A model generated the notes under the pieces. It was given only the letters and a program-made list of their open reading frames with translations, was not told the DNA's origin and searched no databases. From NCBI RefSeq assembly GCF_035083965.1, contig NC_089736.1, positions 9,303,501 to 9,367,500 of the forward strand: a DNA stretch of 64,000 bases, in the 5' to 3' direction. The translations under genes and the position numbers were made by a program. This stretch comes from Branchiostoma lanceolatum. Taxonomy: Eukaryota; Chordata; Leptocardii; Amphioxiformes; Branchiostomatidae. Positions 1 to 64,000 of this stretch are shown one piece after another (position 1 is the stretch's first letter; each line of letters opens with the position of its first letter).

Positions 1-270
1 TTGCTATTGCGTTCCAAATGTATTATTAAACTACCATTGATTAGCCTTAAATATGTTTTCAAACATCCCACTGACTGTGACGTTATATATCATAAGGATA
101 AGATTATCATTTTGATAATTATCAAAACGTCTGACTTCTACATTCGTTTAAAATTATCTGCGTGATGTCTTATTTCTTTATCAAGAAAGATTCACATCAA
201 CTGCAGAAAAACTGAACAAACTGTTTTAGAAAACACTAAGTCTTTGTCGATCGGTTACCTTTGCTTTTAC

Positions 271-2138
271 CGAATGGTTGATGGAGTCGACCAATGGGAA
301 CATGGTGGGGGTGGGCGTGTCGGTGTCCCGGATGTGAGGGCAAGTTTCCAGTCCAATGGGCACGTCGAAAGCTCGAGTCTTGATAGCTGACCACGCCCAC
401 CTGAAAAAGGAAACAAAATATGATCGTCTTGAAATCTGTATTAATCTATTCGTAAGATTAGCATAAGATGACTAAATATATTAAAGAATCAGCTACGTAA
501 CACCTAAGATTACTAACTTGAAATCTTTGAAGCTGAAAACATCCTCTTGGTCAGGGAACAGATCTGCTAGTTGCTTGAAGAACGGCGTGAGCTCTTTGTA
601 CTCTTTGTGACATTCGTACTTCTTCGCCTTCGCCCTTCCTCGGAGAGAGTTCGGCAAAAGTCGGAAGTCGTCTTCGGTGAAGAACGCTGGACACGAGTAC
701 TCTTCGGGAAGGATGTCGATATACGGGCGCCAAAAGGATTTTTCCCGCCTGTATTTTTCGTACATGAGGAAAGCTGCGAGGGTCTGTGTGGGGTTTAGCT
801 GGGGATCCGCCCTGGAAAAGGACAACAGAGTACAAAGATGTGACTCCAACAAATTACATCAGGTAGCTCCTTTATCAAGTGGGGTATGGGGTCTCTTAGT
901 TTAGCCTCTGACCATGATCTCATAAAAACCGAACATGTAAAGGGAATGTTATGATCCGCTTGTGACATCCGTACTCTTTCGCCTCTCCTCGGTAATAGTT
1001 CGGTAAAAGTCGGAATCGTCTTCGGTGAAGAATGCTGGACACTTCTACCCCCACTCCACATCTACTTGGAGATAACCTTACCGTTCAATATACGGAGCGA
1101 TGTAGGAGTCCATAATGGCGTCCAGTGTGATGAGTAACCTCTTAGGGATCGTCAGAATCAGTTCTTCGTGCTGGAAAAGAGTGGAATAGATACATGGCTT
1201 TCTTTCTAAGGATCCTCAACAACAATTTGCTCTGTAAAATAACTGATATATACAGCTAGAATGAAACATTGCCTCTAGTCTAGAATCATTTTCATTTCCC
1301 CTTTACATTGTTAACCCAAATACAGTAAGGATTCGTTGAAATACCCCCTTTTACAGGAAATAGTTACAATATTTGGATAGGATATAGTTCTTTTTTATAA
1401 AACTATATTTCCCATGTTACCTGCTGGTCTGGAAAATACAGCAGTATGTCTAGCAGTTTTATCATGTCTCGGTTATAACGTATTTACATTCTCATTTAAG
1501 TATAAGAATGTTTGAAGCCAGTTTCTGATACCTTTAACGCCTTTGTAGCCATCAGTCCCCGGCCAGTTTCTAAACAGAAAAGACACGCACACACGCAGCA
1601 AGCAAAGAGGGTAAATAATGAATACGAATACTTTAAAACTGCAAGGAGCATTAGTAAAGGTTTATCAATAAAGTGAAACTCAGAAAATCAAATCATTTAA
1701 AGGATGACAAATAAAGGTGTAGTGAAAAATGCCCACAGCCATATCAGATAAACGTCTAATCTTCGTACCTGGAAAGATGGCGGGTTTGAGGGGCACGTTT
1801 CTGCAACCATTTCTGTGTAACCATTGGAAGAAGCGAACGAAAGACTCCTCGTGTGCAAGAGACACTAAACAAATAGGAGGGAAATACAGGAGGAACATTG
1901 CATTGGTAAACCTTTCCACACCGTAAGTAAACACTGGTGCTTATTCTTGTCATTTTAGAAAACAAAACAAAACAGAAAGCCTGAAAGGGTTTACGAAATC
2001 AGACCTGACCAAATAATAAATATCTGCTTATATCTGAGTTGACGTTGCGCGGTATGGTAAATGGTAATACCTACCGGGTCTAGTTTCGTCTTTTCTCCGT
2101 CGTCTCCGTCTCCATGTACGACCACGCCTAGCAACCAT
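271..2138 (-). CDS. SETD4: SETD4, SET-domain protein methyltransferase (5' part; continues off left edge)
   Basis: Exons in gene order are 2075-2138, 1769-1864, 1532-1569, 1082-1170, 518-811 and 271-400. All junctions are GT/AG and the phases agree, giving 237 open codons. The start is the ATG at 2138-2136, followed by a basic N-terminus (MVARRGRTWRRRRRK) like that of vertebrate SETD4. Next come a TGRGLM segment (SET-I start), the block FWRPYIDILPEEYSCPAFF (the WKPYLEILPKAYTCP region of human SETD4), a WAWSAIKTR segment, and DSINHS, which corresponds to the conserved NHS of the SET cofactor pocket. The rest of SET and the Rubisco-LSMT-like C-terminal region would lie left of base 1. Family members methylate protein lysines in nucleus and cytosol. 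The donor of exon 5 is GTTAGT at 517-512, and only this choice keeps the frame into WAWSA. The last donor is GTAAAAG at 270-264. Confidence 0.9.
961..1043 (-). pseudogene. Decayed partial copy of SETD4 exon 5 inside intron 4
   Basis: This stretch is a clear but degraded copy of 606-705 in SETD4 exon 5. It shares the blocks TTCGGTGAAGAA, GCTGGACAC, TTCGGTAAAAGTCGGAA and TGTGACAT with small deletions. The deletions break the frame, so it cannot replace the real exon. It sits between exon 4 (1082-1170) and exon 5 (518-811) in the same orientation, as expected from a local duplication. I see no acceptor/donor pair that would use it productively. Confidence 0.75.
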
Positions 2139-2520
2139 GGTACCCTTCTGTGAGATGTTTATCTTTGATAAATATGGCCTTCCTACGGAAATAAAACGTA
2201 CATGTATTTAGTTGTATTAAAAGTATATTCAGTGTGCTTGGGTGAAAGCTTGAGCCGTAGCATTGTACCCCCCTCCAAACAAAGCACCATGCTTCACCTC
2301 AATATAAAAATTATTGCTTTACCTTTGTTTCACCTTGGAAGTTTGCCAAAAGTGACAATGAGACAACAACTACGAACGCTACGGTAGATCTCAATAAACA
2401 TTACGCTAATGTTTGTTGCCAAATAAAGTCTCGCGATTGAAATACATTTCTCTGCAACGGAATATCATTGGCAGCTAAATCGTGCTCCTGATGGGGTTCG
2501 AATAATCGAACTTACCTATA
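2139..2520. other. SETD4 upstream region, no gene seen
   Basis: This is AT-rich DNA upstream of the SETD4 start codon. It should contain the 5' untranslated region and perhaps the core promoter, but I see no convincing TATA box, initiator or CpG-rich segment. I found no coding exon on either strand. Confidence 0.5.
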
Positions 2521-3614
2521 TAACGTTGGGTAACCTAAATTCGGGATTTTTCAGATAATGGTTGACTGAAATCAATCTAGCAGAACAATAAACCATCCTT
2601 TTTTTCTATAATTCTGTCAGTATCATGTACTATCTTTGCACTAATCATATATATGGTAGATTTTGTCTCTAGTCGTGCTGACACCATAATATTTCAACTT
2701 GAAACTACCGTCCGCCGCACGCACAATAAAGGTGCTGTCGGACAGGGGGGCACATTAATTCGGGAGAGAAGATTCGTCTTGAATATCTTACCGCTAATCA
2801 CATTTTATACAGCAGCTATTCGTTCCATCCTTGGCTTGAGGAGAGTGCTATGGATATAGACGTGTCCAAGTAAAAAAAATACACGAAAAAACGGCCGTAC
2901 CGCACACATCAGGCCAGTTCGGGAACAACCCGTGTGTTGAGTCGGTAGAACTTCACTCAAAGTCGGCCCATCGTCATCATCGGGCAACGTGTAACGTTAC
3001 ATTATTCATGGGAAGTTAGCTGGATGCCGTAGCAATGGTAATACTACTATGTCCATGTGTTCCTTGTTGTGTTAGGAGCAAACTTTGAGGAAAATATCTT
3101 CCTCAGTCCACTATCACACGCAGCATTTAGACAAAAAAGTGTTCCTCACAAACCTTTGTCGTCTGCTTGACAACAGGATTCTGGTTAACAATATGGCGGC
3201 GGGAAAATACACGTGCCGTAGGTTGTAGCAACAGAGAGGAGTTTTGATGATTGATCACACTTAGAATCCAGTTGCAGGTTAGCAAAAGAGATTGTAATAA
3301 GTTGTCTTATAAATAATTGTGTTTAGCAGGCAGGAGATGTGACATTTGTCTTATAAACCAGCGAACAACCGTGCTGGGTGATTCTCCCACGAAGCCCCCA
3401 GACTCTGTCAATAAGGGACGGAGAGTTTTTGACGTCGCCAACTTCTAATGCATGGTTATCGAAGCTTTTCAGCCAGTGTTCTGAATACGTTAGTCTATCT
3501 GCTTTGCATTGCTGGCGTTATAACTGATTTTGCATCTAGCACATATCCCTAAATACCCCGTTTTCGAAAAATCCCGACTTTAAGTACCCCACGAATTTAG
3601 GTTACCCAACGTTA
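2521..3614. mobile_element. Non-autonomous element of about 1.1 kb with terminal inverted repeats
   Basis: The left end begins TAACGTTGGGTAACC at 2521. The right end is the reverse complement of the same sequence, ending at 3614, and about 23 bases match almost perfectly. Inside the repeats both arms continue towards a GGGATTTTT block, the right arm carrying about 15 extra bases. I found no transposase-like frame inside. No unambiguous target-site duplication is visible. It is most simply a deletion derivative or MITE-like element of a DNA transposon. Confidence 0.65.
3190..3207. promoter_or_regulatory. Adjacent YY1-like and E2F-like motifs
   Basis: AATATGGCGGC (YY1-like) runs directly into GGCGGGAAAA, an E2F consensus read on the plus strand. 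A CACGTG-like E-box follows at about 3211. The cluster lies inside the 2521-3614 element and about 1 kb upstream of SETD4, so it could be a distal promoter with a noncoding exon or a coincidence. No donor site could be linked to it with confidence. Confidence 0.3.
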
Positions 3615-4610
3615 CAAGTATCGCGTACAAAGTTGGACAAACATTCAGAGGCTATAGGACGCCAACCCACATAATAGTATCAATACACGTCCTAGGCCTA
3701 TTTTTGGGTTTAAAAAACTCCAATGTTTCCCCATAATTGCAAAGAAAAAGAAACGAAAATAATCAAAGGAAGGTGAGAAAAGAGACAATTTGCACCTATT
3801 TTACACCTTTTGTTTTCACACCAGACGGTCTCTTTCAGGAAAGAAACTCCCCACTGACTTCAGTGTGACATTTTATACAAATATACGCCATTATTCAAGC
3901 TATTCGAGAATAACAGCTGGTAGAAAAACAAAAGAAGACCTTGATTGGATAAAAAGTCTGAAATTGGGAAAAAATAGAGAATTCTAGTAATTTGACAGGA
4001 GTTTTTCAGTCAGGGAAAGATCATCCATGTCAGCTAGCCCCGTCAATATTTAGTACTTTTTCATTTCAGAACTGTTTACTAGTGCCAAAGTACAAGAGTA
4101 GACTTCAAGTTCAACTGAGAATGCGTATATTGAGTTTTTCTGAGTCGGAGAAGTTAAGTGATGTTACGATCTTCGATTTCCTACCAATATCTGCTTCCAG
4201 ATTTTTAGAAATCCTGTCCCGACAAGGAGGTTAAACTATTCAAACTATTTAGTAACCCCTGGGTTTAGGTCAACTCATGCCCTGGGCATGTGGATTGCAT
4301 CACCGGGATGCTGCTATACATACATTTTGTACATCCGGTTCCGAAAAACCTCTCGACTTGAGCCAACTGGTCTAATTTCTTAACCTCAGTTTGACCAATT
4401 TGTTTGTGTTCATGTAACGCGTTTTCTACTTCTAGTATTTACAAAATTATACGATTTTAGCAGACGTACAGCCACGGCTTGGTCCGGTGCAAAGTACAAA
4501 AGCGGCAAGCTGTCACAACTCAACGTGGCGCCTACACCCACTTCCGCTATGTCGACTCGTTCTATCCACAAAGTGTACTGTGCAGAATTATATGAGGGTC
4601 TGCATGCCCT
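3615..4610. other. Intergenic, no feature seen
   Basis: AT-rich spacer. Frames here are short and lack coding character or paired splice signals. I recognise no repeat or RNA gene. Confidence 0.4.
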
Positions 4611-4611
4611 T

Positions 4612-5252
4612 TTTCGTGAAGCGTTACGAGCGATTTTAATTCACCGTTAATCGTTACCGGCCGCCCTGAATTTACCGTTAAGCGTTATCGGTATATTAAT
4701 CGTGAAGCGTTACTGGTCGTTTTAATTCCTCGTTAAGCGTTATTTGTCATCCTGAATTCAACGTTAAGCGTTATTGAGTAATTCCTCGTTACCTCGTTAC
4801 GCAGGAAAAAGCATTTCAGTGGGTCAAGATTTCAACATTTTCTCCAGGGAGCACACGGCCGGCTCCGGCGAAAATATGTCAGTAGGGCGCCCCCCACAAA
4901 ATTTCAAGCTGAAACACGAGCTTACTCTTCAGCAAAATCCCCCCCTCAGAATGCAGGAAATAGCGTTTCAGAGGGTCAAGATTTCAAAATTTTCGTCGCG
5001 CCTTCGGCGCTCGTCATCGTGATCATGAAATTGCCTGTCGCCGCCGAACTTAAAGCGTTCGGAGCAGGCGTGCGATAATGGCATAGCGTAAAAGGTCTCC
5101 TCCCACAAGATCAGGACGACTAGTGGCAAAAAAACCGTCGTCTTCAGGGGTATCTCATGTTCTAAAAATGCTGAATTTACCGTTAAGCGTTATCGGCCGG
5201 ACTAAATTTACCGTTAAGCGTTATCGGCTGGCCTGAATTTACCGTTAAGCGT
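4612..5252. repeat. Degenerate tandem and interspersed repeat built on CGTTAAGCGTTATC
   Basis: The core CCGTTAAGCGTTATCGG recurs with small changes at about 4645, 4676, 4700, 4730, 4760, 5175, 5207 and 5238, commonly after TGAATTTA. Two further blocks, about 150 bases apart at 4801 and 4953, share GCAGGAAA, then TTTCAG, then GGGTCAAGATTTCAA, so a larger unit is also duplicated. The segment GCGCCTTCGGCGC at about 5000 is a short perfect palindrome. The region looks like a decayed satellite or the internal repeats of a larger element. Confidence 0.7.
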
Positions 5253-5259
5253 TGCCAGG

Positions 5260-6960
5260 ACCCCCCCATGCAGACCCTCTTATATTCCGCCGTTTGGTAG
5301 ATACGATTTGTGTGCTATTGAACGTTCTACAGTATCCTTTAGATATCTTCAGCGGATATGTTCTCTCTAGAATAAAACGGCTCAATAAAAGGACCGCCGG
5401 ACAGAAGATTGTACATAACCCAAACCATAATCTCCTTGCCCAAACGACTTGAGAAGACTACATTATAAATCGTTATACTTACTTCAGTTAGTCAATCTTC
5501 TGCTACGTACTTGGCAGAGAAGTGATCGGAGACTGTACAGCCAGATAAACCAGTGGGATCTCTAACTAGAGAGCATAAACTCGCTTTTCCAACGCCGGGT
5601 TACAGAGAGTTCGCAAGCCGGTAGCGGGACACGGGGTGAAAGGTCAACCACGTTCCGGCCATGTGTTAGCCTTGCCGCTTTAATCTCCAAGCAGATGTTG
5701 GGTTAGGCTCAGTGTTTTACGCGTGTTTTGTGGCTTGTTGTATGTATATATGTATGTAAACTTTACAAAATGTGAGTAAAATCTTTTATTGCAAAACTTT
5801 GCCGAACTTTGATAGTGATAACATATTTTCTTAATTCCTTAATTATTCTAACTCGATATAACCTATTTTCCTGTTATTTGCAATGAGCCTTCGGACAATA
5901 ATCTGCAATATCTTTATCATTGTCAGAAGTACGATCGTGTGAAAATCAACAACAACAAAGCAACATGTTGTCCACGACTAAATCTATTGGTTCTTATTTT
6001 CAAAATTATCAAAATAAAATCATCATCAGACATCAGTTGAAAAACATGCCTGGAATCTTTGAGATATCATATCATGCTTACAAGCAACTTTCCTTACTCC
6101 ACCCAGATGTAAATGGATACCTGACTTCGGTTGAGGAGGTAAAATGATGTGGTATGAGAGGGATGGGCTCTGCCTTCCAACACCGTGCCTTAGACATAGT
6201 GGATTAACAACCCACTGCCCCTACGGCCTCAAATAGGCCATGTGACTACCTTTGCCTACCTTTATCAAGTTACCTGCAAATAAAACACATATTATTACTG
6301 AAGACATGGGCAATATCTAGAGAAGATAACTTTGTTTAGGACTAAAGGCAAGGGCAGAAAGCGATGTCCTCTGTTGTATTGATTGGCCCATGTCCCAGTT
6401 ACTGAACTTACTGGGTTACTGCCATTCACTACACGCTATCCCAGTTGATTGTTTTTGTCTGTGCGTTAAACGGCCTTGACCGTCGGTATCGCACCGGCTT
6501 AGGACTGCTCCATAAAATGAACTGTGGGGATGGAGATCATCTATGCGCCTTCCTGGATAAAAATGCATCGTCCTTGTACTCTTTACTGGTTCGTCCCCAC
6601 AAGCGTCACTTTGTAAAAAAATGTTATGATTTTCATTTCCTTCAGAGGAAGTTCTGATTAACATCAATACTAGTACGCTATGAATTGTATGAGTATAACA
6701 TGTATATTTTAGCATAACGAGTTCCGACACGGATTACGCGTACGCATTTAGTGACAATCAGTTCGGTTCTTCTTCTTATTATAATAATGATAGCTGTTAG
6801 TGATACTCGTTACCAGAAAAGTCGGCAATTATAGCATTAGAACCTAAATGCGCTTTTTTCATTGACGGAAATTTTATAGCCCAAATCTGCAATTATTCAC
6901 CGAAGCTCTGATTTCTTGGCGATAGTAAAAAAACAACAGATGTACTAGTTCAGCAGCCCC
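5260..6960. other. Intergenic, no gene seen
   Basis: Spacer between the repeat block and the zinc-finger promoter. Several short open frames occur but none has coding signature, paired splice sites or recognisable family features. Confidence 0.4.
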
Positions 6961-6961
6961 C

Positions 6962-7098
6962 GTCATGTACAATGGACTCTTCCTCCCGCGCATGCGTAAA
7001 GACGCAGTCTACGTGTGCACCGCCACGTATTGCGCATGCGCAGATCCCAATTCTTGGCACTAGCGTCGCCATTTTGCTGCAGTCCAAAGCTGGAGCAG
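6962..7098 (+). promoter_or_regulatory. TATA-less promoter and noncoding first exon of the zinc-finger gene
   Basis: Two NRF1-type palindromes are present: CGCGCATGCG at 6987-6996 and TGCGCATGCGCA at 7031-7042. A YY1-type CGCCATTTTG follows at about 7067-7076. This is the usual make-up of housekeeping TATA-less promoters. A strong donor CAG/GTAAGA follows at 7098/7099 and would join the acceptor at 8250, just ahead of the start codon at 8261. An ATG at 6972 opens a frame that does not match the main frame after splicing, so it would be an upstream ORF. The transcription start within this stretch cannot be fixed from sequence. Confidence 0.6.
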
Positions 7099-8260
7099 GT
7101 AAGAATTATTTTCATAAATTTCACTTCTCTTTAACAGTTTCTCTGGTCTTTGTTATGTCATCTGAACGGTAGACTCGGCACAGGGCGCATGCACGTCCAA
7201 GAAAAATAATCGAAAGCAGATCTGTTGTCGAGTTCGCGGGAACCCGTGGGTTCTCGACTACTGTTCACGAAAACGACCTTTCGCCAAGCCAAACGCAATT
7301 TTCAGAAGTCTTTCCGACAAATCCCGGGCTTTCAGAATAATCAAGAGTTTTAACTTTAACTTGGAAGTGCCGATTTGCCGAAAGTTCAAGTGGAGTGTTG
7401 GAAACCTGTAGCCGTCAACTAACCGCGAACTGGCGGGAGGTTTGCTGCGCAGACAGCTCACTTGTGAGATTTTCGTCGCTTCTTCTCGTCATAATTTGCC
7501 CTTTCTAGATTAAGAGTCTGTTAGATAGAAATCAAATCTTTTGTGATCTGAGGTATATATTTCCTGGTTATTATGGAAAGCTTCCTGATTTGTTTTTTTC
7601 GTCTGTTTGGCTTCCTTCCCATTCACATCTGTGGGCTTCGCAGTGAGGAGGGCGATTCCATTGTAATATCTTGGTAGGGGGTGTTTGAAAACTTTATTAC
7701 TCACTTTACAAGGAAAACAATAGAGAAAGGGATGGATTGAGATAAACTTACTTTATTTTGTCAAGGATAAAATTTACAAGGATAGAGTTAGAGGATTATG
7801 TTGAATAATGGTGAGTAATTGTGGTGTCACTTTTGCTTAAACTTGAACATATCCCTCCCTAGTATCTTCAATGGACTAGTCTTGAATTATGTGTCACAGA
7901 GGGAGAAACCACATTGTCTTGGGGGCTATTTTCTTTTAGGGAATTTTAGGCAAGATGCCAAAGATAATGTATTATCCATTTCGTGGTTGTTATAGTTGAT
8001 TAGGCCATACTGACTTGGTTTTAGGGAAGACATCCTCTAGATACCACAAAACTGATGCAAGTGTATGCAAAAGGCAATAAAAAGGCACTAAATTTTCAAA
8101 TCGAAGTGATTATGAAGACTCATATAACTGATCACACATAACATAATATAACAAACAACAAATCCTTTTTTTGTCAAAAGGACATTTAGAAAGCCATAGC
8201 AAAAGTACCTCATAGTTGATTATGTTTGTTTTTACTTTTTTCTCTTCCAGCACAGTTGCC

Positions 8261-11200
8261 ATGTCTGGATTCAACATCTTTCGTTCGGCGGACCGTCCGT
8301 TGCCCAACCGAAGTACGAACTTCAACTACGCTATCTACGTTCCTGACGCCGGTGACATCACTCCTGTAGATTTCGTGGACCAGCTTTGCGGAGTCGTAGC
8401 GTTCGGTGCTTGTGGACGACAAGAAAGTGCGTTGTACTGTGCTGTTTGCTTCCAGTCTAAAGTTGGCTACCACCGCGTATGCAAGTCAGTCGAGGGTATT
8501 TTTCCTGACGTTCCTGACTTTGTCGTCAAAAGCCCCATGAAACTGAAACCGTTGGGGTATATCGATGCCATACGCAACGATTGCGAGGTTATGATCGTTT
8601 ACGAAGAAGGCATCATTGTGGAAGGAAGGGAGAAGGATGAAGAACAATTACAAGAGGAGGAAGGCCCCCAATTGCAAGAAGGTACTTAAAATTCATTTAA
8701 GTTTACAGCAGTTAAATTTTGCAGCACAGTGAAATTGAAGAGTCTGCGATATCTTTGAGTTTGTGGTTTCAACAATAGCTGAAACAATGCAAAACATTCT
8801 GAACAAAACATGTTCACTAAGTGTCATAATTTTTGCAATAAGAGGTCACCACGAAAACTGCAAACCTAAAGACACAGTGAATATTTCAAAATTTACAGTA
8901 GGTAGGATAGAATAGGTGTTTTTGGTTCCTAGAATTCAGACATTTTTTTGATAAGTTGATATGGCACAGTATAGTTTTTGATATTATTAAACACCAAAAG
9001 GGTTTGGTGTCAATGCCTTTTCAAGTAGCTACCAGTACTAGTAGAGAAAAGCAAAAAGATTCATGACGTGCTTCCCCTATGATACTTCATCTGCTGTCCC
9101 CTTTAGGTATTTGCTCTGTTTGGTGTGACACATTGCCAGAATGTCAATGACTTGGAGAACACTTCGAGTGTCATTGATATGTGATTGCACTTTTTCTTGT
9201 TACCGTATGTATTGTAAAAAATAATGTTATCAATAATGTGCTGTGGTTTTACTAGCCACCTGTTTTTCAGGTCTTTTGGTGCATTTTCAGTTTTCCTTTA
9301 ATGTTAATGAAGACTAGCAATTCCTCAACTTTCCACCTTCAGTATTATCAGTCATTATTGCTGTTAAACTATTCCAGAACCAGTTTTACCAAAGGAAGAG
9401 CCCATTGTGCCAACAGGGAGAAAAAGGAAGAGAAAGCAGGACAAATGCCTGGTGCATAGACAACCACCCCCAGAGGAAGAAGGTAGTACAGTCCAAATAC
9501 TATTTATTTGGATCTAATATTCTATCTCTTAGTTACAGTGGTATAGATTTTGGCCCCAAGCAGCCATTTTTGGAACTGCAGGGGCATTTTCACTAGAAAC
9601 TTTATGTTGAATGTTTTTTTTTTCTTTTCAGCTTTTGATATAGATGAAGGTTTGGACGAGTACTACACAGCAGATGATCGGCAAAATGTGACCAGTTTTG
9701 GTAAGATTCAACTTTTCACTACTGGCGCTTAACATTTAATACACAAATATTGGCTGGAAGCTTATTGTAAATATTGACAATCCAGTGTTTTTAAGAGTTT
9801 TTTGTTTTGGGGCAAGGTCATTGTCCTTATGTGAAGTGGTTTGGCAGGTGATATGCAAATGAGCCACATACTTGGGTCATACCAACATTTGAAGATTTTA
9901 TGAATATGCAAAAAATTATACTTCGCCAAGATATGGAAATTAGCAGCTTGGGCTTGGGCGATTGCTAACTTTGAATTTTAGACAGTATTTGCAATCACAG
10001 GCTATAGAAATTAAGCATATGTAGCAAGCTATACCCTTGAACAATGCAGCAGCCATGCAAATGTAAAAGTTCACAGATTCTGTATTGCATAGCCGGTATA
10101 ACCGCCCTTCGGCATAACACACCAGCTTTGCAGACATATGGGGTTGGGCTGCTCAAGAATAAATTACAATTTTGCCCCATTGGAATGAAAGCAGGTGGCA
10201 GTGGTGGCATACTTGTTCTTGAAAAAAACATAGTTCTTTGTAATCTATAGTAGGGCATCTTTTTGATTTAAGATTGTTTCTGTAATTTTTTCTACAGAAT
10301 GTTCAGGAAATGGGTAGCAAATATTAATTTATGTCATTTATCCCATATGACGAGACAGTAGTGGATTTATTTCTTAGTTTGTCTTAGTTACTTATAGCTA
10401 AGTGTACCTGTACCAAAGCTGATTTCTTTGTGTATTTGTCTGTTTGTTTTAGATAAACTTCTTTGTTATTTGTTGACAGGTGAAGATGTTTACCCTTCTG
10501 CAGAGCCAGTAGAAATATGGAAGCCACAACAATGTGACCAGGACATTACAGAAGGTAAGGTTGGAAGAGAAAAAACTTCCCCATAGATCCAGTCATTGTT
10601 TTTAGAGCGTGAATAAGAATGTCCTTGAATAGTTGTCAGGTTGGTCAGTCACTGAATTACACAACCAACGTTTTGGTGACCGTCTGTTAGCTGAAGTGAA
10701 CCAGTTAGAATTGATAGCTGAGATATTTCACCAAGAGATTTCACTGATGTCTTTAAGAGGTATTTAAAGTTAAAGTCCTTTCCACACCATATAGTGTATA
10801 TGTTGGTGCCTATCTCTGTTTTGTAGCCCTTAGGCCACACATAGGTGCAAGCACTACAGCAGGGTAATGATGTGTGTTCAACTTTCATACTCATAACAGA
10901 CATAAGTGCCCAAGTCATGTCTGTAAAATATAAAATCATGCTAGAGATCACCTAGAAGATATAGATAATACAACATTTTTTTTTCTTTCTTCTATTCAGG
11001 AACAAAAGGAAATACAGAAGCTCAATACCTTCTTGGAAGAAAAGGATGGATTCCGATTGCGCCAAAGTCTGAGACACCCGATGTTCAAGACTGTAGCCTG
11101 TTGGCCAGCGCAAACATTAATATTGGAGTGATACAAAATCCAGACAGATCCAGGCAGCAGACAGGTTTCTACAGCGAATCAGACTCATGGTCAGCTGTTG

Positions 11201-14200
11201 GTTTGAGAGATGTGTTGTTACCGTCCAATGACCTCCAGTCCGAGGGGTATCGTTGTGAAATCTGTGGCGCGTGGTTCAAGACTCTGCGGATGCGGTCGAG
11301 CCACATCACGAGCTGCCGGTACAAGGACAGCCTGGCGCGGGACGGTAGAATCCTGGACGTGCGACAGAGACACCTCACGAAAACCGGGCGCGGGAACGAG
11401 GACGACAAAGAAGGTCAACCCAAGAAGGAATACAAGTGCGAACTGTGCGGGAAGTCGTTTGATCGGCTGCGAATTCGATCCAGTCACATGAAGAGTTGCA
11501 GAGACAAGGGCGACCGTACTAGCGAGGTGTGGAACAAACAGCACCGAGGGAAGAACCGGGGAAGGAAAGGGAAGAAATCCATGAAAGTCCGAGAACTCCT
11601 TAAAGAACTCATGGAGACCAAGAAAGATGGTGCAGTGGATTTTTCAAAGCAAGAACTTGAGGAAGCAGTTAAAGACAATAAAGTTGAGTTAGACAGTGAG
11701 GAAGAAAGCCAACCAAAAACTACACATTCCCCTGAAGAGAAAAGCACTGAAAACATTGCAGAAGATGTCGATGTGCAAAGAGTCACGGGAGATACGCCAG
11801 ACAAAGATATTAGTGTACAAGGTAATGCAGGATCAGACATCAGTGAACAAGGTAACTCACTCAGAAACAGCACGGAAGAAGGTAAAGAGCGAAGCATGAC
11901 GGGGGCAACAGTAGAAGATGGGGATGAAAATCGCTCTGATAAAACAGAAACTGCCAGTGAAAGTGAAGAGTGCGACAAAGCAACAATGGCTTCAGATCAA
12001 ACAGAAGAACGTGAGAAACTGAAAGAGAGAGATGACAGGGGACAGCCAAGGGTTGAGAGTAAATTACCTCTGCAGCAGAAGAATAGAAAGCTTCTCGTTG
12101 GTAAAAGCGGCCTGGCCTGTCCCTTTTGTCCGGCTAAGTTCTCCTGTAAGCAGCGTTATCAGACGCACCTCGACAGCCATTCTGTTCCTGAGCTTCCTCC
12201 CTCTGAGTTCAAGTGCTTCAAGTGTTCTGCTCTCTTTCAAAGTAGCAAAGATTTGAAGATTCACAGTAAGATTCACAACCGGGAGGGGGAGCACGTTTGT
12301 GCTGCCTGTGGCGCTAAGTTCCGACAGACGCAGTCGCGTGACCGACACCTCCGTAAATTCCACCCAGAGTTCCTCCGTAAGCAGAAGTTGGAAAACAAGG
12401 AACTCGAGAGACGCAGGAAACTAAACATGATTAAGGCAACTTCGTGTTACTTGTGCGGAAAGCCGGTCGCAGATATTGATGAGTACAAGATGCACATGAA
12501 AGATCATCGCGACATGAAGAGGGACGTGGAAAGCCGTCCGTACCAGTGCCTTGTTTGCCAAGCACGATATCGCGATGCAAAAACCATCCAGTTACACATG
12601 AGGAATCACACAGGGAGGGAGTGGGAATGGCGGCTGCAGCTGTCCAGAACAGACAGCACGCAAAATGTCGCCGGTAGCTCAAATCCATCAACGGTTCAGT
12701 CAGAAAGAGAAAAGACAGCAGAGGAGAAAGAAAAAGACGAAGAGAAGCTGTGGAAGGATCTGGAGAAAGTTGTCGGTTTGGATCTGACGAAAGAGTTGAA
12801 GAAACACAACCTGTTCAAACCACATCCAAAACAAAACAACCACAAAGTAGCCGTGGTGTCACCTTATCCAAAGCCTGTACAAAAAGGGTCTATAAAACAG
12901 CTTATGGCCGATATGAATCAACCAATCATTCCTCCTCGTTTTCACAGTTCTGCGGCGCAAGAAAAGAAAAACGACAGTACGGAGGAACCTAAGGTTGCAC
13001 CGCCTGTTGTAACTAAGGGAGATGGTCTACAGAAAAGAAAGAAAAAAAGAATGCAGCTTCACAGCATCATAGCCAACTTAAAACAGTCAGGTCAGGGCAG
13101 GGCAGAGCAGGAGGGGGTGGGTGCGTCCATGGAACAGCCAGCTGGAGAATCCAATGGTGAAAAGGAGTGGGAGAAAGTGAAAATAAAGGAAGAGCCATTA
13201 GATCATGTGACAGAAGCCACTCCAACTATGGTATCAGGTATCACAGAAGATCCGAAAGATCCCAATGTGATGATGGATCTCGAAGAGGATGTGCCAATTA
13301 CAACTGAACCAAACATTTCTTCATTCCATTATATGATTGAAAAGACAGAAAACTCTGTCCCTACTATAAATGCTGAGTATTCTGTGTCAAACACCAGTCC
13401 TGTGCCAAAGCCTTTGGAAATCAACAAGGAATTGGAGAATTTAGATGCTACACTAAAAGCTGCTATAGAGTTGAGCAAAGAGCTCAAACCTGTCAATGAG
13501 GCAGAACTAGTTGATGACAGGACTAGAGAAAGTAGTAGTAGTAATAGTGCTAAGGAAGTCACATCATTGGGAGGTGGTGTAGAGGTGAAAACGGAGCCGG
13601 GATGTGACGAGGGACCAAGTGAGCGCCAAGACGACTCTGAGACAACGACAGAGACAGCTACCAATAGACATGAAGCTGTGGGGCGGGTCACGAGATTGGG
13701 GAGAGGGGGAAAGACTCGGGGGAGAAGGGGGCGGAGGACAGCCAGGAACAAAAATGTTGAAAAAGACACAGATTACCTCATCCCCTCTGATAGCACAGCC
13801 CCTGCAAGATCAACTAGAGGTAAAAGAAGAGCATCTACATCGCGAGGAAGTCCGGGAAAACGGCAAAGGCGCTCACCTCGGACTCCTCTGAAAATGAAGG
13901 AACCCCAAGAAGTAATCTTGACCAAGCCAGATCGCAAAAAGTCCCTCAAAAAGAGTCCAATCTTGTTAGACTTGTTGGGGAAGCCAAAGGACAGTTTGGA
14001 TGCCATGGACAATGAGATTAGCACTGCTAGCTCACCACCAGAGAACAGTCATACTGACAGCAGTGTTACTGTCAATGCCGACGTTGGAGGGAATGCAGAA
14101 ATGGCGAACAAAGTTGTCATGATCGAAGGTATTGAGACAGCAGGACAGAACGCTGTAGACCAAACAATGGTCGCAGACCCAACGGCTGCAGTCATCCACC

Positions 14201-14517
14201 AGAAGAACTGCAGCTGCTGTGCTAAGTCGCGCCAGACCATCCTTGTTGGTAAGGAGCTACACATGGCCTTCCCAAATAAGGTCAACATGCGTGCCATGGT
14301 GGACCAGCGCCCGTTCTACTGTAACGTTTGTGGTGCCAGGTACAGCGAGGAGGCAACATTGCGCATGCACATGAGGCTGCATCCGCCGAGCTCTCGACCA
14401 ACGGTGCCGTTACACACCAACGAGCAGGGACAGTTCATCTGCGTTGTGTGTGGGGGCAAGTTCAGTGAGAAGGAGGAACTGATTCGACATTCCAGGGTAC
14501 ACCCTCTACTGTATTAA
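8261..14517 (+). CDS. Large nine-finger C2H2/C2HC zinc-finger protein, likely nuclear regulator
   Basis: Exons are 8261-8681 (exon opens at 8251), 9378-9482, 9632-9700, 10480-10554 and 11000-14517. Every junction is phase 1, giving 1,395 residues. Residues 1-140 form a cysteine-containing globular region I do not recognise. Exon 3 carries a basic RKRKRK nuclear signal. Two C2HC-type fingers lie near residues 305-390 (YRCEICG...HITSC and YKCELCG...HMKSC), three C2H2 fingers near 595-680, two near 705-770, and a final pair near 1330-1390 ending 5 residues before the stop. Long acidic and Ser/Thr-rich linkers separate the clusters. IKEEP and VKTEP match the SUMO consensus, and a Gly/Arg-rich stretch (RGGKTRGRRGRR) may bind DNA or RNA. 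No vertebrate orthologue is recognised. DNA-binding regulation is inferred from the fingers only. Confidence 0.88.
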
Positions 14518-14612
14518 TGGTATTCCCCTTATTGCTGCTGCAGGACTCACCTTGCTAAATATGGTCACAGGAAGAATAGTTCATTCATCTGTGCATATAT
14601 TAGTGTAAAGCA

Positions 14613-14694
14613 GGTGTAGCATGCCAGAATATACCCCTGGTCAACATGTACCTGGGTACATACTGGCAAGGGGTGTAGTCTGGCCTGCTACACC
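14613..14694. repeat. 82-bp foldback (MITE-like) repeat, family also at 40452-40532
   Basis: The sequence starts GGTGTAGCATGCCAGAATAT and ends with a near reverse complement, GGCCTGCTACACC, around a centre near TACCTGGGTA. The arms are about 38 bases with few mismatches, so it would fold into a hairpin in DNA or in the 3' UTR transcript. A second copy with the same plan lies at 40452-40532. Confidence 0.75.
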
Positions 14695-15771
14695 AGTTTC
14701 AGAGGAAACGGGTGCATTTCATTGCTGATATTAAAAATAAGTTTTTCACAGATGGCTTTTGCAGATTATGCATATGGTGTAGGCTGTTGAATTCTTTTAC
14801 CTGCTTACTTGCACTATACCACTTATGATATACATTTTACTCAACAGGACTACTTAATATACATTTTATGTATGCTTCTCAACATGAATGTTAACAAAAA
14901 TGTAGCAATTAAACACAGTTTTGTATAGCAAAAATACAGCAAATGTTCAGTGAAACCTTTTAACAGTTCCTGAAGTGATATTGATGAAATGTGCAGTACA
15001 CCTATTTATGCAAATAACTGGTTATAAGATGTGACCGTCAAATCAATCTATAGGAAATACAGTATGTAATATACAGTCTCAGGCATTCTCCTTGTTTATT
15101 ATCCATCTTATACGGCATAATTTATTGGTGGGCCAAATGTTTACATAATGGAATGGCAAATACAAGAAAAGAAGCTAACACAAAAGTAATAGATTAGTTT
15201 TATTTTTTGTTAAATGAGCAACTACTAACAACCGATTGCATGTAAAAATAGTGTTACACAAATATGTACTCTAGCCATTTTCTATGTTACCATTGTTTTC
15301 CTTCACGTCGAAACTTGAAGCAGATATCTGTATATCTATAGGGACTATAGAACTTACATACGCGCATGTAGCTTAATTAATCAATAGTTGATTATTTTGC
15401 TTCCTAACTTCTAAGATTGAATAATATGGGAACCATCATGGAAGGGAAGTATTGTTTTTGCTCCGTTTCTTATTCTTCAAACAAATAAGGTCAATGACTT
15501 GTTATTTGGACCAGATGGCTGTCACCATGGTTACTGATAAAATAGACATCCTGTGGTGTTAGATAACATCATGTAGCAAGTGGCAGGACAGAGCTGGAGG
15601 GGCTTGTCTACATATAGATCAATGTGTAAGAAGAAACAGAGCAGTGCTTGGTTAGGCTTATGTGAAGGTAAGCATTGTACATGTGTATTTGCTTACAAAT
15701 GTTACCTTTCTAGTTACATACATCATTTATCCTATTCCAGAACATAACTAACATTACACTTAACTTCACAG

Positions 15772-15795
15772 CAAGGACATTATATAATGTCCTTG
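15772..15795. repeat. Perfect 24-base palindrome
   Basis: CAAGGACATTAT is followed immediately by its exact reverse complement ATAATGTCCTTG with no spacer. It lies in the presumed 3' untranslated region of the zinc-finger gene. It could be a protein-binding palindrome or a small remnant inverted repeat. Confidence 0.7.
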
Positions 15796-16017
15796 TTCAC
15801 AGCCACCCATTGATGATGAACATTGTACACAGACTCTCAAGGAGGAAGGGCTTCTTCAAAACATTCTTAAGTTTAAAAAGTGCAAAACTTTACAAAGTTC
15901 AAAATAGATACTTATTTTTTTTTCTATTGCAAGCTTCCATCAAGATTCATACCTGACATTAAGCATTTCACTGTTGGATATCTCCTTGGAAGACATTGTA
16001 TGGACAATCATAACTGA

Positions 16018-16023
16018 AATAAA
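16018..16023 (+). terminator. Candidate polyadenylation signal AATAAA for the zinc-finger gene
   Basis: AATAAA lies about 1.5 kb after the stop codon and before the next candidate first exon at about 16.5 kb. A GT-rich stretch follows within 40 bases. The position suits a long 3' untranslated region but is unconfirmed. Confidence 0.4.
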
Positions 16024-16469
16024 AGGTACTAACTTTATCACAGTGGTTTTGTGAATTATTTCTTCATCGAGCCAGAAGGTGTGCAGATTAGAAAATGTCT
16101 GGGTGAATGGAAACATTTTAGATCTATTTTATTTTATTACTTGAAAAGATATTGGTGAGCTGGATTATCAACATAAACCTAGACCCACCTTGGAACACAG
16201 TTTAAGGTATTGGAAATAGTTGGATCAAGGAGGTTGAAATAATGCCCCCTTGGTTGGATTCACTCAACTGCAATGTAAGACCATATACATTTAAGTTGAC
16301 GCTGGAATCAACTTCAAATATTTATGTATGTCAGTCAACCAGAACATGATTTATTGTCTGTTCATTTCATCATTTTCCAATGGGTTTGCGTCATTGGCAG
16401 GGAGAGTAAGTGCTAAATGACTCGTTTAGAATTGACAAGTAAGACCCCCAGAGGAGCACTTGTGGTTTG

Positions 16470-16588
16470 ACTAATGCAGTTAGACGTCACATCTAATCAC
16501 GCGCGCCCTCATGCGGACAGGATGGAACTGCAGCTATTCACAGGTCAGAAATCTCCCAGAGTGCACTGCGACAAGATGGCTGCCAAAG
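16470..16588 (+). promoter_or_regulatory. Candidate promoter and noncoding first exon of ANKIB1
   Basis: A GC-rich island in AT-rich surroundings (CACGCGCGCCCTCATGCG) is followed by ACAAGATGGCTGCC at 16571-16584, a YY1-type initiator element. A strong donor AAAG/GTAAGC sits at 16588/16589. The ATG at 16576 would give only MAAKG before the intron. The ANKIB1 coding exon has an in-frame stop at 24125-24127 ahead of its own ATG, so this exon would be untranslated or would carry a short upstream ORF. Linking it to ANKIB1 is inference from order and strand. Confidence 0.5.
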
Positions 16589-19404
16589 GTAAGCTGGAGG
16601 GGAAAGTTTGTTTTGTTTTGATAAATTTCCCCTTCCTCCGCTATTTTAGAGAAGTACTGTTGATTTGGACGATAGAGGATGAACTAAGCGTTTTGTAGAA
16701 AAAGCGTATGTTGTGTTTCATGGTAGAATCTTACCTTAAATGGCTGCGGAATAGAATTGAATAGGCGGTATATTTTTTTTGACAGGTCTTTTGTGCATTT
16801 TTGTGGGTCTATGATATAATGAGTTATCAAAACAAGCTTTGTTTATAGCTCGGGATTAAGATGATTTAATCTTCTGTTCCTCAAACATTAACAGGCATAG
16901 CTTTGTTCAGGTGTGTTTATCAAGATACATGTGACTTGTGAGGCATAAATTTGGCTTCGAAAATTATGTATAAAGTACCTGGCCATGGTTAAAGTTCTGG
17001 TTGTAAGGACGAGGACGATTTTTTAATGGCATCTTGCCTTGTGTCTCCATATACTATATAGTACTGTAATTTCCTTTTAAGTTTGCTTGGATTTGATTTT
17101 GCGGTAATGAGAAAATAGAGTATAAGCTGAGTGTAAGGTCTTTGTTGAAACAGGGTGGTAGGTGGGCAGGAGACAGAACAAGTATTATTTTTTTGGAGTG
17201 GTTTTAAGTTTGCGGTGAAGAGGTTGCTGTAAAACTGCACATTAATCCACCTGCCGTGAAAATTTCAACATCTACAGTATGGTGACGATTTTGCTAGTAG
17301 GACTCATACCAATGTTCCTTCCTTCCACCTTTTTCACCAACAGTCTAACACAGATCAGTGGCTAATTTCATGTGTGTAACGTCACAGTATGATGTATGCA
17401 AACTACAGTTGCAAACGTTATCTTGTATTTTTGTTCATATTTCAAAGTTAACTAACTACGAACATGTAACTATATCGAGGTAACATATTCATGCACAGAC
17501 CAAGTTGTTTCTGTTGTGTCCATTCACGGGACAGGTGTCCGCCACTATAAAATGGCCACGGTAGACAGGTGTCCGCCACTATAATTTGACATGATTCTTA
17601 ATTCTTGGGTCAGTAGGATAATAAGGGATCAGCAAAAAGTGTCCGCAATGGCCAGGTGGTCCTTTAAGTCACTTTTGCTGTGCATGGAATCATACAGTGC
17701 TGAGAAGAGTTTGTGCACACATTAAAGCCGGTGTAGCATCTAGACCAGCAATGTCCAGCATAGATTCATGATAGCTGGTAGGGGAAGAAGAATGATTAAG
17801 GGAAATTCTTAAAAAATTAGTGAAGTATATTTTAGGCATGGTCCTAAATTCTGTACAATATCACCATGACCATCTTAGTATGTGCAGTTTTATGTTTGAA
17901 TATCATGGTAGTTGGCAGAAAATTTTTTTGGGGGGGAAGGGGAAGATAATGCTGTGTGATGATTCTAGGGGGTCCAGGGGCATACTAGTACTCCCCCGGG
18001 AAAATGTTAAAATCTTGACCATCTGAAATACTACTGCCTACATTTTCAGGGGTAAATTTTGTTGGTACATTCAACAAAATTTACTAACATCTCTATTTGT
18101 AAAAAAATACACAAGGTTTCAGCTTATATTTGGGGGGGGGGCTGTGCTGCCGCCACTGGTATAAAATCTCCATCTTCTAATCCTAACCACCTTGAGTGCC
18201 CCCCTCCCCACCTGCAGATGTTACCTGATACAGTAATACGGGGCTTCATAACTGTGTTCCATGGTACTCTGTCATCAAACATCTTCCTTTGTTTTCCTGG
18301 TTGGCAGCTGTTTTCAGTTATCTCCAGAGAACAATGGTCTATGTAAAGTTCACATTATCATTGTGTCACACCTGTGTATGCAGCGCTTGAAATCTGAAAT
18401 TTCTCCTTGTATTCTGGTGCACCCCTAAAAATTCAGATACACGGAAAAAATTTGAGTGTAGCAATAGCATAAATGGAATTGAATGTCAGTAAACCCTGAA
18501 TTCCTTATTTATAGTTTCCAGCATTGGAAAATTACAATGTACTTCAAGACTAGTTAAGTTCAAATTTTTAAACAAGTGATACAACAATTTGGGTAAGTCC
18601 AATTTTTGTGTTGAAAATTACAGTTAAAATTTGATTCATAAGTAATATAACAAAGGTTCTATTATTTTTTCTGAAACTTAAAGAATTGCTGTACCTTTAT
18701 CATTTTGTTTGTAACTGTATACAAATCTCTAGATGCACTGGTGCACATGCAGTCAAAAATTAGGTGCACAACTCCAATTTTGGGTGCACAAAAGTGCATG
18801 ATATACACCTAGTATTTGGGGCCCTGGATACTATATGTATTGTTACAGTAGCTTTTGTTGGATTATACAGATATTACTGTTGAATGAATGAAGTATTTTT
18901 AATATACTTGGCATTCATTTTTTTAACATATCAAATTTGGGTTTTACTCTGCATTTCTCTATTGTAGTTATTGTAGAATGCATACAATATTGCTGATGAA
19001 AATAATATAAGACGAGCTGTATGTAGCTTGTATTGTATAGTAGAGCATGTACAGATGGAGGAAATTAAAAATTGATATGCATGCAGAATGTGAGCCATTT
19101 TCCTAATCATCTACATTGTAAACAGAAGCAGTGATGCATGGAAAAATGTCTCATTCTATAATTTATCAAGCGTCTGCTCTTCCTATATTATAGTATAGTA
19201 GTATTCATAATGCTTATATCAGTCAGAAAAATGAAAGAAAGAGGTTCCTATGCAGAGGTGGTTACTTAGTGTAGGTTTGACACCAGCTGAAAGCATTATC
19301 TTGATCAAGAAGCTTGAAGAAAATAAATAGTCACACACAGAACTTGACAGAAGACAGGTGACAGCTGCAGACAACATTTTTATATGGAATATTATTAATG
19401 CTTG

Positions 19405-19500
19405 GCTCAATGGAAAAAATGATCTAAGAGACTGTCAAAATGTGGCCACAATGACCAGCTGGTCCTTACACAGAGGCGGTCACGTGTACAGGTTATCCTG
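19405..19500. repeat. Dispersed repeat shared with 28465-28562
   Basis: Both copies carry CAAT(T)GGAAAAA, an AATGATCTA-like block, GTGGCCACAA and then GTGGTC- or GGCGGTCAC-like sequence ending near ACAGGTT/TCAGGTT, in the same order. The copy at 28465 lies in an ANKIB1 intron. No coding or structural role is evident. Confidence 0.45.
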
Positions 19501-22269
19501 CAAATTTGTTACAATTGACCAGAAAAAGACATTTATGATTTCTTAGAAGATCCTGTCTTCATATACTAGTACCCTCACCCCATATATAGTTATAGTTAAA
19601 GAACTGTCCCTTATCCCAGCAAACTACATACTGTAAATTTGTATACGTTTGCATGAACATAATTTCCAGGCAAGAGGCAAAAGCAGGCATTCGCAGTTGA
19701 AACAACTTTTAATGAATTAATAATATACTGCAAGACATAACATATTTTCGCAATGTGATAACTTCACAGTGGAGTGGTCACTTTTAAGAACAAGAAAAGA
19801 AACCCCAGCGAATATTTAATGATTTACAGTAATATCATAAGGAGTCTTTGGGTTTTTTTTTCTGACATCATTGACAGGCTTGTAGATGGGTCTTCAATGA
19901 ATAATGGATGGTCCCTGTAGACATAATCGTCTGTCCTTTCATGATGTCCCGGACCACAAATATGATAGATAGAGTCATGTACCACCAAAGGTACAAGATA
20001 ATCCAATCAAGCTAAACCCGGGGTCCGCCATCCAAGTAAAATTGCTGATGAAAGTGGTTTGGTCCATCTTCAAATATCCGGCCTGGCCGCTTGGAGTATT
20101 TAATCTTGTTAATGTGAGGTCTACCAATGGCAAATGTTGTTACACAGTGTATTTTCAGCTGTTTAAAAACCACTAGTCTCATTGTGTATATGTAAGCTAG
20201 TTAGAGTGTTCCATTGTTGGCTTTTAGGGGTTGTCTCATTTTTTTGGTTACTTTTTATTATGTCTTTACATGCCCCAAACTTATTGTTGTTTTCTGGCTA
20301 ATCTATATTGTGTCATTCTGACTTGTAATCCTTCAAATCGGATTGGGGCTAACAAATTTGAAGAGTTTTGTCCTTTTTCATTCTTTGTTATTTTGTGTGC
20401 CCCCTACATTGTGTTGTAATGGAATAACCCTTAAGTGCAGACACTTGCCTGTTTGCCCCAGTTTCTCTGCTTAGTAACAATTAAAAGCTCAAAGGTCAAA
20501 TAAACCCAAACTGAAGTGTCACTGGAAGTTCAAGGTGGTATGTTTGAAGAAAAAACAGGTACATCACAAAATCATACTGTGAGATATGTAATTTTCATCA
20601 AGACTTGATTTCACAGTGATTTCAGGGGAAAGGATTTTTTGTGCGTTTTATGTTTGCTGTTGAAACAATTGAGTAGCAAATCAATGGAAAAATATGATTG
20701 CGTAATGCCATGATTTCACATTAACTTTAAGTAAAGACTATTATAAGAGAGGTCACCACGAAAATCATGAAAGTATTGAAATCACCACGAACATTTCAAG
20801 TAGTTTTTTCAAAGTAGTAGATTGTAAATTCCACTGACTTTTTGGTAAAACACTGCAGGATCTTGAATTGGCAGTTGCAGATAAATCCTGGTTCAGAGAG
20901 ATTTAAGAATTATTCATTTCGAATAAACATATCTTGTAAGACTGTGACATACAAGATTTAAACTGAGAATGTTACTGAAGGCTGTATTATTTTGGTATTT
21001 GTCATCTAGTACATTGTACATTAGATAGGCATTTTTCAAATGTAATGCCCCCCTTTGGTATGTTCAGTAATTTTGGAGCAGCCTTTCATTTCTTGCTCAT
21101 TTGCTTGCAGGTTGAGAAGTCATTAGTTAATTGCAGTGATGGACCTTTGGTATCTGGTGGGATATTAGATTGATGGAGTTGTCTATCTAATTTTGTAGCT
21201 TTTACATCTTATGGTGTGGCTAAATATAGAATAAAGTATCATCACTTCATGCATACCCTAAATCTTTCCACCATTTCATGATTAATGCCATACTGATTTG
21301 ATTATATGGATGCCATCTTCTGGGCACTCCAAAAACTGATGCGGGCATGCAGAAAAAAATAGTTGTGCCAAAAAAAAGTTCGCTTTCATTATATGAAATC
21401 TAATCCTAAGGTGGAACAAATGGCTAAACACACAGAGTTTGGTATACCGAACAAAATAGATTCTTTGTTTTTGTACTTTCAGCTCTTCTTCTTTGACTCG
21501 GGAAGACTTTGCCTGTTAGTGCTATTTTCTTTTCTTTTTTTTCAAGTTACAATTTTTTTATTTTTTTAACGGTTCTCAGTGGCAAATGTGCTAGATATTG
21601 GCACATCGGCAACGAAATCCGCAGTGTGTATACGACATATACATGAACTATATAATGCTGATTTTGCAACTTCTGGAAACAGACAAAACTTGATGATGTA
21701 CGCAGGTATATGTCATCCATATAATTATGTCATTGTGGCCTAAAACAATGTAAATCTATCTACTTGTTGTGGAGCAGAAATGCAATAAATGCCATGTGCT
21801 TTGTCTGTGGTCACACATTTTATATACTGGCAACTAATTTAGAGTTAAAACTACAGGCAGCACTTACATATTTCATGCCCTATACCAGTCCTCTTCTAAC
21901 AGTACATCCTTTGTTCTTAAGTCTACTGTGAACAACTCAGGAAGTTCTATTGAGATTGTACATGTACCATCTGGAGATATTTGACAAAAAAGTTAAGGGT
22001 CACGATATATCAACTGAACTGACAGTTCTGCAAAAAGCAAGCAGGGATTCTTGTTCAATGTTTAGTTACTAGTATACTTGTGTAATGAATGTTTCAAAAA
22101 CCAAGGTGACATATATTTTCATAGAGGTTACATACAAGCAGGTTGCAGGTTGTTTTGGTCTGGTGTGTGTTCTTACACATGTCTGTGTGTGTGTGTTTAT
22201 GTGCTTGTGCGTGCACATACAACTGTTTACAGCTTGTATCCGTAAGATTGTGTGTGCGTTTGTATATTT

Positions 22270-22275
<6 letters not shown>

Positions 22276-22324
<49 letters not shown>
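22276..22324. repeat. TG dinucleotide microsatellite
   Basis: About 24 nearly uninterrupted TG units. It is flanked by related blocks containing CACATACAACTGTTTA and CGTATCCGTAAGA at about 22214, 22338 and 22438, so the microsatellite lies inside a larger tandem duplication of roughly 100-125 bases. Confidence 0.9.
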
Positions 22325-22325
<1 letters not shown>

Positions 22326-24133
22326 ATATGTGCGTGCGTCCACATACAACTGTTTATAGCTCGTATCCGTAAGACTCCCTATTGTGTTTGTGGGTGCGTT
22401 TGTGTGAGTGTGTGTGTATGTGCATACGTGCGTGTGTCCACATACAACAGTTCGTATATCCCTAACCCTCCATATTGTAAGATTAGCCCACCCTATAGAG
22501 GAATGCCATTGTTTGTGTTTTATAAACAGTCACATGAAGCTCTACTTCCTGTATCAGAGGCTCATAGAGTCTGTTTACATCTGCTTTCTACATACCATGG
22601 TCTTATCACATTCAAACCACCCCTTCTTAGAAAGTGGTGCAGTCCAATTGTGGATAGCAGAGTACTAGAAGCTGGTGACATTCCACAGAGTTCGTCTGTA
22701 ATTTAGGAATCGTTAGTGAGAAGGCAGCCTTTGTTAGACCACGTTGTGACAGGCCGTTTTGGTTAGATGCCATTTGGACTTCAAAGGAGAGAAACTTCTC
22801 AAGTTCAAGGTCTCCTTTGGTTTGTTGGTTTATGTCCATTGACAGAAGGCAAACTTGTTTGATATGTGTCATGGAAATTTTTGTGATATTGTATCTTGGA
22901 AATGGTATAAAGCATTTTTCATGGGGAAACTACCCCTTGCCTAGATTTGCCTACTAGTAAAGATCTATCCATGCCTTGTTATTGTTGTTAACCATATGCT
23001 TGTTTCTTTGGTAAGAATAAGTTTAGCTGGTACAAAATGTATGTTGAAACTGCTATGTCGAGATCAGGTCCTATTGTAGATGAAATAGAGTATGTGTATA
23101 TACAGTTTTTTTGGACAGAAAATGTCAGTAAACATGTCAGTTTTCAGCTCCTGAATTTGCTGGATACTGGATATACTGTTAGTCAGTCTAGGAAGACATG
23201 AAGACATGACATTATCCTAGACTGACTGACTGATAGAAGATAAGAATTCAAAACATTTAAGTATTATGTCATGAACAATATCATATCTATTATGTTATTT
23301 CTTTGTACAATTGATAAGCTAATTGTGTTCTTTTTCTTGTTTTTTTTTTATGCATACAGGACCGTACCATGTTCGTGAGTAGGTGATGACAGCATCGGCA
23401 AACTTGATTCTGGCTGGGACCAGTGGATGTCCAAGTCTTCCATTACCCTCTCCCCCCACAGCCCTTGGAATGGACTAGTCCACCTGTAGACTGCTGGCTG
23501 TTTCTTGGAATGTGCCAGTTGACGAGAGGGGTAGCATTCACTGCTTATGTCTTCCATTCTGTGACCCCCGGTCTTAACATGGAGCTGTCTAAAGAATTGT
23601 CACACTGATACCAAAGTGGCACATGCCACTTTCTGAGAGGGGTTTTAGGAACACATTTTTGTCACCTACATAAGCCTATTTAGTATTTTTAATCATTCAA
23701 CATTGAAGACTATGTAATTATGCATACTATATCTATGCAATATATTGATGTTGTTTACTTTGATTGGAAGTAATCTTTAAAGAAACTTGTAAAAAAGTTC
23801 CAGCTTAATTTTGTCAACTTCTGTGAAGTTTTTGGCTACTTTTATAATTTTCAAAACATTTGAATTTTGAAGTGATCGTGTATATATAAAAATGTGTAGC
23901 AAGACTTGTTTATGTAAAATTATGATATTGTGAAAAAATTATATCTTTTCTCATTCTGGCTACACAAATATTGTACAGGGTGTTTGATTATGTGATTTTC
24001 TTTGGTGGCTTCAAATTTGCAAAGAAGTAAAACTGTTCTGTTTTTGTTGCATGATCCAAAATGTACAAATAAAGACAGAAAATTATAACCATTCTTTTGA
24101 GGCTTATGTGGTGACGTCTTTGCATAAGAAAAC

Positions 24134-27100
24134 ATGGGAGGGATTTCTTCGCGGTTCCGAAAAGCGATACAGACTGGCGACCAAACGTTGGCGCTTCAGA
24201 TTTATAACAGCAGTCGCGACTTGCGGGAAAATCTGGACCCGAACCTGTCTTACGGAGAAAACCATGGCAACAACACGGCCATGCACTATGTCTCGCTCTA
24301 CGGACAGAAGGTTCTTATAAGGTAAGTTGGTGAATATTTGTTCCAAGTTTGTACAAGTAGAAAATCCCAATAAATATAAAAGCAAGGCAGAAATATAGAC
24401 ACCACAATAGGGGAAAGGTATGAATAGAGATATGATCAAGTTAGTTTCTGTGCTTTCTTTGATAAGTTAAGACAGATTGACTTAGTTTTATCATCTTCTC
24501 TCTCTATGTCCAGAGTGTTTTTGGACTTCCACAATGGGAACCCCAACAAGAGGAACGCCAACTCTCTCACTTCTCTCCACGAGGCCTGCATCTGTGCCAA
24601 CAGTAATGACCCTGATGTACAGGTAGGGAGAAACTCTGCTCTCATCAGTTTTTAATCATATTATTAGTAATGACCCTGATGTACAGGTAGGGAGAAACTA
24701 TGCTCTCATCAGATGTTGACTCGTGTCAATAGTAATGACCATGCATAATGTGCACTGTCAGGTAGTAGGGAGAAAGTAAACTTTCATCAGTAAATCCTCT
24801 TTGAAAACCCCAGGAAGTTTCTCTTTGGAAAAAACCTCTTTACTGGAACAGCATCCTTTTGAAGGAAAAAATATCCATATTCTGTCCCCCATGTGTCCAA
24901 TGTTACAACTCAATATATGATACTTAATCTATTCGATTTTACAGGTTGATCGTGCGGAGTGCGTACAGATGCTGCTTGCCTGGCAGGGCCCTCCCCTTGG
25001 CAACGGTCGCTACGAGAGGGTGGACGTGGCCGCCACCGACGCCTATGGCAATTCCGCCTTACACTACGCCTCCTTGTCTGGACTGAAGAAATGTGTGGAG
25101 GTACATGGCCAGTTTCTTACTAACCGTTCTGCTTATGATTAGGCCAAACAAACTTCAATGTATCTTATTAGTTAGTTTGTTTTCGTCACTGTTACCTTGA
25201 TCTGTTAGTATCTAGCAGGCTCCGCTGATCACTGGAAAAATGGTAGAAATTGGCCAAATAGAGTGAATAGTATGCCCTCTCTCCATAGCCGACTCAGCAT
25301 TCTATCCACTCTGTTTAGCTAATTTCTACTATTTTTTCAGCGATCAGCGGAGCCTGGTAGAGGCCACTGTACCGTATATATAGCTGATATTTTTTCTTAC
25401 CTTGTTCCACAGCTGGTTGTAGCCCATGGTGCACCACTGTTCCAAGAGAACAAGGATGGACACACCCCCTGTGACTGTGCTGCCATACATCGCCATGCAG
25501 ACATTGCTGCCCTGCTCGAGTCCAAGATGGTCTTTGCTGTAAGACATGGCTTATATCTAACCCTTGTACAGCTGATTAGAATGTTACACACAGCCACACT
25601 TTATTTTTCATTTATTTATTTATACAGGGAAAAATACAACAAGCCTGTTTTTTTAGGTATTCCTGATATCAAAATCTGAAAACACAACTAGCACTAATTA
25701 CATACTTATCCACATTAATAATAACCAACAACAAACTGAAAATGAAAGTGATCTTGAAACAGTTTAGCTCACTGAAGAGCTTTTCAACAAGTACAATGAA
25801 CAGTTGACCACAGCTTAACATCCCGTTTTAAGGATTGCAATCCTTCAAGTAGCGTGCATGTGGATGAGAAACATAGCTGGGATTTGAACTAACAGCTTCT
25901 TGGTCCAGAGGCAGGGTCACCAACCACTGGACTACACCTGCTACGCATTATAAAAGCAATCCCAAAAGTATATAGGTGTGCAGAATTACTGGTAAGGTAT
26001 GACCTATATTTACTCTAAAGACTGAAGATGTTTTTCTTGTATTCTGCAGGCTGCAGAGAATGAAGACCCAGAAGTCTCAGATGGGATCTACACCATCAAA
26101 CGGGACGAGGTATGTATGGTATAGACAGTCTTCCTTTGTGCAAACAACTTAACATGGCCAAATTTCAGTTCATTTTAGAGCGAAAGAAGTAAGCTTGCAT
26201 TCCTGCAATTGCTTATAACTAATGGCAAATCAAATGTGTAAAGATACATGAAAATTGTTAGTAATGCTATTCTTTCCTTGCCTCCCTCCCCTAGTCCTAC
26301 AGTGGTTTACGCAGTCAGGAGCTTCAAGAGGCAAAGGATTCGCTGCTTATTGAGACAGCCGACATGCTACATGTACCTCTCTTCACTGCAGAGGCACTGC
26401 TTCGAAATAATGGTATGTGCGGATACCATTGCCAGTCAGTATATAACCAATGCATGTCAGAATACAAATTAGTAGAGACCATTTACCATATATATAGCTA
26501 TGCCAAGCAAATTCAATATATGACTAACCACTGATATGGTTATTATTCTCACTAGCATTCATTTATTGCTGATTTCTTGTTCCTTGCTTGTTTACCTTTG
26601 AAAAGGATAGGTCGAAAGATTCAGAATGTTTATTATGTCTCCTGTCTCTACTCCAGAGTGGTCCAAAGAGATGCTGCTAGAGGGGTGGATGCGGGACCCG
26701 GTGGCCTGCTGTGAGAAGGCAGGGGTCAAACCACCGGACAGCGTCCTGGCCGAGCTGGGCAAGAAGGAGGAGGGGACGGCAGAGGACCCTGAACAGAGGG
26801 ACAGAGCTGACTCTGAAACACTGGTTAGTTAAGGATTCAATCAATAAACCAGTCACATATAAGCCCAGAGCTGACTCCGAAACATTGGTTAGTTGGGTCA
26901 CTGTATACTGTAATTCTTGATTTGTTAACTGTAACTTAATTTAGCTGATTTAACGGTCACGAGGCAACAGCTAAAATTTCATTATCGCTAATATTTGATC
27001 ACTAATATTTGAGACAGTAATGTTTGTTCCCAACGTTAAAATTAAGTGCCGTGACCTACTCCATTTTCCCCCAACCGCTATATTTTCCTGCCCCTATATT

Positions 27101-30100
27101 AATGTGATTTACAGTACTTCTTAAGCCTCAGGGGAGGACAGAGCTGACTCTGAAACATTTTTTAGTTGGGTCACTGTATAGTACTCGAGCTCGGCTGACT
27201 CCAAAACATTGGTTAGTTAAGCATTCAATCAATAAACCAGTCACATATAAGCCCAGAGCTGACTACGAAACATTTGTTAGTTGGGTCACTGTATACTTCT
27301 TAAGCCTCAGGGGAGGACAGAGCTGACTCTGAAACATTGGTTAGTTGGGTCACTGTATAGTACTCGAACTCGGCTGACTCCAAAACATTGGTTAGTTAAG
27401 CATTCAATCAAATTAGTTGACAAATTGTATACTTCTCAAGTCTAAGCAGTAAATTTTCAAGATTTCTAAGGATCCCATCATGTATGATGATTTATATGTT
27501 TGCCCCCCTCCCACTCTAGTGTGACATCTGTACAGGTCCTGTATCGTCTGACGATGAACCGGTTGATATCCCCTGTGCTCATCAGTTCTGTCAGGAATGC
27601 TGGGAAAGGTACAGTTATCTTTGTTGTTTACCTTGTAATGCCTAGTGGCACATTGGTCTCTGTATCAGGATATCTTTATACAGGGAAGTGTTGCTAGCCT
27701 TTCCCCATAATTGTACTGAGGCACCTCTTTGATCATGGGGCCCCCGTTTTATGTCCCTTCTGAAAGAGGGATGCAGCCCCAACTAAGATGCCCTTCCCAG
27801 GATTTAAACCAGGGTCTCCCAGTTACAAGCTAATTGAAACCAGAATCTCAACTATGAGGCTGCTACATCCCACTGTTGACTTTTCACAGAACTTTATCCA
27901 TTCTTTTTGTGTGATGTAGTCTTCCTATACTATAAGATACTGAAGTCTCGGTTGTATGCAAACTGTTTTGTGTGACAAAAATCTTCACACTGTTGAACAC
28001 AATGGATCGTATACCAAAGGTTTTTTTATAACACTGTGTCCAGGTACCTTAGTCTGAAGATCAAAGATGGCAGCACAGGGGACATACAGTGCCCCGGGTA
28101 CGAGTGCAGCCAGCTGGTTCCCGTGGAGACCATAGAGAAGCTTGTTCCCAGGGAGATGGCCATGAGGTACCAGCAGTTTGATATCAAAGTGAGTCCATCT
28201 TCTTATTTCTGTGCATTAACTGACATTTAGTACAGTATAGCATATCTTTGTATTATAGCTGCTAGTAATCCAAGCTTTAGTATGCTACTGCATAGCCAGA
28301 TTATTGTTTATGATACCAAAATTGAAGTTGTTTACAGTTTTGGAATCTGAACTTTTATCTGCAGGTTGGAGGTGAATATTTTGAGCCTTGAATGCTCAGA
28401 ATCTAAAAGATACAGTCAATCCTTTTTAAAGTGACCATTCAAGGAGCTTGAAGAAAACAGTCACAGAGTCAATTGGAAAAATAATCTATCATGGGACCAC
28501 CAAAAAGTGGCCACAAGAGAAATGTTATCCCTATGCAAATGTGGTCGCTAGTTCAGGTTTGACAATAGTAACAAAACTCAGAAATTGATCTGTCAATCAG
28601 TCTTTACCTGAGCCTTTTCATGAAAAAAATTGTATGGAGGCTTTGTAAGGAAGCGGAGTGACCAAACAGGCTAGTGTGGGTTCACCCCTTCCACAGTGGT
28701 GTTTTAGAGGATTCTAAGGTAAAATGAGGCATTCTAATGCTTGTTGACTGTCTTGTTGAGTACATGTATGTATGACATTCATGAACTGGTACGAGGTACT
28801 TACTGATGTCCTTTGGCTCATCGGTGACAGTAATTCCAAAGAATAGTTTTGAAGTACTTACACTTACAGTTTTACATGTACATGTGCATTCGAGTGTTTC
28901 TGATGTTGCACCCCAGGCTTTTGTGGAGACCAATCCCCACATCGAGTTGTATGAGGGTTGCAACACCCTTGTTCCCCTCTTTGAAAGAACCTTGTTTACT
29001 AAATCAACTGACAATAGACTACAGAGGTACTTTGTATACAACTGTTTTTCTGTTGTTCCCCCCCAGGCTTTTGTGGAGACCAATCCCCACATCAAGTGGT
29101 GCCCGTTCCCCGGGTGTGGCAGAGCTGTCAGGCTCCCGTCAGAGTCAGGAACCGCTCCCATTGGTGCAGAGGCACAGACTTCTCATGCAGTGGATTGTGG
29201 GAATGGTCACTTCTTCTGCTGGTAAGGGACCGTCACAACATTGATATTTCAAAACCACAACAAAAGTCTTTATAGTGTATATCAATATCTGCTTATATTT
29301 CTGTTGATGGAAAATGAAAGATAAATACGGACAACAAAAATAAAGTCTTGATATACTAGTAGTCATTAGGCCTAAGAAAAAGATGTTGTGATTCCGGTCA
29401 CCCGACCGACTCTAACAAAAACCTGCCGACCCAAGCCTTTTTCTTGGTAGTCCACTGGCTTAGAAATGCAACATTTTTCCTAGACCTAACTGTACTGGGT
29501 TACAAAATTAAAATCAATGGCTGCAAAGGGCTTGAATGACCATCTATTCTATAGTATTGTAGTAACAATAGAATGAATACAAATCTTTTTTTTTTACAAT
29601 AGCACATTGCAGACTTCTTCAAGCTAGTTTGACATGCTGTTTTAGAAATGTCTCCGCCCCTGAGGTGTTGCCAAAAAAAGGGCATTCGTTGCATGTATTG
29701 GTTTTAGATATGAAGAAAACAATGCATGAAAGGTAAGATGTCGAATCCTTTTATTCCAGGGAGTGTTTAGGGGAGGTTCATGAGCCCAGTAGTTGTGACC
29801 AGTGGAAACAGTGGCAGCAGAAAATCACTGAGATCGACCCAAGTACGTTGTCTCCTGGTTGTGAGTTGACAGTATATGTTATGGTTTATTTCTCCATTGC
29901 ATGTTTTGTTTAGTTTTGTCTTTTACAATAGTTTAAGGTTACTGTAACATACTCAAATAACAAGATGTAAGTTATTCTCAATTAACAATCTGAAAGGTAC
30001 TACTTATTTAGAAATAGTCCATGAGAAGTGGAGTTTATAAGGAACAGAGGAAGTTTAAAATTTGATGGGCATGTTGATATGAGTAGATATGGTATATAAT

Positions 30101-33100
30101 ATGTATATTGCTGTTTGTGATATCACATACCGAAGCACATCATGGCATTTTACCCAAAATGACTCGTGATCATACTAATAATTCTGTGCATTTAACAATA
30201 CAGTTTTACCAATTTCATACCGGTTTGCATAATATATTTTGTAAAAGAACATTTGTACTATTGCTTTCACTTTCAGCACATGTACCAGAAAAGAAGACAG
30301 TTGTAGACACTGAGGCAGAGACCACAGCAAACTGCCTGTGGCTGGTGACTAACACCAAACCCTGCCCCAAGTGTAAGGTCTACATCCAGAAAAATGAAGG
30401 CTGCAACCACATGAAATGCACCAAGGTGACTGATTATTTCTTCCTCTTTGTAGAGTTTTGATAAGGGTTCATTGTGTGAACCAAGGTGTCCTCAAAGTAG
30501 CTGATAGTGCAATGTAACTTCACTACATCCGTGCTACACCTGTGCTGCATTACTATGTGAACCAGTCAGAATTGCCTTGAAGAAGGTGACAGATGGTCAC
30601 GGAAACGTCAGTGGAATAAATCTCTTGGTTGTGTAAAAAGAGTCTTTTTTATTCTGTAGCTTCACTACAGCTGGCATTTTGACACTGGGTCACCTCTACA
30701 TTTATCAAGTGTGTTAGGTGTAATGTTTAGAGGTTTCATGTCAAAGGCTCCTGTACATGGGAATAAAGGCTTAACATCCACTCCAATAGACTTTATAAAG
30801 TTCTCTTTAAGATATGTTAAGTCATGTACATGTAAAAAAGCAGGGCTGCCTGTTAAGCTGGACCTTTAACCAAAGATTTGGACATCGTAAAAAGTAGTTG
30901 AATGTACAACTTGTTTGTCACAAAGGCTAACATAGAAACTGATATAATATTACATGTACCTTTGCGCTGTTACAAGTCTCACTGTCCTCTGAATAATATA
31001 TATGTTTATCAGTCTTGTCCATATATGACTGAAAATGTATTCAAAAGAACTTTGCAATCCCAATATATTGTTTGAGCTAAGGAAAGTATAACTGGTAAAA
31101 AGTGTAGCATCCTTATAAACCTTGAAAATAGGAACTGTATCACTAAAATTATGATTTAACATCTGTAATGGTATGGTTTATTTGGTCTGCAGTGTAAGTA
31201 TGGCTTCTGCTAGATGTCTCTATGGATGGCTGGGAGAAAAACCTGAGTAGAAAACATCAGGAGTAACAACTGTTTTCTTATTATGTTTTGTGTCCCTAGT
31301 GTAAGTATGACTTCTGCTGGGTGTGTCTTGAAGACTGGGAGAAGCACAGCTCCTCCACAGGTGGTTACTTCAGGTGTAACAGGTACGAGGTGGTGCAGAA
31401 GGTTGAGGAGGAGACCAAGCTACTCACAGAAGAGGTGAGCTCTACCACAGAACCATTGTTGTTGTATATATATATATAACTGTACTCGGGGTAATGGCTG
31501 TCACATTGATTGAGGTCTGAGTTGAACCAAATAGTTGTCATTCCAGCCCCTATGCAGCCCTCCCAACCTTTCACACTTCTGTCCTTGGTTTGTTCGTTCA
31601 GACCCTTGTAGTGCCTAGTGGCATATAGGGCTGCAAGTTTCCTTGCTCTTTCGGTAGAAGGGTACGTTTTTACAGGGAGGAGGACCCCCATTTTACGTCC
31701 TTACCGAAAGATAGGTGCCGCCCCAACTGAGATTTTGTTCCAAGGATTTGAACCAGGGTCTCCAAGTTAGCAACTTTTTGGAACCAGGAGCTCAACTGTT
31801 AGGCTGCTACCAGCTGACATACATTGAGTTTAATGCATATCAATGGATGAAGAAAATATATTAGAAGTTATTTGTTGCAGTATATGTTTTGAATGTATGG
31901 AAAGTATGTCGTAGAATTTGTGTGCTTTTTAAATATGCCCCCAAAAAAGTTAACTTTTCTAATTCATGTACATTGTCATCATTTGTTATAGACAGATTAT
32001 GCTAATGTAATGTCAACGGGTTGAGTTAAGACTCATGTTATAACAGACATGATAATTGATATCTTTGCAGGCTTCATTTTGACTCAAGGCTTGTATTTTT
32101 ATCCAGAACTAACAAGTTTTCTGTTCCTTCTCCAAGGCAAGAGAGAAAAATGAGAAGGCACAAGAACTCAGCCGCCTGATGCACTACTACACCAGGTTCA
32201 AAAACCACGACAACAGCTTTAGAGTGAGCCCTTAAGCCCCCCTCTCACTGGACCCGTGGCACGCTAAATGGATTTGTGTTACCCTTGACATTATAATGGG
32301 AATATCATTCAAAACGTACAAGTATGACCCAAAAGACAACAAAACACAGGAAAAGATTTGTTTATTGTTGATGAATTTCGTTGAGTGCTTTGTCAGTTCG
32401 ATCGGCCACAGTCTCCAGTATGCTGCGAGTCCAATGAGAGTGAGCCCTTACTCATGAAGTCTTTCATTCACATCCTGAACTGACTCTCTCTATATAAACA
32501 ATGCTTTTGAAATGGAAATAGAGAAATTGTTATGGAAATAGAGATTGGGAAGCCTTTTTTTGGTGTAAAGAAATAAAGAATGATATTTTTTAATGTAATA
32601 ATGCCAACCAAGAAGGCCAAGGCTATTGGCAGTATGGTCTATGCATGCAAGTAAATTTCCAACTCAGTGTATGTGCCCAAATGCAACAAAGAAAATAGTA
32701 GAAATTGCACAAATATTGCACTGAAAGTTCAACAAAGAGGACAGAAATACATTCAAAGATGAAATATACTTTATTTAATATTATATAGCAAAACACTGTT
32801 TGCCAAGAACCATTTTAATACTTTGCGAAACAATAATATTCTGTTTATATGAGCTACATGGATTATGATTCCTGTCCACAGATAGAAGAAGCCTACCTGC
32901 GGACTGCCATGAGAAAGATGAACGACCTTGCCCTGGCAGCTGCAAGTACAGGTAAATGTAAGGAACTCCTCTCTACTCTCTGCCTTCCTGTCTTTCACAT
33001 ACTGTATACACCACAATATGTGTTGGCTATCTGTATCAATGACTGCTGTTCTATCCCATCTTCTGCCTTTATGAATGACAACAAATTTCGGGCATTTTGA

Positions 33101-36100
33101 TGCAAAGTGTTGCAACTGTTAACATGTACTCATACACAGATAGATTACAATGATAAAAAGAAATGTTATTATGCATTACTCAAATACTCAGTCTCAACTT
33201 CTGTAGGCTGTGTATTCTTAGATATACAGTTGTGGCATATCTTGCCCTTTCCTCTAAATCTTTTTTGTTCTGAACTATTATAATTCTACTTGACCTTGAG
33301 GCCATATGTTTATGATATTTATGGTTCATGTATCTTTTTGTGTCTTCATTTTTTCCTCCTTAGCTAGGTCTGAATTTTAGAGAGTACAGTATAGATGTGA
33401 AATTCATCAGAAGTTGTTGTGCTGGTTTGCAGTTGGAAGCCAGCGGGTGAGCACCAGGTTTGTGGAAGAAGCCATCCGTGAACTGCTGTCTGCCCGGCGT
33501 GTGTTGAAGTTCTCTTATTGCTATGGCTACTACGTAGGAGATGCCAGGAAAAGGAGAATCTTTGAAGACATTCAGGTGAGAAGATTTTATCATAGAATTA
33601 AGATAGAAAGTAATAATTCTTTGATTTTTGTTGGAGCAAAGACTCTTTTACGATGCAACAAGGAAAAATGAAACTAGTGGGGAAACAAGCAGTATTTCTG
33701 TTCTATCCTTTATTTTTAGTCTTTTGACCTCAGTCAATGTACTGCAGTGCAATTGTTCCACACAAGTTAGTTTTCTTGTATGTACATTTTTACCAAAAAA
33801 GAATTATAGTTCATCAACAAGCATTACGCATTGAGTTTCACTTTAAAATATGACTTATAAACTTACATCATATTAGGTCTTCTAAGGCCTGTTCCATTGT
33901 TAAGAAATAGTCTGGAAAACTTTGAATGGAAAGTAGTCGATGCATTTAGTAACTGAAACCCCCAAAAAAAGAAAAATGGTAAAGGAAGTTTTCTGACTTT
34001 TTCTATGTGAAATCTAGACTGAACTGGAGGAGGCCACAGAAACACTGTCCCAGATGATCGCCAGGCCGTACCTCCGCACGCCGAGGTCAAAGATCATCCA
34101 GGGCGCCCAGCTGACTCAGAGGAAACGGCACGACTTCTTAGCCGCCGTAGAAAAGGGTCTCCTGCCCCCGGAGACGCCTCCATCTGAGAGGAGGAGGATG
34201 TGAGTTTCTTATTTCTATCAACAGTAAGAAAGAAATTTAGATGAACTGCAAGGTTTTATTTTGTTTAACAAGTTTGCTCAAGTGCAAAGCCAAGATGCTA
34301 TTTCTGGGCACTGAACTTAGTTGGTAGGAGAAATAGGTGACTACATTGTATACCTGATAACAAGAATATAGGTGACTATGTTAGGAGATTGTTGCTGTGA
34401 ATGTTGGTTTTGAAGGCTTGTGGTTTGTATTCGGGTGGGAAACACTTGTCAATGAAAGAGTTTCATGATTTTGCAGAAAGGAGCTGTTGTGAAATGGTTG
34501 TCTGTTACATAGCCACACAAATTGAATCTGTTGGGTCTCGGACTCTTGCAGGAAAATACTGCAGCGGGCAGGCGAATTAAAAATGATGATAAAAAAGAAA
34601 CATACATCTTGTGATGGACCCCAAGGCTTACTACAGGAGCCACAAACTCAACATAACAGGCTGGTTAAACATTTCAAACTATGGCTCTTCAACTTTTGAC
34701 TCATCTTCTTTTTTCCAGTCATACTCAGACCAAGGATGAAGCATGATACTTTTCCCTTAGCTAGTAAAGCAATAACTTTGAATAAGCAAAAACAGAAACA
34801 AACTAGAAAGACAATAACTTTCTTCAACTGTTGGGGCCAAAATTTGAGCATGTTGGGATGATTATAAAGTTCTAAACAGGAACTACAGCGTCTTTTCTGA
34901 AGATGTAGCTTGAGTGTTTATGATTGACTTGAGGTTGTCCACTACTTTTTGCCTCCTGGTGTTCCTCACATTGGTTCTTCATTCTTCCCTTTCTCAGTTT
35001 GATGGACTTGTTCAGGCCGAGGTTCTTCGAGGAGGAAGATGAAGAATCGCTGCAAGATGTAAGATTTCAAAGTCCTCCCAACAAACTGTAGTGTGGTAGA
35101 TCCACATATACTACTTTCCTTGCTCACACAAATAAATGTGTACTGTGTGCAGATGAATGTGTAGATAGCTAAAGAAAAATCTGTCTAATTGGTTTGATTC
35201 ATTCTTTAACAGTTAGGTCTATATTCTGTACATTAGGTCATGGAAAGAATGGATTGCGTAATCTTATTTTCTGTATATTCAAGGCACGCTCTTGAAAAAA
35301 CTTGTTGATGAATTACAACAGATGCTGTTAAATGTAAGATTATAATCACGATGAGAGCTTGGTACTTTTCCTTTATTGACTGTTGTTACATACTATGTTT
35401 CCTCCCTTTTCAGGAGGATGCTGCCCTAGCCCAAGCCATCCTGGCCTCCCTACGAGATGCCTTTCCCCAGGAGCCCCCCACCCCTCCCCAGGGGGACAGC
35501 AGTACCCAGAGCTCGGACGAGCCCAGCCCCAACCCTGCCACCAGGCTGGCCAGTACAGGAGCCAGTCCTACCCGAGGTACAACCTGTTCTCACTCTCAGT
35601 ATCCTCTCCTGCCAGGCTTGTAAATAGCAATCAATGACCCAGCCAATCATGTTGCTTCTTACTGTCAAGGGCCAATGTGATTGGCTGGTGACTCTCTGGC
35701 TGATGGCTACCTAGGCCTAACTGCACCAGAAGGACAGATTGCAGACCGGTGTGCCAGGGCAGGACCATTGCATAGTATTTACCAGAACCTGGCCTGGATG
35801 GATCTCAGCTTTCGCTTATACATTGTATTAAAGACTTATTCCTGTAGTAGCCATTAGGCCTTCTAATTGCCATAGGCTTCTTAATGCAATGATTTTGTAT
35901 AGCATACAGCAGAAGGCAAGTTATATGCTTTTAGTACTTTTCTTCAATATGAAATGAAAATAATTCCATATATTGTAGTTCCGCCAGTGGACCCGACACT
36001 GTGTCTGCGGATAGGCTGCGGCAGGCCTCGCGCGGTGCACCGGCAGTCTGGGAGACCTCACGACTTCTGCAGCCTGAGATGTCTGCAGATGGCCAGGAGG

Positions 36101-39100
36101 AGAGGCAGGAGGGGGAGGAACAGTATGTATCTGGGGTCATTTATTAATCAGGGATCGTTCAGTGATAAATAGGGGTGGTTCTTGACATCTAAGGCAGTGA
36201 CTTGAAAATTTAAGAATGTCGAAGACTTGGAAGAAAAAATATTTTCCAATTATATATCCTTCAAGGCATTGAAATAATTTGGGTCGGTAGGTAGTGAATT
36301 CTTGATTTCTTTTTCTTTAAAGATTTCGGCCAAAGTGATCCAAACAGTTTAACAATGTGAAAATGAAATGCATCAAGACACTGCTATTTTTAACATCATA
36401 CTGTAATTTAAGGTAATACCCTAAGCTTGTGCATTGTTTGCTACACATTTTACATCAACTGTTCGAAGATTTAATCTGTAAACAGCATAAAATACAGGAA
36501 GTCTGTTTTGAGCTTCATCACTCAAATCTTAGATCGAAAATTTTATGTCCCTTGCGGCTTGCCAGGCGTCAACCCCATAAAAGCTTAGCATTGACAGGTC
36601 TTTGCTAGGGTTGGTCAGTTATCCGGAAATACAACATTTTTTTCCCATAGACCTAATGTAATATACACTGGATAATACATCTCGGTGTATTTTTACCCTA
36701 TCAGGTCTGGATCTCCCCTGGCATCTTCTGGAGTTGGAGCCGCCCCCCACCCCACCACGGCGGACAGACTCCCTGCCCCCTCTACCCCCCACCCCCCCTC
36801 AGCTTCGCCAGCTGTGTCAAAGGCCAGAAGAGTCGGAAGACAGGTGGGTGTCAAAACTGGAGTTTGAACTTAAAATATTTCTTAATTTTGTCATAGATCC
36901 AGTACACTGAGTCTTTCCTGTATCCTTTTTAAACCTAAGTATATAAAACCTGTTGTGAGAAATTGCATGGAAGCATTCCTGTTCTGAAAGTCCCCAAAAA
37001 ACCTCTTTCCTATTTTCTTGTAACTTAGATGGTGGAAGCTGTGTATCATGTTCTGTTCGTTACATGATGTGATTATTAGTCATCCCAGTAGTTTTATATT
37101 AGTTTTTGGCTTGTCTCCCTGCCTGTATGTGGCTTCTGCGATTCCCAATATACACAATGTCAATGCAACATTACCGTACATGTATATCCTACTCATTGTG
37201 TCTGTGGGACTAGCAAAAGTAGAGGCAATGCAAAGCAGTATGGGTAAGGGGATGAAGTCTGCCATCTCTGATTGATGACATGTTTGGGTTTTACAGTGAC
37301 TACGAACACTTGACAGTGGGGAGAGGGGACGGAGGAAGCCAAGTAAATCCATTGACGTGCACCCCACAGAGGGACCTCCCTGCGGCGGAACAGGCACTGT
37401 TTCAGATCCCTACAGAGGACAGCACACTGGGGGCGGAGCCTGGGGTCACTGACCCTGATCTACACAGGGTGCTGGAGCTGTCCAGGCTGTCTGCACAGTT
37501 AGCTCCCACTGAGTCTGCTGGTAAATTTTTTTTTTTTACGATCTCGCTCAATGCAAGGCCGTAGGGGGCCTCTTCTAAGCATTGAACTAATTGAACTAAT
37601 GTAGCTAAGGAGAGAGATATGTTTGTTTTGAAGGTTTGTAGGTTATATTCGGGGGGAAAGCAGTGGGGAGGGAGTTCCATAGTTTTGCTGTTTGTGGAAA
37701 AAAGGTGTTACTGTAGAATGACTTTTGAGGCTGGTAGTTGTACAGTATAGTGGTGTGAGTCAGGGGAAAACCTGGCGGTACACTTAAACATTCTCTGTGG
37801 TGGGATGAGTAGTGAAATGTTACCTTAGTTTGTCTTTTTGCTATTGATAGATTAATGGTTTGTGACTAAATAAGAATAAAGGTGAAATGGGAACTGTGGA
37901 TAACAATGATAACAAGAATCATGGTTTGTATTCAATTAAGAGAAACGGTAGAATAGGAAGTCCAAAGAGGAGAAAATGTGGATCAAAATACAAAACATTC
38001 AGATAAGATATACCTTGTAGTTGCATGCATTATGTGACAGTTATCCTTTGTTCACAGGTGGACTACATCAAGTTTTTACCCTGCATTGATAAGTTCTTCC
38101 AAAAGACATAAAAATTTCCTTTCGGTAGGACTAGGAGTTTCAGGAAATGATATTTTAGAAAGGACCTCAATATACGTGTACAACTTTATTTTTTTGGTAG
38201 GTGCCTATAACAACTTCTTTTCTAATTGGAAATCTTTTCCCCTTCAGCAGGAGACCAGGGAGAGGATGAACTGATCCGTGCCATAGAGCTCTCACTCCAG
38301 CTTTCCACAACAAACTCTTCCACCGCTCGGCCCTTACTGCCACAGGTTCCCCTACCGGTCCAGTCCGACTCTGTCCCCTCCACAAATACAAACATGTCAA
38401 ACCACAGCAACAACAACAACTCCATTCCCTCCTCAGGGCCCGTCCTCGTGGCCCCAACACCTCAGCAAACTGTGCCGTCTACTGAGAAACATGTGCCCAA
38501 CATTCCAGAAGAAGTAGTAGACGGAGTGCAGAGTGAATCCACACTGGTGGAGGACGTACCCGAGGCAGGATGGGTGAGTGTGCCGCTCTCTGGAGACACC
38601 CTCGGGGCCACGGCCTCACCAGGAGCGGAGAAAAAGTCTTGTAAAGGCTCGGATTCACCCAGAAGGAAAAGCAGGAAAGGTGAACCTAAGGTAGTGCTGG
38701 TCAGTCCTGCTGAAGTTGAGCTGCAGAAGCAGCAATCAGCATCTACTAGTAAGATGAAGGTGGAGGAGGCAGAATGGCTGGAGGTTGGGGAGAGGACTGA
38801 GTTTCTTGAGGCCACCCTGCGAGCGTGGCTTACTGACGAGGGCTGGTTAGGTAGAAACACTCCCGGCAATCCTGCGGCCGGCCAGAACACGGCGCCCAAG
38901 GACGTCGCAGCAAAAGTAGATGGCATGTCACCAAAAACAGAAGCAAACGTCGCCGCCGAGGAAGGGCTCGAATTTCTGTGCTCTGTGCCTGACAACGGAA
39001 ATGCAAACACAGCCACGGGTGCGGGGGAGGAGCTGAGCGACTTCCCCACCCCCCCTGCTGAAGTCAAGTCGCTCATTTGGGAGCCTCCAAGCGACGAGCC

Positions 39101-40190
39101 GGAAACAGAGCCTGGTAGTCTCCTAGCCATGGACTCTCACACTTTGTACAACCTTGCCGAAATCGATTCCATTGTAATCAACAGTGTACAAAGGGCAGAA
39201 GCAGTTTCAGGAGACCCTGCAGGAGAAGAAACAACAGAGCTCATTGGCGCAGTAGGGTTAGGAGAAAGTAGTTTGAAATCAGTACAAAACAGCAACCCTT
39301 CTAGCACAAAGGAAGCTGTAAAGGAACTTGAGCTAAAGTTTGAAGATGACCCAACTACCCCGAAAGACTATCTAGAAACCAACCTTGACTCGCCGTTTGA
39401 GTTGACTGATGACCTTCAGGCATTGTGCGCAAAGCTGCCTTTGAGTAGGGAATTTCCCAGGATCCCTGCAGCAGACGAGATTTGGATTCCTCAAGAACGG
39501 ATCCCCGAACCTTTTGTGTTTGACACAGCTTTAACCCCGCAGGCAGTGCCATCATCAAACGCTAACAATACCGGGGCAATGAACATGGAGGTAGAATCAG
39601 AGGGGAGTCCAGGACTAGTAGGTGATAATAAGGACACAGTAGTGCCCAATATGTTTGCACATGTACCTGTACAGGGCCCCACTACTTCCCTTTCTGCGGC
39701 TATCACAGATGCACACCAGGCACTCTTCGGCAACACCATGGCATTTCCAGGAGGTCAGGAAAGTGTTCCGAGCCATCCTGTACTTCCAGCCTCGCGTCTT
39801 TCCGTTGGGCCGCCCTCCCAACATCCACAGATTACAAACACAAGGCATCCAGCGACGGGCCGCCACCAATCGGGAGGGAAATCCCCAACGTTTGGTCAGA
39901 AGGTGCCCGAGCCGCCGCCCCGCCTTACTAGGGAAAGAAGGCTGGCACTAGAGGCCGCCAGCAAGGCGCAGAGTATCTGGGAGAGAAGGGAAAAGGACGC
40001 ATCTGCATCGTCCGATACAGGCGACCAAAGGAGAGGCCATAGACGAAAATCAAAAAATAGAAAGAGAAGCAAAGAGGAGGGGAGAGGGAATGAGGGAAGG
40101 AGAAGGGCATCAGTGGAGGGAGCAAGAGGGGTTGGGGAGGGGTGGTATGATCCTTTAGATGATGATGATATACCTGCCACTTTGGTGTAG
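24134..40190 (+). CDS. ANKIB1: ANKIB1, ankyrin-repeat RBR E3 ubiquitin ligase (Ariadne class)
   Basis: 23 coding exons: 24134-24321, 24514-24622, 24945-25100, 25413-25538, 26050-26109, 26295-26412, 26657-26823, 27520-27608, 28044-28188, 29067-29221, 29760-29842, 30277-30425, 31300-31434, 32137-32223, 32882-32951, 33433-33575, 34018-34199, 34998-35058, 35414-35576, 35979-36122, 36705-36843, 37297-37520, 38248-40190. Phases agree throughout, giving 1,611 residues. The start [16 protein letters not shown] aligns with human MGNTTTKFRKALINGD. Ankyrin repeats span about 40-190. RING1 starts at CDIC (309), IBR at about 387-450, and RING2 at about 495-540 with the likely thioester Cys508 in EGCNHMKC. 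The Ariadne helices (HYYTRFKNH) follow, then UIM-like helices near 742, 940 and 971. Human ANKIB1 is about 1,089 residues; the extra length is mostly the disordered exon 23. RBR ligases take ubiquitin from E2 onto the RING2 cysteine, and Ariadne members act with neddylated cullins. Confidence 0.95.
24602..24790 (+). repeat. Tandem duplication of an ANKIB1 exon end with its 5' splice site
   Basis: The end of coding exon 2 with its donor (GTAATGACCCTGATGTACAG/GTAGGGAG, followed by CTCTCATCAG) recurs almost exactly at 24666-24712. It recurs again, more diverged, at 24731-24790. Copies two and three are intronic decoy donors. Only the first is joined to an open exon. Confidence 0.85.
25211..25366. 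mobile_element. Foldback MITE, family B copy 1, in ANKIB1 intron 3
   Basis: The left arm reads CAGGCTCCGCTGATC, then GGAAAAATGGTAGAAATTGG. The right arm is its reverse complement, ending GATCAGCGGAGCCTGGTAGAGG. The arms are about 55 bases and the loop is short. It shares terminal and arm sequence with the element at 55081-55311. No transposase is present. Confidence 0.8.
25815..25946 (-). mobile_element. tRNA-derived SINE fragment in ANKIB1 intron 4
   Basis: Read on the minus strand, the segment carries TAGTCCAGTGGTTGG, an A-box-like promoter, and 45-55 bases further on AGTTCAAATCCC, a B-box-like promoter. This is the RNA polymerase III architecture of a tRNA head. The head cannot fold as a functional tRNA, and an unrelated body follows, so a SINE is the better reading. 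Confidence 0.6.
26800..27415 (+). repeat. Seven-unit array made from the end of ANKIB1 coding exon 7 and its donor
   Basis: The exon end AGCTGACTCTGAAACACTG/GTTAGTT at about 26804-26830 recurs with few changes starting at about 26867, 27139, 27190, 27254, 27318 and 27368. Several copies also share following blocks such as GGGTCACTGTATA or AAGCATTCAATCAATAAACC. Each copy keeps a TTAGTT donor-like end. The array fills most of intron 7, with one unrelated insert at about 26915-27120. Confidence 0.85.
27634..27870 (-). mobile_element. tRNA-derived SINE, copy 1 (ANKIB1 intron 8)
   Basis: On the minus strand it begins GGGATGTAGCAGCCTCATAG and continues to CCTGGTTTAAATCC, a B-box-like motif. The body then runs to GTGCCACTAGGCATTACAAG. 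The same order of blocks is found at 31587-31811, and the tail alone at 44714-44815, so this is a dispersed family. Confidence 0.7.
28465..28562. repeat. Dispersed repeat, second copy of the 19405 family
   Basis: It shares several ordered blocks with 19405-19500, including GTGGCCACAA and the TCAGGTTTGAC end. It is intronic in ANKIB1 with no evident function. Confidence 0.45.
28904..28960 (+). repeat. Duplicated acceptor and start of ANKIB1 coding exon 10 (IBR)
   Basis: The acceptor and first 34 bases of exon 10 (29067: CAG/GCTTTTGTGGAGACC, on through AATCCCCACATC) occur also with the acceptor at 28915-28916. The two acceptors are exactly 150 bases apart, and the frame between them has no stop. 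Use of the upstream acceptor would therefore add 50 in-frame residues between RING1 and IBR. A donor-like AGAG/GTACTT at about 29025 could also make a separate cassette exon. Confidence 0.8.
31193..31250 (+). pseudogene. Decayed copy of the start of ANKIB1 coding exon 13 (RING2 end)
   Basis: CTGCAG/TGTAAGTATGGCTTCTGC, then TAGATG and GGCTGGGAGAA, parallels the true exon at 31300 (CTAG/TGTAAGTATGACTTCTGC, then TGGGTG and GACTGGGAGAA). The copy keeps an acceptor but has an in-frame TAG where the true exon encodes the RING2 tryptophan. Inclusion would truncate the ligase just after the catalytic cysteine. Confidence 0.8.
31587..31811 (-). mobile_element. tRNA-derived SINE, copy 2 (ANKIB1 intron 13)
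   Basis: On the minus strand it reads GGTAGCAGCCTAACAGTTGA near the start and then CCTGGTTCAAATCC, a close match to the pol III B box. A body follows with GTAAAATGGGGGTCC, a CCCTGTAAAAACGTACCC block and CCACTAGGCACTACAAGGG. It is collinear with the copy at 27634-27870. Confidence 0.75.
35979..36122 (+). other. ANKIB1: ANKIB1 exon encoding an extra Cys/His zinc-like motif
   Basis: This coding exon of 48 residues contains C-x4-C-G-x-P, then after about 15 residues HDFCSLRC, followed by an Arg-rich tail. The spacing resembles small Cys/His zinc-binding motifs of the type CxxxxCGxP...HDFCxxxC. I do not recall such a motif in vertebrate ANKIB1 between the Ariadne domain and the UIM region. The exon is framed by a TTGTAG acceptor and a GTATGT donor, and the flanking phases agree. 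Confidence 0.65.
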
Positions 40191-40360
40191 GTTCTGAGGT
40201 TTTCCTGTGATTTCAGATTTTGTGTACTTCGTGTGTCAAAAACAAGTGCATACTAACACTACATGTAATAGTGTTGTGGCCATACTATACAGTACACATA
40301 TATCTAGTACTCCAGCTAAAGAATCATCCCGAACTGCTGTTGATAGCTCACAGTGTTAGA

Positions 40361-40366
40361 AATAAA
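40361..40366 (+). terminator. Candidate polyadenylation signal for ANKIB1
   Basis: AATAAA lies 170 bases after the ANKIB1 stop codon, ahead of the 40452 foldback repeat. It is the first canonical signal downstream. Confidence 0.5.
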
Positions 40367-40451
40367 AAACAGATTAAAACTCCAAGCCACTACTTGTGAA
40401 GAAGACCTGCACTATAATGTCCGAGACATGTACTTGCCAAACTAATTACCG

Positions 40452-40532
40452 GGTGTAGCAGCTCAGAATATACCCCTGGCCACAATATACCTGGGTATAT
40501 TGTGGTCAGGGGTATATTCCTGCCTGCTACAC
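40452..40532. repeat. 81-bp foldback repeat, second copy of the 14613 family
   Basis: It starts GGTGTAGCAGCTCAGAATAT and ends with the inverted CCTGCCTGCTACAC. The arms pair almost perfectly around TACCTGGGTATA. It is clearly homologous to 14613-14694. Both copies lie 100-260 bases downstream of a stop codon on the plus strand. Confidence 0.8.
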
Positions 40533-40539
40533 TGGAATA

Positions 40540-42600
40540 CATGTAAATGTAGGATACACAGTACCAGTCTTGTATACTTTTGACTGACTGACATGTTATT
40601 CTATCTCCATAAAAAAGGTACTTTTCTTGTGCCTTGTTGTCAGTTTTACAGCGTGATCTTGACTCAGTTTACCGCTAGCCAAATGGAGGCTGGACCCTTC
40701 AACAATGTGGACTGTAAATATCACTTCTTCCAAAATTCAGTCATCTACCTAGAAATATGAGCAACTCTGTTGTAGCTATTGCTTTGGGTGCTTTTTCCAT
40801 AGTCACATTTGATCGAATCAGGAGTGGTGAGACATGAAGACTCAAAGACTTTGTAAGAAGTAATGTGATTGGTCCATCTTGGTTTGTTACTGAGATTACC
40901 CAGGATTCAGTAGTTAGTGTTTGGTTTCTATATTTAGTTATTAGAATTTTCAGTTACAAGTAAAGCAAAAGGCCACTTTGGAAATTCCTTTAGAAATGCT
41001 TTGCATTGTTTATGATGATTTTCTGTGGTGAATTGTCATAGGATAAGGATGACTTATTAACATAAACAGTTTAAAGCAGAGCAGGTGATCTACATGAAAG
41101 AAAGATGCTGATTGGTCACTGAAAACAGATTGATAGGAACACTTCTATTGGTGTTGGAAACAAAAATCAAGTTGCCATATTTAGTAACTTCTGTCACAGA
41201 ATGCCAAGTGGGCATTGTTAATGGTAACAGTGTGAATGCCCTGTGTTTTTTAACAGGACACTAGAATCAGTATGAAGAGCTTAACAAAAAGCGGTTAAGG
41301 TCATGTACACAATACTGTCACATCCAACTATTAGCAAGTGTGTCTGAAAACGTCTTCATATGACACCTAGCAGTTTGGGCAAAAGCTGTCTGAAGAAAAG
41401 CAATAAGAGACAAAAAGAAATCTTAATAGTTCCTGTAATTTATTCTCGTTGGCAATCATTTATTTTAGCCACATTGTGAGAGCTGCTACTGTATAGAATC
41501 CTCCTATTATGTTTATTGTCACAACTATTTCCAACTAATACATTCAATTTGTAAGTAAAATAACATATGCTAAAATATCTGTCTTTATTATTAAGCAAAA
41601 ACATTCCAATGCCAGATTGTAAGATTTTGATAATAGAACTTTTGCTAATGTTTATTCTATATTCTATATTAGCTTTGCATTTTTCTCACCATGTTTTTCA
41701 TTTTTTTTCTGGCTATTGGTAGCAAATGAAACTCAGTCTTCTACTAGTATTTTTAGCACATCAAACACAGTTTGTACATTCAAATCAATGGCTAATGTAA
41801 GTGGGACTCGTGAAAAAAATAACAATAGATGTAAGTGCCATAGCCGTACATTTACACAAATGTAAACGTCAGTAAAAATGATAGTGGCAATTGTCCATGT
41901 TAGTACTTCAAGTTGAGTGCAGATATGGGTATGCTTGAAGTTACCTGTCATATGCAATGACTTCTGATAGTTCTATGATTTAATGCTGTGTTTTGTCAAT
42001 TCAGATGTCTGGGCTGAAGTGTGTCATTGAACTTGTGGAAAGTTTTTTAAAGGCCCTGCTCCAGAGGCATCACCAAAAAGACGGTGAAGTCTATGCACTG
42101 AATTCACACCTATTCTGGCTATACATGCTTTTTCACTAACGTTTGCCATTTGCATGTTTTGTGAGCTATTATTGGCTCCCAGTTGATACGTGATTTTCTT
42201 TCAGCCAATCAGCTTTCAAGACACATTTTTGTGATTGGCTAGTGTCATTACCATGTTAGGGCATTTGCCCATATTTGATCTGTGTGTATCTTGCATTTGT
42301 CATCTTGAAAAGTTTCACAGATGTGAACAATTACAGATAACCACAGCATGATATTCAAACTAACATTATGCATCAACAGTTGTCTTTTACAGATGTAATT
42401 TTCTGGAAATCTATGCAAATTTGAAAAATGTCATAATAACTAATTGTTCTTACATTAAATGTTTGTATGTACAATCATACCGGCCATGCATGGTAGCAAT
42501 AAATGTTTGGTGTGTACATTGAGATCTGCTTCATGTTTTTGTAAGATCGCCAGCAATATTATGATTTTAGAAATGCAGGGTCTTGTTGTGGTGCAGTATT
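40540..42600. other. Spacer between ANKIB1 and the caspase gene, no gene seen
   Basis: AT-rich and without coding character. It would include the caspase 3' untranslated region on the minus strand. AATAAA-like hexamers on that strand are present but none stands out. Confidence 0.4.
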
Positions 42601-42611
42601 GGCCTTTCCAT

Positions 42612-42795
42612 GGATCCCATTGCATCTTGGGAGATGTAGTGCACTATGGGTACTGCAAGGGGCATCAAAATCATCACCATGGCAACAGACTATACACAGT
42701 ATGCATGTGCTGTATACGTCGTGTCATGGTAATGATCATGTTTACCTCCCAAGCTACCCATAGTGCCTTGCATCACACAGCTTGCAATGGGATCC
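42612..42795. repeat. Foldback repeat of about 184 bp downstream of the caspase stop codon
   Basis: GGATCCCATTGCA at 42612 pairs with TGCAATGGGATCC at 42783-42795. Further in, GCACTATGGGTA pairs with TACCCATAGTGC, and CATGG-containing blocks pair near the centre at about 42700. The arms are about 90 bases with mismatches and small gaps. It lies in the likely 3' untranslated region of the caspase, 40 bases after its stop codon. Confidence 0.75.
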
Positions 42796-42835
42796 TTGAA
42801 AAAAGGTCTACTGGGAACAGGCCAGAAGTTTTCAC

Positions 42836-45800
42836 TCATACAGCAGTATTTGTTGCTGCGACACCTGGAATAACCTGCGGTTTTCTTCCCTCACGAAGGA
42901 AAGAGAAGAAGATCTTTTTCCTCAAAGTGGCCACAGGTGCCGGGCTCTGTTTAAACTGCCCTCCCCCTTTCCTTGCAATGGCCTTCCCTACTTCTTCATT
43001 GACCTTGATGAGGATGCTTAGAAGGTCGTGTCTGTTCCCCATGTTGTCTAACGTCTCCACTAGTTTGGTGACAAACCAGGAGCCCTGCGTCTTGCTGCGG
43101 TAGGAAACGTAACCGGGGATCGTCGAGTAACTCAGGAGGAAGTCGGCCTCGTTGGGGATGGTTTCCTGGAACGCTTCCAGACCATCCGAAGCGTCAGTCC
43201 TAATATCGCTAATGCCACGCTGCTCGCTTCGCCCCTGACAAGCCTGGATGAAGAACAGCTTTGGCTTCCCACTAAGGGATGGGCACTTGGTAGACTTGAT
43301 TTCTTCTGCCAGGTCCCGGATGCTGACAGGGACACTGTCGGATCCATACACCTGGCCCTGACTGCCGTGTGATAGGATACAGGCAACGAAGCAGTCATAG
43401 TTTCGGTGATCGGCGCGGCGGACTTCGGTGAAGAGGTTAATGAGTTGATCATGTGTGAGGTCTTCCTGTAGGGTGACCTCAAAACCAAGCTTGTCGAAGA
43501 TGTAGTTCAAATTATCTGGAAAAGAACACAATATACAGTCAAAAATTGTGCAAATTTTGACATCTTTTTGGTGGTCCCTTAAACATTAGTACAAGCATTA
43601 AGGATCTGGTCTATAGTGACCACCTGTATACATAGACAATATTCCCATTAGTCACACTCATAGATCCTTTTCATTTATCAAGTAATTAGATGTGCCAAAA
43701 AATATGGTTCAGAATTATCAGTAGAATTAGCATGCAATTTTGTACCTCTGTCCACGTTTGTTCCTTCCCGATTCTCGAGCCTTTGTTTACTGTTTGGGTT
43801 TCGATGGTCGTGGAAGAACTGTTTGTTGTTGACAATGACAGCCAGGCCGCGAGGATTATGTTCCATTCCGTAACACGGCATCTCTTCTCGCTGCCGTGCC
43901 CTCTCCTGCTCGAGCTTCAGTTCCAGCTCTCGCTGAATGATAGCCTGGAGATCAGCCGGCGCGGGGCCCAGGCCAGCAGGTACCTCCTGTGCTGGGTCTG
44001 GTGGTTGCTGGTCTGCTACTCTGGCTGTCTGCCGGGCTTGGCTGTCTGATACTCTACCAGCCTGCTGCATCAGCTCTGTCTGGATCATCTGTTGGTACCC
44101 TGAAGACAAATAAACCAAACTTTTATATGTTTTTGAAATAGACATCAATATCAAGATATTCCTTAGAATACAGGGTTTACCAATATACACTTACTGACTT
44201 AGTTGCAACTTTTTTCTGTCAAGGCTTTCAATACGACAGACCACAACTTACCAATCAACAATCTTATCACCTATGGATTTAATGATTCCTCTAACTGCAA
44301 TAACATTCTCAAATAGTCATAACATGATGTACCACAAGGATCCATTCTAGGCCCCATTTTACGAACACATACCTTGTTGTGGAGGCCCCATCATGTTTTG
44401 TGTCATGGCCACCAGGTTAGCTTCCTGGTAGGCTGGATTCTGCTGTTGTGTCTGAGGGTCTAGTGGTCTGTGTTGTGGAGTAGAGTCACCTTTCATCGGT
44501 GAAGGAGGGAAACCTTCATCAGGGGAGCCCTTCCCACCTCCGCTTCTTGATGGTGTGCTGGCTGTTGCACAAATATATATGTCAAAATAGTAGCCAAGAA
44601 AATCCCAAGGATTGTGTAATTATGCTTCTAATTATCATTACCGAGCATTAAGCATTAAACTTATTTTCTTATCCAAAACATGATGGATAAATTCTCAAAA
44701 CTATGTTGTTTATCAAGGGAAAGGCTGCTCCCTGTAAAAACATACCCTTCTTCTGAAACAGAAAGGAAACTAATGCTGCCCTATGTGGCACTACAAGGGT
44801 TTGACTGAATGAACTTGTTTTATCAATAACTATTTACATGTACTAGTTAGAAATACAGCGTGAATTACAGTTACTGTAACTACATACTATCATATTATGT
44901 TCCAGCTATCATAGCGAGTGTGTGTACTATGTATCAGTACTTTCAGTTTGCTTAGATTTTTTCAAAACAGCAATAATCTTTATGTCATTGACAGAACTGT
45001 TATGTGTCGTTGGTGAATGAATTGGATGAAATGATTTGGTCATCGATGAAAGAAATGTTTACCTTCATAGTTCTGTACAATGTTCTTCAGGTCTGGCCGC
45101 TCGTGTGTTTGCAGTAATTCATGCAGCACCTGGACATTATCACTGCTCAGGTGCATCCCTTGTTCCAGAGCAATGGCCAAGGAGAGAAAACTGTCCACCT
45201 GAAGTTTAATAAAGCAATTGATGAGATTCAAAAGATCAAATTCTCATCATGTTATTCTTATTGCAAAGTTTTGAAAAGGAGATAACATAAATGTTTGTAT
45301 ATCAACATTGCCAGTAAAAGCACTGTTTTAACTAGCATGATGTCTCACAACTATGTACTAGTAATGTTATCTAAGTGAAAAATCCTCTTGTTGAAGTGAA
45401 ACATGAAGCTTTTTCATTTAGCTGACATTGACATTGCAATGTGGCTTCACCACAGATAAGATGTTTTTTGCAAGCAGTCACCAGGAATTTCCCAACACTC
45501 TAACAATGCGTGGTGGTTAATCCTCCAACTTTGATTGAAAATACATATTACAAAATTCATGCAGTTGTATTTACCGTTTCCAGCTTGTTTCTTGATATGT
45601 AGGCTGCAGCCATGAACTTCATGTCATCAAAGTCACGATTGGTCAGTTCTTCAGACACTTCTAACAGCATCACCCTGTACACAGATCATGATCATGTTGT
45701 CAGCAATGATTACTCCTTTTTTCAAGATTTCCCTGTTTAACCTCCTTGGTTTCTTTGAACCTTTGCTTATGCATGAAAACTCAAAATCTGCCTGCTGGCC

Positions 45801-46392
45801 ACTCACGGACAGAACACGTACATTGAACATATATGTGGAAAAACGTATGAGCTTGCTTGAGAAAGATCACCCTTCTTTTTATACAAATGTACCGGTCTGA
45901 TTCACCTTTAAAAGCATCATTATATAGTATGTACAGGCTATTATCTAGCAGGGGGTCCAGGCGTCTTTTGGACGCCCTAGACAAAGACAAATCAGGATAG
46001 GACCAATAGTTTTCATAACTTTTTTTCTCTTCTCATGCTTACCTGAATGGATTCAACAGTGCCCTGCCACGGCCTATCTCTCTGGACACCTGTTCAGGGC
46101 GCCAGGATAGCTTCCTCAACAAGTCTGCCCTCTGGATCCTGTACAGGAGCTCCGTCAAGAACATCAGGTTGTTCTGCCCGAGCAGGCCTTTGTTCTCCAG
46201 GTGTCTGAACACGTCCAGGGATCCTTTGGCATTCTCCAGCTTAGCGGCAGGAATAAAGTCTCTGCAGAGGAACTTTAAGGAGGCAATGTCCCCCGATGTA
46301 AGGTCATCGTCAATGTCCTTAAGAGCCCTTCTGAAGGTGAAGTTCGGGTCGACTGCATCGGTTGCCAAACCGGTGCTTGGAAGTCCGGCCAT
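42836..46392 (-). CDS. Caspase-8-like initiator caspase with two death-effector domains
   Basis: Exons in gene order are 46043-46392 (coding part), 45575-45674, 45063-45198, 44373-44561, 43746-44099 and 42836-43515. All phases agree, giving 602 residues. DED1 spans about 14-100 and contains the charged-triad-like RADLL motif. A DED2-like region spans about 117-194. A Gln/Pro-rich linker of about 130 residues follows, with a charged coiled segment before the p20 start (GMEHNPRGLAVIVNN). The catalytic His426 is in SHGSQG and Cys469 in QACQG; QACQG is the pentapeptide of caspase-8. A p20/p10 linker with Asp residues (DIRTDASDG) offers cleavage sites, and the small subunit has GSWFVTKLVETL. Death-receptor or Imd-type adaptors would recruit it through DED contacts to start apoptosis or NF-kappaB signalling, by family analogy. 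It could represent the pro-orthologue of CASP8, CASP10 and CFLAR. Confidence 0.92.
44714..44815 (+). mobile_element. Truncated SINE tail, copy 3
   Basis: It carries CTCCCTGTAAAAACATACCC, then CTTCTTCTGAAACAGAAAGGA and GTGGCACTACAAGGGTTTGA. This corresponds to the 3' body of the SINE copies at 27634 and 31587 without the tRNA-like head. It lies in caspase intron 3. 5'-truncation is typical of retrotransposed copies. Confidence 0.6.
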
Positions 46393-46860
46393 TTTAGATT
46401 CTTTTTTGTTCTTATGCAAAATTGAATCTGAAAATGATAAAACGCAGTGGTGTTAACTTTCATGCATACACAGCAGTAAAGATTATGTCAGAGACATGCG
46501 TTCTAAATTTTTAAGACTGGTTTTATATCAAATGATATTCATTTCTCTAATCTTCATGATGGACATCTGTCTTACATTAGAAGGAAACTTAGATGTAAAC
46601 ATCAGCTGACATCTTTGTTCAAGGATATGAGATTTGACATAAACATACGTTACCAATCACTCTTAAACCCCTTAAGGTGTTAAGATTTAAAAAAAAACAA
46701 GGTTAAGCATGTCCAAATTTGATGATGACTGTTGCATATTTGAGTTTACATTTAACAGCTGTTGGTTCTTAACTTAAGATTTTGATGGACCTCATAGAAA
46801 CAACAGCAAAACAGCAAATCAATGTGTAAAATTCGTTGACTTGGGCTAAGATTAGCTTAC

Positions 46861-46950
46861 CTTTCATGTTCCCGAGGAAGTGGGCTACCTTTCCGGATAT
46901 TTTATATGATGATAATTTTTTCCCGGTGGCAACTTAGAAAAAACATGCAC
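46861..46950 (-). promoter_or_regulatory. Possible alternative caspase 5' exon with in-frame ATG
   Basis: On the minus strand GGGAACATGAAAG/GTAAGC ends at 46861. Spliced to the acceptor before 46427, it gives ATG AAA GAT TCA and stays in frame through MKDSILHKNKKESK into the annotated MAGLPS start. This would add 14 residues to the DED1 N-terminus. The 5' boundary is not visible. A separate untranslated exon ending at 47049 (GATGTG/GTAAGT) is the other candidate. Confidence 0.45.
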
Positions 46951-47048
46951 TAAAAGTAAACTAAGTACAGCATCTGCAGATGAACTTCATGCATGAACCT
47001 GTCTGCCGAATGTGAAACAAGGAACTAAACCAAGGAGAGTTTACTTAC

Positions 47049-47240
47049 CACATCATCCTGGATGTTTGTAAAGCCTCTATTTTAGAGTGGAAAAGTCCCG
47101 AAGTGCGCAATCCACAGCAACCGAAACCAGGGGGGATTCCCCTTTTTCTGACTCACTTCCGGGTTCAGCTCTAATGGGTCGAAGGTCACCAAGCAAAGGC
47201 CAAAGGTCTTAAACTTTTATTACATTTGTCCATGAAATAA
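47049..47240. promoter_or_regulatory. Shared bidirectional promoter of the caspase and NDUFB3, with kappaB-like and ETS sites
   Basis: The caspase untranslated first exon appears to end at 47049 (donor GTAAGT, minus strand). The NDUFB3 start codon is at 47473. Between them lie GGGGATTCCCC at 47132-47142, a perfect 11-base kappaB-type palindrome, and CACTTCCGGG at 47154-47163, an ETS-type site, with TGACTCA-like sequence just before it. No TATA box is evident. ETS sites are common in mitochondrial-gene promoters. Functional use of the kappaB motif is inference. Confidence 0.6.
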
Positions 47241-47472
47241 AGATTTGTGCGACTAATATTTACAAAAAGGTGAGAGATAAACATCTGTGGTATATATTTC
47301 TAACTTGTACATTTTTGTGTGAAAAATTATGTCAATGTCGTACCCAGATTGGGAACGAGAGTGTGTCAAGGTACCGCCATCTTGGTTTGGAAGGTCGTGC
47401 GAAACACCTTGGAGAAAAAATAACATTTTTGCACTGTTGTAGCCTGAAAAGGTTGCTGTCAGACCTGCCAAC

Positions 47473-48498
47473 ATGGGAGGAGACGGTCATGGTCCTCCTA
47501 AGGAGCTCAAGATTCCAGACTGGCGGATCTACCAGATTAAAGGAACGCCGCTAGAAGACGTGCAGAGAAAGTTACACGCGAAAGGACTACACGACCCTTG
47601 GCTCAGGTTCACATACAAATTTTTGCGTTTATACTATAGTATATGTTTATATATATTATATATACATCATATACGTCTACAGTATCGTTATGCCTGTGTT
47701 TTCCTGTATCTGACAGTTTCCTGTGTATGGCTTTTCTACCATTTAGTTTACTCCTCAATGCTATCTACACTACAGTGCAAGTCTGTCTTCCATATATAGG
47801 AGGGTAGATGTAGTTCCAGGTAGATTTACCTGAGTCTTTCCGCTTTTGAACCTAACTGATTTTGAGAATTTGGGGACGACTTTTTCGTTCTGCAAAATTT
47901 TTTAGATTAGCGTGTGGTAGGTTGTTCTGAAATGTATATTAAACTTTAAAGCCATCATTTGATGATGGTTATGTTATGATGAATAGGAGGCTATAAGTTT
48001 GAATTGTCATCTGAGGTTTAAGAGATGACATTCTTCTTTATGAAGCCTCAAGGAAGAGTATAGTTCGAAAAATTAAAATTATTTGAAAAGAAAAAATTCT
48101 CAACTTATGCTATGATGGTCATAAAAGTCATGACCTTATGTGACTCCAGGGATGAAGAGGATTAGAAAGTAAGTACATGTGTGCTATAGTTTGTTTGGCT
48201 GTTGGTTGTTTGTTCATTTGTTTGTTGATTAGTTGGTTGTTTAGATATATAGATTTCAGAGACAACTTAATTGATAACAAACAAGGATTAACCACCACGA
48301 TAAACCGCCTTAATACTTTATACTAACACATGTTTATCATCTTTGTGTAGGAATGAAGCGTGGAGGTTCACCCATCTTCCAAGAATCACCTTCCCCATGA
48401 TTGCGTTCCGCGGCTTCAAGTACGGGTTCGCAGCCTTCGTGGTGGCGCTGGCAGTGGAGAAGGCTTTCTTCAGCAGTGACGACCACGGCCACCATTAA
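47473..48498 (+). CDS. NDUFB3: NDUFB3, complex I B12 accessory subunit
   Basis: Two exons, 47473-47606 and 48351-48498, join in phase 2 to give 93 residues; human NDUFB3 has 98. The sequence reads PDWRIYQIKGTPLEDVQRKL, then AKGLHDPWLRNEAW, then FRGFKYGFAAFVVALAVE and the terminal DDHGHH. These match the human blocks [30 protein letters not shown] and FKGFKWGFAAFVVAV. The single hydrophobic helix near residues 68-84 anchors it in the inner mitochondrial membrane in the distal arm of complex I. The intron falls between DPWLR and NEAW. The gene is head to head with the caspase and probably shares its promoter. Confidence 0.97.
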
Positions 48499-48838
48499 CA
48501 AGCCCCATCCTACCCAGCATAACAGTCATCAACAACACCCCTATTCTGGCAGTGGAATGGTCAAGAATGTCCCTGATGTCAAGAGGAAAACAGGACTGTT
48601 ACACTCTTACCACTGAGGGATGTTTTTGAACAGATTGCTCAGAGCAGCTAGGAACTCATGTCTTTGTAGTTACAACTGGTGATTAAATCAAATGATGACA
48701 ACATTCAGCTGTATTTTCTGTATACATGTATAGAAAAATGGTCTGCATTCTGGTCTTCTACCTGTAATTGTTTTGATTTTCACTCACTGTTTGAGTTTGC
48801 CACGCAGAAAAGTATAATGTGAAAGAGAATTATTGTAG

Positions 48839-48856
48839 AATAAAGGATGTAATAAA
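48839..48856 (+). terminator. NDUFB3 polyadenylation signals
   Basis: Two AATAAA hexamers, at 48839-48844 and 48851-48856, lie about 340 bases after the stop codon. A T-rich stretch follows. Confidence 0.65.
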
Positions 48857-49384
48857 CCATGTTCAATTGTTTCTTCTTTCAGGAAAAAGTCAGTATGCAG
48901 TAGGAAAACACACCTGGGGTAATTTGGGGGGGGATTTCCCTTGTCCCATCATACCTCTTTTCTTTGCATAGCTTGCGCTTCATCATTTTAAGGTTTTACC
49001 TTGACATGCAGACTAATAGTGCTTTTACACATTTCCTATGACATGGTAGCGTGCGTTTGCCGTCTCACAAAGCGACTAAACTACATGATGACTCCTAACG
49101 TATACTGAACTTCATTGCCAATACTGAGACACTATTGGTTGTCTAAATGAACGGTCCAGATTCATATATTGTAGTTTGTACAAGTTTCAGCATTATCCAA
49201 ATGATGCACTGTGCCAAGCATTTCATGATAGACATATCTGCACAGCTGATATTCATAGCTATACTACAAGGAATATAATGTCATATTTCCTGATCATGTT
49301 TCATGCTGAATGCTAAAACTACGGTGGCAGAATTTTTACTTGATAGGGCTATTGTGATGCCAACAGGAAAGCAGTCATTCTCAA

Positions 49385-49550
49385 TTGAAGTGAAGCATGA
49401 TGCTTTTTCAAGTATCTAATAGTGCAATGTGGCTTCACTACAGCTTGCATTTTCAGCCAAGCACGGCCAGGTCCCCCCCACTCTTCTCTATAAGTGGGTT
49501 GGGTTCTTTTACGTGCAGAGGTTTGACGCTGTAGGCTCCCTCATACAATG
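49385..49550. repeat. Dispersed repeat related to 45360-45445 and about 30495-30690
   Basis: GCATGATGCTTTTTCA, then TAATAGTGCAATGTGGCTTCA, resembles the 45360 region (CATGAAGCTTTTTCA, then CATTGCAATGTGGCTTCA). It also resembles the ANKIB1 intron near 30505 (TGATAGTGCAATGTAACTTCA). Function unknown. Confidence 0.5.
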
Positions 49551-49640
49551 CCAACAACTACTTTGTCATTGAACCTATTCTAAGAAATAGTCTTCTGCCA
49601 ATGATTTCTCAAATTTGGTGCTTTAACTATCTGCATGGTA

Positions 49641-50426
49641 TATTAGGTGGGAACGGGTTTTCTGCACATGAAAAATTTGCGCATGAAGAATTTGCGTGTG
49701 AAAAAATAAATTTCTTAAAATATGTCAGAAAATGTGCAGTATAATTTTCTTAGACAGGAAAATTTGATCTCATGATACAATTTGCCATCTGACACCTGAA
49801 TTTTTGATTTGAAAACTCCTGATTTTTAAGTCCCTTGGGAATAGGTCCCTTGGGAATAGTTAAACTTTTTGGGGCTTGAAACCTAAACTTTTAAAAATCA
49901 CTTAAATCTTTAAGAAAAACATAGTTAACTTACTTATGTAAGGTTTTGTATTGTAAAATGTAACTATTTGAAGCGTTTCTCCATTTTATTAGCCTAATTT
50001 CATCTTTTCTCAAGCAGATTCTTTCACGCGCAAATTTCAAACTTTTTTGCTCGTGAAAACTTAATATTTGAAAGTCACTTGAAGATTGAAAGAACAATAC
50101 CGGTATTTTGAACTGTAGAATGCAACAATAGGATACTTAATTCCATTGTGTGTCATCTTTTTTCAAGTTTTAAGCTTAAAACCCCAAAAAGGGTTTTAAA
50201 TCCCTTGGGAGTCAGCTTAGATATTCCCAAGGGACCTAAAATTCAAACCCAGAATTCAGGAAACAGATGAAAAATCATATCATGGGGTAAACATTTTTCT
50301 GACTTAGAATTTTGTAGTGCACATTTTTTGACACATATCTTGAACTTTATTTTTTCACGCGTAAATTTTTCACGCGCAAGTTTTTCACGCGCAAATTTCT
50401 CACGCGCACTAAACCCCAACCCCAGT
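49641..50426. mobile_element. Foldback transposon of about 786 bp with tandem repeats at both tips
   Basis: The right end, 50340-50410, carries four copies of a unit close to TTTCACGCGCAAATT. The left end carries the inverted version (GAAAAATTTGCGCATGAAG, then TTTGCGTGTGAAAAAAT). Further in, TCCCTTGGGAATA blocks at about 49833-49860 pair with the inverted copies near 50200-50230, and CATGATA blocks also pair. Each arm is therefore at least 200 bases. A related CACGCGCAAATTT block at about 50026 lies in the centre. No transposase frame is seen. Confidence 0.8.
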
Positions 50427-51435
50427 AGGTCAGGGTTTTTGCCTTGGCGGCATGCTGTGCCATTAACAATTAGTTTGTCTATATTGATCTTTCCGTTTTT
50501 CCTGCTTGAATTGTCTTTCAACCCTGTTAGCACAGACAATTAATACTGGCATTAGTACAGAAAGTTAACTATACCAGGTAAAGAACTATCCCTTGGTTGC
50601 ACATCCATTTCATCCTGTGGTTATAATAATTAATAACAAGCAAATACAGTTTGGTCCAACCTCTGTTTATTCATGAAAAGCTCAAATCTGCCTGCAGCCC
50701 ACTTTTCATTTAAGTCATGATGGAAGATGAAAGGGTCAGAAAAATATAACAGAGACATACAGATTACATGATTGAAGTCCTAATAAATCTATAAACATAA
50801 AGTGGCACATAAATTGTATCACAACACAGTTCAAGCTGGCATAGAGTAAACTATCATTTAAGTTAAACTGAAAAAGTTCACATTGAGCTTTCAGAATTCT
50901 GTTTGATATGCATCAAAGCACCTATAAGTGCTATCAATGTAAAGTACAACTCTGGCAGAGTCTGTGATAATGGGGGCATTATTGCACTGGATATGCAAGT
51001 GGATCACAGCACAATATTTTGCAAAAGGTAGTACAACAATGTCAACTGGCGTGATAGGGGTCCCCAGGGTGTCCCATGAAACCCAAATCGGGTTTACGGC
51101 ACTTTATTTAGGGTGCGTCCTTTATTAGAAGAAATACGGTAATACTGGATCTGGATCTAAGCAATAATTACAATGTAGCTAAAGAGAGCTGGCATAAACT
51201 TTATGACATGTCTAATGTTTCAGGTCTTTTATTGCACCAAAAATGTACATACACTTAGCTTAGATAATGTATTTGTATATGTTATCTTTGGTCTCAGCAT
51301 GTTCTGAAATATACAAATAAAATCCCACTGTACAAGGTTATGGCTTTACCCATGCAGCTAACTGCTAAGGTAGCCAATTGGCATTAAAATTTGTATTCAT
51401 TATTGGGTAAAAAAGCAGAGAGAACATTAAATCAG

Positions 51436-51441
51436 TTTATT
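51436..51441 (-). terminator. Candidate polyadenylation signal for the minus-strand Ig receptor
   Basis: AATAAA on the minus strand lies about 200 bases after the stop codon at 51640-51642. The position is reasonable, though AT-rich surroundings make chance matches likely. Confidence 0.4.
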
Positions 51442-51639
51442 TCTTTATACATTGTAATATCACAATTCTCTTACAGTGTAAAAACATTGCAGCCAGTATG
51501 TACAAAGAATGCAACAAGCAACCAAGCTAGTATTCTAATCAATACTCATATTACTAGAGCTCTTTTGCATTGTCCTATAAGAAGTCAATATAAAAATGAC
51601 TTTCCTATTAATTCTATGCAGTGAAAAGATGTCTTCAAT

Positions 51640-54600
51640 CTATGAAGTTGGTGTTAAGTTGACAGTCCCTCCTTTCTGACATGCACTCACCTGCAAAAAA
51701 TTGATATTGGGTTATTTTCAAGTCATAACCACATGCCACAGTGTGCCCGTGAAGCTGTAATTAGGCCAAATGGTGTTTATGCTGTGACCAATTTAGATTC
51801 AAATGACCAGTTATGTGCTGCAATAAACAAGACCTAACAGGGTACTGCCTTAAAACCAACTAATCTAACAGCCTAGCTAATGAGCCATAACTATTGTGTA
51901 TTGCATATACATGTATCTAACTTCATAACAAGTTGCCTACAGTCTAGCATAATGATCATGTGTTCACTATTGCCCTTATCAAACTCGTTCTGCCAATTAA
52001 TTTTCATCGGAGACTGTTATCAAACAGTATTGTAGATAGTACTACATACCAAGCCATATGATTGTCTTTGGTTGTTGGTACAGCATTGCTTGAGGCATTT
52101 CCCTTAAAAAGAAAGACAAAAGCTTGCTTGGGTTATGTTTACAAAGTGAATACAAGTTTAAGCCTACACCAGCACAGTTTATTATGCCTGCATGGTGGTT
52201 TCTTATCCAAATTTCAATTGCATAGTTGAACATAGTTGAAGTTAACAAAAATTGCATCAAACATACTTTTTCGTTAAAGGGCATAAGACACCAATGACAT
52301 CAACATAAAGAATTTCCTGAAATTACATAAAACATAATACTACTGTTTAATAACAGAGAAATTTGCACAAAATATTCACACTTCGGATGTTATTGAACAT
52401 CGAACCATCAAAACTTCATACCTCCAGCTTTTGATTCTTCCCACCAGGTAATTACATTAATCAGTGACTTGCCCAGTCATGACGTCACAATGAACATGGC
52501 AGCCGATTTGGAACTTTGCACTGTGGCTCGGAAAGAACGTTATTTTTACAAGCAAACAAAATACTACAGGAGATATTGTTGTGTCCTTTAATTGAATGTT
52601 ATCACCATAATTAAGCACTGTTTGCTCATCAAATAATGTTTTTCGCAAGCTGTGGTGTAAGGTTCCGAACTGGCTGCCGTGTTCATTGTGATGTCATCAC
52701 TGATTAATGTAATCACCTGGTGAGAAGATCAGATAAAAATAAAGAGCTGGATCCATGGAAGTATGGTTTCTGATGGTTCGATGTTAAATAATATCAGAAG
52801 GGTGTGTATTTGTTTTAAACGTTTATATTCCTTGAATGATGCTACTCCTATTTCAGATAATAAAATGTTTTATTTTGGTGTCTTATGCCCTGTAAATGCT
52901 GCAAATACACAAAGTGTACCTTTCCTATCACTTTAATATTACAAAATGACAAGTCTCAGTACTATAATGTTAAAGGCTACTTTTTTTATTATATTTAAAC
53001 CGGATAGTGAGTGAGTGACAGTGGATTGCAGTTACAGTGTTCCATTAAACATACAATTATCTTGTGTACAACTGACATAGAATGTACTTACATATCTGAC
53101 ATTTGTTCTGAAGAAAAATTCCCAGGCCAAGAGCCACCAGAAAGGCCATCACAATACCTGCAACATAAAGTCTTAATGATTGGATATGCATTCCAAAAGC
53201 TATCTGCCACCAAGGGGCAAATAATCGAACACCTAAATTTGGTGTGGGTGACCCACATACCAAACACATGTATCGAAAAATATCTGTTCACCGCTTCTTG
53301 GGTTAGGCTGCTGTGGTAGGTTTTCAACTGGCTTGTTTCTATTACAGTGCTTAGGTTACTATTGGAAGAGAGAATACACTAATCACTTACACTTAAAATA
53401 TTTTACAAAAAACAGCTGAGCCCTAAGGAAAGAAGGAAGTTAACACAGAAAGCAGTTACCAACCTTTAAAGATTTTGTTTGCATCTAGAGCAGTAACAAG
53501 CTCAATGGCTATATTTATATGACTAATGTTGCCCAAGACTGATACATTATTAAATTGCACAGGTTCTTCTGGTAATTCTACCTGCACCTAAACCTGTGCT
53601 GGTCAATGTCACAAGACCATGGGTCTAGGGTAATGGCCAACTACAACCAGTAGTGCCCCAAAATGCCTTACAAAATATGCATCTTGCATGAAAAACAACC
53701 TACCAGTTATATAGTTACCATTGCTGCTACTGTTCACTTGCTCTGAAACACAAGAATAACAATAATAGTAAGTCACAAAGACAATAAAAATTTTTACAAA
53801 ATGACAAGCAAGCTTGTATACTACCTAATAGCACATATATATAAATTCATATTCTGCAGTTCAGACTCATTCAAAATATAGATAGGGGTTACACTTGTCT
53901 TCACTCTCAGCCACAGGTCAAAGATATACAATTACCATCTGAAACATCTGATCATGACATGATAGAGAATTTATCCAGTTGCTTGATTTATTTTATATCA
54001 TGTAATGTTGTACCTGGATGTCTAACCTTCATCAACGTATTCATCAAATTATTTGAATGATGATTTAATGAAAATAATGGAGCTTGAATCATTTAAAAGA
54101 CTAGGCCATATTTTTAGGACTTACTTTCTAGGAGGTTGAAGACGTAGTATTTTTCTTCGAAATACAGACGCTGTCGCTGGTCCGCCCTACAGATGACATC
54201 AGTAACACCTAACTTCTCCACGTCATCTAGATGCACAGTGGATGCCGTACTGTTATAACTCAGGATGGATCCATTCTTGTATTTCAGAGCCCAGGAGATT
54301 TCAGGAACAGGGTTCCCTTCTGCCTTGCATGTGAAGGTGTTGCCAGTTCTGTTGTGACTGATGTAGACTTCAACTGTGAACAAAATTGTTTTATCATGGT
54401 CACATAAGGTAGCATATGCAGCATTCCTAACATTCACTGGTGATAAAAAGACAACCTCTTTTCCCACTGCAGGCTAGCCTGAGTACCATCCTCTGTGGTG
54501 ACCGCTGGCTCCAAAAGAAACGCTTGCTAACATGTTTTTTTTAGCCAGCGGTCACTACGGAGGATGATGCGATTTTTTTTAGCCAGCGGTCACTACGGAG

Positions 54601-57600
54601 GATGGTACTCAGGCTAAATGCAAGCCCACTTGAAGGGAAAGCTTCACCTTACATTGGTATACAAAACTTATATATATCAGTCTTAACCAATACAGTATCA
54701 AAATTAGACAAAGAGATCTGTATCAAAGGTTGGCATTGATAGACCACTTTACAGTTCCCTTTGCATGCTGGGAAAAACGGAGAACTCTGGGTAACATAGG
54801 GGGCAAGCAAAATCATTTAGTAATTCATTACCATGATAACATAAACTAGTCTGGACACGGTACACATAATGTCACGATGGTAATGTATGTGTTGCTTACA
54901 CACATACCCCACCCATGATTTTGTTATCTTTAGAAGGTTTACTCATGAGTGACTGTATTTGTGATCTTAGCAAACAAAATGTTGAATCCAATGTTTGAAT
55001 TACTTATTAGAATTAGACCAAGTTATGCCGGAACGCTTGCAACTTGGCTTGCTGAGATATATTGGATACCCCTAAACTTATAGCCTCTACCAGGCTCCAA
55101 AGGCAGCTGGAAAGAGTAGAAATTGGCCAAATAAACAGGAAAACATGAAAGAGGAGTTAGTTTGCTAAAGCCAGTAAAGGGGTGCAGTTTGCCACTCTGG
55201 GATGGCATATTGGACCCTCTCTCCGTAGCCAACTTCCTTAGCAATACTATTCACTCTATTTGGCCAATTTCTACTATTTTTCCAGCCATCCGCGGAGCCT
55301 GGTAGAGGCTACTAAACTTACACCAGCAGTCCATTGTAAGGTGTGCTTCCCCCATTTCCCTGGTATTATTTGCTGTGACTGTGAATGTTTTGCTACATGG
55401 TAGCTTGAGTTCACTGGTCGATATGCTGCACCCATTCTGCACCCAGCCAGTTTCTATTAACTCCTGAGGAAACACCTGCAGAGTAAGATAAAATTACAAT
55501 AGTAACAGTTATGATGATGGTGATAAACAATAACTGTCACAGAGTGACTTTAACGCTAAAGACATGTTAGAACTCAAGAGATTTTACAGCTTTATATGTA
55601 CACAAAATACAATTCTGTGTTACTGATAGCCAACATTTTTGTTCTGAGAACAGAGTGTACTGATACCACTACATAGAGTTGTGTAAAGCTCTTACAATGA
55701 ATCTGGAAGTGGAAGGGACCTCAGGATTGGCGTCAATGCTGCAGTTGACTTCTGCTGGACGACCAACCACCAATTGTGCTGTAACATTGCAGTCCAATCT
55801 TGGAGTATCTAGATTTGGAAAGCAATAATAGAAAAAATGCTAATCATTCTCTCGAAAACATGTTTGTATCATATGCATTCTTTTAACTGATTTTGGCCAA
55901 CATTAACGCCAGACAAATGCTACTTTCTTTTTTTACAGATATTAGTATGGAAGTGCTACAGATTTTTTACTGTACAAACCTATACATTGCCACCACAATC
56001 TTTGGGTTAAAATGTCTCAGGTTTACTATATACAAGTTGGCTCTTACAAAACAGAAACAAAGAAATAATAAGGGGGACACTTACATTGGACATCCAAAGG
56101 CACCCTCGGGGACGTCTTCGTTTGGTCTCCATCAGTCACATTGCAGTAGATTTCTTTCCCGTTGTCAATTCTGGTAGCTGTATATGCTATCCAGAACGTT
56201 ATGCGGTTTCCAACAATTGTTGGACGGTTCTCAGAGTTAATGACATTGGTACCATTGTACCACATGGCACTGATCAAATCTGGCTCTTTCGTGTCCAAAC
56301 TACAAGTCCAGTTGACTTTTTCTCCCTCTTCAATAGGGCCTTTATTCTGCAGACTGACAGTTGGAGTTCCCAGCTTATCTGCAGGACAAAGACATGAATG
56401 CAGAAACATTACCAATAAAACAGCGCAAAGTTGAATAGTCACAGTGTAATCATGCCATCAAAATGACAATATATAGTCATTGGTCTTTGTCATGGAGCTA
56501 CTGACAATTTTTGTCATTTTATGGAAATATTGCAAGCAAAGTATGATCAATATTGAAATATTTGGCATATTCATAATGCAAATGTACATGTAAATTAATC
56601 TAGAACGTTACTTGGAACCAACCAACCAACACAGGTGTGAACACAACATCTGAAACCATCAGAATATCTGGAAAGACTATTTTCAGGCTACATGTTGTAT
56701 ATATATATATATATATAGTTACATTTTACAAGACAGTACAAGGTGTTAGTAGTAAAGTTAGGGAAAAAGACTACAAATATCAACAAAGAAAATAGGAAAA
56801 TAAGGTGGTAAATGTAGATTGAAACAGATAGGAATTATTTATTGTTAGTAATGTAACAACATGTAACTGTGAGTAGCACAGGATTTGACATCTAGGGATT
56901 TTGCATCTCTGCAATGTGCGTTTTATTGTTATTGTTATTGCTACAGCTGGGGTAACTGAAACTGGTATTTAGCCTATTGCCTACGTGCTCAGGCCAGAAA
57001 CTGGCCCATTGCTAAATATACATGTACCACAAAGTCAAGTTCTCACCCTTATTACACCAGTCCGTCATAATCTAAGACCGTGGCCCTTAGAAAATCATTC
57101 TGTAACCAGCCACTTGGGCCTGACCTTTCACAGCAAGACAGCACATAGTCAATCTGTAGTGTAAGAATCTGCTCTGAACTGGGGGTAAACAGTTAACTCA
57201 TTGATTTCCTCAGAATCCATGATCCACTCTCCAAATCATAGTTTCATGGATGGCATGAAGTTGCAGAAAGCCTTCACATCTTGACTCAGGTATACTGTTT
57301 ACCTCCAGCTCAGAGCCATGATCATAGGATCAAAGACAATAAGGTTAAAGTCAATTTGATAGTTGATACATTACAGTCAAAGAATCAACCAATCAGAGAA
57401 AGAAAGAAACAGAGAGGATAAGCTTGTATACAGGAGAAAGGGAAGACAACTAGGATGATACATAGATATGTACATGTATGTGTGGAACTGTGGAAAAGTT
57501 TAATGTATACAAATACTAGTACTGTAATACCAAGAAAGGGGAGCTACTAAAATAAGGATTTTCTTGACTGACATACATTTGTACATGACAATAATGACCT

Positions 57601-60600
57601 TGTCATCCAAGTGAAGTAATACTGTCTTGTTTCGTACCTGTTATTTTGATCTTGTTTTCAGTAAGAGCATCGTGCATCTTGAGATCTTCATACTTTATTT
57701 TACACACATACATCTCAGAGCCACCCCGAAATCCTGTCAGGCACAATTTCTGTTGTTCTTCTTCAAAGATGTAGTTTCTGTAGCTGTCAGGAATAGACTG
57801 TGGTCCAGCAACGGCATCACACTCAAAAAACTGTGTACGGAAAAAATTTAAGCACAAGCTGTAACTTCATCATAATCACAACATGGACTGTTTCAATATC
57901 ATGATCAAACAATGATACTACTACTACTGTGCAACTTTTATATTAGTATAAGCTCATGCCATTTTTGATCTCTTGGGTTTGTCACTTTGATTTTCTTCTG
58001 ATGAGAAAAGATGTACATTCAGTGAATATACAAGTGTTACATTTTGATAAAAACACTTGAAGAAAGTCTTTGTCTTTCTGGATATTTAAGACTTTCCTTA
58101 CATTCATCCTAATACTTACCTTTGTATTGCTGTTTTTCTGGATTAAATCAAATCCTTTCACAACCTCCGTTGTATCATACGAGCAAGAGAAACAGCAAGG
58201 GTCACCACGGTAGCATGTTGTCTGGACGGTCTTGATGATCTGGCCACCGGTACCGAGTACTGAAAAGGAAAAAAAAATGTAAAATGTCTACTGGTATAAA
58301 TATATGTACATACATGTATTGTATTCTTATTCCTATATTCATGTTTCAGATGATAATACATATGTGTTAGTGTCTTTTGGTGTTATATTTGGAAATTTGT
58401 AATTTGCAGAAAATACTACATTGCAGGTAAATATCAATTTACAAACTTGTGATGTCGGTGAATATTCCCTGAAAAAATAGGCATTTGCTAAAAAAAAGAG
58501 AGACGGAAAGTGTCAACTTCAGTTTATGTCACTTTGGATAAATGTATTGACTTGGAACTCAGAATCCATAGATAGAAGAGCACCCTCATTACATTCCTAG
58601 AAAAAAAAAATCTAGATTCCTGTAGCCTTTGATATCCAGATTGGAACATTCTCTAGAAGACAATTAGTAGTACATGTACCAGTGGCCGAAGTGTCATTTT
58701 CTGCCATCCTTTTGTCTCTTGGAAGCTCACTCGGAGGTTGTTCCAGGCAGATAGGTTTCCCACCTTCTGCACTCTGAAGCAAGCACACAGCTGCCAAAAA
58801 CAGAGCTGCAGAGGGGGAACATCAAAAACAAACATTTTACATTTATTTAAGTCAAGTGAAGTCAAACTTCACTCAAAGCCTTTATTATCTCCATGAAAAA
58901 AGGCTTTTTCATGGATATACTGTTTTGCTTGCGTTTGGTATTTGTGTGTATGTTTGTGTCACCGGATGCTTAAAGTCACCATAACTGTAGAACCTGTACA
59001 TGGATCGTAATGATTTTTGGTATGTGGGTGGGTGTTAAGTGGAGGAAGGTCAAGGTCGATTTTGGGCCCCCTGGCATTTGTGATTGGAACTGCAATGGCG
59101 TATTTTTAAAAATCTTCAATGTAGAAGAACTGAAGAGAGGATCGACAGATCGTCATGTTATTTGGTACACAGGTAGGTTAGACCAAGATGTACACACTTA
59201 AGTGCAAACTATGCAAATGAGACCTAATTTGCATAAGTAAGGAGGTAAATCGTTTGCATGTGTGTCGCTGGATGCTTAAAGTCAGCATAACTGTAGAACG
59301 TGTAGATGGATTGTAATGATATTTGGTATGTGGGTATGCGCTGGGAGGAGAATGGTCAAGGTCGATTTTGGGCCCCCTAGTTTGTGTCCCTGGAACTACA
59401 ATGGCCTATTTGTAAAAATGTTCTAAAGGGGTATAACTGAAGAAAGGAACAACAGATTTCCATGTTATTTGGTACGCAGGTAGGTTGGACAGAGATGTAC
59501 ACACTGAAGTGCAAATCATGCAAAGTTAGTGTGTTTGCGTGCGTGTGCACGTGTGTGTATGTTTGTGTCACCGTGTGTGTATGTATGTGTCACCGGATGC
59601 TTAAAATCAGCATAACTATAGAACGTGTGGATGAATTGTAATGATATTTGGTATGTGGGTAGGTGTCGGGAGGAGAAAGGTCAAGGTCGATTTTGGGCCC
59701 CCTGGTATGTGTCACTGGAACTCTAATGGCGTATTTGTCAAAATCTTCAAAGGAGAATAACTGAAGAAAGGAGCGACAGATTTTCATGTTATTTACTATG
59801 CAGGTAGCCTAAGCAGAGATGTATACAATGAACTGCAAATTATGCAAATTGGACTTAATTTGCATAAGTAATGAGGAAAATCTATATCTGCAGTGTTGTC
59901 ATGTGGCACGCCATCTGTCAGTAGCTATTTATAGAAAAGTAGGTCAGACTCTTCCCCTTGCAGTGTGGGTCATACCATTGAGCGATATAGAATGGGGGGA
60001 ACTGGTTTAATAGAAAAACAACGTTTCATGGAGATTTTGGGTCCTAAGACTCTTGTTTTACTTTGAAATACTTGTTCGGCCACATGGCCGCTTTTCAACA
60101 AGGTCGAAGTTAAATGGAGGGGTAGGAGTTACGGATATAGAGTACAAAAATTTTACAAAAATGATATCATCACAATCATAGATAATACATTAAAATAAGT
60201 AATTAAATAAATAAATACATGGATACATCATTAAGTATATGTATATATATGACATATATACATGTAAATATATATACATACATACACATACATACATACA
60301 TACATACATACATACATACATACATACATACATGATATTACATATACATTATATGTTCATATCAAGCAAAAACTCCCTTCGTTAGTCGCCACGGCTACTC
60401 CCCCCGTAATTTTTAATAGGGGCGGCGGAGGTTAACCAGGGTAACCGATTTAATCAGGGTATATATAAAACCGGTAGCCACGGCAACTGTTGCAGTATGA
60501 TTACACTTAATGACACTAACATGTCGTGGCAACATGACGGGGTAAATCTACATCCGGAAGTCCCGCGAAAGAGCTCGATTTCAAAAAGTGTCGGCTGCCC

Positions 60601-60710
60601 CCCAAGCACAATTCAAATACATGATTTTCACCTTGAATATTTTTGCAACGTTATGTATGAAAATAGACAACACAAAGCAACGTACCTGTCAAACATGACA
60701 AAGCCATCAT
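51640..60710 (-). CDS. Type I Ig-superfamily membrane receptor, 12 exons
   Basis: Exons in gene order: 60686-60710, 58680-58805, 58120-58259, 57638-57830, 56085-56378, 55696-55808, 55322-55475, 54125-54373, 53704-53742, 53092-53157, 52050-52102, 51640-51690. All phases agree, giving 500 residues. Exons 1 and 2 join into a good signal peptide (MMALSCLTALFLAAVCLL, then QSAEG). An unusual Cys-rich N-terminal domain spans about 25-160 (CYRGDPCCFSCSY; EMYVCKI). One Ig domain follows at about 162-259 (VNWTCSLDT; EIYCNVTDG), another at about 260-348, and another at about 349-431 (NTFTCKAEGNPVPEISW; DVICRAD). A Ser/Asn stalk leads to one membrane helix at about 446-462 and a short Cys-rich tail (NKCQIWKCLKQCC) that may be palmitoylated. 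Many NxS/T sites fit a glycosylated ectodomain. No ITAM or ITIM is seen. The ligand and orthologue are not recognised. Confidence 0.85.
52278..52891. mobile_element. 614-bp foldback element with TIR AGGGCATAAGACACCAA
   Basis: The left end AGGGCATAAGACACCAA at 52278 is matched by its inverted copy ending at 52891. The arms continue inward: AACATCGAACCATCA, CACCAGGTAATTACATTAA and ATGAACATGGCAGCC on the left have inverted counterparts on the right. Nearly the whole element is therefore two long arms of about 290 bases. Its centre is near 52590. It lies in an intron of the Ig receptor between the membrane exon and the first tail exon. No coding capacity. Confidence 0.88.
54475..54616. mobile_element. 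Foldback MITE, family C, with one arm duplicated
   Basis: TAGCCTGAGTACCATCCTC at 54475 is matched by its exact reverse complement ending at 54616. The arm sequence TTAGCCAGCGGTCACTACGG occurs twice in tandem on the right (about 54541 and 54580). Flanks ACTGCAGGC and AATGCAAGC agree at 7 of 9 positions, consistent with an old 9-bp target duplication. It sits in the intron upstream (in gene order) of the 54125-54373 Ig exon. Confidence 0.85.
55081..55311. mobile_element. Foldback MITE, family B copy 2, inserted at a 5' splice site
   Basis: The element begins TAGCCTCTACCAGGCTCC and ends with its exact reverse complement. The 9-base sequence CTAAACTTA directly flanks both sides (55072-55080 and 55312-55320), a perfect target-site duplication. 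Arm blocks TAGAAATTGGCCAAATA and TATTTGGCCAATTTCTA pair. Family B copy 1 lies at 25211-25366. The right-hand duplication is part of the donor of Ig exon 55322-55475. Confidence 0.92.
58918..59880. repeat. Three tandem units of about 300-325 bp
   Basis: Units begin near 58961, 59265 and 59590 with GGATGCTTAAAGTCAGCATA or close variants. Each continues through TGGTATGTGGGT, GGTCAAGGTCGATTTTGGGC, CATGTTATTTGGTA and ATGCAAAT-rich sequence. GT-rich spacers separate them. The array lies in intron 1 of the Ig receptor. CTCCATGAAA occurs in inverted orientation outside both ends (about 58891 and 60028), which may mark the edges of a larger element. Confidence 0.85.
60274..60333. repeat. TACA tetranucleotide microsatellite
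   Basis: About fourteen TACA units, slightly imperfect at the left end, in intron 1 of the minus-strand Ig receptor. Confidence 0.9.
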
Positions 60711-61670
60711 CAAGACTCTTAATTGAATTAAACCTTCCAAAACACTGGAATCACGTGTGGTCCCGACGTGAAGCTGCAGCTAAATATCTCTGACCTCCTT
60801 GCTGTGACCCAAACAGTCTGGAAGTCATCCGCGTAGAAAATAGTGCGGAAGAACGATTCCAAAATTTCTCGCCTTTCTCAGATGGAAAAGACCAGAGATC
60901 GCAAATGCAAATGTTACACAAGAGGTGGATTCAGCTGATTGCGGTTTTACGTTCACGTAACCGTTCTGATTTTAGTGCTGAGTACGCGGAACCATTTTGG
61001 GGTGAAAAGGCTGTACCGGTCGAGGGTTGGGTTGCAAGGTCTTGCAAGCAGATACAGTGTTGTTTTTTTTTTTTTTTTGCCATGATACTTTTCTTCGTAT
61101 CATTATCAATATTTCAAACTATAATTCCAAGTTTATCTTTTGAAGTTATGTGCATGGGACTGCTGTGTTTACAAAATATTGTGTCTCATCTGAATGGAAA
61201 TAAAACAATTCACCCCTTATACCCTTACGAAGTGGTTTAACCCTAGTCTGGGTATCCAATGAGAACGTCCCGCAAGTTCAGTTAGTCTCTAACAGACTCC
61301 TTACTGGATCCTGTAAAGTGCAGTTTTGAAGTAAATTTTGGTGAAATGTACGTTTTTTTATGAACAAGGCATCTGACAATTCCCTACCTGTCAGTCAAGC
61401 CTTCTTTGGTTGGATAATTACGCTCTAGTTAACCATGTTTGGATGTTTCTCCCTTTCACTTTCTTTTATTTTCAGCCTCCATGGCAGTCTGGTGGAGACT
61501 ATCTCAACGTTGACAAAGCAGCCGCCATCATGAAAAACACGTACGGTTAGCTCATCAGTCAGGAATTTGCAGTTTCACTTTCGCAAGGCCTCAATTTTGT
61601 GATTTTTTGGCAAGAGACAAGGATGGACCACACCTTTACATGTTCAGATGATTCGTCGGATACTTGAAAC
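60711..61670. promoter_or_regulatory. Divergent upstream region of the two Ig-superfamily genes
   Basis: This 960-base interval separates the start codon of the minus-strand receptor from that of the plus-strand Ig gene. It must contain 5' untranslated sequence of both and possibly a shared promoter. A T-run lies at about 61063-61078. I see no clear TATA box or known motif cluster. Confidence 0.45.
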
Positions 61671-63698
61671 ATGGCTGTCAAGTCGCTGACGTTGACGTTA
61701 AAGCTTTTATATTTGGAGTACGCAGGTAGGTCAACAACGTTTAATAATGATACCTGATACGTGTCGTGCTAAGGAGCAGAACAAAAATGCAACTAAAAGC
61801 TGTTTTTGAAAATGCAATGATCGTAGATTATAATGGGCTGGAAATGCACACCTGGTACTTGAAAATACTTGCAAAAGAAAGTTGAAGTTGGCAGGTAAAA
61901 AAAGGAAGAAACATCTTTCACTTTTAAAAGCAGAAAAAATGGGCTTAAGTACAAAGAGCCCAGTCCGTCACACATAGCTGACCAGATGGCCTCCAGGCCT
62001 CTCCCAACCTTTTCCAGAGACCAATGGTTGGGAGTCGGTTGGGGAGTAACTGGTGAACATCAGAGTTCAGACGTTTAGGTCTATGGACGGGACCTGGGGC
62101 CAAACTCAAACTGTCCATGTCCTGATACCCATATAAAAAGTCACTTGTTATGTCCATTTCAATTCTGATAGAGTTTGTGTCAGCAATTGGTTTGGATTAA
62201 GCTGCTGGTTACTGGATGTGAAATGGATGTGACCAAGGAGGTTTAATTAAACCCTATTGATGTGACGTGGCAGTTGCAAAAGATGAGTGACTGGCCTAAA
62301 ACTGGTCAGATTGCTCCCAACCTACCGCCAACCTTGGTGGCAAGGTCAGCAGAAGGTCCTGAATGTGTGACCGTCTTGCTGTGAAGTAAAGCCTAGTGTT
62401 GCTAGTAGTTTTTAATGATAAAGATCTGTGGCGGGTCAGACTGAAAGGACAAATTGCAACTGACTCAGTTTTTCCTCAATAGCCACAAGTCTATGGTTAT
62501 TTCCTGTAGATTCCATGAAAGGCTTACTAGTATATCCCCATGCATACATTTGGGGTTCAGATATGGGGTAGCTGGCCAGGCAGACAGCCTAGCTTTTTCC
62601 GTAAACCCACTTTTAAGCTAATCATAGACACTTAATGTGACTTATCACCTCTGTAGGATGATAACCTAGCTAGGCTTCCTCAGGCTGGAGGGAAGGAATA
62701 GATAGTGGCTTGGGTTTTAACAGAAAAATTTTCCACTAAAAAATGAATGGCTGCTATACACAATTTGTTGTCTACAAAGGCAAGTGTTCTGTGAACACAA
62801 ACTGTTCTGTGTTTGATGAATCCACAGTGACTGTCGCCTGGCACGTGACCCGTCCTATCCCGGTCCTAGAACACGACCATGTGACGTTGAACTGTGCAGT
62901 AGAAGGCCAGACGTGGGATGAGCAGCAAGTGGACTGGTACTATAACAGCTTGAGCCACATTTACAGATATGAAACACAAGAGCGACAGATCGGATATGGT
63001 AGATGGGAAACAAGAGCGAGGGCTGATGCACCCTTCCAGCTGACCATCCATAATATAAGTGTTATCGATGATGGCTACTACTCTTGTGATGTAGGATATC
63101 CTTCTAGGGATGTTCGAACAATAAGGAGTGCTGTCAATGTTGCAGGTAGGCAAAAGTGTACATGTTACATCAATGTTTTGTTAGATAGCACTTTATTCCT
63201 TTTCCTTGGCATCATCATCTTTTCTAATGCTAGAGAAATTATTTAACACTGCAAATTGCTTTCACACTATAACCCTACACCAAATTTCAGCAAGTCAGGC
63301 TCCATCTCTTGAAATGCATTAACAAAAATCTTATCTTGATTGCTGTACATGACTTGATATTTTAGCAGTTGTGTTGCACTTAATATCTACTTTACCCTGT
63401 TTACCTGCAGTACCTGCAACAGGGCTGAAGATACTGCCTGCCAACACAACCTTCATGGAAGGGACAGTTGCTAATGTATCCTGTGTTTCATTGGGAGGGA
63501 AACCCACACCCAGTATGCATTGGATCATAAACGAAACAAGCACAGAAATGTTAACACAAGAACATGAAACACAATTAAAAATTCAAATCAATATCTCTGC
63601 AATGTACAACCAAAAGCGGCTGGTATGTGAAGCAGAGCAGGACCACCCATTACTAAGGGGGCATCTGATGCGACAAGAGATCACCTTGAATATTTTAT
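61671..63698 (+). CDS. Second Ig-superfamily gene (5' part; continues off right edge)
   Basis: Exons are 61671-61725, 62828-63145 and 63411-63698, all joined in phase 1, with a donor TTAT/GTGAGT at 63698. Exon 1 encodes MAVKSLTLTLKLLYLEYA, a plausible but weak signal peptide. Exon 2 is a V-type Ig domain with HVTLNCAVEG, VDWYYN as the core Trp region, and DDGYYSCDVGYPS as the second Cys. Exon 3 is a second Ig domain with VANVSCVSLGGKPTPSMHW and KRLVCEAEQ. The one-domain-per-exon layout and sequence type resemble cell-adhesion or nephrin/Kirre-like receptors, but the downstream domains needed to decide are outside the window. The exon 2 acceptor (GAATCCACAG) has a poor pyrimidine tract, so the exon 1 link is less certain than the domains. 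Confidence 0.7.
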
Positions 63699-64000
63699 GT
63701 GAGTGTAATCTTATATATCATATGGCTGAAAGAGCGACCAATTAAGTTTGTGGGAAGAAGGTATGAGATTCTAATATACCACAGTACATGTGAATATTTC
63801 TTGAGTCAGTCCTTTGAAAATCCCCAGTTGTTTTACAAGAAAAAATATGTTTTTACCTGACGTAATGGTTATAGAGGGCACTTTGACACTTCGAGTTAAA
63901 CTTTTAAACAGAATTTGGTTACTAGTAATAAAAAGTGAGGCAATAGATTAAAGCATGCTATTTAATCCTCAAATTCAATGAATATTGCATTACATACTTT
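63699..64000 (+). other. Intron of the right-edge Ig gene, no feature seen
   Basis: AT-rich sequence after the donor at 63699. No further exon is recognisable before the window ends. Confidence 0.5.

What the first reader, a model, noticed from the sequence alone, without database searches (positions are those of the whole stretch)
42836..48498. Ancient linkage of NDUFB3 with a DED caspase
A caspase-8-like gene and NDUFB3 are immediate head-to-head neighbours here. In human 2q33 the order is NDUFB3-CFLAR-CASP10-CASP8. An amphioxus-like genome with the same neighbours would indicate linkage older than vertebrates, and would make this single caspase a candidate pro-orthologue of CFLAR, CASP10 and CASP8. 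That the vertebrate cluster arose by tandem duplication next to NDUFB3 is my inference.
Basis: partly seen in the sequence, partly recalled or inferred. Interest (0 to 1): 0.8.

Follow-up and report, generated by a model that had tools for sequence, protein, structure and literature searches.

The report
Lancelet-like caspase-8 gene beside NDUFB3
A cell-death gene of the caspase-8 type sits next to a mitochondrial gene in a lancelet-like genome, as its relatives do in humans, which hints that the two have been neighbours since before vertebrates arose, although the genes face each other differently and no other genome could be checked here.

Summary
At 46392-42836 (-) six exons encode a 602-aa initiator caspase (two DEDs, SHG and QACQG motifs). 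NDUFB3 lies at 47473-48498 (+). They are head to head, 1,080 bp between start codons. The best solved relative is human caspase-8. The tree puts the gene beside CASP8+CASP10 with moderate support (80-88% bootstrap); CFLAR cannot be placed, and no alternative grouping is rejected.

Human order FAM126B-NDUFB3-CFLAR was seen in a paper. Corrections: the human pair is, from recall, tail-to-head, so an inversion is needed; amphioxus has 15 caspase-8/10-type genes, not one, though this one resembles the characterised bbtCaspase-8; and tandem duplication from one ancestral casp8 gene is already published. No animal genome was available, so retention versus coincidence stays untested. A further lead is ANKIB1, tail to tail with the caspase; from recall its human home, 7q21, looks like a duplicate of the 2q33 region.

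The parts
46043..46392 (-). caspase coding exon 1: start codon, DED1
45575..45674 (-). caspase coding exon 2: first part of DED2 (RVMLLEVSEEL)
45063..45198 (-). caspase coding exon 3: rest of DED2
44373..44561 (-). caspase coding exon 4: linker
   Evidence: splice sites and open frame
43746..44099 (-). caspase coding exon 5: linker and start of the p20 subunit (CYGMEHNPRG)
42836..43515 (-). caspase coding exon 6: rest of p20 with SHG and QACQG, p10, stop codon
46393..47472 (.). 1,080 bp between the two start codons; inferred to hold a divergent promoter
   Evidence: YY1-type CAAGATGGCGG at 47374-47384 (only exact copy in the window) and ETS-type CCGGAAGT at 47155-47162 (2 copies in the window, 0.78 expected, 19 of 100 shuffles reach 2: not above chance); no transcription data
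47473..47606 (+). NDUFB3 coding exon 1
48351..48498 (+). NDUFB3 coding exon 2, stop codon
24134..40190 (+). ANKIB1 (ankyrin repeats + IBR), tail to tail with the caspase; blocks to 34194 matched, 3' part (35312-40190) inferred
   Evidence: 14 tblastn blocks in order against human ANKIB1 typed from recall; Pfam Ank (below its cut-off) and IBR in 4 of 10 pieces scanned; 3' part without Pfam match

Best explanation
A lancelet-like genome carries an active caspase-8-type initiator caspase directly beside NDUFB3. The linkage most likely goes back to the chordate ancestor, before the vertebrate caspase was copied in tandem into CFLAR, CASP10, CASP18 and CASP8 near NDUFB3. The protein most likely works as its characterised amphioxus counterpart is reported to do: the tandem DEDs bring it to FADD, neighbouring molecules dimerise, and the enzyme cleaves itself in the p20/p10 linker (candidate site IRTD/A) to start apoptosis. 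The two genes probably share a divergent promoter region. Shown here: gene structures, domains, catalytic motifs, adjacency. Inferred: antiquity of the linkage, shared promoter, activity, dimerisation and cleavage site. From the literature on bbtCaspase-8: FADD1 co-localisation of the prodomain, and cell killing.
For: Gene models and domains. Full-length human caspase-8 is the best solved match, 277 bits over DEDs and caspase domain; caspase-8 caspase-domain chains score 177-181 bits, the best other caspase 159.5. Tree: window gene with CASP8 and CASP10, outside the pair; 80/91 and 75/83 with CFLAR in, 88/87 and 90/85 without, 85/90 and 84/83 under LG+G4. Catalytic His and Cys both present; linker IPNEADFLL against IPDEADFLL in CASP8. 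Human chromosome 2: FAM126B, NDUFB3, CFLAR in that order by SNP position (PMC4485866, passages). [quoted passage not shown] Chance of NDUFB3 having one of 15 such caspases as an immediate neighbour among 28,192 loci: 0.0011 (with counts). Lancelet bbtCaspase-8: 606 aa with prodomain 1-193, against 602 aa and DED exons ending at about residue 195 here; its published forward primer matches at 18 of 19 bases.
Against: Orientation differs from human (recalled), so at least one inversion is needed. Amphioxus gene order is largely scrambled relative to vertebrates (PMC7269912, passages). With 15 caspases and 40 acceptable human neighbour genes the chance figure rises to 0.042, and the comparison was chosen after the fact. 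In teleosts casp8, casp10 and cflar lie on different chromosomes, and one paper dates two distinct CASP8/10 copies only to tetrapods (PMC12119088, passages). AU tests reject none of seven groupings tried, window+CASP9 and window+executioners included (p 0.15-0.48). Caspase-domain identity to CASP9 (41.6%) equals that to CASP8 (41.2%). DED2 scores higher with CFLAR DED2 and the FADD DED than with CASP8 DED2, and the DED tree is unresolved. The reverse primer of bbtCaspase-8 matches only 9 of 18 bases at the expected place. Full-length bbtCaspase-8 did not co-localise with bbtFADD1, only its prodomain did. No FAM126 (hyccin) gene was found in the window with a recalled query.
Confidence: 0.55

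Rival explanations
1. Coincidence: one of the many lancelet DED caspases landed beside NDUFB3 independently of the vertebrate arrangement.
For: 15 caspase-8/10-type genes give many chances; look-elsewhere probability up to 0.042; opposite relative orientation (human side recalled); gene order largely scrambled between amphioxus and vertebrates.
Against: The plain probability is 0.0011; the caspase involved has canonical caspase-8 architecture close to bbtCaspase-8, not an odd domain make-up.
Confidence: 0.25
2. Shared chromosome, not shared neighbourhood: both genes belonged to one ancestral chordate linkage group, and reshuffling within that chromosome brought them together again.
For: Linkage groups are conserved while order within them is scrambled (PMC7269912, passages). 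Orientation differs. ANKIB1 next door belongs, from recall, to 7q21, which looks like a 2R duplicate of the 2q33 region, as a shared linkage group would give.
Against: On a chromosome of about 1,500 genes (28,192 loci over 19 chromosomes), immediate adjacency by reshuffling is still roughly a 1 in 700 event for one caspase (inference).
Confidence: 0.17
3. The genome is not a lancelet's but another animal's, so the comparison with bbtCaspase-8 and the amphioxus gene counts does not apply. (Not exclusive of the other explanations.)
For: No species was identified; one bbtCaspase-8 primer matches poorly.
Against: The other primer matches 18 of 19; protein length and prodomain boundary nearly equal.
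Confidence: 0.1

Closest known systems
bbtCaspase-8 of Branchiostoma belcheri tsingtauense (GenBank JF717867, PMC3196919)
   Same: two DEDs + caspase domain, QACQG, 606 aa against 602 aa, prodomain boundary 193 against about 195, one qPCR primer 18 of 19
human CASP8 / CASP10
   Same: architecture, both catalytic residues, QACQG, EADFLL before p10; 41% and 44% identity in the aligned caspase domain
   Different: linker between DED2 and caspase domain 139 residues against 46 in CASP8
human CFLAR (c-FLIP)
   Same: tandem DEDs and caspase-like domain; neighbour of NDUFB3
   Different: CFLAR has lost both catalytic residues; the window gene keeps them; 28% identity
human 2q33.1 cluster NDUFB3-CFLAR-CASP10-CASP8
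   Same: NDUFB3 next to a DED caspase-family gene
   Different: one caspase instead of three; head-to-head instead of tail-to-head (human orientation recalled); other neighbours differ (ANKIB1, IgSF genes)

Membership tests
caspase-8/10 initiator caspases | two tandem N-terminal DEDs | tested here: met
   Pfam DED, two stretches; alignment to both DEDs of 8ybx_A
caspase-8/10 initiator caspases | catalytic His (SHG) and Cys in QACQG | tested here: met
caspase-8/10 initiator caspases | groups with CASP8/CASP10 in a caspase-domain tree | tested here: inconclusive
   Groups with them at 80-88% bootstrap in three trees, never at the starred level; AU tests reject no alternative
caspase-8/10 initiator caspases | recruited by FADD, induces apoptosis, cleaves IETD | not testable with these tools
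   Reported for bbtCaspase-8, with co-localisation for the prodomain only
CFLAR / c-FLIP | pseudo-caspase without catalytic His and Cys | tested here: not met
   both residues present
NDUFB3 (complex I B12 subunit) | NDUF_B12 domain and best matches to NDUFB3 chains | tested here: met
pro-orthologue of CFLAR, CASP10 and CASP8 | branches outside all three but inside their clade, against invertebrate DED caspases | tested here: inconclusive
   Outside CASP8+CASP10 (75-90%); CFLAR too divergent to place; no invertebrate DED caspases available
pro-orthologue of CFLAR, CASP10 and CASP8 | single-copy in its genome | not testable with these tools
   Literature gives 15 caspase-8/10-type genes in amphioxus; one in this window
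conserved NDUFB3-caspase microsynteny | adjacency in at least one further non-vertebrate genome | not testable with these tools
   no genome held for this window; no animal genome collection on hand
conserved NDUFB3-caspase microsynteny | same relative orientation as in human | tested here: inconclusive
   window head-to-head; human tail-to-head is recalled, so it appears not to be met

The most novel reading that the evidence does not exclude
ANKIB1, the caspase-8 ancestor and NDUFB3 formed one block before the vertebrate genome duplications. After them, one copy kept NDUFB3 and the caspase (human 2q33) and another kept ANKIB1 (human 7q21). The caspase and NDUFB3 shared a divergent promoter, kept in lancelets and untangled in vertebrates, where the freed caspase was then copied in tandem. 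A cell-death initiator and a respiratory-chain subunit would thus have been co-regulated neighbours in the chordate ancestor.
Probability: 0.25. Interest if true: 0.6.

Novelty: new member of a known kind. Interest (0 to 1): 0.42.

Why it matters
If the linkage is ancestral, it gives an independent, non-tree criterion for deciding which of the 15 lancelet caspase-8/10-type genes is the true counterpart of the vertebrate cluster, which the sequences tried here resolve poorly. It also fixes the starting arrangement from which the c-FLIP/caspase-10/caspase-8 module grew. None of the papers listed by the ten library searches (four of these lists were cut short) was seen to report this linkage, but Sakata 2007 and one of the two Sakamaki 2015 papers were asked for and are not held, and the other 2015 paper was not sought.

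Tried and rejected
Searching the window's own genome for caspases: no genome is held. DED tree: unresolved, 0 of 7 inner branches starred. AU tests on seven groupings: 0 of 7 rejected. Search for a FAM126/hyccin gene with a recalled HYCC1 fragment: no hit at E 1e-3. Rfam at gathering thresholds and tRNA scan: none. Literature: NDUFB3+CFLAR+CASP10+synteny, 0 papers; at least 4 of FZD7, FZD1, CDK15, CDK14, paralogon, 0 papers; at least 3 of ANKIB1, NDUFB3, KRIT1, FZD7, FZD1, ohnolog, 4 papers, none relevant by title and abstract start. The lists (20 of 257; 20 of 301; 15 of 567; 10 of 12) were cut, so absence from them is not shown. Structure prediction and the scans of genome, viral and metagenome contigs were not run: the first would not bear on linkage or orthology, the others do not aim at animal genomes. 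CFLAR membership rejected because both catalytic residues are present.
Full report
What was checked. The finding says that a caspase-8-like gene and NDUFB3 lie head to head at 42836-48498. Both genes were rebuilt from the sequence. The caspase has six coding exons on the minus strand, GT/AG at all five inferred junctions and one open frame of 602 residues. It carries two death effector domains and a caspase domain (Pfam), the catalytic motifs SHG and QACQG, and a caspase-8-type p20/p10 boundary, IPNEADFLL. NDUFB3 has two coding exons and 93 residues; 20 of 20 solved-structure rows are complex I subunits, 18 named NDUFB3/B12 and 2 named NB2M. The stated coordinates are the two stop codons, and 1,080 bp separate the start codons.

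What the caspase is. Full-length human caspase-8 is the best solved match (277 bits); on the caspase domain alone caspase-8 chains score 177-181 bits and the best other caspase 159.5 (best 60 of 256 rows shown; a query with human CASP10 showed no CASP10 chain among the best 60 of 119 rows). In a tree of caspase domains with nine human members the gene falls beside CASP8+CASP10 and outside that pair: support 80/91 and 75/83 with CFLAR included, 88/87 and 90/85 without it, 85/90 and 84/83 under a simpler model. This is what a pro-orthologue of CASP8 and CASP10 would give. It is not strong: no branch that groups the gene with CASP8 and CASP10 reaches the starred level (the one starred branch, only sets CASP1 and CASP2 apart); none of seven groupings tried is rejected by the AU test, p 0.15-0.48; identity to CASP9 (41.6%) equals that to CASP8 (41.2%); and CFLAR has so long a branch that its place is unsure. 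DED1 is nearest to CASP8 DED1 (43 of 87 identical); DED2 scores best with CFLAR DED2 and the FADD DED, ahead of CASP8 DED2, and the DED tree is unresolved. The human sequences were typed from recall; CFLAR, CASP9 and CASP6 were confirmed against PDB chains, CASP10 was not.

Which animal. No genome is held for the window. The gene resembles bbtCaspase-8 of the lancelet Branchiostoma belcheri tsingtauense (PMC3196919; outline, methods, discussion and the first of two parts of the results read). That protein has 606 residues with a prodomain of 1-193; here 602 and about 195. Its forward primer matches 18 of 19 bases; elsewhere in the coding sequence the best match has 8 mismatches, elsewhere in the window 5. 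The reverse primer, at the position that would give the published 208-bp product, matches only 9 of 18, which 46 of 1791 positions reach. A lancelet is likely; the same species or strict orthology is not shown.

How it most likely works. By the literature on bbtCaspase-8, the DED prodomain co-localises with FADD1 (the full-length protein did not), the protein kills HeLa cells, and z-IETD-fmk inhibits this. The window protein has the parts needed: tandem DEDs for recruitment, both catalytic residues, and an aspartate-bearing p20/p10 linker (IRTD-A, in the place of VETD-S of CASP8) for self-cleavage. Activity and the cleavage site are inferred. NDUFB3 is an accessory subunit of complex I. Between the two genes lie a YY1-type site, the only exact copy in 64 kb, and an ETS-type site, which is not above chance (2 copies in the window, 0.78 expected, 19 of 100 shuffles reach 2). 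[quoted passage not shown] A shared divergent promoter is therefore plausible, but there are no transcription data.

Is the linkage old? [quoted passage not shown] With 28,192 lancelet loci and 15 caspase-8/10-type genes, the chance that NDUFB3 has one as an immediate neighbour is 0.0011. Against: if any of 40 human neighbour genes had been accepted beside any of 15 caspases, the figure is 0.042. Lancelet gene order is largely scrambled against vertebrates (PMC7269912, passages). In teleosts casp8, casp10 and cflar are on different chromosomes, and one paper dates two distinct CASP8/10 copies only to tetrapods (PMC12119088, passages). The relative orientation differs: human NDUFB3 and CFLAR run in the same direction, and human NDUFB3 is head to head with FAM126B (both recalled). 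An inversion would be needed. No second non-vertebrate genome could be examined, and that is the deciding test.

What is already known. That CASP8, CASP10, CASP18 and CFLAR arose by tandem duplication from one ancestral casp8 gene, with the single ascidian gene as a model of the ancestor, is published (Sakata 2007, as described in PMC2779465 and PMC1903365, passages; also PMC7586951, passages). The ten library searches listed no paper seen to join NDUFB3 to this history; four lists were cut, and Sakata 2007 and one Sakamaki 2015 paper are not held. NDUFB3 had no occurrence in the four caspase-evolution papers searched for it: PMC1903365, PMC2779465, PMC7586951 and PMC5965869.

A lead outside the finding. 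The gene on the other side of the caspase, tail to tail, is ANKIB1 (14 blocks in order against a recalled human sequence; ankyrin or IBR matches in 4 of 10 pieces; its 3' part is inferred). From recall, human ANKIB1 lies at 7q21.2 near CDK14 and FZD1, and CDK15 and FZD7 lie at 2q33 near CASP8. These pairs look like 2R duplicates, so 7q21 and 2q33 may descend from one pre-duplication block holding ANKIB1, the caspase and NDUFB3. No paper found here confirms it. A SETD4-like exon at the window's left edge, whose human gene is from recall on 21q22, does not fit the block.

Verdict. Real adjacency, a well-identified caspase-8-type gene, and a plausible but untested ancient linkage. The claim of a single pro-orthologue is too strong. 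Interest is moderate.

Noticed in passing
24134-40190 (+): ANKIB1 gene (ankyrin repeats, IBR), tail to tail with the caspase; from recall its human orthologue is at 7q21.2, a region that looks like a 2R duplicate of 2q33.
   Followed up: partly
526-798 (-): Exon similar to the C-terminus of SETD4 (36% over 92 aa to a recalled human sequence); from recall human SETD4 is on 21q22, so it does not fit the 2q33/7q21 block.
   Followed up: partly
10969-14514 (+): Uninterrupted 1182-codon frame with several C2H2 zinc fingers, identity not determined.
   Followed up: no
54117-63742 (both strands): Scattered immunoglobulin-domain frames (V-set, C2-set, I-set-like; 4 of 5 frames scanned from 54117 on), probably of at least two genes.
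   Followed up: no
47374-47384 (-) and 47155-47162 (-): YY1-type and ETS-type motifs between the caspase and NDUFB3; with one mismatch allowed the window has 5 YY1-type sites in all against 0.59 expected, the other four away from this pair.
   Followed up: partly
43746-44561 (-): The linker between DED2 and the caspase domain is 139 residues, about three times that of human CASP8 (46), yet keeps a GSPDE motif just after DED2 as in CASP8.
   Followed up: no
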